In this document: positions 1 through 64,000 of the stretch, one piece after another
Numbering within the stretch: the stretch's first letter is position 1
Layout: every line of letters begins with the position of its first letter
NCBI GenBank assembly: GCA_012845835.1
Contig: JABAKD010000026.1
Location: forward strand, 13,484,379 to 13,548,378
Length of the DNA stretch: 64,000 bases
Direction: 5' to 3'
Origin: Undaria pinnatifida
Lineage: Eukaryota > Sar > Phaeophyceae > Laminariales > Alariaceae
Notes under the pieces: generated by a model
The model's input: the letters and a program-made list of their open reading frames with translations, nothing else
Database searches by the model: none
Told to the model about the DNA's origin: nothing
Translations under genes and position numbers: made by a program

Positions 1-196
1 TTTCCGCGCACAGACTGACTAAAATCACCCTGTTGACCTTGCTACAAGCTGCACGGTAGTTGCAAGGGGGGTCGCCGACCTATATCCTTAATGAGGACAC
101 ACAACTAGTAATTCGCGCGATCGGAGTATCACACAACGTACAAATATGAGGTTCGACAAAATATTCGATCTCACAGCTGGAGTGTATTTTAATTTT
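1..196 (+). repeat. Dispersed repeat R1, 3' end (copy 1)
   Basis: The block runs from the window edge through landmarks such as GTCGCCGACCTATATCC and CTTAATGAGGACACA and ends in GATCTCACAGCTGGAGTGTATT. The same landmarks recur in the same order at 9.87-10.07, 17.19-17.39 and 40.0-40.18 kb (+), and at 17.63-17.81 and 62.64-62.83 kb (-). No coding potential is seen. The class is unknown. The left part of this copy lies outside the window. Confidence 0.85.
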
Positions 197-205
197 AATA
201 CTATA

Positions 206-850
206 TAATATAGACTATATGATCGTTCTTTTTTTTTCGGGGATTCGGTCAGGAGTTATCTTCGTCTCGGCTTCTTCAGTATGCGATTCGCGGTACTGGA
301 ATTCTCGGCAAATAGCTTCGTTCGAGCGCCGTCTTCGCGGGGCGGCTCCAACGCCCATCGCCCTGCCGTATCCGTTTCGCGCTTTGACGTGAACGCGGAT
401 AGACGCTGAGCGGGACAATCGAGAAGTGCGCTTTTTTTGTATTTTGGGCGGTATACGCCCGAGCTATTTTTGGATCTTGGCACATGCAGAGGTTGAACGA
501 ATAAATAAAGGACAACATTTCCAATTTGGCGCTATTTCCAAATTGGAGTCATTTCCAAATTGGCATATAAATCCCTTCCTGACGATGCCTTTTTCATGGC
601 CGCCTCCAAACGCTTGCCCTATCGTACCTACTACTGCTGTGTGTCGTTTCCTTTCATTTCAGTGGATCTAATGCTATATAACCAACGAAGGATGTGTCGT
701 GAGTACGATTCTCACCCAGATCATACTTGGCATTCACGAGCGTACGCGCTGGAGACGTTATGGATGGTTATGATAGTTGTTAGTGTTCTCCTGAGTACTA
801 CTAACTGTGCAGTACGTGGAGAGGGGATAGCTCCGGACAGTGCGCATACA
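206..850 (+). repeat. Inverted-repeat block IR-A, left copy, with tRNA-like core
   Basis: About 640 bp match, on the opposite strand, 56,855-57,475: the AACGATCATATA edge, the CATCGCCCTG stretch, the AATAAATAAAGGACAAC stretch and the GGAGAGGGGATA end all pair up. At about 650-735 there is a tRNA-like piece with a T-arm-type hairpin (GTGAG, seven-base loop, CTCAC). This suggests a SINE-derived core. Three short TTTCCAAATTGG-type repeats lie at 520-565. No gene is recognised. The stretch 851-991 between this block and the LTR shows nothing recognisable. Confidence 0.75.
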
Positions 851-991
851 AAGTCGGTGATACTCTGCAACGAACGGATAAAGAGCTATTTTAGATACAC
901 TTACTCAAGTCTCGAATCCCTTGTCCCAACTCTCTCACCGCTTCTAGTTTGTCCTCCGTGTCTACCTTCAGGCTGATTTCTCCCGTCTGCT

Positions 992-1304
992 TGTTGCAAC
1001 AGCTGCCTGCAAACACCAGTCTCGTCTCACGCAGTCCTTATCTAAGCGCTCGTACAATATAACAGATCTCCGGATGAAACCTCCAATAATGCCTCACGGT
1101 AACGTTCGCTGTATTCGAGCTCGGTTCGCAGTCACTCGCGCTCGTGTCAGATCAAGTTCAGGCTCCTTTTTCCCTCGTTTGGTTTTGTGTGTTTTTCGAC
1201 CGAGGCCGTGAGCGGCACGCTTTCTAGACTAATCGGCGTTATACAGACCTAGGCAGCATTCCGCCACGGGGTTTCATGTGACGTCATGTCAATCCGCCGC
1301 AACA
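992..1304 (-). repeat. 3' LTR of the gypsy element
   Basis: On the minus strand the block starts TGTTGCGGCGG and ends GTTGCAACA, giving inverted termini TGTTGC...GCAACA typical of LTR ends (TG...CA). A purine tract sits directly upstream. A GTATAA-like box lies near 1,240. No second copy is visible in the window, so the assignment rests on the termini and the position just past the integrase/chromodomain frame. Confidence 0.6.
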
Positions 1305-1311
1305 CCCCCTC
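1305..1311 (-). other. Polypurine tract
   Basis: The minus strand reads GAGGGGG immediately before the LTR start TGTTGC. This is the normal place and composition of the plus-strand primer of LTR retrotransposons. Confidence 0.55.
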
Positions 1312-1685
1312 AGCACGGCTTCCTAAGAATACCGTGCTAACCGGGCTGCGGATACACTGGAGTAAGAGTGAGGGCTTTTCCCCACACTTAATCGTGTTTC
1401 GAGAACCCTAAGGTTCGAATGAGTGACGTCTACCATTTTCATGGATAGGTGTCTCTACGGGGGTAGGGGCCTTGGGCCTCGCGCTTTTTCGCATTAGGTC
1501 CCAGATCGGTACTGCTGGACTTGCTAGAATTTCCCATCAAGCGCACCAGCTCAAAGCCTATTCTTCATAACTTCCCGGCTTTTCCCGTTAACCTGGGTCG
1601 GCCGAGACCTTGATCTCACTCGCTGGTCGATCTTCGGCCAACGTCTTCTCCCTTTCTCCATCGAACTCCACTTCACGTTCCTCGT

Positions 1686-2345
1686 TTACGGGGAACCGGA
1701 TTGCGAATGTCCGGTCCTCCTACCTTTCAGGATTTCACGTTCGTTGAGCTCCTCCCGGTCTCCGTCTGCGTACCGAACCCGCCAGTACGGTAACTTGTGG
1801 TCGAAGACATTTGAAAGATGATGCTTCTTGTTTCCTTCAGCGTCCGCGGGTTTCCTCCAGATCACGGTCCCCACGGGGTGTTGTTTCAACGCATGTTCGC
1901 GGTCGATTCCTTCTCTTTCCTTCTGCATTAGCGTCGAAGTCGGCCTTACCTGGCATTTCGCTCCGTAATACGTTTCCCACAGCGCATGGGAAACGTCCAG
2001 CTGTAAAGGGGTGAAACTGCCTTGTGCCTCCTCTTCGGACAGCCACTGCGACTGTGTGCCATCCACGAATCGTCCCTTGTATCGCCACTTCCAAGCGTTG
2101 CCTTGATCCATCACAGCCTTTCTGTCTATTAGGGTATACATAGGCGACGCTACAATCGACGGCTCCGCTAGTCCGAAGTCAACTCCCCATGCCAGGTGAG
2201 CAAATTCGTCTTCGAAGTCGTGACGAAGGTCGTCCGGACGTATGTGGAACGTCTTGATATTCGCCGCTGACACTCGGCGTCGGCGAATCCTTCGCCCATT
2301 CATCGTGACGATGTAGCTTAATCCTGGTAAGACAACTGCAGTCAC
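1686..2345 (-). pseudogene. Integrase C-terminus with chromodomain/Tudor-like tail
   Basis: This 220-codon open frame is the direct continuation of the integrase frame, cut from it only by an in-frame TAG at 2361-2363. It opens with a beta-rich stretch (VLPGLSYIVTMNGRRIRRR) like the GPY/F module that follows gypsy integrases. A chromodomain-like segment comes next (WKWRYKGRFVDGTQSQWLSE). Near the end, PYWRVRYADGDREELNEREI resembles Tudor-type repeats of the form YxDGDxEEL. In chromoviruses such tails are thought to steer integration towards marked chromatin; that role here is inferred. The frame ends in a stop and then the LTR region. Confidence 0.75.
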
Positions 2346-2360
2346 CTCCCAAGATCCGGT

Positions 2361-3898
2361 CTAGTGCTCGTGGGCTAGTTTATGATGTATCCCCTCCCTT
2401 GCCATCACAGACTCCGCCTTTTTCCCCAGCACCTTGTCTCTGACAACAACACGGGTTTCCACCAAGACCCGACCGAGTTCAGCATTCCGGCTCTCACCAC
2501 GTTTCTGTCTGTCTTCATGTTTTTTCGATAGAGCCATCCGTACATCCCGTACCTCCTTGTACGCTTGACGTTTGTCGGCCATGTAACTGTGCATCCCGCC
2601 TCTGAATTCACCACCATCTATCTCGGGGTGCGTAGCATCAAGTTGCGTGCGTGCACCACGACCGAAGAAAAGACGGAAGGGAGTTGGCTTCCCCGGTAAG
2701 CGCAGGTCCGGCGTGGTACGATGGACCCACAGTGCCGGCTGCATATACTCGTCCCATCTGCGAGGCCAAGTCTTGCACCGTTCTCCTAGTGCTTCGTGTA
2801 GCCACCCCCGCAGTCTCTCCATCGTCCCCTGTGCGCGTGGATGGTCGACAGACCCATATGCGATGGTCACGTTCAACCATTTGCATAAGCGTTGCATCAC
2901 CTCTGCCGTAAACTTGGATCCCGGAACACTGCGAACATACATCGGTAGCCCAAACGTATGCATCGTTTGGAGCGGTTCCTCGCTTCTCCGAGTGCTTCTT
3001 TCGTGGGGAGCGGGAAGGCGAAAAAGAACTTGCTGGCTGTGTCGAATGCCACCAGTAGAACTTTGTTGCCTGCGTCTGAATTCACGCCCATGCCCTGGAT
3101 GTCGACTTCGAGTACTTCCCCGGGTCGTAGAAACCTCGACGGTAGCATGGCAACCCGTTGACTCGCTGACCGCTTGCGACGTCTGCATCCACACGAGAGG
3201 ACGTAGTCTCTAACGTCCTTGATGAGGGTGAGCCAGCAGAACCAATTACTAATCAAGGCCGTAAATCTCGCCGTCCCCGGATGCCCATAGGTGCTGTGCG
3301 CAAGCGCCATAATCCCTGGAACGATAGATCGGGGAACTGCAAATCGTGGGATCTTTCCCCAAGGTGCTACCCACAAGAGGCCGTTATCATCCAACACATA
3401 TTCGCCACCTCCTGATCCTCGGTTTCCCGCTTCCTGGAGTTCTTTCCGAATCTTGCGCAGTACCATATCTTCGTACTGCCTCTGCATCAGCTGTGGTAAA
3501 TTCTGGAGAATAGCTGTCACCCTCTCCAGCATCAATGGCTGCGACCGCTGGGACCCCCTGGTCTCTTTCCCTGATCCGCTTGAACGGTTGCTGGTGTCCT
3601 TCGGTGGTTCCTCCAACGGATCACGTTGCCGTTTCGGTTTCGAGAGGAGCTCTCTCTGTCCCCTGCGTTTGCGTGGGCGGTCAACCTCCACTGGTGGCTC
3701 AGTAGTAGTGATTGCCTGCGCCGGTGCATTCTCCATCTCCTCCTCCTCAGGTGACGGCGGTTCAGCTGCCCAGACAACTTCCGGTTCCTCGGAAGTGGCC
3801 TTTGCCTGCGATCTCGTGACCGCTCTTGTCACCTCAAAGGCTTGCTGCGAGGTAACCCTCAAACACCATGCAGGCCAATCCTTCCAGTTCCACGACAT
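2361..3898 (-). pseudogene. Ty3/gypsy integrase (H2C2 zinc finger and DDE core), broken
   Basis: An acidic and basic linker (about 3,880-3,450) leads into an H2C2 zinc-binding region: HSTYGH, then CGC near 3,190. The first catalytic Asp lies in VLEVDIQGM. A frameshift near 2,990-3,000 moves the reading to the next frame, which carries FGLPMYVRSVPGSKF and the catalytic Glu in AQGTMERLRGW. The second catalytic Asp expected in the RS-D-PGS context is Val here, so the enzyme would be dead even if the frame were joined. The downstream part (TPFRLFFGR and on) is typical of gypsy integrase C-terminal regions. The frame ends at an in-frame TAG and continues into the chromodomain tail. Confidence 0.88.
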
Positions 3899-4835
3899 CT
3901 AGTACCGGTTTTCCCAGTAAGCCTTGAACAGCTAGTAACACTGCTCGTAGCATCGGAGAAGACGTGACATCTGCGATGATGTTTGCCGCTACGGTTTGCT
4001 GACCGTCTGCAGGATCACATGGCGTTCCTGCCTCGTTGTTGTCTTGGCGTAGTCGTTGAAGTGCAACTCTTTAGTTTCTTCCAGACGTGTCGCATCCGCT
4101 GGGTGTGCGATATACCCTTCGGTCGGCTTTGCTCCCATGATGTGAGCGCGGTTCAAAGAGATGATGGGTTCGCTGAACGAATATATCGCTCGCTCTCCGT
4201 TACCTCTCTTCAGGAAGTATGCGCCCCTTCGTCCCAGAAATTCCCCTAATTCCTGAACTGGTTGCTTTATCTTCTCCAACCTCCGCTTCCATACCCGGCT
4301 GACTTCCCTTTTGTTGCAAGGCCTCCCTTGATTCCTACCACAAATGTCCGTTTCCTCCTCCACGGAATCCATACTCGGCTCGCTAGTATCTCCGCTTTGT
4401 CCACGATGTATGACTCTCGTTCCAAAGCGGGGAGAATCTCGTCGTTCCATTCCGTCGTTCGCAGAAGGTTGCCAAAACATTCGAGTATGAAAACGCGTGC
4501 GTCTGAAGCGATGGCAGCTTGGGTTAGGCTACTCGCTCCGGATATTTCCGCCTTCTCCCGTATCCCTTCAAACCTCCTGCAGGCGTCACCGACCACCACG
4601 TCTGGTTTCACCTCTCTTGACATGGTTAGGCATTCCTGCGACCCTGTTGTCACCCTAAGTAGCTTCGCAACGTTGTCGAATCTGTTTGCTCTGATGCATT
4701 CCAGTACTATTCAGTCCTGGTCTACTGCTCCTCTGACCGTCAGCAATCCCTCTGATGCAAGGATGCAGCCTCCCCTCCCACAGTCGAGCATGACCACCCT
4801 AGAAGCTCCGGTGCGATGACAAGCTTGGCCTGTTG
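3895..4835 (-). pseudogene. Cytosine-C5 DNA methyltransferase-like domain inside the gypsy pol region
   Basis: Between RNase H and integrase lie about 300 codons spread over four frames that match the motif order of C5 methyltransferases. Motif I is seen as VMLDCGRGGC (near 4,790). Motif II/III is AVDQD plus IVLECIRANR. Motif IV is KPDVVVGDACRRFEGIREK (near 4,590), where PPCQ would be expected and the Cys is kept. Motif VI is RVFILECFGNLL in place of ENV. Motif VIII is WIPWRRKRTFVVGI in place of QRRRR. A target-recognition-like stretch follows (RAIYSFSEPIISLNRAHIMG, near 4,130). A motif X-like end in a further frame reads ADVTSSPMLRAVL (near 3,960). Stops and frameshifts inactivate it. Methyltransferase-bearing gypsy elements are known from dinoflagellates. 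The identification rests on motif order, not on a search. Confidence 0.7.
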
Positions 4836-5445
4836 AGTATCTGCCTCTGATGGCTCTGCGGGTGTGAGCGCCACGGCTGCAAGTACTGTAACACGTTGAG
4901 TACTAGATCCGTCCACATCTTTCAATCCTAGGGTTTCAAGGTGTACGCCGTCGAGCACTGGCCCCTGAGGTCCTTTGTAAACGTTTGGCAACGACTCGTC
5001 TCCTGGAAAAGAGTCGTCGAAATCTTCGATCACGATGCTCTTGTTCGGTACCCGCGACATGGCGCCTGGGAGATGATGTTGTGTCCCCGGCCTCCACTTC
5101 AAGGTTATGTCGTGCTCCATCAACCTCAGAGCCCAGCGGTGGTATTTCGGTGTGGGAGATTGGCTTTTGAAGCGACAAGTCAACACTGAACAGTCCGTGA
5201 TGAGGTCGCCCCCAAAGATAGGGTTGGAATTTTCTCACCACCCACATGACTGCCATGCATTCACGGTCTGTTGCTGACCTTGTGGAGCCTCCTCTCCACC
5301 ACTTTTTGCTGCCGTACGCGATCACCTTTTCCACTCCTGCGATGCATTGTGTTAGCACCGCTCCTGCTTCTATCTCACTGGCATCGGTGGACAGCGAGAA
5401 CGGTTCTGTCAACACCGGCAGGGCTAGAATTGGAGGTGACGTCAA
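4836..5445 (-). pseudogene. Gypsy RNase H domain, frameshifted
   Basis: The catalytic Asp is seen in LSTDASEIEAGAVLTQ, the YGSKKWW stretch follows, and the Glu lies in ATDRECMAVMWVVRKF. A frameshift near 5,190 passes to the frame with PKYHRWALRLMEHD and RPGTQHHLPGAMSRVP, the usual end of a Ty3/gypsy RNase H (canonically ...ADALSR). Its role would be to degrade the RNA strand during reverse transcription. A linker rich in acidic residues leads into the methyltransferase-like region. Confidence 0.85.
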
Positions 5446-5483
5446 AGCTTCGATAAGCTCATTAAAATCCTTGTTTTGCTCTT

Positions 5484-6513
5484 CTACCCACGGGACTTCT
5501 CTTTCTTCGCTCTCTTGGTTCTGAACCTTGGATCTCTCAGCAAGTCGGAAATGGGCGCCACCACTGTGCTGTACTGGGGTACGAATTGCCGTAAGTACCC
5601 TGTCATGCCGAGCAACCCTCGCACCTCCTTCACCGTGTTCGGCCTTGACAGCTGCGTGATAGCATAAATGTTGCTCGGGGCTGGCCTGGTACCAAGTCTA
5701 TCCACGATCATGCCGACGACCTCCATGACCGACTGACAGAAATGCAATTTCTGAACATTTACGGTTCAACGTCCTTGCCGTAGACACTCTAACGTTTCTC
5801 GCAGCAGTCCCCATTGATCTTCAAGGGTTTTCGACGGGATGGCGATGTCGTCCAACCAGCTCTTGATTTCCCCATCCTTGACGCTTACCAGTCGCCCTCT
5901 AACGTAGTTGGCAAACGCCGTAGGCACTGTTTTAAACCCGAAGCCGCAGCGAACGTATTCGTACAGCTTCCCGTCAGCGTCTCGAAATGCCGTCAGGTGT
6001 CGATTGTCCTCATGGATCTCGAGCTGTAAGAATCCTGAAGCTAAATCGATGCTGGAGACATACTTCGACCCTTCCATCTCGTCCATAATATGCTGCAAGT
6101 CTCCGAGTCCACCACTCTGAGATTTGAGAAGCGCATTGATACCTCGAAAATCCTGCACAACCCGCACTGTCTGTCCCATCTTTCTTGCGAAGCGTCGAAC
6201 AATTGGCGGCCCACTCGGAAGTTGATTCCCGAATGGATCCATTTTTCTTCAGGAGCTTCACCACCTCAGTCTGAATCATCTCGCGCTGTTCCAGGCTGTA
6301 GTGTGGAATGGGCGCCACGTATGGCTTGACGTTGGGATCTTTGAGCTCCAGTCGCATGGGCACTCCTTTGCACGCTGGTACGCTCTCGGGGTTGACCGCG
6401 AACACGTCGATGTACTCGTTGAGAACGCCCATCAATGTGTCCTTTTCGCTCGGACTGAGCTGTTCGAAGTTGGCCTCTCCCAGGTCCATCGTGGGGGCTT
6501 CGCTCGGAACCAC
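5484..6513 (-). pseudogene. Gypsy reverse transcriptase, frameshifted
   Basis: The N-terminal part (EYIDVFAVNPESVPACKG, IPHYSLEQREMI) is followed by a frameshift near 6,220 and then VRVVQDFRGINALL. Motif A is YVSSIDLASGFLQLEI with its Asp. The palm continues in FRDADGKLYEYVRCGFG, and the active-site box reads SWLDDIAIPS in place of the usual Y-x-DD. A second break near 5,760 leads to the thumb/connection piece (TVKEVRGLLGMTGYLRQFVP). This is a clear Ty3/gypsy RT, inactive because of at least two frameshifts. Confidence 0.93.
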
Positions 6514-6753
6514 TGCGATTTCACGATTTCACCCCCTTTGTTGCTCCGGTGGTCTCCCTTTGTCGTTTTGATCCCCTCGTCCTGTTTTGGGGCTTGTCAG
6601 TTCCTCCGACACCGGGTTTATGAGTGACTTCATGCGTTCCCGATCGTAATTGTTAACAGCGTAAACCGTCGCAATCACCAGCCCCCCCTGGATCTTTACA
6701 TTGTCCTTGGTAGCATTCGACTACTTGGATTGAAGTGGTATACCCGGGAACCA

Positions 6754-7551
6754 TTACTGTGCCCCCCTTGGCACTCCTAGATCCACTCCTACTTTAAGAT
6801 CATAGCGTTTAGTTGATTCTACCACTACGAGCTGCTGTACTTGAGGTTGAGGGCCTTTGACAAAAGCGTCTACCTGGAGGCTGGTATCACCATGACCCTC
6901 AACGTCTTTCGCAATGCGTAGTTTCCAGTGCAAAGTGCCTTCGTCCTCCCAAACAGAGTTTCCTAACTTCATAATCCCCGCCGGGATCTTCGATTCCTCC
7001 AATTCTTCCGGTTCTTGCTCGTCCGTTGACGGTTTCACCGCGCAATAGTGGTCCCATTCGGCACACATCGCTCCTGCCGCGGCCTCTCCGACCTCCTTCG
7101 GGGCGAATGGTACCCACAATGAGGATGGTGTCGGCCGGAAACCCTCCTCACCATCGAAACTGATGATACGTCGATTGTCCGTCATGAACGCGGCTCCAAG
7201 CACCATCGCATACGGAAGTCCTTTCACCCCCCTGAACTTCACACAGAAGATTTGATCGACCGGTGCAAAGATTAGTGGCAGCAAGCACGAGCCTACCAAC
7301 TCCATCGGGGGTGCGGCGCTGTTCTTTGGGTTTGCTGCGCTGAGTAGGCCCTTTCCCGTTGGATTTATCAGCGGCTTTCCCCAATCATCCCGTTCTTCGA
7401 TGGATTCGATGCACTGCCGTGACACGTTGTTTCCTCTGCCCGCCCCAGTATCCACCAACACGGCAACCGGAAGTCGCCGGCTCGAGCTCGTTGCATGCCA
7501 CAATGTTGCATGAACCCAAACCTGTGACGTCTTAGTTTGCAGTGCTCCCAT
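6754..7551 (-). pseudogene. Retropepsin-like aspartic protease region of the gypsy element
   Basis: The open frame of about 266 codons carries the aspartic protease signature VAVLVDTGAGRGNNVS near its start and a flap/second-lobe-like stretch PYAMVLGAAFMTDNRRII, the order seen in retroviral-type proteases. The rest is an acidic linker (EQEPEELEESK) with no recognised domain. The frame is intact, but it is separated from the upstream Gln-rich region and from the RT by stops. The start is uncertain because it probably derives from a Gag-Pol polyprotein. Confidence 0.8.
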
Positions 7552-7839
7552 TTCCGATCGGTGAGAGGAACTCTCTGAACCCTGGCTGCTGTTGACCAGT
7601 GAACCCGGACTGCTTTTGGCCAGCGAACCCTAGCTGTTGTTGACCAGTGAACCCTGGCTGCTGTTGGCCAGTGAAATCTGACTGCTGTTGGCCAGCAAAC
7701 CCTGGCTGTTGTTGGCCAGCAAACCTTGACTGTTGTTGCTGCGGCGGCCTTGGCACCACCGGACGTCCCCATCGCGATCAAGGGTGCGGTTGTGCTCCTC
7801 TTGCGGTTGTCTGTGGACCCCATCGTCCTCCAATTTCAA
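7532..7839 (-). pseudogene. Gln-rich gag-like tail with 8-residue repeat
   Basis: About seven copies of a 24-bp unit (7,565-7,740) encode GQQQPGF(A/T) in one minus-strand frame. The repeat lies just before the protease, where a Gag C-terminus is expected. I see no CCHC zinc knuckle. A gag assignment is by position only. From 7,840 to 8,330 short open frames exist on the minus strand without recognisable domains and may be the remains of the gag core. Confidence 0.45.
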
Positions 7840-8330
7840 ACGGTGACGGTAGGGAGGGAGCGGACATCTAATTGTCGTTCCTACAGAATATGTCGGTCCT
7901 ACTTCCCCTTGTCCTGCACCATCATGTGAACCCCATCCAACCTGGCCGCCCTGTGGTGGGCCTTCAACCTGGCCGCTCTGTGACGGGCCTCCCTATGGTG
8001 GGCCTCCCCTCTGGAAAGGTGCACCAAAAGCACCCCAAAAAGGTTCCCCTCTTCCTCCCACGTTTTTTCCTCCAATCACTCCTCCCCCCCTCCCCGGGAC
8101 GCCGCCCGTTTCCCTTTGACGAAACCTCTCGCTTTCCTGTCGTGTAGAGTAAGATGAACTCGACAAATTTGTGCAGTACACGACGGACTCGACGACGCAG
8201 TGTTGTATCCGACGAATGGAGCTGTGCAGTAGGAGCTGTGCAATATGCAACGGACTCGATGAGGTTGCGTGGTACACGATGTACTCAACGAAGCTGCGTC
8301 GTATAAGGTGAAGATGGTATCCAACGATGT

Positions 8331-9385
8331 CGTCTAGAGAGACGAGTGGAGTCCAGGGGATCGATGGAGTCTAGTAACACCAAGTAGTCCTCACCAAACG
8401 GGTAGTGGCTTGGGACAAGGTGGGTGGGAAAAAGGGGTGGTGAAAGATACCGAGTACATGCATATTTACCTTTCTGGTTTGTTGAAAGTTGTCTCTTTAT
8501 CATAATATACATGCAACCCTTCGAAAGCTCTAGTCTTCAATAACAGAGTAACATATGGAATCCCTTAGAGGTATATAAGGCACAACAATGATTAATATTA
8601 ATGTATTCTTTACAAACCTCAAAATTCCAACGTACTTATCAAGCTTCCCCTTTATTATTACATTCTTTACAATCCTTGAGATTCCAACGTACTTGTCGAG
8701 CTTCCTCCCTTCCTATTCCAATAAGATAATGTCCCTAAACCATGTTTCTAATTCCGGTAAGTTCTTAGCATGACAAAGAGCAGCTATAGAAAGGCTTACA
8801 TTCCCCATACAGAATAAAAAACTAGAACCAGTTTGCAGTATCACTACTCATGAAACACCTGTGAGAGCGACCTTGCAGTGCCTGTACAACCTGCGAAGAC
8901 ACAAAATCCCCATCACAAAGGCCAAAAACAAATTGCCTGCAAAAAAAAACCTTTTCTTGTGGTCGTCTCACAGTATGCAACAAGTGTAGATCAACTAACA
9001 GACGCGAACTCATTTTCAACCTGTATGATGGACGCAAGCACGTTTCCACAGTGATTTATCACGTACGAACTTACTCGAAATCAGTAATGATGATCCTCCT
9101 TTCCCGATGTCCTATTTGTCTCGTTTCTTGAATCTACTTCCTACATTATATACAACTTAGTCAGCCCTTGCTATATGTTTCCAAAATTACCCAGCCCGTA
9201 GATTGCGATTTCGCGCAGTATAAAGACCAATCTGTGTACTATTCTGTACAAGGTACAACAAACATGTATCCCCAACAATAACGTATACATATAATACCCT
9301 AATCTATACTCACGACCGTGCACTGTTTTGACCATATATACAGCAGTAGTAGGTATCGTCTATGTATGAGCAGATTATAGTAAAC
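8331..9385. other. Intergenic, no gene recognised
   Basis: The stretch is AT-rich from about 8,500 on. The only structure I see is a 57-bp tandem duplication at 8,604-8,715 (ATTCTTTACAA ... CCAACGTACTT ... GAGCTTCC twice). No domain or RNA gene is recognised. Confidence 0.6.
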
Positions 9386-10065
9386 GCCCCACCTACTATC
9401 GAAATCTGCCAGAGTAATAAACACTTCCACGCCCTGGATATCGCCTCGTTATCGTTTCAGAGCCGCCCATGCCGCTGCTGCAATTCCCACCCACCCCCGT
9501 CCCCAACGCCCCCTCCTTGACCGAACACCCGCACCATCGCCTAGACCTAGCACCCCGCGTATAGCCAACCCCTACATCTATGCGACCTAAAGCCCTCCCC
9601 CCCCGCCCCCGCCCCCCCACGCGCCACATTCCCCCTCCCCCACAAGAAATATTTATAGTTTCCACGCCCAAATAGACCTGCCCCACCCATGCCCTTCCCC
9701 CCTTTCCCCCCCTCCCGCCCCACTTTTGATCAAAATCAGGCCCCCACATCCCTAAAAACTCCGCCCTCCTCTCACCGGATATTCGACTTACAGGATTGAC
9801 TTGATAAACTGATGCATTTCCTTCCACAGCTGTCAGATTGTGTCCCCCTCAGAAACAGGTTTTATAGTTTCCACGCACAGACTGCCTAACATCACCCTGT
9901 TGACCCTGGTAGCTACACTGTAGTTGCAAGGGGAGTCGCCGACCTATATCCTTAATGAGGACACACAACCCGTAACACGCGCGATCGGAGTATCACACAC
10001 AGCTTGCAAAGAAAGATGAGCTTTGACAAAATATTCGATCTCACAGATGGAGTGTATTAAAATTT
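9386..10065 (+). repeat. Dispersed repeat R1, copy 2
   Basis: The copy opens with the module GCCAGAGTAATAAACACTTCC, passes through C-rich tracts (9,480-9,720), the CCGCCCTCCTCTCACCGGATA stretch and GTCGCCGACCTATATCC, and ends with GATCTCACAGATGGAGTGTATT. It matches 16.73-17.39 kb on the same strand and 18.3-17.6 kb on the other. No protein is encoded that I can support. Confidence 0.85.
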
Positions 10066-10125
10066 CTGTAATATATCAAGTGCTCAAAGACGGCCCCACG
10101 TGGTAGCATGAGTGACCCAAGAAAT

Positions 10126-10380
10126 TTGGGTGGTTGACGGCAACTTACGCGAGTAGGCTTGTCTGAACACGTCGGCTCTCAGGAGATTTCGACCTACCCG
10201 GGTATGCTTTATTATGCCCCCCTTGAAATTTGTTCGAGTCCCTTACGGACACTATCGTGACGTTTGAAGAGTGGTTTTATATATTATTCGAATTGAAATG
10301 CTAAAAAGGCTGAAAAGGTCAATAAGTTGTGAGATGTTTCGAAACTAGTAGATAAAAACGATAAAGGCAAGTAACCCAAA
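10126..10380 (+). repeat. Left terminal inverted repeat
   Basis: Pairs with 15,230-14,965 over about 255-265 bp with only scattered differences. Shared landmarks include ACTTACGCGAGTAGGC, ACCCGGGTATGCTTTATT, CACGATAGT (as complement) and ACTAGTAGATAAAAACGAT. Confidence 0.9.
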
Positions 10381-11120
10381 AAGGGGGGCGGAGGAAACCC
10401 GCTTCCAACCCCCCTCCTTTCCCCCCCTTCCCCCCCCCGCCCCCCTTCCCCCCAGTCCCCCCCCTGCCCTCTTGACCCCCTTTGTTCCCCCCCTCCCCCT
10501 TGGTCCCCTCCTCCCCTTTCCCTTTTTCCCCTCCCTACCCAATAAACAGAAATATGCCACATGCGTCCACACACAAGAAGTATAGTATAATCCTGCGACC
10601 TTGTATACCCTCACCACAAACTCACTTAAACCCCCACTTTCCCCCACCGTAGGTTAAAAAAATGTTACCAAACTTCACACTGCTACGAAAGGCTAATGTA
10701 GCCGTCCAATTGGTGGGAAATTCGGACCCAGAAGATGGACAAGAGACAAAGCACCGGATTTACCCCCCCGCGCCCCTTCCTCCCTTCCTAGCCGACTAAA
10801 CACAACTATGCCACAGGTTTAAACTCCTTTTCCCCGCCCCACTACATGCCACAGGTTTAAACACATGAAAGTTATCATGTAATACTGCAATATCTGTTGC
10901 GTTAATCCTGCCACTACTTCGTCCAGACCAAAGTACTCAATAAGCAGGCTAATCACAAATACAAAACCTTCTTGTTACCTTTTATTTCAAGGCTTCAACC
11001 CTAGCCTCGCGAAGTGTTTCTATTCAACCCACACAGTGTGGAAAAATAATGAATACACCTATAGTCAAACTATGAACAGCAATGGTATTATGAGTGTAAT
11101 ATGATACCGCTACAACCCAT
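10381..11120. repeat. C-rich subterminal region
   Basis: Long C-runs (10,381-10,530) are followed by two copies of a TGCCACAGGTTTAAAC motif (10,808 and 10,850), whose complements GTTTAAACCTGTGGCA-like stand at 14,085 and 14,415 in the right arm. This shows that the inverted repeat extends inward in a rearranged form. No gene is recognised. Confidence 0.6.
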
Positions 11121-11319
11121 AGTTGTCAAGGTTGGTTGTTGCATGTTTATCTCCAGGGATAAATATGCTTATAACCATGCTTGACAAAAGCCGCGAGGGG
11201 AAAAATTTTCAAACGTCCCTCGCAACTCTTTTAGCCCCCCGACAAGCCCCCGAAGCAGTTTCTCGGCGTATATCAATACGTTTTGCGGGTATGCACAACA
11301 GCCCCCCCCCCAACCACTG

Positions 11320-11585
11320 CAAAATAATATGTATTTGAAAACACCACTCTGAAACAACACGATAACGAAGTCTAGAACATCACCCAAAACATATACTACG
11401 TATAGCAACAACCACGCAAACACAAAATAATACGTGTTCAAAAACACCACCCCGGAACAACACGATGACGAAGCCTAGAACATCAACTAAAACAACCGCG
11501 CGGACACAAAATAATATGTATTCGAAAAAACCACTCTGAAACAACACGGTAACGAAGTCTAGAACGTCAACCAAGAATGCCCACA
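11320..11585. repeat. Three-unit degenerate tandem repeat
   Basis: Units starting AAAATAATA(T/C)GT at about 11,321, 11,424 and 11,507 share CACCACTCTGAAACAACACG and AACGAAGTCTAGAAC. The period is 83-102 bp. It gives a hydrophobic open frame on the minus strand that I take as a by-product. The rest of 11,586-12,165 shows nothing recognisable. Confidence 0.65.
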
Positions 11586-12165
11586 CTACCATATACACGT
11601 CTACATACAAAACCCAGTCAAAAGAAGGAACCGATGTATCCTGGATTCCGAATTGAGGTCCCTACGACTCAGGAACATCGCATAGTCTACATATAGTATT
11701 TGCACACACCTAAATACGTCAAAACTGTTCGTTGCCAAATAACAGGTTCGCCAAGAACGCAAGAACAAACAGAACAAGAGACAAGGTAATCGTAGCAGCG
11801 CCCATCATTATAGCATTTGCCCACCACATCACCTCCTTTGCAATTGGTTTTGAGCATCAGCGAACTGGGTCCAACGCATGCCCGTAGTGTTTTAGGTGGA
11901 GTGAGGAGCGGTAGTAAAAATGAAATGCGCTGTTCGATAACCTGTTCCTGACCGTCGGTATACTGAACAATCTTCGGGCCGCGTCTCCTCTGTATCAGGT
12001 GTGTGCGGAATTTTATTTGTCGTTTTCAAGCAAGCGGTTGCGTTGACATATACTACCTGGCTTGATGTAAAGGAAAGGAACACCACTCAGCGATCATCTA
12101 CTACACACTAGGGCATGTTTTCATGAGCACCACTAACAAGAACACCAGACATGGACGCGACATCA

Positions 12166-13440
12166 TCAGGACCACAACATCTTCGACGACAGTGGGGAGA
12201 AAACAGGGCGTGTAATCGTACAAAAGATAATAGATATGTGAAAATGAAGTACATCTTCTGCGTATTCTAAACACCTACGTATTTCTTCAAATAGCGCGTT
12301 CCTCCAGTCTAAAGTATCCACGTAGTTGATTGCTAAGTTGCTACAGATCTCGGCTACGTGTTCCTCAATGGCCGTGACCAATCGCACATAAAATGGGGCT
12401 GTATGCTTCTCCTCCGCATAATCTAATCTAAACCCGGCCTGCAAATTTAAGTATGGCCTCAGCATATTTCTGCTTAAGGCACTCTGCATCCGTTGTCAGT
12501 ACACAAAGGGAACCATCCTTAATACATACGGCATACTAAGACCATCTAGAATTCCCGCGAATACACTGAAAATCCTGGTTGATGTCGCGTGCTACGACGC
12601 TGGCATTGAGGAAGAAAGAATCCAAGGTCTGGCCATACTTGAAACATGGAATTGTTCCCGTAATACTCTCCCGAAACCCAACGCATACAGGGGGTATCCT
12701 ACTTAGTATATTTGGCCGCATCATCAGTAATCCGCGCAGGGGGACTACGTTGGCAATCTCACTAGTGAATCCCGTGACGATTAACTTAGGTACTTTCACC
12801 GGTTGGACCGAAGGCGTCGGGAACGAGCTCAAGTAGCGTTTCCTGAGTACATTGAAAGCCTTGTTGACGTTACCGGGAATGCCGTGTTGTCCTATGTACT
12901 TGATCATGCGGAGCAAGTTTCTGGGGGCCAAGTGCAAGATGTACGAATCCACCAAGTGTGGTCTATTATTAACAAGTCCGGCAAAGTAATTAATCCTACG
13001 CTGCCAGTCCCTCGACAGAAACACCCGCCCATTGTGCGTTATCTTAGTAATACGCGATTTGTGCCTAGAGCGTCTGACACGTAGCATCTGCGGGAGTTGT
13101 GGCTTGGCGATTTCTCTACGCGTATGGTATCCTTTTGCGCGTGTGTGCAATCGGTTAATCCATGAGTTTTCTCTTTCTCTCCAATGGAGTGGTGTCCTCG
13201 AGTTCTCCACACCCTCTAAACACCGGGGAACTATTTCGAGGAGAACGACTACAAATTTGTTTTGGTCTGCCTTGATTTCTCTACCTGGAGCGTCTGTTAT
13301 GGAAATATGCTAACGTACAGGCTCTTGCACGTTCGTCCCACGTATGTTTTCCCGTTTTTCAAATGGACTATGGCGTAAATAGAACATGTGTCTTTGTCAG
13401 CGACTGGGCGTCTTCCACCTGCGCCGGGAACAACGCGCCA
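12166..13440 (-). pseudogene. GIY-YIG endonuclease family protein, broken
   Basis: On the minus strand at about 13,385-13,325 one frame reads CSIYAIVHLKNGKTYVGRT, the two-part GIY...YIG signature with normal spacing, followed by CKSLY. A stop and frameshift near 13,310 lead to a long open frame (about 13,300-12,536). It begins FVVVLLEIVPRC and carries LHWRERENSWINRLHTRAKG, which fits the conserved Glu and W-I-x-x-L-x-T helix of GIY-YIG domains. A basic region and about 150 residues of unknown fold follow. An in-frame TAG at 12,536 is followed by more open frame with CIKDGSLCVLTTD, and after a further frameshift near 12,425 by EEKHTAPFYVRLVTAIEEH to 12,166. From memory, the C-terminal part resembles that of GIY-YIG proteins of transposon origin in cnidarians and algae; this is unverified. 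No RT motif is seen upstream. Confidence 0.65.
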
Positions 13441-13834
13441 TTTTGAAATGTTTTCCCACTTTTTTGCTGGCAAAGTGCTCCTGGTGGCAAATCCCCCCCT
13501 TCCCCCTTACCATTTGTCACCCAAGCATTCCGAATCCTCCAATTCTTTTTTAGCGCAGGATGGTTAGACATCACTGTCTGTCTAGTTCGTACAAATTCAT
13601 TTCGCATTATCCCTGAGGGAGATGCATCGTCCCATTCAAATGGTCTTGGGGGTATACGTTTACCCCGTGTCCGTGGCATGATTGATCGGGGGTCTAAATG
13701 CGTGGCTGTTTTTGTTTACACGTATTGTTCTTGATGGTGTGTGATCAGGTCTTCAGTTTTTTAAAGACCAGGTCGTCCAAGTGTAGTCTGCTGTGTCGTA
13801 AAGTTCATGGTGTGGTAGATGAAAGCGGTTGGAG

Positions 13835-14960
13835 AGGGGGGGGGGGGGAAGGGGTTGGGGGGGGGAAAGAGGGGCTTATATTATGATTTGATTTTCTATG
13901 TAATCGAGTTGATGGGGGTTGGGGGGGGGGGGGGGATTTAATTGTCGTGGGGTTACTCAATGTCACAGCAGTGTAATAATATGCTTTTCTGTTTCATCGC
14001 TTATGTTTCATCGTTGGAAGGAGGGGGGGGGGGGGCGGGGCGGGTTACAACAGCTTATCGCGAGGGGATTTTTCATGTGTGTAAACCTGTGGCAAATTAG
14101 GTTCAATGGGTCAGGCAGCGGGGTGGGTAAGCGTGTACCTTGAGGAGGGGGGGGGAGGGCATAATTTTCTTGAGTGTATTTCTATTTAATTGTAAGTTGA
14201 TGAGGGTTAGCGAGGGGGGGGGGGGAGTAATTAAATTAGCGTAGGGATAAAACAAGGTCGCAGTGTAATGGCATACTTTTCTGTTTCATCGTTTCTGTTT
14301 CATCGTCAGGGGGGTTGGGGTGGGGGGGGGGGCTGGGGGGGCGGGGGCGGGTTGCGGGTTCCAACAGTTTATCGCGAGGGTATACAAGGTCGCAGTGTTA
14401 TAACATACTTTTCATATGTGTAAACCTGTGGCAAATCATGTTAATTATGTTTAATCGGCTAGGCATGGAGGGAAGAAGGAGCGCGAGGGGGGGGGGGGGG
14501 GGGGGGGGGAATCCGGTGCGTTGTCTCTTGTATATCTACCGGGGGGGGGGGGGGGGGGGGGGGTGAGTTTGTGGCGGGGGTATACACGGCCGCAGTATTA
14601 TACTATACTTCTTATGTGTGTGGAGGCATGTGGTATATTTCTATTTAATAGGTGAGAGGGGAAGAGCAGGAAGGAAACGAGGGGTAAATATGAAGAAAAA
14701 TAAAGGGGGGCGGGGGGCGGGGGGGGCGGGGGGGGGGGGGGGGGGGCGTCCCACAATTTAATGACTTTGTCAGCCTTTGTAGAATTTCAATTTGTATCAT
14801 ATATAACCAATCTTCATACGTCACGATAGTATCCGTAAGGGACTCGAACATATAGCAAGGGGGAGGGGGGGAACAAAGGGGGTCAAGAGGGCAGGGGGTG
14901 GACTGGGGGGAGGGGGGGGGGGGGGGGGGGATGGAAAGGAGGGGGGTTGAAAGCGGGTTT
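13835..14960. repeat. G-run array in the right subterminal region
   Basis: At least ten runs of 8-23 G alternate with related single-copy pieces. A block with ACAGCTTATCGCGAGGGG and TGTGTAAACCTGTGGCAAAT occurs at 14,045-14,116 and again at 14,360-14,467, so the region is itself a degenerate direct repeat of about 310 bp. The complement strand gives proline-rich frames that I reject as genes. The runs could form G-quadruplexes. Confidence 0.75.
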
Positions 14961-14964
14961 TCCC

Positions 14965-15230
14965 TCGCCCCCCTTTTCGGGTTTCTTGCCTTCATCGTTT
15001 TTATCTACTAGTTTCGAAACATCTCACAATTTATTGACCTTTTCAGCCTTTGAAGCATTTCAATTTGTATAATGTATAAAACCACTCTTCGAACGTCACG
15101 ATAGTATCCGTAAGAGACTCGAACAAATTTCAAGGGGGGCACAATAAAGCATACCCGGGTGGGTCGAAATCTCCTGAGAGCCGACGTGTTCAGACAAGCC
15201 TACTCGCGTAAGTTGCCGTCAACCACCCAA
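14965..15230 (-). repeat. Right terminal inverted repeat
   Basis: Complement of the left terminal repeat at 10,126-10,380; see that entry. The element edge is taken at the end of CAACCACCCAA, after which the flanks differ. Confidence 0.9.
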
Positions 15231-15857
15231 TATATGTGGCCATACCTTACCTACCAGCTCAGTCACGGGGGGGTTATTTCGTATCCCCAACCTCCAATTT
15301 TGATGCGTGCTCGTATTCCGAAAGGACGGAAACAATTGAAATATTTCGTCGGATTGCATACCCGTACCAATATCTATCTGCTGAACGATACGTCGTCAGC
15401 AGCATACCATTTCAAGAAGCACACAAAAAAACAAAACGCAGAAAACAATACAAAATGCAACCACCGTTTAAAAGTCATTCACATTTCATCTCGTACTACA
15501 TCCATCCTCCTCTAGTACTACTGACCCCGGCCGTCAGGCCGACCTTCCCTCCGCCTCATTGGTCTCCTGGCCGAGGCTGGGTCCTCTTTTCCACCTTATC
15601 CACCTGAGCGATTGCACCTTATCGCCCTAAGTGGCTTGACGGAAGCCAGCATTCATCACACCTACGAGTACCAACTCTACCTGTTCAAAGAAATCGAGCA
15701 TTCTGCCAGCTCAATCTCCAATTCGTATCACCAGGAGTTCATCGCACGACTACGGCGGTGGTAATGTCCTGCATAAGATCCGCGAGCTAAAAAAAATATG
15801 TCACGTAGACGATCGATATATTTTTCTTGCCCTTTCCTTCCTTCTTTCCTTTCATAT
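15231..15857. other. Intergenic; holds a short dispersed repeat
   Basis: Positions 15,635-15,775 (ACGGAAGCCAGCATTCATCAC ... GGAGTTCATCGCA) match 23,655-23,800 on the other strand at roughly 80-85% by eye. An open frame at 15,236-15,607 has no recognised domain and I do not call it a gene. Confidence 0.6.
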
Positions 15858-17370
15858 ATAGCCCCCCCTCCGATCCCTCTTGTTCAAACGCCCCACCAAA
15901 AATGAAAATCTACCAGAGTAGTAAACACTACCAGCCGGCTGGTATCATCTCATTATCCTTCTAGACATCCATGCCATAGCTCCAACTCATCTCTCCGCCA
16001 TTACCCCCCCCCCTCCCCCCGCGCTTTTGTTCCCGTCCAGTTCTTTCAAACGCCTCACTTACAATCGAAATCGGCCAGAGCAATAAACACATCTAAGCGA
16101 TTGATATCACGTCATTATCTTTCTAGCCATCCATGACGTAGCTTTCATTCATCCCGCCTCTCCCCTTACAACGCCCCCTCCTTCTCCACATCCCGCACGA
16201 TCACATAGACCCAGCATCGCCCGTATAGCAAGTCCCTACACATATGATTAATCCTTGATCTCATAGCTGACTGATTCTACGATAGCCCCCCCCCAAAACC
16301 AGCGGTTTTCTTTAACGAACGTTTCATGGCTGCTCGACACGAGGAAGGATGCTATGAAAAGAGTATCTGCATATATTATCTTGTTTGCGGAGGACTATCG
16401 AACGATGACGTCCGGGTGGTAAGGGGGACCGTATTTCAGGAGATACGGCCGGGAGTTGGTTTCAAAACCGGCGATTTCGTTAAAGAAAAGTTGGGGGGGC
16501 TACCGTAGAACCACACAGCTGGAGTGTATTACAACAATGTTTGTGACCTAAACCTCTTCAAAACCCTTTCCGACCCCCCCCCCCCCCCCCCTCGCCCCCC
16601 CCCCCCCCTCGCCTCCCCCCCCTCCCCCCCCCCCCCCTCCCCCCCCCCCCACCCCCCCCCCCCTCCCCCCCCCCATTTTTTTTCCTCGCTTTTTCTTGCT
16701 CAAACTCCCCACCTAATATTTGATATCAAAATCCGCCAGAGTAATAAACACTTCCATGCCCTAGACATCGCCTCATGATCTTTGTAGAGCCGTCCATGCC
16801 GCTCCGGCAATTCCCACCCCCCCCCGCCCCCAACGCCCTTCCTTCCCCACCACCCGCACCATCGCCCAGACCTAGCACCACGCGTATAGCAACCCCTACA
16901 TCTATCTATGCTACCTAAGGCCTCTCCCTCCCCCCCACCCCCTTTCCACCACATTCCCCCCCCCCCTTCCCCCACAAGGAGGATATATGGTTCCCACGCA
17001 CAAATTTTCCTGCCGCACCTGTCCTTCCCCCCCTCCCCCCCTCCCGCCCCCTCTTTGATTAAAATCAGCGCCCCACGTCCTTAAAAACTCCGCCCTCCCC
17101 TAGCCGGTTATTCGACTTACAGGATTCACTTGATAAACGGATGCATTTCCTTCCACGGCTGTCCAATTTTGTCCCCCTCAGAAACGGGTTTTATGGTTTC
17201 CGCGCACAGACTGCCTAACATCACCCTGTTGACCCTGATAGCCACACTGTAGTTGCGAGGGGTGTCGCCGACCTATATCCTTAATGAGGACACGCAACCC
17301 GTAATACGCGCGATCAGAGTATCGCACAGCTTGCAAAGATGAGTTTCGACAAAATATTCGATCTCACAGC
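15858..17370 (+). repeat. R1 copy 3, left arm of a giant palindrome
   Basis: Three related modules, each with a CCAGAGTAATAAACAC-type core (about 15,910, 16,075, 16,737), are followed by C-rich tracts and the common R1 end (17,190-17,370). The C-run block at 16,575-16,675 is almost pure cytosine. The arm is the mirror of 18,920-17,640. Confidence 0.85.
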
Positions 17371-17640
17371 TGGAGTGTATTTTAATTATTATTTAGTAAT
17401 AATTAAAATACAATCTTCGATCTCACAGCCGGAGTGTATTTTAGTTATTATTTATAAATAATTAAAATGGAGTGTATTTTAATTATTATTTATAAATAAT
17501 TAAAATACACTGTATAAATAATTATTACTAAATAATAATTAAAATACACTCCAGCTGTGAGATCGAAGATTTTGTCGAAACTCATCAGTGTATTTTAATT
17601 ATTACTAATTAAATGATAATAATTAAAATACACTCCAGCT
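17371..17640. repeat. AT-rich palindromic centre
   Basis: Nested inverted copies of TTTTAATTATTATTTA and its complement, with GAGTGTATT marks on either side, form the turning point between two head-on R1 copies. Such a structure could extrude as a cruciform. Confidence 0.85.
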
Positions 17641-18920
17641 GTGAGATCGAGAATTTTGTCGAAACTCATTTTTGCAAGCTGTGTGTGATACTCCGATCGC
17701 GCGTGTTACGGGTTGTGTGTCCTCATTAAGGATATAGGTCGGCGACTCCCCTTGCAACTACAGTGTAGCTATAAGGGTCAACAGGGTGATGTTTGGCAGT
17801 CTGTGCGCGGAAATTTTTTAAATCCCGTTTCTGAGGGGGACAAAATCTGACAGCTGTGGAAGGAAATGCATCAGTTTATCAAATGAATATTGTAAGTCGA
17901 ATATCCGGTGAGGGGAGGGCGGAGTTTTGAAGGACGTGGGGGCCTGATTTTGATCAAAAGGTGGGCGGGAGGGGGGGAGGCGTGGGAGGGGACGGGTGGG
18001 GCAGGTCAATTTGTGCGTGGAAACTATAAACATATCTTGTGGGGGAGAGGGGGGAATGTGGCGGGGGGGGCCGGATGCGGGGGGGGAGGGCTTTAGGTCG
18101 CATAGATGTAGGGGTTAGCTATACGCGTGGTGCTAGGTCTAGGCGATGGTGCGGGTAGTGGGGAAGGAGGGGGCGTTGGGGGCGGGGGTGGGTGGGAAAT
18201 GCAGCAGCAGCATGGACGGCTCTCAAACTTTAACGAGGCGATATCCAGGGCGCGGAAGTGTTTATTTCCCTGGCGGATTTCGATAGTAGGTGGGGCGTTT
18301 AAGCAGGAGGAAGCGAGGGAAGGCGGGGGAGGGGGGCGTTCAAGAGGTTTAGGTCACATATAATATTAAAATCAAGGATAAGGTCGACACTGATGCTCGC
18401 AACATTGTGTGATCCTCCGATCGCGCGTATTAATCATATATATGTAGGAGCCTGCTGTACGCGCGGTGCTGGGTCTAGGCGATCGTGCGGGGTGTGGGAA
18501 AGGAGGGGGCGTTGGAGGGGGACAGGGGGCATGAATGAAAGCTACGTCATGGATGGCTAGAAAGGTAATGACGTGATATCAATGGCTTATTAGTGTTTAT
18601 TACTCTGGCCGATTTCGATTGTAAGTGGGGCGTTTGAACGAACTGGGCGGGGAACACCAGGGGGGGGGGGGGGAGTTGGAGCTACGGCATGGATGGCTAG
18701 ATGGATGATGAGATGATATCAGCTGGCTGGTAGTGTTCACTACTCTGGCAGATTTTGATTTCAGGTGGTGCGTTTGAACAAGAGGGATCGGGGGGGGGGG
18801 GAGGGCGGGGAGCGAGCATTTCAATGTGCGCGCGGAAACTATAAACCCTTAAAGGGGAAGAATCTGACGGTTGCAGCAAGAAGACACCCCTTTTTATCAC
18901 CCGCCTGGTAATGTTTATTT
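17641..18920 (-). repeat. R1 copy 4, right arm of the palindrome
   Basis: Opposite-strand counterpart of 15,858-17,370. The R1 end is at 17,641-17,815, and G-rich tracts replace the C-rich ones. The module core recurs at about 18,260, 18,600, 18,740 and 18,905. No gene is recognised. Confidence 0.85.
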
Positions 18921-19700
18921 CTCTAGTGTGTTTGATGTTACATGTAGTATGCAACCCAGTTCTTAGGTGTAGTAAACAACGTGTTAAAGCTTCATAATTT
19001 GTTATGTGCGTTGATCGAAAGATAGAGTATTTTAATCGATAGGTACAATCATGCAGATACCATTATTTTTTTGCATCGCTAATTCTATACTTCGAAGTAT
19101 ATTATTTTATGAAAGAGATGCATATTGACAAATGCAACAGGCGAGGTGATGTGGTCATGCAGTGTCACCGCCATTGAGAACGACAGGGAGATATGCGAAT
19201 CGTCATTAGTTTGAAAGGAACGCTTAGCGTACACGCACTCAATTACGTTACTTCGTTAGCCATACTTCGCTTGGCATAGGTTAGGAGGCGATCATGCAGA
19301 CGGTATGTACAGAATATCTTACGTAATAAGTTGGTAGTGCGGTTTACCGCAATTTTAGGATACCTCTCTGTATCTCCTTTTCACATCATTATTGTCTCAC
19401 ATATACGATTTTACGTTCATGATTTTTGCCGTGCCGATCTGGGGCTCTGAGGTCGCCAAATCCAAGACAGAGATACATCTTATAAATACACGAAGCGAGG
19501 TGACGTGGGCATGCGATGTCACCACTATTGATCGCGAGGGTGACTTTACTTTGTTAGGCATGTGCAACTTCGTGTGGTAGAAGTTGTCAGGCGATCATGC
19601 AAACGGCCGGAGGCACGAAGTACCCTGCGTAATAGGTTGGTAGTGTGGTCTACCGCAGTGTTAACATAACTGTCCATACTTATTACAAAATATTCTGCTT
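18921..19700. repeat. Non-coding stretch with a two-copy degenerate direct repeat
   Basis: The blocks GAGGTGATGTGGTCATGC (19,142) and GAGGTGACGTGGGCATGC (19,497) head two copies that also share GGCGATCATGCAGACGG (19,287 / 19,591) and GTTGGTAGTGCGGTTTACCGC (19,330 / 19,634), spaced 304-355 bp. No gene is recognised. Confidence 0.65.
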
Positions 19701-19733
19701 CTCTCTTCCCATTTCGATGGCTCTCCGGATTTC

Positions 19734-20267
19734 GTGACTTCTGTCTCCGTGGATGAGCCAGCCATGCGTCTACCACCCGTGTTGGTTGATGGTGAAGCAT
19801 ATCAGTATGAGGATCGATCCAGATATCTCGTGCACACGGGGAGCGCAGGGATGGAGACGTCATTCGCCGGCCTCACGCTGGAGCAGAATATGGGCTACAT
19901 CAGGAAAGCTACCGTGGATGCTCCCACAGAAATCGAGATGTGCAACGTCCGCGCCCGCGCAATAGCAGCAAGAACCTTGAGGGCTTGGAAAGCCCACAGG
20001 GACGCAAACCACAACAAGGCAACCTGCCATGATGTTCAAGGATCAGCGCCGGGCCAGGAAAGACCTAGGACCCGCACGTTCCAGACACAGGGGCGCCGTC
20101 AGATCATGGAGGCACTCTGGGGTCTTGCTGCATGGTGGCACAAGCAGCAGCTCACAAAACAGTCGTTTTGGACTGCCGGGATAATTGATGAAGTGAATAG
20201 GGGACGTTCTGGAAGCGAGAGAAGGTATTGCTTTACTTATGGGCTAAATAATTGGATGATGACGTGA
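19734..20267 (+). CDS. Hypothetical protein with a paralogous fragment in the window
   Basis: This is an uninterrupted frame of 177 codons with no family I recognise. Its N-terminal 75 residues (EPAMRLPPV, METSFAGLTLEQNMGYIR) are matched by a broken copy on the minus strand at 43.33-43.64 kb (METSFVGLTLEEHMGYIR), with mostly conservative changes. That argues for past coding constraint. The C-terminal half is basic and carries WGLAAWWHKQQ. It may be a remnant of a transposon protein, because the whole 19.7-23.2 kb block recurs inverted at 42.8-43.65 kb. The start codon is uncertain, since similarity extends slightly upstream of the Met. Confidence 0.45.
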   Translation: MTSVSVDEPAMRLPPVLVDGEAYQYEDRSRYLVHTGSAGMETSFAGLTLEQNMGYIRKATVDAPTEIEMCNVRARAIAARTLRAWKAHRDANHNKATCHDVQGSAPGQERPRTRTFQTQGRRQIMEALWGLAAWWHKQQLTKQSFWTAGIIDEVNRGRSGSERRYCFTYGLNNWMMT

Positions 20268-20986
20268 AGAAGGGCGATGAAGAAAAGGCGGGGGCGGTAG
20301 AACAGGAGTGTCTGCCGCTGGGACCACCGCCGCCACCGCCACAATCGCCACCGCCGCCGCAGCTTCTCCCGTCCGCGAAGGAAGCGACACAGCTCCCGCT
20401 TGAACAAATCGAGCTGCGAGGAAGCCAGCAAAAGGCAAAAATAGGAGGGAATGTTTGGTTTTTTCATTGGATAGATAAGGTGTCAGATTGCGGAGACGGA
20501 GCAAAAGAAGATCGAATTGCTATTTGGGACAAAAAGAACGGGGTCGAACATCAATTGTCGAACAGCTGGTCTTGGCGCAGCCATGAGTTGAAGGGCTGCA
20601 GCAGCAGCCACAGCTACCTGGTGCTGCCGCCCCAAACCCATAGCCACCCCCACAGGCGTCGCTACCGCCGCAGCCGTCGGTCAAAGCACAGCGGCTGCCG
20701 CACCAGCAGCACCCTGAGCTATCTGGTGCTGCCGCCCCGGACCCGTGGCCACCCCCAATGTCAGCAGATCTTGATGAGAGCAACGGCGAGCGGGAGATTG
20801 GTAGGCCTTTTTTTTCTGTTTTTTGTTTTGGGAGGTCAGAGCAATCGCGGGCAAGATGGAAGCGATTGGAAGCGAGAAGGCATTGGCACTGGTTGGTCCT
20901 TCAGCATCTTTTGGGGTTGGGGGCATGAGACGCCTGGTCGGCGCCTAACCCGTCTGCGGCGAACACGTGTACGCAAAAAGGAGTGA
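20252..20986 (+). CDS. Low-complexity proline/serine/arginine-rich open frame
   Basis: An open frame of 244 codons overlaps the end of the previous one in another frame. It holds a polyproline stretch (LPLGPPPPPPQSPPPPQLLP) encoded by a CCGCCA-type repeat, and two related blocks around residues 110-165 (SSHSYLVLPPQTHSHP / STLSYLVLPPRTRGHP). Composition bias alone could keep it open. No domain is recognised, and coding status is doubtful. Confidence 0.25.
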   Translation: MDDDVKKGDEEKAGAVEQECLPLGPPPPPPQSPPPPQLLPSAKEATQLPLEQIELRGSQQKAKIGGNVWFFHWIDKVSDCGDGAKEDRIAIWDKKNGVEHQLSNSWSWRSHELKGCSSSHSYLVLPPQTHSHPHRRRYRRSRRSKHSGCRTSSTLSYLVLPPRTRGHPQCQQILMRATASGRLVGLFFLFFVLGGQSNRGQDGSDWKREGIGTGWSFSIFWGWGHETPGRRLTRLRRTRVRKKE

Positions 20987-21103
20987 CCTGCTACGAGCTG
21001 CGAGATCGAAGAGGCACGTATTATTTTCAAGTACTACCGAAGTAGTACCCAAACAGGCTTGTTGTTAGTCGAATGATGACACCTGGTATAAAATAACTGG
21101 TAT

Positions 21104-22745
21104 ACAGTAGTGGGCCCCCTGTAGTGCACTTTGAATAGTGCAACCCCGCCCGATATAGTGCAGGTAAAATCTCTGCGCACAGACGGCGCCCTCAATAGTG
21201 CAGGATCTGCACTATTGAGGCAGATACCCGATATAGTGCGGGTTGGGCACCGCGGTGCCCCGCAATAGTGCAGGTGGAGAAACATTCACACACGCACGCG
21301 ATCTAAAGAAAAACAAGACACACACTCACGAACAGCGGATAGATGCAACACAAACGCAGGCGCACGTGCTGCTGCAGACCCGAAGAGCTGTACGCAGCGC
21401 AGAGGCGCACCATGCCTTGTGCGGACGGTGAGCTGTGCCACCAACCAGACAAGACGCCGCAAGCCCCTCATGGCCACCTCTGTCATGGAGGATGTGGCGG
21501 GCGGCTCCACGGCAACTGCGGCAGCATGGTTGGCGACATCGAAACAAGGCGAATCTGCTGCTCGTGCGTCGCAAGAGCTGGCAAGCGCAAAGAGACTGGC
21601 AAGCGCAAAGAGATACCAGCTGAGGGTGCTGAGGGTGCTGGGGCGGGACCATCTCAACGCCCGACGAAGAAGAAAGGGGGGAATGTGAAGGCCTCGTGTG
21701 GTGCTCGTGCGCGGGTGGACATCAATGATAATGGGAAGCTTGACATCCTCACGCTGATCGATGCCAAGGTCTCCTACGCGCAGATCGCAGACCGCTTCAT
21801 TCAAGTGCTCTGTGCGGTTTCTTGCGACGGTGAAGTCTGACCGGAAGAAAATCGAGGCGGCGGCTGCTGCAGGTGCCGGCAGCCAGAAAACTGCACGCAA
21901 AGCAGAGGCTTGCTGCTGCTGTGAGCTCGATTTTTAAAAAAGCAAGCTCATGTTTTCCCCCGCCTTTTTACGTAGTGAAGGCGGCGGGTACGTGGTTGTT
22001 TTTTTTTTCCTTGCAGTCAGCTTCCTATGTGCCTTTCTCGTTTCTTTTGGTTTTTTTTCCCGGAACATCGCAGCGGGTGCGCCGGGCAGTCATAAGGGAG
22101 TTTGTCACGACGTTAGCAAGGGCGCGGGGTGCATGCTTGCTTGATTTTTTTTTGCAGTGACCTTTCTGCATGTTTTTCTCTCTTTTATTTCTTGTGTTTT
22201 TTTTTTCTTGCAACATAGCAGCCGGTGCGGCGCAGGGGTCAGATAAATTGGCACGACGGAGTGAGGTTGCGCCTGGCTGGTTGTGTGTGTGTTGGTTCTT
22301 GCTAAATCGAAGCAGGTGCGCCAGGGAGACATGAGAGTTTGATCATCACGTAATGATGGCAGGGGCAAGCAGTATGGTTGCTCGTGTTTTCGCAGTGGGC
22401 TTTATGTCGCATTATTTTAATGCACATAGTAAGTGTTTTTCTATCATGCAACATCGAGGGAAGGCAGGCAATGAGGACTGAGAGTTAGCTTCGTCCACTA
22501 TTAATCCACGATCTCGATCCATTTCGTACTCTGTTGGCCCCGCAAAGCGTGGACGCCACACTCACAACGTGAAGTCGAAGAGTGCCTCAATAGTGCAGAA
22601 CCTGCACTATTGAGGAATATTCAAAGCCCCAATAGTGCAGAACCTGCACTATCGAGGGCACCCTTTTCAGTAGTAGTGCAGGTGCCTGCTATAGTGCAGG
22701 TAAATTCTCACGACAGACCCCTGCACTATATAGGGCCCGCTACTG
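21104..22745 (+). mobile_element. Pogo-like (Tc1/mariner superfamily) DNA transposon, copy 1
   Basis: The ends are CAGTAGTGGGCCC on the left and the complement of CAGTAGCGGGCCC on the right, flanked by TA on both sides. CAGT ends and TA duplication are usual for pogo-type elements. Both ends hold many copies of TAGTGCAGG and its complement within the first 150-180 bp, possibly transposase-binding sites. The element is inserted in a dispersed repeat whose other copy (42.81-43.33 kb, inverted) lacks it. It is 1,642 bp and has only the N-terminal part of a transposase, so it is non-autonomous. Confidence 0.8.
21343..21945 (+). pseudogene. Transposase N-terminus: Cys/His-rich finger plus HTH, frameshifted
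   Basis: A Cys/His-rich region (MPCADGELCH, GHLCHGGCGGRLHGNCG, RRICCSC) has spacing like a treble-clef or PHD-type zinc-binding domain. A linker leads to KLDILTLIDAKVSYAQIADR, which fits the helix-turn-helix of CENP-B/pogo transposases. A four-base insertion in the TTCATTCAAG context (about 21,797-21,806) shifts the frame. The next frame continues the expected second half (FLATVKSDRKKIEAAAAAG) to about 21,945. No DDE catalytic domain remains. A shorter relative is at 34.93 kb. Confidence 0.65.
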
Positions 22746-22769
22746 TATTCAGCGGTTTATACGAGTGCT

Positions 22770-23170
22770 TACGATTTTTTTGGTTGACATAGCACTTCCT
22801 CGAGATAGGGTCAGTCGAATGATGCTATACTACAACTGGTATTATCATCTCTGCTGATCAATCTCAAATACCAAAATGCTGGAATTTTTTTGTCCGTCGC
22901 ATTTATTTAGCGGGATGAGCGATTTTTGATAATAGTGATGTTTGCTACTGCCGAGCATACGATAGCGCTCACCTACGATATCGTAGAATTTTCTGTCGTA
23001 TATGATAAGAGAGTATGAGTTGGCACTTTGGTTCATTTTCATTCGACCATTTTCCCTCAGTTTCAAGGGGTTAAAAATTAAATGGTTACTGCCGAAAGCA
23101 TTACTTTTGATCCTGGTGGTTGGAAAATATCACGGTATTGATTGGTGTATTAGCGGTCTGTAGTATTGAT
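22770..23170 (+). repeat. Dispersed repeat, inverted partner of 42.81-43.19 kb
   Basis: Shared marks include ACATAGCACTT, CTCGAGATAGGGTCAGTCGA, ACTACAACTGGTAT and GTCGTATATGAT. The upstream part continues on the far side of the pogo-like insertion at 21,020-21,103. Together with the hypothetical frame at 19.7 kb this makes an inverted segmental duplication. Confidence 0.75.
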
Positions 23171-24253
23171 GGATGGTACCCGGTACGTGTTCGTGGTGGT
23201 TTTTTGTTTTTATTTTGGTTGGCCAGGAAAGTTCACAAACATTTTTTTTACACACAACTGAACTTTCAACCCTACTTGGTGTTACGATTGCATTAATATC
23301 ACTACCTGTGGTACTAGGTATGAGAATCGTAGTTTATTGAAAAAAAATAATGTGTGCAATATTGGATGATAGGATTGTGTTCACCCCCCCAATGCCGCAC
23401 AAGATCGAGTGATCAGGGGGAAAGGGTAAATAGAGAGGATAAAAAAACAAAAACAAAAAATAGATGGATATAAGGCTTGTACTATCCACAGGTGATCACA
23501 CGACATGCACGAACGAAGGCACAGCAGTAGTATACGAGCAAAACATTTGCTGTTTTTGAGAGCGTTTGACAAGGAAATTCAAGATTGTATCTTTGAGCTG
23601 GTGGGGTGGAAAGAGATATCGATCGTCCACGTACGTGACATAATATTTTCAGCTCGGGTATTTACCGCGGGACATTACCATCGCCTACGAGTCTTGCGAC
23701 GAACTCCTGATGATACGAATTGGAGGTCGAGCTCGCGGGATGCTAGATTTCTTCGAACAGGTAGTGTAGGTAGGTGTGATGAATGCTGGCTTCCGTAGTT
23801 GTAAAAGCACATGTATGTCCTAATAAAAGTGTCCTGTAATACCAACTCGTGTTGAGAGCTTGGTATATGGACTAAAAATTCAGAGCCGAAGTGGTTGGGG
23901 CAAAATGTGGCTTGACTCCGGAGTTTGGGAGTTTGACGCTGGATTGGGGGAGAAAAACTTTTATAATGTTTTAGCTCATTTTTTGGGTCATGTAATAACA
24001 GTTGAAGGCAATGCCCTTACACTTTGTTTGGGTTTGAGGATTCTACTTTTGAGTTCGCATTAATCTAGTATGGAATGAGGATTACGACAGCCAGTTGTCA
24101 CGAGCAGGAGGGACGTAAGATTCACTATGTGCTGTAGGATTCACTACGTGCACAATTTCATGTCCGAGAATCGAACTCGGGTCTGCGTTGATACTAATAG
24201 TTACACTATTTTTGTTTTTGCCTGGGCCATGTTGAAAACGGGAAAATTATATC
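23171..24253. other. Intergenic with one short repeat
   Basis: Apart from 23,655-23,800, which is the inverted partner of 15,635-15,775, and the tRNA-like piece near 24.17 kb, nothing is recognised. Confidence 0.6.
24163..24222 (-). repeat. tRNA-like sequence, 3' half
   Basis: On the minus strand a perfect T-arm (CCGAG, loop TTCGATT, CTCGG) contains a B-box-like GAGTTCGATTC. Upstream, ATAGTGTAACTATTAGT resembles a decayed A-box region. The acceptor ends do not pair, so this is a tRNA pseudogene or SINE head, not a tRNA gene. Confidence 0.45.
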
Positions 24254-24463
24254 TTTTGGTCTCCTCTTGACGAAAATATGCGTGTTCATTAATATCATGG
24301 TGTTCCCCCGCCCCGCGGGGGAGGGTGGGGGGGTAGGAAACTGACGGCTCACCCTCGTCCGGTTTTCCTTGCCCCCCTCTCCCTCCCCCGCTCCCTCGCC
24401 CGGCTATTGTACGCGGCTGAGCTGCCCCCCTTCCCGACAGATAACCTCAACAACCAGAAGCCC
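24254..24463 (-). repeat. Split repeat B2
   Basis: 210 bp starting TTTTGGTCTCCTCTTGACG on the plus strand, nearly identical to 24,903-25,112. The two copies differ by a few bases, for example CCCTCGCCCGG against CCCTCTCCCGG. Confidence 0.9.
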
Positions 24464-24601
24464 CCCCCCCCCGAAGGCACGCACACACCGGAAGATGAAG
24501 GAATTAATCCCTGCCCTTCCTTCCTTCCCTCCTCTCGCCCCCCTCCCCCTTCCTGCGCTTTAGCCCTCCTGCTTGTGAAGCATTCGGGTGGGAGGGTGGG
24601 A

Positions 24602-24902
24602 GATTGCGATTGGTGTCTCCCCGTGCCACCTCTCTACCCCTATGCTCCTGCCGATGTGTTCTCCCTACTGCTACTGCTGCTGCTGTTGCTGCTGCGTGGG
24701 CGCTACTCCCTTCTTCCTCTACCGGTTGTTGTGTCCGATACTCGCTGCTGGTGTGCTGCTGGTGTGCTACGTTGTTGCTGCTGAGGTCCTCCTATTTTCC
24801 GCTATTCCTTCCCCTGGAACCACCCCCCCCCCCTATGCTACCCGGTTCTCCGATATTTCCTCTTCGTTCCGCCAAACATCAGACTGTTCCGACATTCTTA
24901 CA
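24602..24902 (-). repeat. Split repeat A2
   Basis: 301 bp from GATTGCGATTGGTGTCTCC to CCGACATTCTTACAT, nearly identical to 31,261-31,562. It contains a CTGCTGCTGCTG run that yields spurious cysteine-rich frames. Confidence 0.9.
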
Positions 24903-25112
24903 TTTTGGTCTCCTCTTGACGAAAATATGCGTGTTCATTAATATCATGGTGTTCCGCCGCCCCGCGGGGGAGGGTGGGGGGGGTGGAAACTGACGGCTCA
25001 CCCTCGTCCGGTTTTCCTTGCCCCCCTCTCCCTCCCCCGCTCCCTCTCCCGGCTATTGTACGCGGCTGACCTGCCCCCCTTCCCGACAGATAACCTCAAC
25101 AACCAGAAGCCC
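24903..25112 (-). repeat. Split repeat B1
   Basis: Second copy of the B repeat. It begins at the base after A2 ends, and the recombinase remnant follows it by less than 100 bp. Confidence 0.9.
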
Positions 25113-25189
25113 ATTCGGAAGCCGCGTTCTACGCCCGCGCCTACGCTATTCTACCCTCGCCCCCGCCCCCCCCCCCCCCATCATGTCCC

Positions 25190-26110
25190 TTGCCCCGGCT
25201 ATCTGCCCGGCGCTCCTGACCTCCCTACCGATATCTTTGACACCCAAAGGGGGTCTTCCATATTCGATCTCACGTACCCCATGAATGCCTGCGCCGCCAA
25301 CCTTCCTTTTATCTTGATCACCCACGGCTGTGTTCCCATCTCCGCCAGCCTTGTCGCTCCCTCTATCCTTCGGGAGTGCAGGGCGAATTCCTCTGGAACC
25401 AGCTCTCCCACTGCCCCCTTCCCTTGCTTCTTCCATTTCCTCCACACTCTCCCTAGCCCGCTCCTTAAGCAAATCGTCGCTTGCCCTTTCGTCCATACCT
25501 TCCATCTTCCCCCGCTACTGTATGTCATCAGCGGGGCGTCCCCCCCCCCCCGGAACCGTCCTCCCGTATTAGCCTACTAGCTCCGCCATCAGGTCCACTA
25601 CGTTCCCTTCCACCCCCCCTCGACCCCCCTCAGATCCTTTAGTTCTCACGGCTACCGCGCTTTGTCTCCCCTGGTCTCCCTTCCCCCCCTTGAGACAGAC
25701 CCCCACCGTATCCGCGGCTTCCTTCCCTCCCGGTCCCAGCTGCACCCCTTTCTCGAAGAAAGCCACATCCCCCCGACTCAAGCAGTAAACCTCATGCACC
25801 TTTCCTCTTCCTCCGCGAATAGTTCCGAGGCCTTCAGCAGCAGCTGATACGTCAGTGCCAGCCCAATCCACACTATCCTCCCCCCTACCCCCCACGCGCC
25901 GATACTCTCCTCCAACACCCTGATCATCTCCCACGTCAGCGGCCTCCTTACCCGTGCCTGGTTCCTCGCCTCCGCATGCGCCTTCCTGATTTCTTTCTTT
26001 ACTGCCTGAATCCTGAAGTGCTGCAGCGGCAGAGACAGCCCCCCCACTGCTCGTGATAAAGTTAACCGCCACTCCTTTGCATTCTCCTCCTACACCCCTC
26101 CCGCCCGCTC
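25190..26110 (-). pseudogene. Tyrosine recombinase (phage-integrase type), frameshifted
   Basis: Three minus-strand frames join into a recombinase core. The first (about 26,050-25,780) has KKEIRKAHAEARNQARVRRP and LTYQLLLKASELFAEEE, the box I region with Lys where the catalytic Arg is expected. The next frame continues VHEVYCLSRGDVAFFEKG, the beta-strand after box I. The third (25,400-25,200) has EFALHSRRIEGATRLAEMG, the H-x-x-R box II, then a GRL where GR(H/W) is usual, and AFMGYVR with the likely nucleophilic Tyr. At least two frameshifts and the Arg-to-Lys change make it inactive. It is the only protein domain I recognise in the split-repeat element. Confidence 0.75.
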
Positions 26111-26700
26111 CGCTTGCCCCCGCCGGTTGCCCTCTTCGCCGCCCTCCCTCTCCCAGCCCTCCCTCGCACCCCCCCATCCATAGATGGGGGCGCCACGTCC
26201 AGCCACGCCCGCGTTGCTTTGAACTCCGGTACTGGTAGAGGCCCGGCCTCTTCCGCCGTCGGCCACGTTTTCACCCTCCGCTTCATCATCAGCGCTTGCG
26301 TCCCCACCTCTTCCCCCAACTCCGCTAGGTCCATCTTGAACCGCGTCACGAACCGCCCCCCCCTCTCCCCCCTTTCTCTCGCCCATTCATATGCAGCTTG
26401 CTCAGCTGCAGAAGCCACCGCACCCTTTCCAACGCCCACCCCACCTTCCCCAAGCCCACTCCTATATTTATCCACATCTCTCCCCCCACACCAGCCACGA
26501 CCCCCAACCGTCGATCTCCTTTCATCTGCGTCTTCCCCCTGTCTTCCCCAGGCGCTCCATAGCGCCCCTCCACAGTAGCGCCCCTCCACAGTAGGGGCAC
26601 CTCCCGTTCTGCCTTGTGCAGCTCGTGCGCGGTTCCGTTGCTGCGCTCTTTCCCTCCTCTCTCCCAAATGGCTCCCTTTCCACGCCTCACCTCTTCGGCC
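26111..26700 (-). other. GC-rich stretch upstream of the recombinase, possible N-terminal coding remnant
   Basis: Several long overlapping minus-strand frames are open here. The one at 26,062-26,718 has the least biased segment, with AAEQAAYEWARERGERGGRF and KTWPTAEEAGPLPVPEFKA, and could hold the recombinase N-terminal region. I cannot assign a domain, and the high GC alone keeps frames open. A GCGCCCCTCCACAGTA duplication lies at 26,562-26,596. Confidence 0.35.
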
Positions 26701-29700
26701 CCGTTGCCACAGGCTCACCTTCCATGATCGTGTGCGGTCCCGTTGCCGCTCACTCCCCCCCTTTCCCTTTGCGCGGCCCCTTTCTCTTTGCGCGACCCCT
26801 TTCTCCGCCTTTTCCCCGTCCTGGCCGTTCTCTGTCGTCGCCCCTCAGCCCCCTTTTCTTTGCCTCGTCGTTCCCCGTTCTGTGTGGCCCCTCTGCCGCG
26901 TTCTCCCCTCGTCTGGTCGTGTACGTCCCAGTTTCCGCACCCCCCCCCTCGTCCCCTTCTTGCGCGGTTCGTTGTCACATCTCCCCCTGCCGTGTCGTGT
27001 GCGGCCCCGTTGCCGCGTCCCCGCCCCCCCCTGGTCGTGTACGGCCACACTGCCGCACACCTCTTCCCCCTCCTTGCGCGGCCCCTTGCCGCGTCCCCCC
27101 CCCCCCGACCAGGTCGTGTACGGCCCCGCTGCCGCCGCCCCCTTCCTAGTTTATGCGGCCCCGTTTCGGCGTTCCTTCCCCCGCTTGGTCGTGTACGGCC
27201 CGATGCCGCACCCCCCCCCACCCCCTTTGTTTGCGCGGCCCCTTTTGCCGTCCCCCCCCCCGCCTGGTCGTGCATGACCCCGTTGTCGCACGCCTCTCCC
27301 CCCTTCTTGCGCGGCCCCATTGCCGCATCCCACCCCCGACAAGCTCGTGTACGGCCCCGTTGCCGCGCACCTCCCCCACTTCTTGCGCGTCTCCGTTGCC
27401 ACGCCCGTTGACCAGGTCATGAACGGCCCCGTTGCCGCATATATCCCCCCCTTTCTTGCGCGGCCCCGTTGTCACGTGCTACCCCCGACAAGGTCGTGTA
27501 TGGCCCCGCTGCCGCACACCTCTCCCTCCTTTTTACGCGGCCCTGTTGCTGCGTCCCCTCCCTGACCAGGTCGTGCGCCCCCCCCCCCGGCAAAGTCGTG
27601 AACGACCCCGTTGCCCCCCCCTCCCACCTCCCCCCCCCTGTTTGCGCGGTCCCCTTTCCGCGCCCCCCCCCAAGCCTGGTTGTGTACAGCCCCGTTACCG
27701 CACCCCCACCCCCCCTTTTTTTGTGCGGCCTCCTTGCCGCATTATCTTCCGTACCTGCTCGTGTACGACCCCGTTGTTGCACCCCCCTTCCCCCCCACGA
27801 TGCCACGTTCAAGCCCCCGGGCGGCTAATTCGTATACGACCCTGTTGCAGCCCCTACCCCCCCCCCCCCGGCCTCCCCCTTCTTTGCGCGGCCCCGTTGC
27901 CGCGTCCCCCCCCCCCCATCCTGGTGAAGTACGGCCACGCTGCCGCACATCCTTTCACCCATTCTTGCGCGGCCCCGCTGCCGCGTCCCAACCCCGACCA
28001 GGTCGTGTACAGTCCCGTTGCCGCCCCTTCCCCCCCCCCCCTAGGTTACGCGGCCCCGTTTCCGCGTTCCTTCCCCCGCTTTGTCGTGTACGGCCCGTTG
28101 CTCACCCCCCCCCCCCTCCTTTTGCTCGGCCCCGTTGCCGTGTCCCCACCCCACCTGTTCGTGCGTGACCCCGTTGTCGCACGCCTTCCCCTTTCTTGCA
28201 CGGCCCCGTTGCCGCATCCCACCCCGGACAAGGTCGTGTACGGCCCCGTTGCCGCACACCCCCCCTTCCTTGCACGGCCCCGTAGCCGCGCCCCCCGACC
28301 AGGTCGTGAACGGCCCCGTTGCCGCATCCCAACCCGGACAAGGTCGTGTACGGCCCCGTTGCCGCACACCCCGCCTTTCTTGCACGGCCCCGTTGCCGCA
28401 TCCTACCCCCGACAAGGTCGTGTACAGCCCCGTTGTCGCGCACCCCCCCTTTCTTGCGCGGCCCCGTGGCCGCGCCCCCTGACCAGGTCGTGAACGGCCC
28501 CGTTGCCGCATCCCACCCTGGACAAGGTCGTGTACGGCCCCGTTGCCGCAAACCCCCCCTTTCTTGCACGGCCCCGTAGCCGCGCCCCCCGACCAGGTCG
28601 TGAACGGCCCCGTTGCCGCATCCCACCCCGGACAAGGTCGTGTACGGCCCCGTTGCCGCACACCCCTCCTTCCTTGCACGGCACCGTTGCCGCATCCCAC
28701 CCCCGACAAGGTCGTGTACGGCCCCGTTGCCGCACACCCCCCCTTTCTTGCGCGGCCCCGTGGCCGCGCCCCCCCGACCAGGTCGTGAACGGCCCGTTGC
28801 CGCATCCCACCCCGGACAAGGTCGTGTACGGCCCCGTTGCCGCACACCCCCCCTTTCTTGCACGGCACCGTTGCCGCATCCCAACCCCGACAAGGTCGTG
28901 TACGGCCCCGTTGCCGCACACCCTCCCTTTCTTGCGCGGCCCCGTGGCCGCGCCCCCCGACCAGGTCGTGAACGGCCCCGTTGCCGCCCACCCCCCCCCC
29001 CTTTTTTCTCCCGCGCGGCCCCGTTGCCGCGTTCCCCTCCCCCTTGGTCGTGTACGGCCCCATCGCCGCCCATTCCCACCCCCTTTCATTTCGCGGCCCC
29101 GTTGCCGCGTTCCCCCCGGCCTGAACGTGCGCGACCCCATTGTCGCGCACCCCCCGTTTGTTTAAGCCCGCGGCCCCACCGCCGTCGCTCTGCGTGGCCC
29201 CGTTGCCACGTCCCCTCCCGGACTGATCGTCGTGTGCAGCCCCGTTGCTGCACACGCACACCCCCTTTATTTGCGCGGCCCCGTTGCCGCGCTTCACCCA
29301 GGCCGGGTCGTGTACGGTCCCGTTACCGCACACCACCCCCCACACGTTTTGCGTGGCACCTTTGCCTCGCACCCCCATTTGCTAAAACCCGCGGCCTGGC
29401 CGCCGTCGCCCTGCGCGGCCCCGTCGCCACGTTCGTTCCCTACCTGATTGTGTGCGGCCCCGTTGCCGCACACACACACCCGTTTTCTTTGCGCGGCCCC
29501 GTTGCCGTGCTCCCCCCCGGCCGGGTCGTGTACGGTCTCGTTGCAGTACACCCCCCCCCCCCCCTTTTCACGGCCCTTTCTCCGCGCACCCCCCCGTTTA
29601 TTAAAGCTCGCGGCCTGGCCGCCGTCGCTCCCCCCTTTTCCTAGTTCGGTACTTCTTATTCGCGGCCTTCCCGCCCCGATACCCCTAGCTTCTCCTTCCT

Positions 29701-30080
29701 GTTCCTGTCCGGTTCTTTCCCCGTACCCTCCTTCCCCCCTTCCTCTCGCGCGCCCTATCCCCCGTGTTCCTTCATCCCCTTCCGTCACCTACTGTCTTTC
29801 CCTTTCCTTTCCGTATTTTCCTTCCTGTTCCTGTTCCCCTCTGGTTTTCCCCTCTGTTGTTCCCCTAAAGTTCTTCGCGCGCTTTACGTCAATATGTGGT
29901 TGCTCTGCGCGGCTCCGTCGCCGCGTTCTTTCCCGACCTGGTTGTGTGCGGCCCCGTTGCCGCACACCCCCCCCTCTTTCCTTTTCGCGGCCCCGCTGCC
30001 CCGTCCCCCCCCGGCCGGGTCGTGAACTCTATCCTGCTTGCCCCGTCCTTCCTAGATTCATTGCCTCAACTCGCCACCCC
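26700..30080. repeat. GC-rich minisatellite (about 70-75 bp units, half-units of 35-40 bp)
   Basis: The core CGGCCCCGTTGCCGCA recurs dozens of times, paired with GGTCGTGTACGGCCCC and with C-runs. Between 28.16 and 29.0 kb the units are nearly uniform and form a higher-order pattern in which GACCAGGTCGTGAACGG alternates with GACAAGGTCGTGTACGG. Towards both ends the units are more diverged. Very few stop codons occur on either strand, so long open frames (for example 28,041-29,378 minus) are artefacts of composition. Confidence 0.92.
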
Positions 30081-31260
30081 TTCCCCCCCCCGCGCCGTTG
30101 ATCTCCTGTTTTGAAAATGTCTACTTGTACGCATGTATATATTCGTCCCCCCCCCCCAGCGACCCCCCTCCTCCCCGCCCGTTGCCACCCGCCTCATCCG
30201 TTCCGTAGCAGTCACACTTTACACCGCTATTAATAGTCTGAACAGTATATAAAGTGGTATCGTAATCTCTGAGTAATAGCAATTAGGGTTAGTAGTAGAG
30301 TGCAGTATAGCAGCATCAGCAGCAGTAGTAGTGTAGTAGTACTACTAGTACTGGTAGTAGTAGTCGTATTAGTATTAGCGGTAGTAGTGATAGTAGCATT
30401 CTAGTAGTATTAACACTGCAAGGCCAGAATATTAACAGTACTATGCTTAGGCTGTAGACTAGTGCCGTTAGTGGTTAGTACGCGTAGCGGCTGTGGTGAT
30501 ATCGTGGAGCTCGTTCCGGTGACGGTAAATGTCACCGCGTCACTGCTGCGGTAAATATTAAATACAATCTCCTGGCTTTCCATGTTATATGATTACGTTC
30601 CAATATTTGTTTCCGTGGTGTTTTCCGTCCTATACCGCACCCTACTGGTTTGATATACCAGAGTAGTGCACGGTCTAAAATAATACAAAGATCTCGACTA
30701 GCTATTAATAGCAGCCAATCCAACACACAAGCCTGCGGATAAATATCAAATTGCCGAGGGTCCCTCCCCGGCCTCTGTCTCATACGAACTCCCCCTAATC
30801 GGATTTTTTTTTGGCTCCTTTTACGTTTTGGGTTTTCTCTAGTGGCTTTTGATGTAATGCATGGCTTCAGGGAACAGATCGCTGCGCTACCCATACACTC
30901 GGGACTCGCCTAACTGTTTGTTCTCAGTATGCGTCATGGTGTCGCAAATATGTCCTTACTCTTGAATCTCTGCGTTAACCTGCTCGTTCGGCATCCCTAT
31001 ACGACCACGCTTGTACAACATTCCTTCTTATTTCTTCTCTTCTCATCCACAGCAGTCCATACAACACGCGCTCACCACGATGTGTGCTTTTCTTGAGTAG
31101 CTTGTGATCGATGACACTACTACTGTTTTACCTGCTGTATCCCTGTTCTCCTATGCTCCTGTCGTACGACCTTCCTTCTAATCTGCTGACCCTCCTGTGT
31201 TGCTGCTGCTGCTTCCATTGAAGCTGCATCATCTGTCGCACTCTCCTGCCCAGAAATGTA
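30081..31260. other. Interior of the split-repeat element, no domain recognised
   Basis: Positions 30,290-30,415 are an irregular AGT/AGC trinucleotide tract (GTAGTAGTAGTCGTATTAG). A minus-strand frame of 120 codons at 30,532-30,894 (basic start, then DWLLLIASRDLCIILDRA) shows no known motif. By position, near A1, it could be a relic of a 5' ORF, but nothing in it supports that. Confidence 0.45.
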
Positions 31261-31562
31261 GATTGCGGTTGGTGTCTCCCCGTGCCACCTCTCTACCCCT
31301 ATGCTCCTGCCGATGTGTTCTCCCTACTGCTACTGCTGCTGCTGTTGCTGCTGCGTGGGCGCTACTCCCTTCTTCCTCTACCTGTTGTTGTGTCCGATGC
31401 TCGCTGCTGGTGTGCTGCTGGTGTGCTACGTTGTTGCTGCTGAGGTCCTCCTATTTTCCGCTATTCCTTCCCCTGGAACCACCCCCCCCCCCCTATGCTA
31501 CCCGGTTCTCCGATATTTCCTCTTCGTTCCGCCAAACTCCAGACTGTTCCGACATTCTTGCA
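31261..31562 (-). repeat. Split repeat A1
   Basis: 302 bp, partner of 24,602-24,902. The similarity stops sharply after GACATTCTTGCAT. On the minus strand this is the 5' edge of the split-repeat element. Confidence 0.9.
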
Positions 31563-31685
31563 TCTTTATGTTACCACTAGGATTTTGCTAGATCGATGGT
31601 TTGGAAACAAATTAATTTGGGGGAACAAGTATCGGTTGTTTTCGAGTAATAATGGCCGACGAAATTTGATACCTGGTATTTTATA
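31563..31685. other. Spacer between two mobile elements
   Basis: Unique sequence ending ...GGTATTTTATA. The TA at its end is the likely target duplication of the OTU-carrying element. Confidence 0.5.
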
Positions 31686-31768
31686 CAAGGTTCCCCTTCG
31701 GAAGGTGGACACGTGCCTCCCGGGGGCGACGCAAGTCGAATGACTACAACTAACTGATGATGAAGTAT

Positions 31769-32221
31769 TTATGCAGAAGGTGTATATCGGAGGGATGCGT
31801 AGTCAACGACAAATGATTCTTTATGATCTACATGACCTTGATTTGCTCCAGCTAAGATGCTGTCGTGGAAAGTGTTGAAACCTGATCCTGGGATAACGGT
31901 GTACAAATTGGTTGTGATGTGGGCAATAATATGTGCACGGACGATGTGATGTAAAGCTGGGTTGTTGTGCACACGACGCGAGATACATCTTAATAAACAT
32001 GCACCATCACCAATCTCGGGAATAATGGACCATTGACCAGAATTGTTATTGTTGCCGATGTTGTTGTCTTCATCATTTTCGCTGTCTGATGGGTTTGTAC
32101 TGCTGTCGCTGCTGTTACAGGAATCTTTGGTGTCAATTTGTTGTTTGTTTTCTGTGTCCAGCATTTTTCCCCGCGCGCTTATACCGATGTTTGTTGCCGA
32201 TATGGTCTGTTGTGTGCACAT
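31769..32221 (-). pseudogene. OTU-like cysteine protease fragment, terminal unit of copy 1
   Basis: The frame starts MCTQQTISATNIGIS, passes through an Asn/Ser/Asp-rich linker (SSDSSTNPSDSENDEDNNIG) and reaches the OTU catalytic loop GDGACLLRCISRRVHNN, where Asp and Cys fit the D-G-x-C of OTU deubiquitinases. The domain then jumps from ILAGANQ to VVDYASLRYTPSA. Compared with the terminal unit of copy 2, most of the C-terminal half and the catalytic His (FHY there, VDY here) are deleted. Confidence 0.7.
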
Positions 32222-32433
32222 CGTTACTTTTGCTTGAGTTGTGTTGCTATTTTATATCTCTTTATACAGGTTTCGCTACTGCTGTATGGTAACCACCGCC
32301 GTGTCAATTGTGAGGGAGAACTCACAGTAAACTTAGAGTCTATGGACTACGTGCTGCTTGCTGGTGATGCTGCTGACGGAACTTTGCAAGACAAACGGAA
32401 CTTTTTCGGGCACGTTGGCGTTGTTTGTTCCGT

Positions 32434-32871
32434 TCAGAAAAATATATTGTCTACACCGACAAATGATTCTTTATTATCTACATGACCTTGATTTGCTCCA
32501 GCTAAGATGCTGTCGTGGAAGGTGTTGAAACCTGATCCTGGGATAACGGTGTACAAATTGGTTGTGATGTGGGCAATAATATGTGCACGGACGATGTGAT
32601 GTAAAGCTGGGTTGTTGTGCACACGACGCGAGATACATCTTAATAAACATGCACCATCACCAATCTCGGGAATAATGGACCATTGACCAGAATTGTTATT
32701 GTTGCCGCTATTGTTGTCTTGATCATTTTTGCTGTCTGATGGGTTTGTACTGCTGTCGCTGCTGTTAGAGGAATCATTGGTGTCAATTTGTTGTTTGTTT
32801 TCTGTGTCCAGTATTTTTCCCCGCGTGCTTATACCGATGTTTGTTGCCGATATGGTCTGTTGTGTGCACAT
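32434..32871 (-). pseudogene. OTU-like fragment, second unit of copy 1
   Basis: Same N-terminus and catalytic-loop half (GDGACLLRCIS) as its neighbours, but it runs out after ILAGANQ into spacer sequence ending VGVDNIFF. It lacks the His-bearing half. The unit boundary at 32,484 repeats that at 31,838, with a period of 646 bp. A partial third unit head occurs at 33,195-33,345. Confidence 0.65.
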
Positions 32872-33019
32872 CGTTACTTTTGCTTGAGTTGTGTTGCTAC
32901 TTTATATCTCTTTATACAGGTTTCGCTACTGCTGTATGGTATCCACCGTGTCAATTGTGAGGGAGAACTCACAGTAAACTTAGAGTCTATGGACTACGTG
33001 CTGCTTGCTGGTGGTGCTC

Positions 33020-34466
33020 TATTGTAAAACCGCTGTGTATGTTCTTTTGATGAGAGTAAACGTCTTGTGTATTTATTCTCCTCGGTCCATCCAGAAAAAA
33101 ATCCCGTTCTCAATAAAATTTGATTTTTTATGATCTATATATTATTGCCGCTCTCTGCGGTTGCTTGCTGCTGCTGTGATCGTAGACAGTTCATACCGAT
33201 GTTTGTTGCCGATATGGTCTGTTGTGTGCACATCGTTACTTTTGCTTGGGTTGTGTTGCTACTTTATATCTCTTTATACAGGTTTCGCTACTGCTGTATG
33301 GTAACCACCGTGTCAATTGTGAGGGAGAACTCACTGTAATAATGACATAGTTCACGTCGTTGCAGCGGGTACATATACACCGCGCCCGCGTCTAGCAGTG
33401 CGGGAAAATTCTCTCGCAAATACATTTTGATGCCACCCCGATGTACGTGCGAGGACTAAAGTTCCACCGTGTGTGTAGTAGACGTATTTAAGCCGGACGA
33501 TATGCCTATATTTTAGGCTCTAAACCAAATTAAGCCCTATCATCATGTCTTAAATGTCTACAAAATAGGTCTATTTTACCGACCTAACGACCACGGCAGA
33601 CCACGGTGAGATATGGATTTTCCCAAAATATGCACTTGGGCACATTTTGGCCCAAGTGCATTTTTGAATCAATTTTCCGAGTATTTTCCAGCAAACAACA
33701 GCATTTCAGACGACAAAAGCTGGAGGAAACATCAGACGGATGCCTACATTTCGAGGGTGGAAATTGAACCGGGTTGAGGGCCAGTCCTGCTGTGCTGCTG
33801 TACTGACTGCCACACTGAGGCACACCGAAGGCGGCAGACGCCTGCGAGGTATCCTTCATATGAAGCGAGTATGGAGTACGAAGCACTCAATGTTTTTGCC
33901 AGGCACCAGTTATTTGTTTTGGCCGTTTGTTTAAGCTCGCACAGCATGGGCAGGGGAGGGTCTTTCTCGAAGTTTCCACCCACTCATGTGCTGACTCATG
34001 ACATAAATCCTCGTCTTGCCATCTGCGTCTGGAGTAGTGCAGAAATATCATAGTCTATTTTCAAGTAGTTTGATCTTTCCTCGGCTTTTCTTTTTATGCG
34101 TACTGAAAGAGACCACTATTTCGAGTTTTAGACATATGGTGTTTTTTTTATGCGTTTAAGGTCGAAGTATCGAATGGCCTAGCTCTTCCAGTTGGAAGTA
34201 CTTAAGACCTAACCTCGAGGCTTAAATACGTCTAGTGTGTGGTTGCCCGGGGACAGAAGCGTCTCGTACCCCACAAAATAGAGCCAGTCTCGGCGGCTTT
34301 CCGCGGCCATAGCTTGCGCCACGGAAGTCCCATGAGCCCGGAACACGGCTGATAATATACCGACGGGTAGTCTGATCGCATTGCAGAAGAAAGCACACCA
34401 AAAAACTCTGCGCCGGCGGAGAAAAAGGGACGGACTAGGCAAAAAAATCAAAATGGTACATATGCA
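33020..34466. other. Right, non-coding part of OTU element copy 1
   Basis: Nearly identical to 54,470-55,917. It contains a hairpin at 33,631-33,660 (stem TGCACTTGGGC, eight-base loop). Short frames such as that at 33,740-33,934 are kept in both copies, but the copies are too alike for this to mean anything. No transposase or protein domain is recognised. Confidence 0.65.
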
Positions 34467-34704
34467 TATGATGATTTCAGAATTGAATTTGCTTGATCCA
34501 AGGATTGGGAGTATGATAATTTGAGGTGAAATATTGGTGGTTTCGGGGTTATTTTAGGCCTGGTTTATTGAACAACAATCGAGGGTTTTCTTTCTGTTTT
34601 TCTTACACTGCTTGATTCTACTGCACTCTTGATCGGCCAATTTTTTATCAGCGATTTTTGTTAAGATTACTGCGGTTCAATTCCGCTAGCTACGTCGTTC
34701 GGTA
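34467..34704. other. Spacer, no feature seen
   Basis: AT-rich sequence between the OTU element and the second pogo-like element. TA at 34,703-34,704 is the left target duplication of the latter. Confidence 0.5.
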
Positions 34705-35817
34705 GAGTACTGGGCCCTCTATAGTGCAAGTTGAACAGTGCAGGTGCCCGGTATTGTGCAGGTAAAATCTCTGGACACAGTCAGCGCCCTCGATAGTGCA
34801 GGACCTGCACTATTGAGGCAGATCTCGCTATAGTCCGGGTTAGGCACCGCGGTGCCCCGCAACAGTCCAGGTTGGACACACACACGGACAGACTAACAGC
34901 GGACAGACGCGACACAGAAACCAGGGTGCATGTATGTGCTGCTGCAGACCCGAAGAGCTCTACGCAGCACAGAGGCGCACCATGCCTTGTGCGGACAGTG
35001 AACTGTGCCATCAACAAGAGAGAACGCCGCAAGCCCCTTATGGCCACGTCTGTCAGGGAGGATGTAGCGAGCGGCTCCACGGTATTTTCGGCAGCATGTT
35101 TGACGACCACGAAACGAAGCGCATCTGCAGCACGTGCGTCGCCGAGGCTGGCCGGCGCAAAACGTCACCAGCTGAGGGTGCTGGGGCGGGACCATCTCAA
35201 CGCCCGACGAATACGAAGGGGGGGGGTGAGAAAGGTTCTGGTTCTCGTGCGCGTTCGGACAATAACGCGAAGGTTGAGATTCTTAAGTTTGTCGCGACGT
35301 TGTGAGAGCGAGGGGTACATGGTTGTTTGTTTTTCTTGCGGTGCGCTTGCTGTCGTGCTTGTCTTGGTTTGTTTGTGTTCGTTTTTTCTCGCAGCATCAA
35401 AGCGGGTGCGCCAGGCAGACATGAGAGAGTTTTGTCACCGCGTAATGAGGGCGGGGGGCAGTAGCACATGGTTGCTCGTGTTTTTGCAGTGCGCTTCCTG
35501 TTGTGTTTCTTTTTCCGTTTTTTCTTTTTCTATCTTGCAACATCGAAGGAAGGCAATAAGGATGGAGATTTAGCTTCGTCCACTAATAAAAAAATAAAAA
35601 TAAAATCGATCCATTTTGTACTCTGTTAGCCCTGCAAAGCGTGAGCGCCACACCATGAAGTCAAAGAGAGCCTCATCCTGCACTTTTTAGGGATATTCAA
35701 CACCTCAATAGTGCCGAACCTGCACTATTGAGGCACTCTTATGAGTAGTGCAGGTGCCCGCTATAGTGCTGGTAAAATCTCTGAACACACCCCTGCACTA
35801 TAGCGGGCCCAGTACTG
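34705..35817 (+). mobile_element. Pogo-like DNA transposon, copy 2 (internally deleted)
   Basis: The ends (left GAGTACTGGGCCC, right complement of CAGTACTGGGCCC) and the TA flanks match copy 1 at 21.1 kb, as do the TAGTGCAGG arrays and the GGCACCGCGGTGCCCCGCAA palindrome. It is 529 bp shorter than copy 1. Internal similarity continues through the transposase N-terminus and the T-rich 3' region. Confidence 0.8.
34934..35305 (+). pseudogene. Transposase N-terminus of pogo-like copy 2, truncated
   Basis: It carries the Cys/His-rich region (MPCADSELCH, GHVCQGGCSERLHG, RICSTC) and the start of the HTH (KVEILKFVATL), then stops. Against copy 1, one Cys/Asn-Cys pair is changed (GNCG to GIFG), so the finger would be damaged. 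The DDE domain is absent. Confidence 0.6.
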
Positions 35818-35849
35818 TACACGTAAATCATAGGGATATAGCCTAGACA

Positions 35850-36609
35850 TGGAAAGCGCACGCTTGAATAAACGAGGAGGAGGTAGTGATTACGATTACT
35901 GCACCATAAACAGCCACACAGCAGAATTGTGAGTGACTGCATCCCCGGGGCCTCGAAGGTTGTGTTATACAAGTTCGGGCAAATCGACATGGTTTGTACT
36001 CTCGTGCAAGTAATATAGGTGCGTATCAGTAAGAGCACACACAGCGATGATCTACCACACACAACATGCTTTTTGTCTGTGACTTATTATAATATGGCAT
36101 GGGGAGAGGGTGCACCAAAAACAGGGAATACATTTTCGACACCAAAATCAAGAGGAAATATCGTTCCTCCTCCACGCCAAGGTGATAGTAAGTAGGCAGT
36201 GTCCACGGAAGAAACCAGTGGTGGCATGCATTCCTCTGGTATCGCATTTGTTTGTGTTTTTTTCCCCCGAGAAGATTCTGTGGGTAAATATAGGCGGTGT
36301 TCTTTGTTGTTTCTGTGGTCCCTGACTCCGTTGCTGTGGTCGTTTGCCGGTCAAGTGCAAGCGGTCGTGATGGTACGTAACTGAAAAATAAGTTTGTGTA
36401 GCTTCGTACTCGACGTGCTCCTTGCTGATGATTGCTGATTGATAATATCTTCAAGGGAGTTTTATTTTTTTGGCACACATCAATTTTCCAGCTTCTGGAC
36501 ATACCAGCCGTGGTCGCAGGTGTCGTCCTTCCCATCCCCTCCCCGGTTATGCCTTTGGCGCATAGGGTTCAGCACCCACTAATCGTCGATTTTCCACTGA
36601 GTGCGTTTT
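35850..36609 (+). repeat. Composite dispersed repeat, outer part
   Basis: Matches 49,500-49,000 on the other strand: CGAGGAGGAGGTAGTGATTACG, CCCCGGGGCCTCGA, GTTGCTGTGG...TTTGCCGGTCAAGTGCAAGCG and GACGTGCTCCTTGCTG pair up. A piece near 36,480-36,550 also recurs at 59.04-59.12 kb. No gene is recognised. Confidence 0.7.
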
Positions 36610-36770
36610 GCTAACTCATGCTCTCGCGATTTCCGCAAGTCAATTAGTGCACGAGAAAACGTCCAACGAAAACACACACGAGGACTGACTCGGGGAGATT
36701 CGAACTCACGAAGCTGACCTATACCAGGCTCGAGGATAACCTGATAGGCCACCGGGGAAGTGAGTGATAT
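36610..36770 (-). repeat. tRNA-derived SINE B
   Basis: On the minus strand CCCCGGTGGCCTATCAGG resembles an A-box region and GTGAGTTCGAATC a B-box, 40-45 bp apart, as in an RNA polymerase III promoter. Relatives are at 48,828-48,990 (+) and, truncated, 62,580-62,632 (+). The tail includes a stretch on GACTTGCGGAAA. Confidence 0.65.
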
Positions 36771-36779
36771 AGAACCGAT

Positions 36780-37190
36780 CGCCCCGGTGGTCTAGTGGGA
36801 GTTACACTTGAATAACACTACACTGCTAATACTGGCATTGATCCTCGAGTTAAATAACCGCCGTCGTGAGCTTTGTGTGCTTTGCTTGTTTGCAGAAATA
36901 TACTAGGGATAAAGGATCAACTGACTGCTGAAATCGCCTAGCAGCATGGATAGGCACAATTCGACGCGAATCAACAAGGGAAAAAAATGCTGAACTCTTC
37001 TCGCGATAAAAATTAGGGCAGGTACCGTAGTGGGGAGCCCGCTATATGACCCCGAATCTGAGTTGTACTACTGGGAGGGCGAGCGTAGTGCGAAAATCAC
37101 AATACATGGGATGGGAAAAAGAAAAAGCGATGTGTATTGCTGCTGCTGTAATTATAATACGATACCATAAATAAAAATCTTACCCACGTG
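36780..37190 (+). repeat. tRNA-derived SINE A, copy 1
   Basis: Starts GCCCCGGTGGTCTAGTGG (tRNA-like A-box) and continues with a body shared with 45,985-46,345 (+) and 48,822-48,425 (-): ACAATTCGACGCGA, GTGGGGAGCCCGCTATATGACC and ACTACTGGGAGGG. The B-box is decayed here. It stands head to head with SINE B, as in the 48.8-kb copy. Confidence 0.7.
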
Positions 37191-37470
37191 GTAAATTACA
37201 AGTACCAACAACGCAGCTTGTAAGTATGAGTATTGACCCAAAATTCGTCGAACTCACGGATGACGTCCTTAATTTTTTTTTATATAATACGATACTCAAG
37301 CAAGTTGAACCGATCGACTCCATCTGGACAGACTGCTGTTATACAAGTGGTCCAAATACAACTTCTCCAATCACAGGCAAGTATGAGATGATAGTCATTG
37401 AACTTGCTGAACTTCTTAGTGAGTGGTGGTTTGCTCTATCCACGAACACCGCCCGAGCCGATCAATCGGA
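37191..37470 (+). repeat. Composite dispersed repeat, inner part
   Basis: ACGATACTCAAGCAAGTTGAAC, TCTGGACAGACT and ACAACTTCTCCAATCACA match 48,440-48,310 on the other strand. An open frame begins at 37,226, but it crosses from this repeat into the satellite, and I see no domain in it. Confidence 0.65.
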
Positions 37471-38580
37471 TGTTCGGTTAGACGGTGCGGGGTGGTATCG
37501 AGGCAAGGAGTCAAATGAAATATCCGCGTGCCGCGGGGTTAGGGGATACGAAAAAACGTTCAGCAGTACTAGTAGCGCGAGTTGCCCCATTTTCTCTAGC
37601 TTTAAATATCTTGAAGGATTTTCGAACCGGGGTTGGACCCTGTTCTGTGGTGCTGGCGTTGTATACAAACCTCAGCCTGCTAAGGCTTCAACAGCGTGCG
37701 GTGTGGTGTCGACCCGGGAGATGTCGGTTTTTGTCCCCTGTTTGTTGGAGTTGATGGTGGTTGGAAGGATTTCCGGAACGGCGGTGGAGCCCAATCATCA
37801 TGGGTGTGCGTCGGAACGCCCCCCCCGTTTGCTGGTCTATCTCCTCCCTTTAAGGCACTACGATCTGCACAGCCAATCAAGGATAAGCCAATGTGAATAG
37901 ATTACTGTCGCACCGTCATGCGGGGCTGTGTCGACCCGCGGGAAAAATCAGGTATCGTCCCCGGTTTGTCACGATTAATGAAACAGGCACAGGACTCTAT
38001 TTCTCCCATGCATGGCGGTGCTGCCCTTATGTTCGAGCCCCGGCCAATCAGCGGTGCGCGAATATGTTTGGAGTTCCGCGTTGTGCGGAGTGGTGTTGAA
38101 ATGGTAGATCATTATTCTTGTTCCCGCGTTTTTTGTGCTTTAGATATTCGGGGAACTCTTGGGTCGGGGATGGGACCTTATCTTCCACGTGTGCGACGGA
38201 AATGCCCCCCATTGATGGACCTCTGTCCTCCTAGGACGGCGCTGTGGAGCTCGAACAAATAGGCGATTAGCCATCGGGATTAGGGTTTTCTCACCATACA
38301 GGGTGGTGTCGACACGTGAAATCTCGGTTTGCTTCCCTCGTTGATGGAAGTTTTAGAGATGTGGAACGACACTTGGACCGGGAATGGGACCTTATATCCT
38401 CCCTTTGTTGAACTGGCTCAATATGCGAACCATGGCTAATCAGAAAATCGGCCGATGGGGTTGGGATTTCCATACCGTGCCGGGAGGTATCAACCCGGAG
38501 GGTATCCGTGTTCGTCTCCGGGTTGTCCGAGCTGTCGATGTGTGGATGGATCCCGATTCCGGCATGTGACCCTATTGTGC
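37470..38580 (+). repeat. Degenerate satellite, unit about 170-220 bp, six units
   Basis: Unit heads of the type GTGCGGTGTGGTGTCGACCC lie near 37,478, 37,697, 37,917, 38,085, 38,297 and 38,473. Each is followed at similar distance by TTGGACCGGGAATGGGACC-like and GGCTAATCAG/GCCAATCA-like pieces. It interrupts the composite repeat, since the other copy at 48.3 kb lacks it. Confidence 0.65.
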
Positions 38581-39200
38581 CCGGGTGACGCCATTAATGC
38601 TGGTCAATGAGCGATCAGTCAAAAATGGCATGTTTGTAATTTTGTCTGTATAAACTCGAGCCTGGAATCCTTGACTCTGGAAATTGTAAGCGCTGTGGTC
38701 GCGTACTGTATCTACAAGAAGTGAGCAATTTTCACAGCTGACAACAAGCATCAGAATTTCAACAGCATTCGAGGAGTTGAATGACAAAGGCAGCCATACC
38801 ACCGTGTTTTGCGCTGGGAACAACGTCAGCACGTCTTTCCACGATCAGACAACACGCAGACCGTCGGTCTGGGAGGCTCGGATCTAGATGATGATATTAT
38901 ATAATGCATTGTATACTTCAGAAGCTGACTCAGTACGCGCCTTTCAGTGACTACGAAGAGAAAACGCAGCGGACATGGCAAGTCATCTTACTGGCCCCAT
39001 ATGCTTGATTGGAAAAAAATATAATAAGAAATACACTCCACACGTTTCGTCGCCACACTAAAGGGTCAGTCGGCGTGTGCTCGGATTTATCCGATCGAAA
39101 TGTAATGAATAAAGCTCGGAATGGGATTCACTTAAAAACGGTTGCTATTGATAGTAGAGCATTTTGGTAAAATTGTAAGTCTATGTCAAACTCTTATCAT
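38581..39200 (+). repeat. Unique stretch, then distal part of the composite repeat
   Basis: No feature is seen to 38,970. From there to about 39,180, TCATCTTACTGGCCCC, CACGTTTCGTCGCCACACTAA, GGTCAGTCGGCG and AAGCTCGGAATGGGATTC match 48,320-48,160 on the other strand. Confidence 0.6.
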
Positions 39201-39239
39201 TATCTCACATACTGTACGCGCAGACTATGATTGATGGTG

Positions 39240-39852
39240 TGTGGTGTCTTTTTCTACTCCACCAAGTATTGAATCGAACAATTCGAATTGCTGCCCTGCC
39301 CTACCAGACGCATGGGTGTCGGTGTAAGCCGGCACCCATGCGGAACCCTTGTACCGTGATATTAACCCTCACATGCCACTGAAAAACAAGACATAAAATA
39401 AGTACATAGTCTATACTCTCAGTTATACGAGAATAGTACATACATCCTCGTACTATGTCCGTCCGCTCGCCATCGAAAGAAAAAAGGTTGGTGGGCGGAA
39501 GAAACCACGATTGATCTGGTCCAATGATCGACCGCAGTCCAGTTGTAAACAACAGCTCTGTCTGTTCGCGTGTTCTATCTATCTGCCAGCACAGTTCCGC
39601 GGGGTATCCACTTGGTATCTCCACGAGCACAATCGACCAAACAATGTCAGCTGCTGCTGTCAAATTTAGCTACGTACGTACTTCGCCACAAAAAAGTATG
39701 AACCATAACGCCGAATTCTCTCTATAAACAACAAACTCCATACTATTCTTATCGGTTCCCGATTCCTAAAAATAGTTCTCAATAGCAGATCCTGGGGACT
39801 GACTACCTAAAGACGGCATTGTGCTCGTAAAGGGTGTCAAGGTGTACATTTC
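39240..39852. other. Fragment of a foldback repeat, then unrecognised sequence
   Basis: 39,255-39,350 (CAAGTATTGAATCGAACAATTCGAA, GCTGCCCTGCCCTACC, GGCACCCATGCGGA) is related to the foldback element at 47.09 kb. Nothing is recognised from 39,380 to 39,852. Confidence 0.5.
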
Positions 39853-40180
39853 GATCAAAATCAGACCCCCATGTCCGTTAAAACTCCGCCCTCCCCTCAC
39901 CCGATATTCGACTTACAGGATTCACTTGATAATAATATAGTCTAATGCATTTCCTTTTACAGCTATCAGATTTTGTCCCCCTCAGAAACGGGCTTTATAG
40001 TTTCCACGCACAGACTGACTAACATCACCCTGTTGACCCTGATAGCTACACTGTAGTTGCAAGGGAAGTCGCCGACCTATATCCTTAATGAGGACACAGA
40101 ACCGTAATACGAGCGATCAGAGTATGACACACAGCTTGCAAAGATGAGTTTCGACAAAATTTTCGATCTTACAGCTGGAG
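39853..40180 (+). repeat. Dispersed repeat R1, copy 5 (5'-truncated)
   Basis: Begins within GATCAAAATCAGACCCCC and runs through CTCACCCGATATTCGAC and GTCGCCGACCTATATCC to CTTACAGCTGGAGTATATT. It directly precedes the LINE fragment, so the LINE, the R1 copy or both are truncated at the junction (40,181-40,216). Confidence 0.85.
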
Positions 40181-40216
40181 TATATTTTGATACTCTTATT
40201 ATACTCCGGAGTATTA

Positions 40217-41515
40217 TTGTACTTGTGCTTTATCGACCTTACCAAAGCATATGACTCCGTCGACCGAAGCATTCTGTGAGATGTCCTTGCCCGTTTAGGC
40301 GTGCCACCGAGAATGCTCACCGTCATCCGCCAATTCCACGACGGCATGCAAGCGTGCGTGCGGTTGGATGATACGTTCGACGTGGGGCAAGGTCTCAGGC
40401 AAGGATGCGTGCTCGCGCCACTGATGTTTAACATGTTTTTCACGGCGGTACCGCATGTGCCCGAGAAACGCTTCCTCGTTGATGCAGCCATCATGGACAA
40501 CGTGGTGCAGCTCCAACGAAAGGAGAAAGGCGAGAAGAAGGGTACTTCACGCACAGACAGGCAAAGTCGACGGGCGAAGGGGATAGGAGGAGGATGAGGA
40601 ATATATAGAGATTGTAGGGTATGCTTTACGCGGACGATGCGGCCATTGTATCGCGACCGTCTGAAGGGCTGTAGAGGATGATGACGGTGATCGTGACGGC
40701 GTGCTCGGCGTTTGGGCTGACGGTCTCCGAGGGTGAAAACAGATGTTATGTACCTGCAAACCAAAGCCCGGGGGAAGGTGTCGTTCACAACCAATGCAGC
40801 CGGCCAGTTATGCAAACAAGAATCGAGTGTGTGTACTTGACCGGGCTATCACCGCAGACAGAGACCTTAGCATTCAAATAACGTGGCGTCTTCAGAGGGC
40901 CTGGGCGTGCGTCCATCGGTACAAGATGGAAATCTATGATTTCCCGGGTGTGCGCTTACGGTTGAAGGTGCGGTTGCTGAAAGCTGAGGTGGTCGAGACA
41001 CAGCCTTACGGTTGCATGACGTGGAGCCCGAAGAAGCCTGACTATGAAAGGCTACGACGGGTTCACCACTCCATGCTCCTTCGATTCCTCGGATGACGGA
41101 AACGGAATCGCGACGACAACACCCTATCGTACGCCGACGCGCTCGTCAGGACAGCTTTCGAGACCATACAGGCGATAGTGCGCAAACGGATTTTTTTTTT
41201 AGCGGGATTCGTAGCACGTATTAGGGAGGTGCGTCTGCCACAGAGGGTGATGTTTGGGGAGCTTGTTGGAGGTAAGGGATATTCAGGGGGGCAAGAGAAG
41301 GACTGGATGGCTCATCTGAAGGAGGATATGTCGGTCTTTGTAATGAAATTTGAACGGTGGCGAAAGGCTGCTTAGAAAGCGGTGAGATGGTTTCGACGAG
41401 TAGAGGAGGGAGCCGAGTTGTTCATGTGCAAGTGGCATGAAACGGAGAGGCGCAAAGCTGAAGAGCGACCCGCAAAGGCTGCGACACTGCCATCAACCGT
41501 CGGCATCTCTAGAGG
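40217..41515 (+). pseudogene. LINE reverse transcriptase, decayed
   Basis: CFIDLTKAYDSVDRSIL (motif A), then an in-frame [43 protein letters not shown] (motif B) and, after breaks, MLYADDAAIVSRPSEGL with the YADD box (40,621). The C-terminal part runs KAEVVETQPYGCMTW, YERLRRVHHSMLLRFLG, and to 41,510 FERWRKAA / WFRRVEEGAELFMCKWHE. These are features of non-LTR (jockey/RTE-like) reverse transcriptases. Several stops and frameshifts make it inactive. The clade cannot be fixed by eye. Confidence 0.88.
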
Positions 41516-41795
41516 GAGGGGGGAGGGGGGGAGGGGGGGAGAGGAGAGGGGAGGAGGGGGAGGAGAGGGGAGGAGGGGGAGGAGAGGGGAGGAGGGGGAG
41601 GAGAGGGGAGGAGGGGGAGGAGAGAAAGAGGGTGGGCGGGGCGGGGGAGGGGGGCAGGGGGCAGGGGGGGGGGGGTGGGAGGGGGGAGGGGGGGGGGGGT
41701 GGGGGGGAGGGGAGGGGGGGGGGGGGGGAAGGGGGGAAGGGAGGGGTGAGGAAGAATGGGGGAAAGAGAGGGTGGGGGGGGGTGGGGGGCAATGC
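41516..41795 (+). repeat. G-rich tract in the LINE (imperfect GGGGAGGAGGGGGAGGAGA repeat)
   Basis: About four 19-20-bp units at 41,545-41,625 are followed by G-runs up to 13 long. The block keeps frames open on both strands, giving Gly/Glu- or Pro-rich shadows. It probably grew by slippage at the end of the LINE coding region. Confidence 0.8.
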
Positions 41796-42385
41796 CCAAG
41801 AGACTCAAGTCAAGAGACTCAAGTCTGGGTCTATCCATCATCTTCTTGCAACTTGTGGGCCTTCCAATCGCCGTCACAAGATAGCGTAAGACCGCCCTGA
41901 CTTCTTCGCCATGTTGCGGTCTGTCCCCAGTGCCATTGATGATGCACTTGATAATTTCTATGAGCCCAATGCCGTCTTCAGTCAGTTTTTAGGGGCTGCT
42001 AGTATGACATATTTTTTCTCCTTTTTTTTTCCTTGCTTCCTCTTCTTGTCTTGTCTTTTCTTGCTTTTCTTGCCTTCTTCTCTTTTTTTCCTTTCTTCTT
42101 TCGAATTTTCGCATTCTTTTCTTCTCTTTTCTTTGCTTTATCTTACTTTCATTTTTTTGTTCATTTGTTTTCTAATTGACTTGCTTCTGTCTTGTGTATG
42201 CGTAGTGGTACTACGTGCAAAATATACGTGGAAGTCTTTCTCGGGTGGGAAGCGGTATGGTCGGTTTTTCCAGTCGCGAGTAGTGAGACGCATGCACCAG
42301 TATGGACCTGGCACATCGTAGGCTGACTCCCGATTTCACTTTATATGTGTCTGATGTAGGAATGAATTGCGTCAGCTGTGATATA

Positions 42386-42662
42386 GACTATGCGTGTACC
42401 ACCTTTGGTTTGTGCTTTTCCCTGGCACTGGAGTATTCCTCAGCCTCAGAGTGACTGGAGCCCGTGACAACCTTTACATGGTTATTATGATAGTTAATGT
42501 GAGAACAACAACAACAAATATTGGATATAGACTATGCGTGTACCACCTTTGGTTTGGATTTTCCCTGGCACTGGAGTATTGCTCAGCCTCAGAGTGACTG
42601 GAGCCCGTGACAACCTTTGCATGGTTAATATGATAGTTAATGTGAGAACAACAACAACAATT
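42386..42662 (+). repeat. Tandem duplication of the LINE 3' end
   Basis: TAGACTATGCGTGTACCACC to GAGAACAACAACAAC occurs twice in a row (42,386-42,515 and 42,530-42,662), about 93% alike by eye. The second copy may be a separate truncated insertion into the tail of the first. Confidence 0.8.
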
Positions 42663-43330
42663 ATTGCAGGTATGGTATTCGGCAGGGTTGAAATTTCAGT
42701 TTTGTGGTAAAAACACAATCACGCTATCCATCACCTGTCGTTTTTGCAACAAGCAGTATGAAGCACGGATGAGTATATGTGAACTTTTCCTGGGTCTGAC
42801 CGAAAAATACTCGTTCCGAGTACCATGAAAGGCTATTACCATATACGTCATCTTTTCTTGCGACCAAGATCAAAAGTCATGTTTTTGGCAGTTAGTTGTC
42901 ATTTTTCCTCAACTCTTTTGAACTGAGGATATATATATATATGTTTAATTGAAAATGAACCAAAGGGCCAACCAATATCATATACGACGGAAAATTCGGT
43001 TATCACAGAAAAGCGCTGTCACATCATGTCATCCATCCAAAATCCAGCATTTCAGTATTTACGCTTGATTACAAGAGTATTAGTATACCAGTTGTAGTAT
43101 AGCATCACTCGACTGACCCTACCTCGAGCAAGTGCTATGTCCACCAGAAAAGTCGTAATCGTTATATATACCGCAAAATATTTACCAGTTGTAGTAGATC
43201 ACCATTCGACTGACAAGCATGTTTTGATACTACTGCTGTATGTAGTACCTGAGAATAGTACGTGACTGTTTATCCCAGAGCTCGTAGTTTTATCCCGGCG
43301 ATGATCGTTGAACATCATATGGAAGCTTGC
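42663..43330 (-). repeat. Dispersed repeat with an empty site for the pogo-like element
   Basis: 42,810-43,190 is the inverted partner of 23,170-22,770, and 43,190-43,330 that of 21,103-20,990. Here the two parts are contiguous, without the 1.64-kb insertion. A TA microsatellite lies at 42,937-42,950. No gene is recognised. Confidence 0.75.
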
Positions 43331-43650
43331 CTAGTTGTGTTTTGCGACCCCATGGGTTTTCCAAGCCCTCTCTATCAAGGATCTTGCTGCTGTTGTGCAG
43401 AATTTGTGTTTTTTTTTTTTCTGAAGAGTCCCTGATGGTAGCTTGTTCCTGATGTAGCCCATATGCTCCTCCAGCGTGAGGCCGACGAATGACGTCTCCA
43501 TCCTGGCGTTCACAGTTTGCACGAGATATCTCGATCGATACGTTATACTAGTATGTTTGAACGTCCACGTCCACGGGGGGTAGACGCATGGCTGGCTCGC
43601 TCACGGAGACAGAAATCACGAAATCCGGAGAGAAATCGGGCGGGGAAGAG
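43331..43650 (-). pseudogene. Broken paralogue of the hypothetical protein at 19.7 kb
   Basis: Two minus-strand frames carry DFVISVSVSEPAMRLPPVDV (43,640-43,555) and METSFVGLTLEEHMGYIRNK (43,500-43,440). These align with the N-terminal half of the 19,734-20,267 frame, with a frameshift near 43,540 and a T-run (complement of AAAAA) near 43,410. The C-terminal half is missing. Confidence 0.6.
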
Positions 43651-44889
43651 AGAAGATATAGGAAATATACATCAAAGTGTCGCCGTTTTGGAAACCTCTC
43701 TGAACGTACATGCTGCACTAAATATAAACTAAATATATCTGCACTGAGCCATAGGGGGCTCAACTCGAACGTATGGAAGATTGGGACCGCCAATCATATA
43801 AATAGTTGCACTCTACAATCTCCTCCGTAGGTTCTATAACATACATCATACATCAGACTTGTGCACAGGCATAAATCAACGTAAGATACGCTATTTTTTT
43901 AAATTACTTAATTGGAACGTATGATCCAGTTTTTTCAGCAAGACTACGCTTAATGTCGAACACAGGCAGGAAATATTGTTGATAACTTTGCTCAAAAATT
44001 TCTACATACATGCCTTGGAATGCCTCCAACCGGTTCGTGCAAAATGCGGCGCATTTGTTTTCTCGCCCCCGCTGGGAAAAAGCCTGAATAGCATTGAAGA
44101 AGTAGAAGGACTGTCATTGGTCGATACGAGGTTTTCTCTTAGATACAACAGCCCGACCTAGGCCGTCAAAATGAAAATGTCTGCCATAGGCATGAACGAT
44201 TGCGGTTGATTCGCAGCGAACTATCCCGCTGTGCTCGCTTCTATGTGGCCATTGTCCATGCCATTGCATGTCACCTCCCTTCTGTTTTGAGCTCGTCGTC
44301 GTACGGTTGAGGTACGAAGAAACCCGTACGTACTCGGTGAGAACAGCAGTATGTACGACGAGCATGAACGCCAATTGACGACATTGGCAAGCACACAACA
44401 GCTGGTGTAGCAGGAGTAGCCGAAGGGCGAAACTTCTAGCACATAATGCAGCAACTAGTAGCAACCAGAACTACAGCAGATAGCTCAAAGTGCAGTGCGA
44501 GTGCCGTTGGCAAGTTTAGTCGTACACGCATCACTCTGTCCAATATATAACAACCGTTTATTTCTATATTGATGAAGATAAAAATGGTACATTTCCCGTA
44601 AGAATGATACGTCGTACGAGCGGACGTTCTGGTGTGCTGCTGCCGGGAGACCATCGAACACACCGCATGTTTTACCCAAACAAGAGCCAACAAGAGGCAA
44701 GGCAGGGGCCCCCGACACAGAGACACGTGACAACCACGGCCAGCTGTCGATCGCGTAATTGGCCGGTATTCCGTGCTCAGGTGGGTGTATCGGAAGTCGT
44801 TCGTAGAACTACTGCTGTAGACCGTCGAAAGACCACGTGACATGTGGCATCCCGTTGTGGTGGCAGCCTCGCCAGTAGACCCCCCGAAA
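43651..44889. other. Intergenic, no gene recognised
   Basis: Short frames on both strands show no domain. I see no RNA gene or clear repeat in this stretch. Confidence 0.5.
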
Positions 44890-45322
44890 AATATTTTTCT
44901 ATTCTTTTTCTTGGCCCCATGCACCCATTTCCTTTCCTTTCCTTTCTCTTCTTTGTTCTTTGTTTCTTTTTCCAATTGACTTGCGTCTGTTGTGCGTATG
45001 CGTAGTGATAGATACTACGTGTGATATATACGTGGTAGTCTTTCTTGGGTGGCAAGCGGTATAGTCGGTTTTCCCAGGCGCGAGTAATGAGACTTATGCA
45101 CCGGTATGGACCTGGCACATCGTATACTGACTCCCGATCTCACTTTTATATGTTTCTGGGGGAGGCATGAATTGCGTCAGCTGTGATTCATGCGTGTGCA
45201 CCACCCTTCGGTTGTTTGTGTTTTTCCCCTAGGTTATTCCTCTGCTCCGGAGTGACTGGAACCAGTCCTGTGACCACGGACTTGATTGTGCGAGTTAATG
45301 TGAGAACAACAACAACAACTGA
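44890..45322 (+). repeat. 5'-truncated LINE 3' end
   Basis: A pyrimidine-rich lead (TTTCCTTTCCTTTCTCTTC) is followed by CAATTGACTTGCGTCTG, GGTATGGACCTGGCACATCG, GAATTGCGTCAGCTGTGATT and the end GTGAGAACAACAACAAC, all as in 42.1-42.66 kb. This copy is an uninterrupted reference for the split copy at 49.6/55.9 kb. Confidence 0.85.
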
Positions 45323-45984
45323 AATATTGCCTGTTTCTTGACCTTTCAGCTGCTTCCTGCAAATTTGGTTTTTCTGCCAACACGATTTTTTTGAACCTTT
45401 TCGCGATTTTTTCTTTTTTTGTGTAGTAAGTTGAACTTCCTACCCTTTGCCGTTTTTATTTTTTTTTTTTGTATCCCTCGGCGGATGGGGAAAAATAAAG
45501 CTTTATTTAGCTCACCACACTTCCACGTATTTTCATACGCGTCGTGTGTCGATAATTTGCCGCCTGTGCATTAGTTGCGGAACGGTCCAGCTTTAGCTTT
45601 TCTTTGATTACCCATTTTTTTTTTGTAGTTGACGAAGCTTCATCGGCTGAGATCTAGGCTTGGCTCATCAGCTCCACACCGCACAGCACCCCATCGCAGT
45701 GCTATAGCTCACAGCAACGTAGCGCTGTGCAGTGCCCTGCGGCTCAGCTCAGCAGCGCACCGCAGCGCAGCGCTAGCTCAGCAGAGCGAAGCGCTATGCT
45801 TTGCCGTGCTCTGCCGTCGCGATCGTTCGTTGTTCATGAAATCTAAAAACTCCGCGTAGGCTGATATTCGGGTATTTTGCGCTTTTTTCTATATCGCGTC
45901 AACCATCGTAATATCATACACTATGAGGGAGGGAATGTAATCTCTATGCAAAGATCCTGTTTTGTTTCAATCAATTGTCAGCTG
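45323..45984. other. Intergenic with an AGC/GC-rich low-complexity patch
   Basis: 45,680-45,810 is an irregular repeat of AGCGCAGC/GCTCAGCAG type. It gives an Ala/Ser-rich frame that I do not call a gene. The rest is T-rich and unremarkable. Confidence 0.55.
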
Positions 45985-46345
45985 GCCGCCCCGGTGGTCT
46001 AGTGGTTTTACCCTCGAATACTACCAACATTTGGTTGTCCTTGAGTTCGACACCCACCACGATGAAATTTGACTTTATTTGCAAAAATGCCAAAAAAGAA
46101 AAAAGAGATCAACTGTTGAGAGCGCCTGCTAGGTACAATTCGACGCGAGTCGACGAGGGAAGAAAATGCTCGATTCTCCTCGCGGGAAAAATGAGGGCAC
46201 GTGCCGAAGTGGGGAGGGAGGAGGAGGGCCCGCTATGTGACCCCGGATCTGAGTTACTACTGGGAGGGAGCGCGAGAATGGTGCGGGGATAATAAATGGG
46301 ATGATAATGAAGAAAAAAAAATGTTGCAATGAAAAGTATATGATC
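45985..46345 (+). repeat. tRNA-derived SINE A, copy 2
   Basis: Best preserved head: GCCCCGGTGGTCTAGTGG (A-box) and, about 45 bp on, GAGTTCGACACCC (B-box). The body has ACAATTCGACGCGAGTCGA, GTGGGGAGGGAGG and GCCCGCTATGTGACCCCGG, and the copy ends near an A-run (GAAGAAAAAAAAATG). Confidence 0.75.
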
Positions 46346-47085
46346 ATTACTACCAGTAAATAATATGTCAGCCTCTAGGAAATACGCACGGCACTATCAG
46401 CAGTCGTCATGGTAGAGACCCTCCGGGTAATATGTATTGAGGGGACTCGTCCGATTTCGACAACGTGAAAGCACCCACGAAGCAAAGACAGCAGACACAC
46501 ATATCCCGCCTTCCCATGAAAAAACAGAGAAGAAGAAGCGCAACGCCAACCTCCCATACGAGCAAAGCCACCCCCGCACCTAACTTAGACAACGCCGTCG
46601 CAACGAGAGATCACCCTCCTCTTCTTCGTTTTTCTGCTCGCCCGCGACCACGCAGACCAATCAATGCGACAGCCTTCACGTAACAAACAAAGCAATCTTT
46701 ATCCAAACCTCGCCGGCTGGCATGGCCCCATGTCGACGTTTGATGCAAACCGACTTTGCATCCTGTCAACTTCGAACCTCCATTGCCACGGGGACAGCAG
46801 TGCAGTCTCTTCATTAATGCCAAGGCTTGTTTCGTTTCGCCTAGAGGCGACGCAGGTTCTCGATAATACTCTTTTCGGTATTTTTGTTTGATAGACGCCA
46901 ACTTTTACTTGACGGCGCATTTAACATAGAGTGTTTCGCCTATCCTTGCCTTCTTTGTTGTATAAGATTACGTTTTTCTTCTGTCAAATAATGACTTTAA
47001 CAATCCCATGTTCGTATTAAACTATTGGCATTACTTTGAAGTTCAATGCATGCCAAAGCGGACAGCTACACCTCAAGGCGTCAAG
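46346..47085. other. Intergenic, no gene recognised
   Basis: Several short overlapping frames at 46.38-46.92 kb have no domain. No RNA gene or repeat is seen. Confidence 0.5.
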
Positions 47086-47245
47086 GTGCTGCCCTGCCCT
47101 ACCCGAAGCATGGGCGCCGGCGAATGCCGGCGCCCATGCGGAGCTCTTGTAATCAAATAATATTAATGCGAGACGAGGGGGGTTCGAACTATAAATACAA
47201 TTTTTACAAGGGCTCCGCATGGGTACGGCGGGGCAGCACTTCGAA
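47086..47245. repeat. Small foldback element
   Basis: GTGCTGCCCTGCCCTACCC at the left is matched by the complement at the right (GGGTACGGCGGGGCAGCAC), and an inner GCATGGGCGCCGGC...GCCGGCGCCCATGCGG hairpin lies in the left half. A related piece is at 39.28-39.35 kb. It could be a MITE. No clear target duplication is seen. Confidence 0.6.
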
Positions 47246-48149
47246 TTGTTCGATTCAATACTTGGCACAGTGAAAAAAGCCACCAGACACAATCATAGCA
47301 TGCGCTTACAGCATGTAAGGTAATGCCAAGAAAATAATATAGACTAACAATCACAACAATGTACTAATTATCAAGGATGCGTATTTTCTCACCTGGAACC
47401 CAAAATTTCCGGGAAACAGCCTTTTTCAGGTTTTCCTGAAAAATTCTCGTATTTCCTTTTATTCCAGGAAAAATGGCGTTATTTAGGGGTGGAACAAAAA
47501 TTATCATCCCCGGGTGGTCCATGCACTACGTTAAGCACAAGTATACGATTCTTTCAGGCCTCTGGGCAGCCATTTTCAGTTATTTTCACGCCACACAGTA
47601 GGAGTGGCCAGGGGAGAATGCGAGTGCCTGAGATATATGTTCATCGGTTTCAGTTGATTTTTCACTTGTTCATGCCCTCGTTGGTTTTGTCCTGCAGCCG
47701 TCCATCGGATATTGCGAAACTAGTATTACTCTGTAGTGCTGATATCGATCTCTGATATACGAATATACTTTATTTTGCGAGGGAAATCAGCAACAACACA
47801 AATACAAAGTACAAAGGAGGACGCGAGCAGCCACAGCAGTGCTCTGCTTCGTACATATGTGGAGCGATCGCGACTGTAAGCAAACATAAACATGGACACC
47901 TCAACGAATGTGATACCTCGCATGATACTAGGTATAATTATTGATATATATCCTCCGCCCGCCATACCTTACAATTCAATCAACATCGCTGTTTTTTTTA
48001 AAGGGGCTTTTGTTCTGTATGGAGGCGTTATTAGCCCAGGGATATGGAGCGTGAGGAATTTCCTCTGGAAAGTACTTTTACCTCAAGCCCTAATAATTTC
48101 GGGCAATTACCTCTACCGGGAAATACGCACCCTTGGTATTGATACCTAC
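47246..48149. other. Intergenic, no gene recognised
   Basis: No domain, RNA gene or repeat is recognised. The frame at 47,892-48,161 is hydrophobic but short and partly inside the repeat that follows. Confidence 0.5.
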
Positions 48150-48424
48150 CGTTTTGACTGAATCCGATTCCGAGCTTCATTCATGAGATCTCGATCGGAT
48201 AAACATGAGCACCCGCCGACTGACCCTTTAGTCTGGCGACGAAACGTGTCATGTGCCTTTCTTATTATTGTTTTACTTACAAGTAAGCATCCGGGGCCAG
48301 TCAGATGACTTACTATATCCGCTGCGTGTGATTAGGGAAGTTGTACATGGACTAATTGCAAAATACGAGTATACAGAAGTCTGTCCAGATCGAGCCGAAC
48401 GGTGCAACTTGCTTGGGTATCGTA

Positions 48425-48822
48425 TAAAAACAGCAGCAGTAATACACTTCACTTCTTTTCCTTTTCTTATCCCATTCATTGTGTTGCTCGCTTTGCTCTC
48501 GCCCTCCCAATGCAGTAGTATAACTTAGATCCGGGGTCATGTAGCGGGTTCCCCTTCACCCTTCCCGATACTGTGCCTGGCCTATTATTTATCGCGAGAA
48601 TAATTCAGCATTTTCTTCCCTCGTCGATTCTCGTCTATTCGTACCTACCCACGCTTCTAGGCGATTTCAGCAGTTAGTTGACCCTTATTTCCTCATTGAT
48701 TTCTGTAAGAAAATAAAGCCAACAAAGCTCACAACGGTCGTTATTTAACTCAAGGATCAACGCTAGTATATAGTCTATATATAGTAGTTTCTAGGGGAAC
48801 CCCACTAGACCACCGGGGCGAC
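48425..48822 (-). repeat. tRNA-derived SINE A, copy 3
   Basis: The head GCCCCGGTGGTCTAGTGG is on the minus strand at 48,822. The body (complements of GATCCGGGGTCATGTAGCGG and TCCCTCGTCGATTC) matches the other two copies. Confidence 0.7.
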
Positions 48823-48827
48823 CGGCC

Positions 48828-48990
48828 CTATATCACTCACTGCCCCGGTGGCGTACCAAGTTATACCCTCGAGCCTGGTATAGGTTAGCTTCGTGAGTTC
48901 GAATCCCCCCGAGTCCGTACTCGTATGATTTTTGGCCTTGTGCGTCAATTGACTTGCGGAAAGCGCGAGAGCGTGAGTTAGCAACACTCG
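48828..48990 (+). repeat. tRNA-derived SINE B, copy 2
   Basis: TGCCCCGGTGGCGTACCAAG and CGTGAGTTCGAATCCCCCCG give A-box-like and B-box-like elements. It is head to head with SINE A copy 3, as at 36.77 kb. Confidence 0.65.
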
Positions 48991-49536
48991 ATTAAAAATC
49001 CACGATCATTGGGTGCTGGACCCTGTGCAACAAACAAAATGAAGGCAACAACCGAGGAGGAGAAGGGAGGACGACGCCTGTGACCACGGCTTGTATGTCC
49101 AGGGGCTGGAAAGTAGAAGTGTGCCAACATAACTGAAAAATCACTAGAAGAGATGATCAATCAGCAATCAACAGCAATAATGAGCACGTCAAGTACGAAG
49201 CAACACAAACTTATTTGTCAGTCACGTGCCAACACACGACCGCTTGCACTTGACCGGCAAAAGGCCACAGCAACGGAGTCTGGGACGACAGCAACAACAA
49301 AGCACGCAATCCTACTGTCCAATTACTACCACTTTTATGTGGCGCAGCTTAACAACATGAGGAAATTGTATAAATCAACCCTCGAGACCCCGGGGACGCA
49401 GCCACTCGCAATGCTGCTGTGTATTTTTTCCCGGCGCAGTAATCGTAATCACTACTACCTCCTCCTCGTTTAGTCATGCGTGCGCTTGCCACGTCTATGT
49501 CCATGTGTGTATGTACGTGTACCTGCCAAGATTCAA

Positions 49537-49542
<6 letters not shown>

Positions 49543-49567
<25 letters not shown>

Positions 49568-49678
49568 CTCACTTTAACTCTCATAATCAAGTCCGTGGTC
49601 ACAGGACAGGCTCCAGTCACTCTGGTGATGAGGAATACCCCAGGGAAAACACACACAACCCAAGGTGGTACACGCATA
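49543..49678 (-). repeat. LINE 3' end, first half of a copy split by the OTU element
   Basis: Starts with (GTT)n, the complement of the (AAC)n tail, then CTCATAATCAAGTCCGTGGTCACAGG-like sequence and ends GGTGGTACACGCATA. The missing continuation resumes at 55,918 with ATCACAGCTGACGCAATTC. Confidence 0.85.
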
Positions 49679-49757
49679 CAAGGTTCCCCTTCGGGAGGTG
49701 GACACGTGCCTCCCGGGGGCGACGCAAGTCGAATGACTACAACTGATGATGAAGTAT

Positions 49758-50352
49758 TTATGCAGAAGGTGTATATCGGAGGGATGCGTAGTGGAAAGAA
49801 TGTGGATAATATAAGATATCACAGACATTTGGAGGAGGAGGGTTGGGATATTGCTGAGGCTCGGTGTGATAAGGTATTCGAAAGTCCACTCCGTATAATA
49901 ACTGCGTGGCAGCAATTAATTATACGTTTGTAGCATATGCGTAAGGCTGTGACATGAAGTGGAGATACTCTTCGACACTCGAATATGTAGTAGGTTGAGA
50001 TCCAGCGACTTCCACAAGTTCTTGATTTGCTCCAGCTAAGATGCTGTCGTGGAAGGTGTTGAAACCTGATCCTGGGATAACGGTGTACAAATTGGTTGTG
50101 ATGTGGGCAATAATATGTGCACGGACGATGTGATGTAAAGCTGGGTTGTTGTGCACACGACGCGAGATACATCTTAATAAACATGCACCATCACCATTCT
50201 CGGGAATAATGGACCATTGACCAGAATTGTTATTGTTGCCGCTGTTGTTGTCTTGATCATTTTCGCTGTGTGATGGGTTTGTACTGCTGTCGCTGCTGTT
50301 ACAGGAATCATTGGTGTCAATTTGTTGTGTGTTTTCTGTGTCCAGTATTTTT
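49758..50352 (-). pseudogene. OTU-like protease, terminal unit with the most complete C-terminus
   Basis: This unit has the linker (DTENTQQIDTNDSCNSSDSS), the catalytic loop GDGACLLRCISRRVHNN, then DSILAGANQELVEVAGSQ and SSVEEYLHFMSQPYAYATN. After an in-frame TAA at 49,920-49,922 it continues with LIAATQLLYGVDFRIPYH and, near the end, SFHYASLRYTPSA, where HY fits the catalytic His of OTU proteases. The frame ends in TAA at 49,758. It lacks its own MCTQQ start, being fused out of frame to the unit before it. It shows what the ancestral protein looked like; as it stands it is broken. Confidence 0.7.
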
Positions 50353-50737
50353 CTTGATTTGCTCCAGCTAAGATGCTGTCGTGGAAGGTGTTGAAACCTG
50401 ATCCTGGGATAACGGTGTACAAATTGGTTGTGATGTGGGCAATAATATGTGCACGGACGATGTGATGTAAAGCTGGGTTGTTGTGCACACGACGCGAGAT
50501 ATATCTTAATAAACATGCACCATCACCAATCTCGGGAATAATGGACCATTGACCAGAATTGTTATTGTTGCCGCTGTTGTTGTCTTCATCATTTTCGCTG
50601 TCTGATGGGTTTGTACTGCTGTCGCTGCTGTTACAGGAATCTTTGGTGTCAATTTGTTGTTTGTTTTCTGTGTCCAGCATTTTTCCCCGCGCGCTTATAC
50701 CGATGTTTGTTGCCGATATGGTCTGTTGTGTGCACAT
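50353..50737 (-). pseudogene. OTU-like fragment, unit 2 of the array
   Basis: Full N-terminus (MCTQQTISATNIGIS), linker and loop with Arg-Tyr-Ile (GDGACLLRYIS), cut after ILAGANQ and joined out of frame to the linker of the terminal unit. The pair 50,737-49,758 is thus a head-to-tail dimer. Confidence 0.65.
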
Positions 50738-50946
50738 CGTTACTTTTGCTTGAGTTGTGTTGCTACTTTATATCTCTTTATACAGGTTTCGCTACTGCTG
50801 TATGGTAACCACCGTGTCAATTGTGAGGGAGAACTCACAGTAAACTTAGAGTCTATGGACTACGTGCTGCTTGCTGGTGGTGCTGCTGACGGAACTTTGC
50901 AAGACAAACGGAACTTTTTCGGGCATGTTGGCGTTGTTTGTTCCGT

Positions 50947-51335
50947 TCAGAAAAATATATTGTCTACACCGACAAATGATTCTTTATTATCTACATGACC
51001 TTGATTTGCTCCAGCTAAAATGCTGTCGTGGAAGGTGTTGAAACCTGATCCTGGGATAACGGTGTACACATTGGTTGTGATGTGGGCAATAATATGTGCA
51101 CGGACGATGTGATGTAAAGCTGGGTTGTTGTGCACACGACGCGAGATACATTTTAATAAACATGCACCATCATCACCATTCTCGGGAATAATGGACCATT
51201 GACCAGAATTGTTATTGTTGCCGCTGTTGTTGTCTTGATCATTTTCGCTGTGTGATGGGTTTGTACTGCTGTCGCTGCTGTTACAGGAATCATTGGTGTC
51301 AATTTGTTGTGTGTTTTCTGTGTCCAGTATTTTTC
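50947..51335 (-). pseudogene. OTU-like fragment, unit 3
   Basis: Second half of another dimer: linker and loop with an extra Asp codon (GDDGACLLKCIS), ending in spacer with VGVDNIFF. It lacks the MCTQQ start and the His-bearing half. Confidence 0.65.
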
Positions 51336-51719
51336 TTGATTTGCTCCAGCTAAGATGCTGTCGTGGAAAGTGTTGAAACCTGATCCTGGGATAACGGTGT
51401 ACAAATTGGTTGTGATGTGGGCAATAATATGTGCACGGACGATGTGATGTAAAGCTGGGTTGTTGTGCACACGACGCGAGATACATCTTAATAAACATGC
51501 ACCATCACCAATCTCGGGAATAATGGACCATTGACCAGAATTGTTATTGTTGCCGCTGTTGTTGTCTTCATCATTTTCGCTGTCTGATGGGTTTGTACTG
51601 CTGTCGCTGCTGTTACAGGAATCTTTGGTGTCAATTTGTTGTTTGTTTTCTGTGTCCAGCATTTTTCCCCGCGCGCTTATACCGATGTTTGTTGCCGATA
51701 TGGTCTGTTGTGTGCACAT
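51336..51719 (-). pseudogene. OTU-like fragment, unit 4
   Basis: First half of the dimer 51,719-50,947, with MCTQQ start and GDGACLLRCIS. It is fused out of frame at 51,336 exactly as at 50,353, so the two dimers are a 983-bp higher-order repeat. Confidence 0.65.
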
Positions 51720-51928
51720 CGTTACTTTTGCTTGAGTTGTGCTGCTACTTTATATCTCTTTATACAGGTTTCGCTACTGCTGTATGGTAACCACCGTGTC
51801 AATTGTGAGGGAGAACTCACAGTAAACTTAGAGTCTATGGACTACGTGCTGCTTGCTGGTGGTGCTGCTGACGGAACTTTGCAAGACAAACGGAACTTTT
51901 TCGGGCATGTTGGCGTTGTTTGTTCCGT

Positions 51929-52366
51929 TCAGAAAAATATATTGTCTACACCGACAAATGATTCTTTATTATCTACATGACCTTGATTTGCTCCAGCTAA
52001 GATGCTGTCGTGGAAGGTGTTGAAACCTGATCCTGGGATAACGGTGTACAAATTGGTTGTGATGTGGGCAATAATATGTGCACGGACGATGTGATGTAAA
52101 GCTGGGTTGTTGTGCACACGACGCGAGATACATTTTAATAAACATGCACCATCACCATTCTCGGGAATAATGGACCATTGACCAGAATTGTTATTGTTGC
52201 CGCTGTTGTTGTCTTGATCATTTTCGCTGTCTGATGGGTTTGTACTGCTGTCGCTGCTGTTACAGGAATCTTTGGTGTCAATTTGTTGTTTGTTTTCTGT
52301 GTCCAGTATTTTTCCCCGCGTGCTTATACCGATGTTTGTTGCCGATATGGTCTGTTGTGTGCACAT
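51929..52366 (-). pseudogene. OTU-like fragment, unit 5
   Basis: Single unit with MCTQQTISATNIGISTRG start and NGDGACLLKCIS loop, ending in the VGVDNIFF spacer. It has the same protein as unit 7, which marks a 1,300-bp higher-order repeat. Confidence 0.65.
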
Positions 52367-52578
52367 CGTTACTTTTGCTTGAGTTGTGTTGCTACTTTAT
52401 ATCTCTTTATACAGGTTTCGCTACTGCTGTATGGTATGCACCGCCGTGTCAATTGTGAGGGAGAACTCACAGTAAACTTAGAGTCTATGGACTACGTGCT
52501 GCTTGCTGGTGGTGCTGCTGACGGAACTTTGCAAGACAAACGGAACTTTTTCGGGCATGTTGGCGTTGTTTGTTCCGT

Positions 52579-53019
52579 TCAGAAAAATATATTGTCTACA
52601 CCGACAAATGATTCTTTATTATCTACATGACCTTGATTTGCTCCAGCTAAAATGCTGTCGTGGAAGGTGTTGAAACCTGATCCTGGGATAACGGTGTACA
52701 AATTGGTTGTGATGTGGGCAATAATATGTGCACGGACGATGTGATGTAAAGCTGGGTTGTTGTGCACACGACGCGAGATACATTTAAATAAACATGCACC
52801 ATCATCACCATTCTCGGGAATAATGGACCATTGACCAGAATTGTTATTGTTGCCGCTGTTGTTGTCTTCATCATTTTCGCTGTCTGATGGGTTTGTACTG
52901 CTGTCGCTGCTGTTACAGGAATCTTTGGTGTCAATTTGTTGTTTGTTTTCTGTGTCCAGCATTTTTCCCCGCGCGCTTATACCGATGTTTGTTGCCGATA
53001 TGGTCTGTTGTGTGCACAT
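52579..53019 (-). pseudogene. OTU-like fragment, unit 6
   Basis: As unit 5 but with GDDGACLFKCIS; the extra Asp comes from an in-frame ATC triplet gain. Leu-to-Phe in the loop restores the more usual C-L-F order of OTU proteases. Confidence 0.65.
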
Positions 53020-53228
53020 CGTTATTTTTGCTTGAGTTGTGCTGCTACTTTATATCTCTTTATACAGGTTTCGCTACTGCTGTATGGTAACCACCGTGTC
53101 AATTGTGAGGGAGAACTCACAGTAAACTTAGAGTCTATGGACTACGTGCTGCTTGCTGGTGGTGCTGCTGACGGAACTTTGCAAGACAAACGGAACTTTT
53201 TCGGGCATGTTGGCGTTGTTTGTTCCGT

Positions 53229-53666
53229 TCAGAAAAATATATTGTCTACACCGACAAATGATTCTTTATTATCTACATGACCTTGATTTGCTCCAGCTAA
53301 GATGCTGTCGTGGAAGGTGTTGAAACCTGATCCTGGGATAACGGTGTACAAATTGGTTGTGATGTGGGCAATAATATGTGCACGGACGATGTGATGTAAA
53401 GCTGGGTTGTTGTGCACACGACGCGAGATACATTTTAATAAACATGCACCATCACCATTCTCGGGAATAATGGACCATTGACCAGAATTGTTATTGTTGC
53501 CGCTGTTGTTGTCTTGATCATTTTCGCTGTCTGATGGGTTTGTACTGCTGTCGCTGCTGTTACAGGAATCTTTGGTGTCAATTTGTTGTTTGTTTTCTGT
53601 GTCCAGTATTTTTCCCCGCGTGCTTATACCGATGTTTGTTGCCGATATGGTCTGTTGTGTGCACAT
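53229..53666 (-). pseudogene. OTU-like fragment, unit 7
   Basis: Identical at protein level to unit 5 and 1,300 bp from it. It lacks the His-bearing half. Confidence 0.65.
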
Positions 53667-53878
53667 CGTTACTTTTGCTTGAGTTGTGTTGCTACTTTAT
53701 ATCTCTTTATACAGGTTTCGCTACTGCTGTATGGTATGCACCGCCGTGTCAATTGTGAGGGAGAACTCACAGTAAACTTAGAGTCTATGGACTACGTGCT
53801 GCTTGCTGGTGGTGCTGCTGACGGAACTTTGCAAGACAAACGGAACTTTTTCGGGTATGTTGGCGTTGTTTGTTCCGT

Positions 53879-54322
53879 TCAGAAAAATATATTGTCTACA
53901 CCGACAAATGATTCTTTATTATCTACATGACCTTGATTTGCTCCAGCTAAAATGCTGTCGTGGAAGGTGTTGAAACCTGATCCTGGGATAACGGTGTACA
54001 AATTGGTTGTGATGTGGGCAATAATATGTGCACGGACGATGTGATGTAAAGCTGGGTTGTTGTGCACACGACGCGAGATACATCTTAATAAACATGCACC
54101 ATCATCACCATTCTCGGGAATAATGGACCATTGACCAGAATTGTTATTGTTGCCGCTGTTGTTGTCTTCATCATTTTCGCTGTCTGATGGGTTTGTACTG
54201 CTGCTGTCGCTGCTGTTAGAGGAATCATTGGTGTCAATTTGTTGTTTGTTTTCTGTGTCCAGCATTTTTCCCCGCGTGCTTATACCGATGTTTGTTGCCG
54301 ATATGGTCTGTTGTGTGCACAT
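53879..54322 (-). pseudogene. OTU-like fragment, unit 8
   Basis: Has both an extra Ser codon in the linker (SSDSSSTNPSD) and the extra Asp (GDDGACLLRCIS). Beyond it lies a unit head at 54,640-54,790, as in copy 1, then the non-coding right part. Confidence 0.65.
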
Positions 54323-54479
54323 CGTTACTTTTGCTTGAGTTGTGTTGCTACTTTATATCTCTTTATAATGGTTTCGCTACTGCTGTATGGTATGCACCGC
54401 CGTGTCAATTGTGAGGGAGAACTCACAGTAAACTTAGAGTCTATGGACTACGTGCTGCTTGCTGGTGGTGCTCTATTGT

Positions 54480-55917
54480 AAAACCGCTGTGTATGTTCTT
54501 TTGATGAGAGTAAACGTCTTGTGTATTTATTCTCCTCGGTCCATCCAGAAAAAAATCCCGGTCTCAATAAAATTTGATTTTTTATGATCTATATATTATT
54601 GCCGCTCTCTGCGGTTGCTTGCTGCTGCTGTGATCGTAGACAGTTCATACCGATGTTTGTTGCCGATATGGTCTGTTGTGTGCACATCGTTACTTTTGCT
54701 TGGGTTGTGTTGCTACTTTATATCTCTTAATACAGGTTTCGCTACTGCTGTATGGTAACCACCGTGTCAATTGTGAGGGAGAACTCACTGTAATAATGAC
54801 ATAGTTCACGTCGTTGCAGCGGGTACATATACACCGCGCCCGCGTCTAGCAGTGCGGGAAAGTTCTCTCGCAAATACATTTTGATGCCACCCCGATGTAC
54901 GTGCGAGGACTAAAGTTCCACCGTGTGTGTAGTAGACGTATTTAAGCCTGACGATATGCCTATATTTTAGGCTCTAAACCAAATTAGGCCCTATCGTGTC
55001 TTAAATGTCTACAAAATAGGTCTATTTTATCGACCTAACGACCACGGCAGACCACGGTGAGATATGGATTTTCCCAAAATATGCACTTTGGCACATTTTG
55101 GCCCAAGTGCATATTTGAAGCAATTTTCCGAGTATTTTCCAGCAAACAACAGCATTTCAGACGACACAAGCTCGAGGAAACATCAGACGGATGCCTACAT
55201 TTCGAGGGTGGAAATTGAACCGGGTTGAGGGCCAGTCCTGCTGTGCTGCTGTACTGACTGCCACACTGAGGCACACCGAAGGCGGCAGACGCCTGCGAGG
55301 TATCCTACATATGAAGCGAGTATGGAGTACGAAGCACTCAATGTTTTTGCCAGGCACCAGTTATTTGTTTTGGCCGTTTGTTCAAGCTCGCACAGCATGG
55401 GCAGGGGAGGGTCTTTCTCGAAGTTTCCACCCACTCATGTGCTGACTCATGACATAAATCCTCGTCTTGCCATCTGCGTCTGGAGTAGTGCAGAAATATC
55501 GTAGTCTATTTTCAAGTAGTTTGATCTTTCCTCGGCTTTTCTTTTTATGCGTACTGAAAGAGACCACTATTTCGAGTTTTAGACATATGGTGTTTTTTTT
55601 ATGCGTTTAAGGTCGAAGTATCGAATGGCCTAGCTCTTCCAGTTGGAAGAACTTAAGACCTAACCTCGAGGCTTAAATACGTCTAGTGTGTGGTTGCCCG
55701 GGGACAGAAGCGTCTCATACCCCGCAAAATAGAGCCAGTCTCGGCGGCTTTCCGCGGCCATAGCTCGCGCCACGGACGTCCCATGAGCCCGGCACGCGGC
55801 TGATAATATACCGACGGGTAGTCTGATCGCATTGCAGAAGAAAGCACACAAAAAAACTCTGCGCCGGCGGAGAAAAAGGGACGGACTAGGCAAAAAAATC
55901 AAAATGGTACATATGCA
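54480..55917. other. Right, non-coding part of OTU element copy 2
   Basis: Near-identical to 33,020-34,466 of copy 1, with a few substitutions and a short deletion near 54,995 (CATCAT lost). The hairpin seen at 33,631 is present at 55,082-55,111 but with one stem mismatch. Confidence 0.7.
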
Positions 55918-56285
55918 TATATCACAGCTGACGCAATTCATGCCTCCACCAGAAACATATTAAAGTAAAATCGGGAGTCAGTCTACGGTGTGCCAGGTCC
56001 AGGCCGGTGCATACGTCTCACTACTCACGCCTGGAGAAACCAAATATTCCGATTGCCACCCAAGTAAGACTTCACCACGTATATATTACACGTAGTATCT
56101 ATCACTACGCATACGCACGACAGGCATAAGTCAATTGGAGAAAAAAGAAACAAAGAAAATAAAAGAAGATAAAGGAAAGGAAAGAAAATAGAAGAAAACG
56201 AAACAAGACGAAAAAGGCAAGCAAAGAGAAGAAAATGACAAGAAAAGCAAGAAAAGACAAAACAAGAAAGCAAGTCACGTCCATC
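55918..56285 (-). repeat. LINE 3' region, second half of the split copy
   Basis: Runs from ATCACAGCTGACGCAATTC through CGGGAGTCAGTCTAC, CACCACGTATATATTACACG and the complement of CAATTGACTTG to a purine-rich end (GAAAAGAAAGAAAAC type). It matches 45,200-44,890 on the other strand. Confidence 0.85.
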
Positions 56286-56854
56286 ATCAACATACAAATG
56301 CACGACTATGATCCCTACTTACTGCAGCAGTATGATGGGGATTTTTTACAGCAATGTTCCTAGTCGTTTCGGGACAAAATATGACACCAATTTGGAATTA
56401 TGTCTTGCCAAGTCTTATTTTATCAACCTCTTCATACATCAAGATCCAAACAATAACTGGAGAGTACCGTTCGAAATACAAATATTTGCGCGCGTCTCTC
56501 TTGGACGGCGGCCGTCGAACAAAGTGATTTGACCGAGAAATGCTACAGCACTGCCCACTGAGCGATACTTAATCACTTGACTCAGAAGGGGCTCAGTGGG
56601 TATCGATACTACATATGAAGTATAAAATAAGTTAAACTCCAAAATAACCTTTCATCATAAAGTCGTCAGCGCCCACGCTTGAAAAATACAAATATGAAGT
56701 CGGTTGTAATCGAACTCACGATACATACGATAGAACTACCCACTGTCACTTCACTCAGTAACACTCACAGAGAGTGGGTGATGCGAAAAAAAATCAAATA
56801 AGTTTTCAAGTTCGTTAATTAATTACCACCAACTTTGTAAGGGCTCTCTCCGGA
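56286..56854. other. Intergenic with tRNA-like pieces
   Basis: At 56,695-56,760 (minus) CAGTGGGTAGTTCTATCG and CGTGAGTTCGATTAC look like A-box and B-box sequences of a tRNA-derived SINE. A related CTCAGTGGGTATCGATA piece is at 56,590-56,605. No protein gene is recognised. Confidence 0.5.
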
Positions 56855-57475
56855 GATATCCCCTCTCCACGAACTACAGCAGTTAGTAGTACTCAGGAGA
56901 ACACCATAAATAACAACCATCATGACCATTCATAACGTCTCCAGCGCGCACGCTCCTGAAGACCAAATATGATCTGGGTGAGAATCGTACTCACGACACA
57001 TCCTTCGTTGGTTCTATTGACTAGAACTATGCCAACTAAGCGGAACGGAAACGACGCACAGCAGTAGTAGCTGCGACAGGGCAAGCGCTTCGAGGCGGCC
57101 ATGAAAGAAGCATCGTCGGGAAGAAATTTAGATGACAATTTGGAAATGACGCCACATTTGAAGCGTTGTCCCTTATTTATTCGTTTAAGCTCTACGTATG
57201 CCAAGATCCAAGAATAGTTCGGGCGTATATACCGCCCAAAATACAAAAACGAAAGCTCACTTCTAGCCTGTCTCGCTCAGCGTCTATCCGTGTTCGCGTC
57301 AATGTGCGGAACGGATATGACAGGGCGATGGGCTTTGGAGCCGGCCCCTGAAGATAACGCTCGAACGAAGCTATTTGACCGAGAATTCCAGTTCCGCGAA
57401 TCGCATGCTGAGGCCGAGACGAAAACAAACTGCTAACGGAATCCCCGAAAAAAAAACGATCATATATAGTCTAGA
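56855..57475 (-). repeat. Inverted-repeat block IR-A, right copy, with tRNA-like core
   Basis: Inverted partner of 206-850. The tRNA-like core (57,055-56,960, minus) is better kept here: GTTCCGCTTAGTTGGCATAG as A-box region and GTGAGTACGATTCTCAC as T-arm hairpin. It ends at AACGATCATATATAGTC, just before a TA/TG microsatellite. Confidence 0.75.
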
Positions 57476-57477
57476 CC

Positions 57478-57510
57478 ATATGTATATATATATATATATG
57501 TGTGTGTGAA
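57478..57510. repeat. (TA)n(TG)n microsatellite
   Basis: TATGTATATATATATATATA followed by TGTGTGTGTG. Confidence 0.9.
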
Positions 57511-58806
57511 TAAATTGACGGCCTCCCTGTACTTCCACCCTGCCACACCGGGCGTTTAGGGTAGTGATCGTGTCCTCGTTTGCCTTCGTGGCTGTCAGAG
57601 ATTCTTCCGTACGTTCCGCGTATAGCGTCTCAGTGCCGGTCGGTCACCCACGGCAGGCGGCATGATGTGCTGTTGTCCGCCGTGCTAAAGGTGTCTTGGC
57701 TTGTTTGCGTTGACTAGCGTTGCGTTGCTACAGTGCAACAGCACAGACAGGCACCACAGCGACATCACGCCCCTCGCATCTCTGCTACTGCTCCATTGAG
57801 TGTGGGACGAAAGCGTCGCCCCCCCAAATTGTTTCGCTCTTGTCTTGCAACTTACAAATGTATAGATATATATCTCACCTGCGGTGAGCTGGTGTCAGGC
57901 TGGGACTCGACCTCAACGCAGGACGGGCTGGCGGAAAACGGATGCATCAATCTAATTGTTCGAGGCTGTCATTTCGGCAACCCGTTGCCTTTTTAAACGC
58001 CGCGTATCCGCCGCGGTGGAGAGCCGCGCGACTGCCCATCCATGTCGACCTCAACCACCCCAAATGGTGGGGCTTGGATTAATGTTAGTGTGAGCTTTAG
58101 GTTTGGTGTCGCAGGTGAATCTGAGCGGACGCCGAACATAGAAACGCACCTAGAACGACCGGCTGGATCTGTTTTCTCTGGTTGTCCAGCAGTCAGCAAG
58201 ACCCAAAGGCTAGATTGCTTGATACTGATGGTGTTTACAAACTCTTTAACCGGCGCTGTCGAGGGGCCTGGACTGCCGCTGAACGGTACCGTTGATAGGT
58301 ACAACTGCGGTACCCCATAAGCATTATAGACAGGTCCGCAAATACGAAAGTGCCCCACAATTTTGTTTCAAGGTTCAGGTTTTGGTCGAAACCAAGACAA
58401 ATAGCCCTGTACGGCCTGAACTTCCTCTCGACGATCTAGGTGAGGAGCACAAATATCAGGGAACAGAAGTACAGAGACCAAGTTTCAGCACTACTAGTCT
58501 AAACATGTATTTTTCAACCGTAAGCTGAGTCACTGAAAAATACGTGCCTGTCTCTCGCACTTGCTCGTGTGGTTATCGTGAGTCTTGGGTTGGGATCAGT
58601 GTCTGGGTGGGTGGGGGTGGTTGCACGTAAGACAAGGTAATGTGCGCGCCACTTGCAGTACTATACCGTGCGGTACTTGAGAGAGACGACGCCACGCGTA
58701 GCATGAAGTTGCCGCTAGAGTCGTACGGCTGATACATGGGATGTAAACCCTCATACGTATTTTAAAGTTCTTATTCTTTCCAAAGTTGACGTCGAATATT
58801 CGACGC
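57511..58806. other. Intergenic, no gene recognised
   Basis: Frames at 57,993-58,358 (-) and 58,042-58,320 (+) overlap on opposite strands and neither shows a domain. Nothing else is recognised. Confidence 0.5.
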
Positions 58807-58922
58807 AAATTGTTGTCGTTGTTGTTATTGTTGTTGTTGTTGTTGTTCTACATTAACTCGCATAATCAAGTCCGTGGTCACAGGACAGACTCCAGTCACT
58901 CTGGTGATGAGGAATACGTCTG
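58807..58922 (-). repeat. LINE 3' tail fragment with (GTT)n
   Basis: (GTT)n followed by CATAATCAAGTCCGTGGTCA and CAGTCACTCTGGTGATGAGG, the complement of the LINE tail seen at 49.54 kb. Confidence 0.85.
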
Positions 58923-61835
58923 GGGCGACGCACAAACAATCGAAAGGTTGCAGAGATGGGTTAATTCCTTCAAACGTATCAGCGCCGGGAGACCATGCAC
59001 GACCCGATCCAGACCAATCTGCGCGATAAAAACTGAAGGCAAGAACCGGGGGGGAGAAGGGACGACACCTGTGACCACCAGAAGCTGGAAAGTAAAGTGT
59101 GAGTGAAATATGTGCAAACCTGCGGGCAGGTGGGCCTACTCTTAGTAATAACGTATTCTCCTCCCCTTGCTTGATCTGGCAAACACGTGACTCCCATTCA
59201 CCCTCTCCCGCACTCTCTTCCCCCCCCCCCGTCTCCACCTCTTCCTCCTCCCCCCCTTCATCGCTATCTTCACCTTGTGCCTGCTTTTCCCCTTCCGTTC
59301 AATACACCGTCGTCTTCTTGCACGGACGGCTTGGACACTCTACTACTGTTGCACGGTCCTCGAAAGGTGAGACTGTGCATATTGTATGCGCCCGTCGGCC
59401 CTTACCTGTCTTCGGTAGGCCTGTTAGAGTGCTTGGCAGGTGGGTACCTCTGTAGTAGTACTTTGATCTTGATATTTGACTTGCTAACAGTATCAACGTT
59501 TAATCCAATAGGTGGTAATGTGGCGATCGTGCAGATAAAGGCAGGCCTATCTACCTGGCATGAAAGTAGATGCCATATTCTTGTACTTGTGTGGGGGGAA
59601 TCGACGTCGTGATCACGGGTGGCCGTTGCTTCCCCCCTCTCTCCCCCCGACGGCCTCTCCTGGGAGGTATGGTGCCTTGGCACATCGCATGCCGTATTTC
59701 GACTTTGGTTTGTAGAACCGTCTTTGTGCGACTCCGGACTCACCTTCCAAAATGGCGTTCGACTCAACGTATGTATGCTGGCACCGCCGGTATTACAAAC
59801 ATCAGCATGGCGGCGCTGGTGACTTGTCCATAACGTAGAATACTCGGCATGGTAGTGGCTGCATGGTTGTGCCGTTCATGTTGTTTGCTGTTTTCGCTTC
59901 TGGCTGACCTCTCCTGCTGTCAATATCAATGATCGAGAAACACCAGCGTGTTTAAACGTAGATACGCGCGATTCGTGAACCGTCTGCCACCGCTTGTAAG
60001 GATCTCAAATGTCACTATGGAGTCGTTACAAACGGCTGGATGGAGTAAAACAGCCCCCACGGCTCATACGGACATTCAATTCCAACTGGTTCTCGTGTTT
60101 GAAGCCCGATATATGTCATGCGAGTCGCCTTCCATAGGCTCTCAGTTCTGTCAAGGGCCATTTCAAAATGTCGCAGAATGTAGAGTCGCCTTCAATTGAC
60201 GATCACCACTCGCGCAATTGCTACTAAAATCTCTTGTGAGAAGATATTGCGACTTACGTAGTGTTTGTCCGGTGCTCAAAATATTGATCACATTACTCTG
60301 TACCAACGGTTTGTTTAGCAATTTCGGGGTGTTGAACCGTATTGCTTAAGTTTGATGTTGAATCTGAGACCGTGAGTCCTACACGGAGGTACCACTTACT
60401 TTTCATCAGTGGACATTGCTATGAAGGGTTCTGTCGCGCGTACCACGCAAAAACTGACGTGGAGCTCTAGCTGTGGCGGTAAAAGTTGGGCTACTGTCGC
60501 CGTATACTCTGGCATGGAGGGTGTGTGTCGAAAAGCGTCACATAGTATCTTTAACTCGATTCTTCAGTCCTTCTTCATTCAACATGCATTACGCAATTCG
60601 ATTGATGAAGAGTTTATAAGGTTTACGAGATAACAGCCAGACGCACCCGAAATCATGTAGCTTATGTACGTGGAAAACCGAGAATGTGCGAGTTAATGTG
60701 AGAAGAACAATATTTACATGAGTTATTAATTAGTAACTTACACTGCAACATTTTGTAAACACACTTTTTTTGGTGAATTTGATAACCGATTCTGAGATTG
60801 GGAACAGGGGAAAACATCACACAAATCCAAACTTTTTTGGTTGGAGAAAAGTATACGCATTGCGCGTATACGAGTGTTGGCCGGAGTTTTGGTTGTACAT
60901 ATTATTACCTGATGATGATGGCCATAAGTATACATAGTTGTTTCGGCCACTCGTACGTAGGTCCTCCGCCCCCATTTCCGCCTCGGTAAGGCATGCTGCG
61001 AGGCATGCCCTTACAGGCTTGTATCGAGTGGAGGGGGGGGTCTTTCGGGCGGGTGTGAGGCCGGACTCACCCTCAAGGAGTGATACCTTCGTGCTGCTGC
61101 GTGTAGCCGCGAGGATTAGGCGTGGCGGTAGAGTTGGGTCGTACGTGGAGCGTTAGGCATGGTCACCTCCGATTTGCGCGTCTTATTAGGCAGCAGATGC
61201 GGAGCATCGATGCTTAATCGGGATGCTCGTGCGCGGAGGCAGGCGCCACTACGAGCCACACTACGGCGCAGTGTTGGTTTGAGTGGGGAGAACTGCGACG
61301 GCAGGAGGCTGGATTCGACGACGGAGGAGGAGGGCGACTGAGCGTCGACGGGCGTGGAAGAGACGGATTGAACTCTCCCTGAACTAGAACTTTTTTTTGT
61401 CAGATCAGCACCGCAAGCTGCGAGGAGCATTTCGTTTATTGGGACGGGGGAGAAGGGGAACCAACTGGAGTTACGGGTCAACGAGAGCAAGTGCAAAGGA
61501 GCGGGCCGAGTGAGCTAAGGCGATGACGCGGCCATGGAGGACCATAGCAGGAGGATGGCATACGGAGAATCACGACCCGCATGCACACCATCATCATCGA
61601 GAGCAGCGATCGTCTTTTTTCAGGGTTTTTTTGTACGAGGCAGAGTACGTAGTACAACATGTTACTTACGTCACTGATTTTTGTAGAGTTGGTAAAGTTG
61701 TATACCCTTCCCGGGGAACGACCCCCCGCAATTTTCAATTTTCCAGGCACGTGCGTCGCAACTGCGATTCAACCTGTCAGATGATCCGGAAAGACGGGGC
61801 GATCACTGATAGGTGTATGGTAGTTTTTGGTTCGA
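58923..61835. other. Intergenic, no gene recognised
   Basis: 59,035-59,115 resembles 49,030-49,130 (AACCGGGGGGGAGAAGGGACG type). 60,683-60,710 is a LINE-tail scrap (GTGCGAGTTAATGTGAGAAG). A CCCCCC-rich patch lies at 59,219-59,260. Frames are short, none longer than about 140 codons, and no domain, tRNA or rRNA is recognised. Confidence 0.5.
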
Positions 61836-62312
61836 TTGCTACTTTTTCACTGAATGCACGCGAGTCGTCACTCTGACAGCACTCCAGACAGCAAGCGCGT
61901 TGGTCTGTGCTCACGATTACCATGCGGTTCGTATCGTTCAGGCAGCCCAACCGCTTGCTATTTTTTCACTGCATGCCCCCGGGTCGTCACTCTGACAGCA
62001 CTCCAGACAGCAGGCGCGTTCGTCTGTGCTCACGATTACCATGCGGTTCGTACCGTTCAGGCAGCCCAACCGCTTGCTATTTTTTCACTGCATGCCCCCG
62101 GGTCGTCACTCTGACAGCACTCCAGACAGAAGGCGCGTTCGTCTGTGCTCACGATTACCATGCGGTTCGTACCATTCAGGCAGCCCAACCGCGTGCTATT
62201 TTTTCACTGCATGCGCCCGGGTCGTCACTCTGACAGCACTCCAGACAGAAGGCGCGTTCGTCTGTGCTCACATTTGAAGTGGGGTTCGTACGGTGCAGGC
62301 AGCCCAACCGCT
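61836..62312 (+). repeat. 119-bp tandem repeat, four units
   Basis: Units start TTGCTA(T/C)TTTTTCACTG near 61,842, 61,955, 62,074 and 62,193 and contain GTCGTCACTCTGACAGCAC, GGCGCGTTCGTCTGTGCTC and CAGGCAGCCCAACCGC. Inner units are nearly identical. The period is not a multiple of three, so the frames through it rotate, and it is not coding. Confidence 0.92.
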
Positions 62313-62579
62313 GTAGTTTGCAGTCGCGAGTTGGTTGGTTGTGGGAACGGGATAACTCTATGCCGTGGTTGAGTGGATACCCGCGGGCATGTGAGTTCAG
62401 TATGCACATTAGATCATTTCGCTTGTGCGCCTTCTTCGAATCGTGCGTTTGTATGCGGGAAAGCGTCGTATTTCCCGGGCGAATTTTGATATAGTTTGGT
62501 TTTTATTTAGCTCTTCTCTAGGGCTCCAGCCAATTTGTGTGACCAAGGACTCTAGATGTTTGTCAAGAGTTAATGATTG
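62313..62579. other. Spacer with a weak tRNA-like head
   Basis: CCGTGGTTGAGTGGATACCC (62,361) resembles an A-box and GTGAGTTCAGTATG lies about 25 bp on. The spacing and B-box are poor, so I do not call a tRNA. Confidence 0.3.
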
Positions 62580-62632
62580 ACCGGTCGCCCCGGTGGCGTA
62601 TCAGGTTATCCTCGAGCCTGGTATTATTAAAA
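62580..62632 (+). repeat. SINE B fragment
   Basis: GGTCGCCCCGGTGGCGTATCAGG ... CTCGAGCCTGGTAT is the first 50 bp of SINE B, cut by an A-run (TTAAAAAAAAAG) before the R1 block. Confidence 0.7.
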
Positions 62633-62640
62633 AAAAAGAA

Positions 62641-64000
62641 CATACACTCCAGCTGTGAGATCGAAGATTTCGTCGAAGCTCATATTTGCAAGCTGTGTGC
62701 GATACTCCCATCGCGCGTATTACGAGTTGTGTGTCCTCATTAAGGATATAGGTCGGCGACTCCCCTTACAACTACAGTATAGCTATTAGGGTCAACAGGG
62801 TGATTTTAGTCAGTCTGTGCGCGGAAACTATAAAACCCGTTTCTGTGGGGGACAACATCTGACAGCTGTGGAGGGAAATGTATACTTTCATCAAGTGAAT
62901 CCTGTAAGTCGAATAACCGGGCGGAGTTTTGAAGAACGTGGGGGCCTGGTTTTGATCAAAAGCGAGCGGGGTTGGAGGGGGGGGGGGGGGGGGGGGGGGA
63001 GGGGGGGCGGACGGGCGGGTAATTTGTGCATGTAAGCTATAAATCCTTTCAAGGGGATAAATCTGACGGTTTGGAAGAAAAATAAGAAAAAATGGACCAG
63101 TTTATCATGGGGGGGGGGTTGGGGCGGGGGTGGGGCGTATGGGGCAGCTCAATGTGTGCCTGGAAACTTTACAATATTTTGAGGGGATAAATGTGACGGT
63201 TTTGGAAATAATGCATCAGTTTATCATGTATATCTTGGGGTAAGTCGTACAATCAGTGAGTAGAGAGAGGGTGAAGTGTTCGAGGAGGTGGGGTTGGGAT
63301 GGGTTGGGGGGGGGGGGGAGGTGGGGGGTGGGGGCGGGGGGGGCCGGGGGGGGGGGGGGGTCGGGGGGGGGGAAGGAAGGGTTTTTGGTGAGGGGTCTGT
63401 TACACGTGTGGTGCTAGGTCTCGGCGATAGTGCGGGTGATGGGGAAGAAGGGGGCGTTCAGGGTGGGGGCGGGGGGGAACGGCATAGATGGCTCTCGGAA
63501 GATGATAAGGCGATATCCTGTGCGTGAAGTGTTTATTAATCTGGCGGATTTCGATATTAGGTGGGGCTTTTGAGCAAGGGAGAGCGAGAGGGGGGGGAGG
63601 GGGGATATTTTTCAAGAGGTTTAGGTCAAAAGTAATATTCAAATACACTTCGGCTGTGAGATCAAAGATATGTAGGGGCTTGTTATACGCGTGGTGCTAG
63701 GTCTAGGCTATCGTGCGGGTGGTTGGAAAAGAGGGGGCGTTGGAGGTTTTTTTTTTCTGGGGGGGGGGGTCGGGGGAAAAGAATTGAAAGCTACGTCATG
63801 GATGGTCAGAAAGATAATGACGTGATATCAACTGCGTATGTATAGGTGTTTATTACTCTGGCCGATTTCGATTGTGAGCGTGGGGCTTTTGGACAAACTA
63901 GGCGGAAGGGGGGGGGATCGAGGGACGGGGGGGGGGGGGGGGGGGAGGGTCGGGGTTTTTTCTTGAACAAGAGGGGTCAGGGGAGGGGGAGGGGAAGGGG
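62641..64000 (-). repeat. Dispersed repeat R1, inverted copy closing the window
   Basis: Starts with the complement of the R1 end (ACTCCAGCTGTGAGATCGAAG), then GGATATAGGTCGGCGACTCC, followed by long G-runs (62,975-63,005; 63,300-63,375; 63,920-63,945). Module cores of type GTGTTTATTA(A/C)TCTGGC lie at 63,528 and 63,846. It continues past the window edge. No gene is present. Confidence 0.85.

What the first reader, a model, noticed from the sequence alone, without database searches (positions are those of the whole stretch)
3895..4835. Cytosine DNA methyltransferase captured between RNase H and integrase of a gypsy element
Seen: the pol region holds about 300 extra codons with the C5-methyltransferase motif order (LDCGRGG, VVVGDAC, ILECF, RRKRTFVVGI, a FSEPIISLNRAHIMG stretch, SSPMLRAVL) in the same orientation as the element. 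Known: DNMT-bearing Ty3/gypsy elements are reported in dinoflagellates, and copia-type ones in charophytes. Inferred: this is a decayed relative, and the element may have methylated its own DNA to avoid or exploit host silencing. Its place between RNase H and integrase should be compared with known examples.
Basis: partly seen in the sequence, partly recalled or inferred. Interest (0 to 1): 0.86.

Follow-up and report, generated by a model that had tools for sequence, protein, structure and literature searches.

The report
Methyltransferase relic inside algal retrotransposon
A jumping gene, probably from a brown alga, carries inside its replication protein a domain descended from the enzymes that put methyl marks on DNA, but with the enzyme's active site altered, which is unusual because brown algae are reported to have lost nearly all such enzymes.

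The parts
6754..7629 (-). upstream pol region with DTGAG protease-like signature (part of the same polyprotein in relatives)
   Evidence: tblastn of P0084 (residues 10-196) to 7542-6982 at 50% identity; Pfam shows no protease family; the DTGAG signature is recalled
5766..6248 (-). reverse transcriptase core
   Evidence: PF00078 E 1.5e-10; P0084 matches 6185-4860
5203..5490 (-). RNase H domain
   Evidence: PF17919 E 5.1e-26 and PF17917 5e-17 on piece 5697-4936
4803..5204 (-). end of RNase H plus linker that leads into the methyltransferase-like domain (frame -3)
   Evidence: tblastn of P0003 and P0004; in P0003 and P0004 this linker and the domain are one open frame
3843..4797 (-). C5-methyltransferase-derived domain, broken in this copy: frames -2, -1, -3
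   Evidence: tblastn of P0001 in three frames; profile comparison; structure
4711..4713 (-). in-frame TGA inside the domain (relatives are open here)
4564..4599 (-). motif IV place (VVVGDACRRFEG): Pro of Pro-Cys absent in all members examined
   Evidence: coordinates from the ungapped P0001 alignment
3338..3842 (-). linker between the domain and the integrase
   Evidence: open with both neighbours in P0016 and up to the start of H2C2 in P0013
3173..3337 (-). integrase H2C2 zinc-binding domain
   Evidence: PF17921 E 6.7e-10
2361..3127 (-). integrase core, in more than one frame
   Evidence: PF00665 weak (E 0.043); tblastn of P0107 residues 1117-1557 to 3047-1725
1731..1805 (-). Tudor-like C-terminal domain of Pol
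   Evidence: PF21743 E 1.8e-4 (21.7 bits, below Pfam cut-off 27.2); also below cut-off in relatives P0107 and P0114

Best explanation
A Ty3/gypsy lineage with a Tudor-like tail captured a complete C5-cytosine DNA methyltransferase domain between RNase H and integrase, most likely once, before its present subfamilies split. Since then the domain has kept its fold, residues expected to bind SAM (motifs I and II) and the ENV glutamate, but lost the Pro-Cys catalytic motif. It therefore works, most likely, as a non-catalytic DNA- and/or SAM-binding module of the Pol protein, for instance holding cDNA or target DNA for the RNase H/integrase assembly alongside the Tudor reader. The window holds one dead copy. 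Shown: the domain, its origin, its place, its presence across deeply diverged relatives and the motif losses. Inferred: loss of activity, the binding role, the single capture, and the brown-algal host.
Against: The Cys is kept in the window's own subfamily and in 4 of 7 other members, so some lineages might still be active. No biochemical data. The model is least sure just where it matters: pLDDT 57-62 over residues 71-90, the motif IV loop, and under 50 for most of 180-259. The C-terminal half's profile match is marginal (19.1 against a best shuffle of 19.1). No DNA of relatives was available, so dN/dS was not measured. Seven divergent members give no PF00145 hit at E up to 1, and the first AlphaFold run failed (pLDDT 37). 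For a single capture: the tree program, scoring the short rows as lacking the domain, counts 5 changes and finds one change in 0% of bootstrap trees.
Confidence: 0.62

Rival explanations
1. An active cytosine methyltransferase with an altered motif IV (Ala-Cys instead of Pro-Cys) that methylates the element's cDNA, as proposed for DIRS elements.
For: Cys kept in 24 of 29 subfamily members covering it and in 5 of 8 divergent members; ENV Glu, SAM-site residues and, in 7 of 8, the last motif VIII Arg kept; precedent in PMC5890265 (abstract and discussion).
Against: Pro lost in 8 of 8 and Cys in 3 of 8, including P0084, which groups next to the window's subfamily in the tree (91/93); Asn and Val of ENV lost in 8 of 8; no marked CpG depletion in the window; Ectocarpus, the nearest named host, is reported with negligible 5mC (PMC12477816, passages).
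Confidence: 0.2
2. The methyltransferase fold now serves another SAM- or RNA-related task, for example primer or genomic RNA handling, or RNA methylation as guessed for SymbioLINE elements.
For: SAM-site residues invariant while motif IV drifts; place next to RNase H; the SymbioLINE RNA suggestion is in PMC5890265 (discussion).
Against: No RNA-specific motif was tested; nothing here separates RNA from DNA binding.
Confidence: 0.12
3. The domain is a passive relic kept only because Pol must stay in frame.
For: The catalytic half is less conserved than RNase H in 21 of 21 pairs compared; gene models P0110 and P0115 lack most of it.
Against: 33 of 308 examined columns are invariant among the rows present, 12 of them with all 8 rows; apart from those gene models, no row of the bearing group was seen to run on past the place without the domain.
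Confidence: 0.05
4. Chance resemblance or an assembly chimera of a host methyltransferase gene with a retroelement.
For: Weak single-sequence Pfam scores.
Against: 82 proteins over (one, P0050, is the window's own), fused open frames in P0003, P0004, P0008, P0013 and P0016, and deep relatives; structure match.
Confidence: 0.01

Closest known systems
KnitGypsy-Dnmt3 of Klebsormidium nitens (PMC5890265)
   Same: C5-methyltransferase domain inside the Pol frame of a Gypsy element
   Different: That domain is reported Dnmt3-related with conserved key residues and Ka/Ks under 0.2; ours lacks the Pro-Cys motif and sits in a Tudor-tailed lineage whose nearest named host is a brown alga. Dnmt3 affinity of ours was not tested. 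The exact place in its Pol is in a figure not held here.
SymbioDIRS-Dnmt3 and SymbioLINE-Dnmt of Symbiodinium (PMC5890265)
   Same: Retrotransposons bearing C5-methyltransferase domains
   Different: DIRS and LINE elements, with a tyrosine recombinase or endonuclease, not an H2C2/rve integrase
Gypsy-10_Ec32, Tudor-tailed Gypsy of Ectocarpus (PMC12477816)
   Same: Gypsy Pol with C-terminal Tudor domain in Ectocarpus and Tribonema; our nearest named Pol relatives are Ectocarpus sp. CCAP 1310/34
M.HhaI, DNMT1, DNMT2 (C5-methyltransferases)
   Same: Fold, and motif order I, II, IV, VI, VIII
   Different: Pro-Cys of motif IV absent or broken; Asn-Val of ENV absent
DNMT3L (recalled, no call)
   Same: A methyltransferase relative without catalysis kept for another role
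   Different: Host gene that stimulates DNMT3; no retroelement

Membership tests
C5-cytosine DNA methyltransferase | fold of the catalytic domain | tested here: met
C5-cytosine DNA methyltransferase | SAM-site motif I (F-x-G-x-G-G) and motif II acid | tested here: met
   G10 and D29-W30 invariant in 8 of 8; P0090 has LFCGGGG; the F itself is kept only in P0090
C5-cytosine DNA methyltransferase | catalytic Pro-Cys, motif IV | tested here: not met
   Pro 0 of 8, Cys 5 of 8 divergent members; the 11 phage comparators all have both
C5-cytosine DNA methyltransferase | ENV motif VI | tested here: inconclusive
   Glu 8 of 8, Asn and Val 0 of 8
C5-cytosine DNA methyltransferase | motif VIII Q-x-R-x-R | tested here: inconclusive
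   Last Arg in 7 of 8 (Lys in P0084), first Arg in 2 of 8, Gln in 0 of 8
C5-cytosine DNA methyltransferase | motifs IX-X in the C-terminal part | tested here: inconclusive
   Colinear match at the motif X place, but only as good as the best of 60 shuffles
C5-cytosine DNA methyltransferase | methyl transfer to cytosine | not testable with these tools
   Needs an assay
Ty3/gypsy element | RT, RNase H, then H2C2/rve integrase in this order | tested here: met
Ty3/gypsy element | flanking long terminal repeats | tested here: inconclusive
   No pair unique to this element. A dispersed repeat flanks it (1-206 and 9868-10076, 83.5%), but other copies in the window are closer to each
Tudor-tailed Gypsy lineage of brown algae | C-terminal Tudor domain | tested here: inconclusive
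   PF21743 E 1.8e-4, below the cut-off; likewise in P0107 and P0114; precomputed in P0093, P0094, P0096 and P0103
DNMT-bearing retrotransposons of PMC5890265 | conserved key catalytic residues | tested here: not met
   Motif IV not conserved
DNMT-bearing retrotransposons of PMC5890265 | purifying selection on the domain | not tested
   No DNA of relatives was available
Dnmt3 family | groups with Dnmt3 in a tree | not tested
   No eukaryotic DNMT reference set on hand; no DNMT3 chain in the 50 listed rows, which excludes nothing

The most novel reading that the evidence does not exclude
Brown algae, reported to have lost all DNA methyltransferases but DNMT2, still carry a widespread methyltransferase descendant inside a Tudor-tailed gypsy lineage. 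It is hidden below Pfam's cut-off and has been converted into a pseudo-methyltransferase that Pol needs for a step other than methylation: the first writer-turned-non-writer known in a retrotransposon.
Probability: 0.42. Interest if true: 0.85.

Novelty: new variant of a known kind. Interest (0 to 1): 0.72.

Why it matters
DNMT-bearing retrotransposons were reported from two lineages (PMC5890265), and the question has been what the enzyme does for the element. A third, independent-looking capture in which the catalytic motif decayed while fold and SAM site persisted suggests the domain can be useful without methylating. If the host is a brown alga, it also adds to the report that these algae hold no DNA methyltransferase homologue beyond DNMT2 (PMC13076208, passages), and shows that Pfam cut-offs miss such a domain. 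It gives a testable system: do Pol complexes need the domain, and does it bind SAM or DNA?

Tried and rejected
Single ORF pieces against Pfam: PF00145 only below cut-off. Of 10 relatives, PF00145 appeared at E up to 1 in 5; of 7 divergent polyproteins, in 0. PDB by sequence: no methyltransferase. First AlphaFold job: failed, pLDDT 37. IMG/VR and GTDB contigs: no relatives for P0001 or P0018. Phages by tblastn with P0001: 43 records at E up to 10, the 15 listed all at E 1 or weaker; 6 of those 15 are annotated as methylase or methyltransferase, and most are copies of one phage gene. LTRs: the repeat at 1-206 and 9868-10076 was considered and rejected as an LTR pair because other copies are closer. 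Other ORFs of the window: 10 tested, none with a Pfam family above cut-off. The own genome could not be searched. Of 13 phage methyltransferase loci fetched, 11 proteins were used (one short and one cut gene left out). From the domain alignment, P0091, P0110 and P0115 (fragments) were left out of the comparison and the counts. Literature for a methyltransferase domain in brown-algal Gypsy Pol: searches; I saw none that reports one, but saw mostly listings and abstract starts, and passages of the papers named here. PMC12477816 reports a ParB/N4- or N6-type methyltransferase in a Sola DNA transposon, a different thing. PMC6916402 (passages) reports only DNMT2-like genes in Saccharina japonica.

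Full report
What is there. On the minus strand, from about 7.6 kb down to 1.7 kb, lies a broken Ty3/gypsy element: a DTGAG protease-like region, reverse transcriptase (PF00078, E 1.5e-10), RNase H (PF17919, E 5.1e-26), a 320-codon extra domain at 4797-3843, an integrase with H2C2 (PF17921, E 6.7e-10) and core (tblastn of P0107), and a Tudor-like end (PF21743, E 1.8e-4, below Pfam's cut-off). The extra domain is spread over frames -2, -1 and -3 and holds one in-frame TGA. No LTR pair could be shown.

Relatives. A search with the domain, X at its breaks, found 42 proteins, 67-85% identical to the query; a profile search found 81, one of them the window's own. All listed belong to this one family, none is a distant methyltransferase, and nearly all carry only the source label ENA. 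Several hold the domain in one open frame with its neighbours: RNase H plus at least part of the domain (P0008, P0018; P0003 and P0004 from the end of RNase H), and the end of the domain plus linker plus H2C2 (P0016; P0013 reaches the start of H2C2). The place between RNase H and integrase is therefore that of open relatives, not an artefact of this copy.

Is it a methyltransferase? Single-sequence evidence is weak: best PF00145 E 1.5e-4, 21.8 bits against a cut-off of 22, in P0001; 5 of 10 relatives match at E up to 1. NCBIfam dcm 0.0023; PHROG methyltransferase 4e-4. Profile against profile it is strong. Against 11 phage C5-methyltransferases the family scores 56.6, P 2.9e-7, aligned over residues 5-165 with motifs I, II, IV, VI and VIII in order; 60 column shuffles reach at most 22.3 and the reversed profile 18.0. 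The C-terminal half alone scores 19.1, at the motif X place, equal to the best of 60 shuffles, so that half is not settled.

Deep relatives. A search with RT and RNase H pieces for long proteins gave 104. Five are named Ectocarpus sp. CCAP 1310/34, with E from 3.7e-122 to 1.3e-57; the next protein named with an organism is from an insect at E 4.2e-47. The domain's profile finds 10 of the 104 with domain E under 1e-5: nearly whole in P0090, P0102, P0107 and P0114; the N-terminal half or more in P0084, P0108 (Ectocarpus) and P0139; a tail in P0110 and P0115; a start in P0091. P0107 runs RT-RNase H-domain-H2C2-integrase-Tudor in one frame. Pfam shows PF00145 in 0 of 7 of these at E up to 1, which may be why it has been missed. 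The 7 divergent members alone, without the window's subfamily, still score 52.2 against the phage enzymes (100 shuffles at most 23.8); with four subfamily members 60.7 (at most 26.5; reversed 20.8).

One capture? In a tree of 52 RNase H segments, the 10 rows labelled as bearing the domain (P0101 by hand for its visible start; P0110 with a tail only; P0139, P0115 and P0008 had no usable segment) lie within one group of 15 (support 86/81). The group's 5 other rows, and P0088 just outside it, have up to 140 residues after RNase H and stop short of the domain's place or look frame-shifted before it; P0109, the longest, reaches the place but looks frame-shifted, judged by eye. Scored as lacking the domain, they make the program count 5 changes, with one change in 0% of bootstrap trees. 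The sister group of 14 rows shows no domain; in the 8 of its members where the script located H2C2, RNase H and H2C2 are 242-310 residues apart, against 660 in P0107. A single capture is the simplest reading, not a shown one. P0110 and P0115 lack most of the domain, but they are gene models and may be mis-spliced.

Does it methylate? Motif IV in the 8 divergent members (P0001, P0090, P0102, P0107, P0114, P0084, P0108, P0139) reads GDAC, CNIA, GNAC, GNAC, GNVC, GNTS, DNAC and ANVG. Pro is present in 0 of 8 and Cys in 5 of 8; the 11 phage enzymes all have Pro-Cys. In the window's subfamily the Pro place is Ala in 28 of 29 and Thr in 1, and Cys stands in 24 of 29; the ENV Glu stands in 21 of 25. 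G10, D29, W30, E107, P146 and F153 are invariant in all 8; the last Arg of motif VIII is kept in 7 of 8, the first in 2 of 8; Asn-Val of ENV is lost in all 8. The catalytic half is 30-55% identical between members, RNase H 51-75% (higher in 21 of 21 pairs), the domain's C-terminal part 34-53% (higher in 12 of 15 pairs). In a working enzyme I would expect the catalytic half to be the better kept (recalled expectation). I therefore think the domain no longer methylates but still binds SAM and/or DNA as part of Pol (0.62). An active variant stays possible (0.2), mainly because the Cys is common. CpG is not clearly depleted (o/e 0.92 in the window, 0.95 in the element, 0.99 in the domain), which fits a genome without 5mC but does not prove it.

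Host. Not established: the own-genome search did not complete. The nearest named relatives are Ectocarpus, and a Tudor-tailed Gypsy is described from Ectocarpus and Tribonema (PMC12477816, passages), so a brown alga or close ochrophyte is likely. There the finding gains weight: PMC13076208 (passages) reports complete absence of DNMT1, DNMT3 and DNMT5 across brown algae, with DNMT1 only in the close relative Schizocladia, and PMC12477816 reports negligible 5mC in Ectocarpus.

Known or new. The kind is known; the lineage, the Tudor partner and the altered catalytic motif are new as far as the searches show.

Noticed in passing
window 9382-10064, with copies at 16702-17387, 17621-18301 (inverted), 39849-40186, 62642-63571 (in pieces) and 1-206: A dispersed repeat of about 680 bases, 72-90% alike between pieces, in both orientations; not an LTR pair of this element.
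   Followed up: partly
window 198-862 and 57485-56824: Another dispersed repeat of about 660 bases, 81% alike, the first copy lying downstream of the element's Tudor-like end.
   Followed up: no
window 31772-32901 and 49822-54352: Very similar ORFs of about 155-200 codons repeated several times (tandem array at 50019-50685 with a 332-base period, 97% matches); the one tested has no Pfam family above cut-off.
   Followed up: no
window 27001-29117: GC-rich minisatellite with periods of 74-294 bases that leaves long open frames on both strands.
   Followed up: no
window 7576-7738: 24-base in-frame repeat coding for a glutamine-rich stretch upstream of the protease-like region of the element.
   Followed up: no
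window 61836-62312: Tandem array, 119-base period, 4 copies, 93% matches.
   Followed up: no
protein P0077: A relative in which the domain is joined directly to the integrase core, apparently by internal deletion.
   Followed up: no
proteins P0110 and P0115: EukProt gene models of this lineage that lack most of the domain but keep its tail; either mis-spliced models or true deletions.
   Followed up: no
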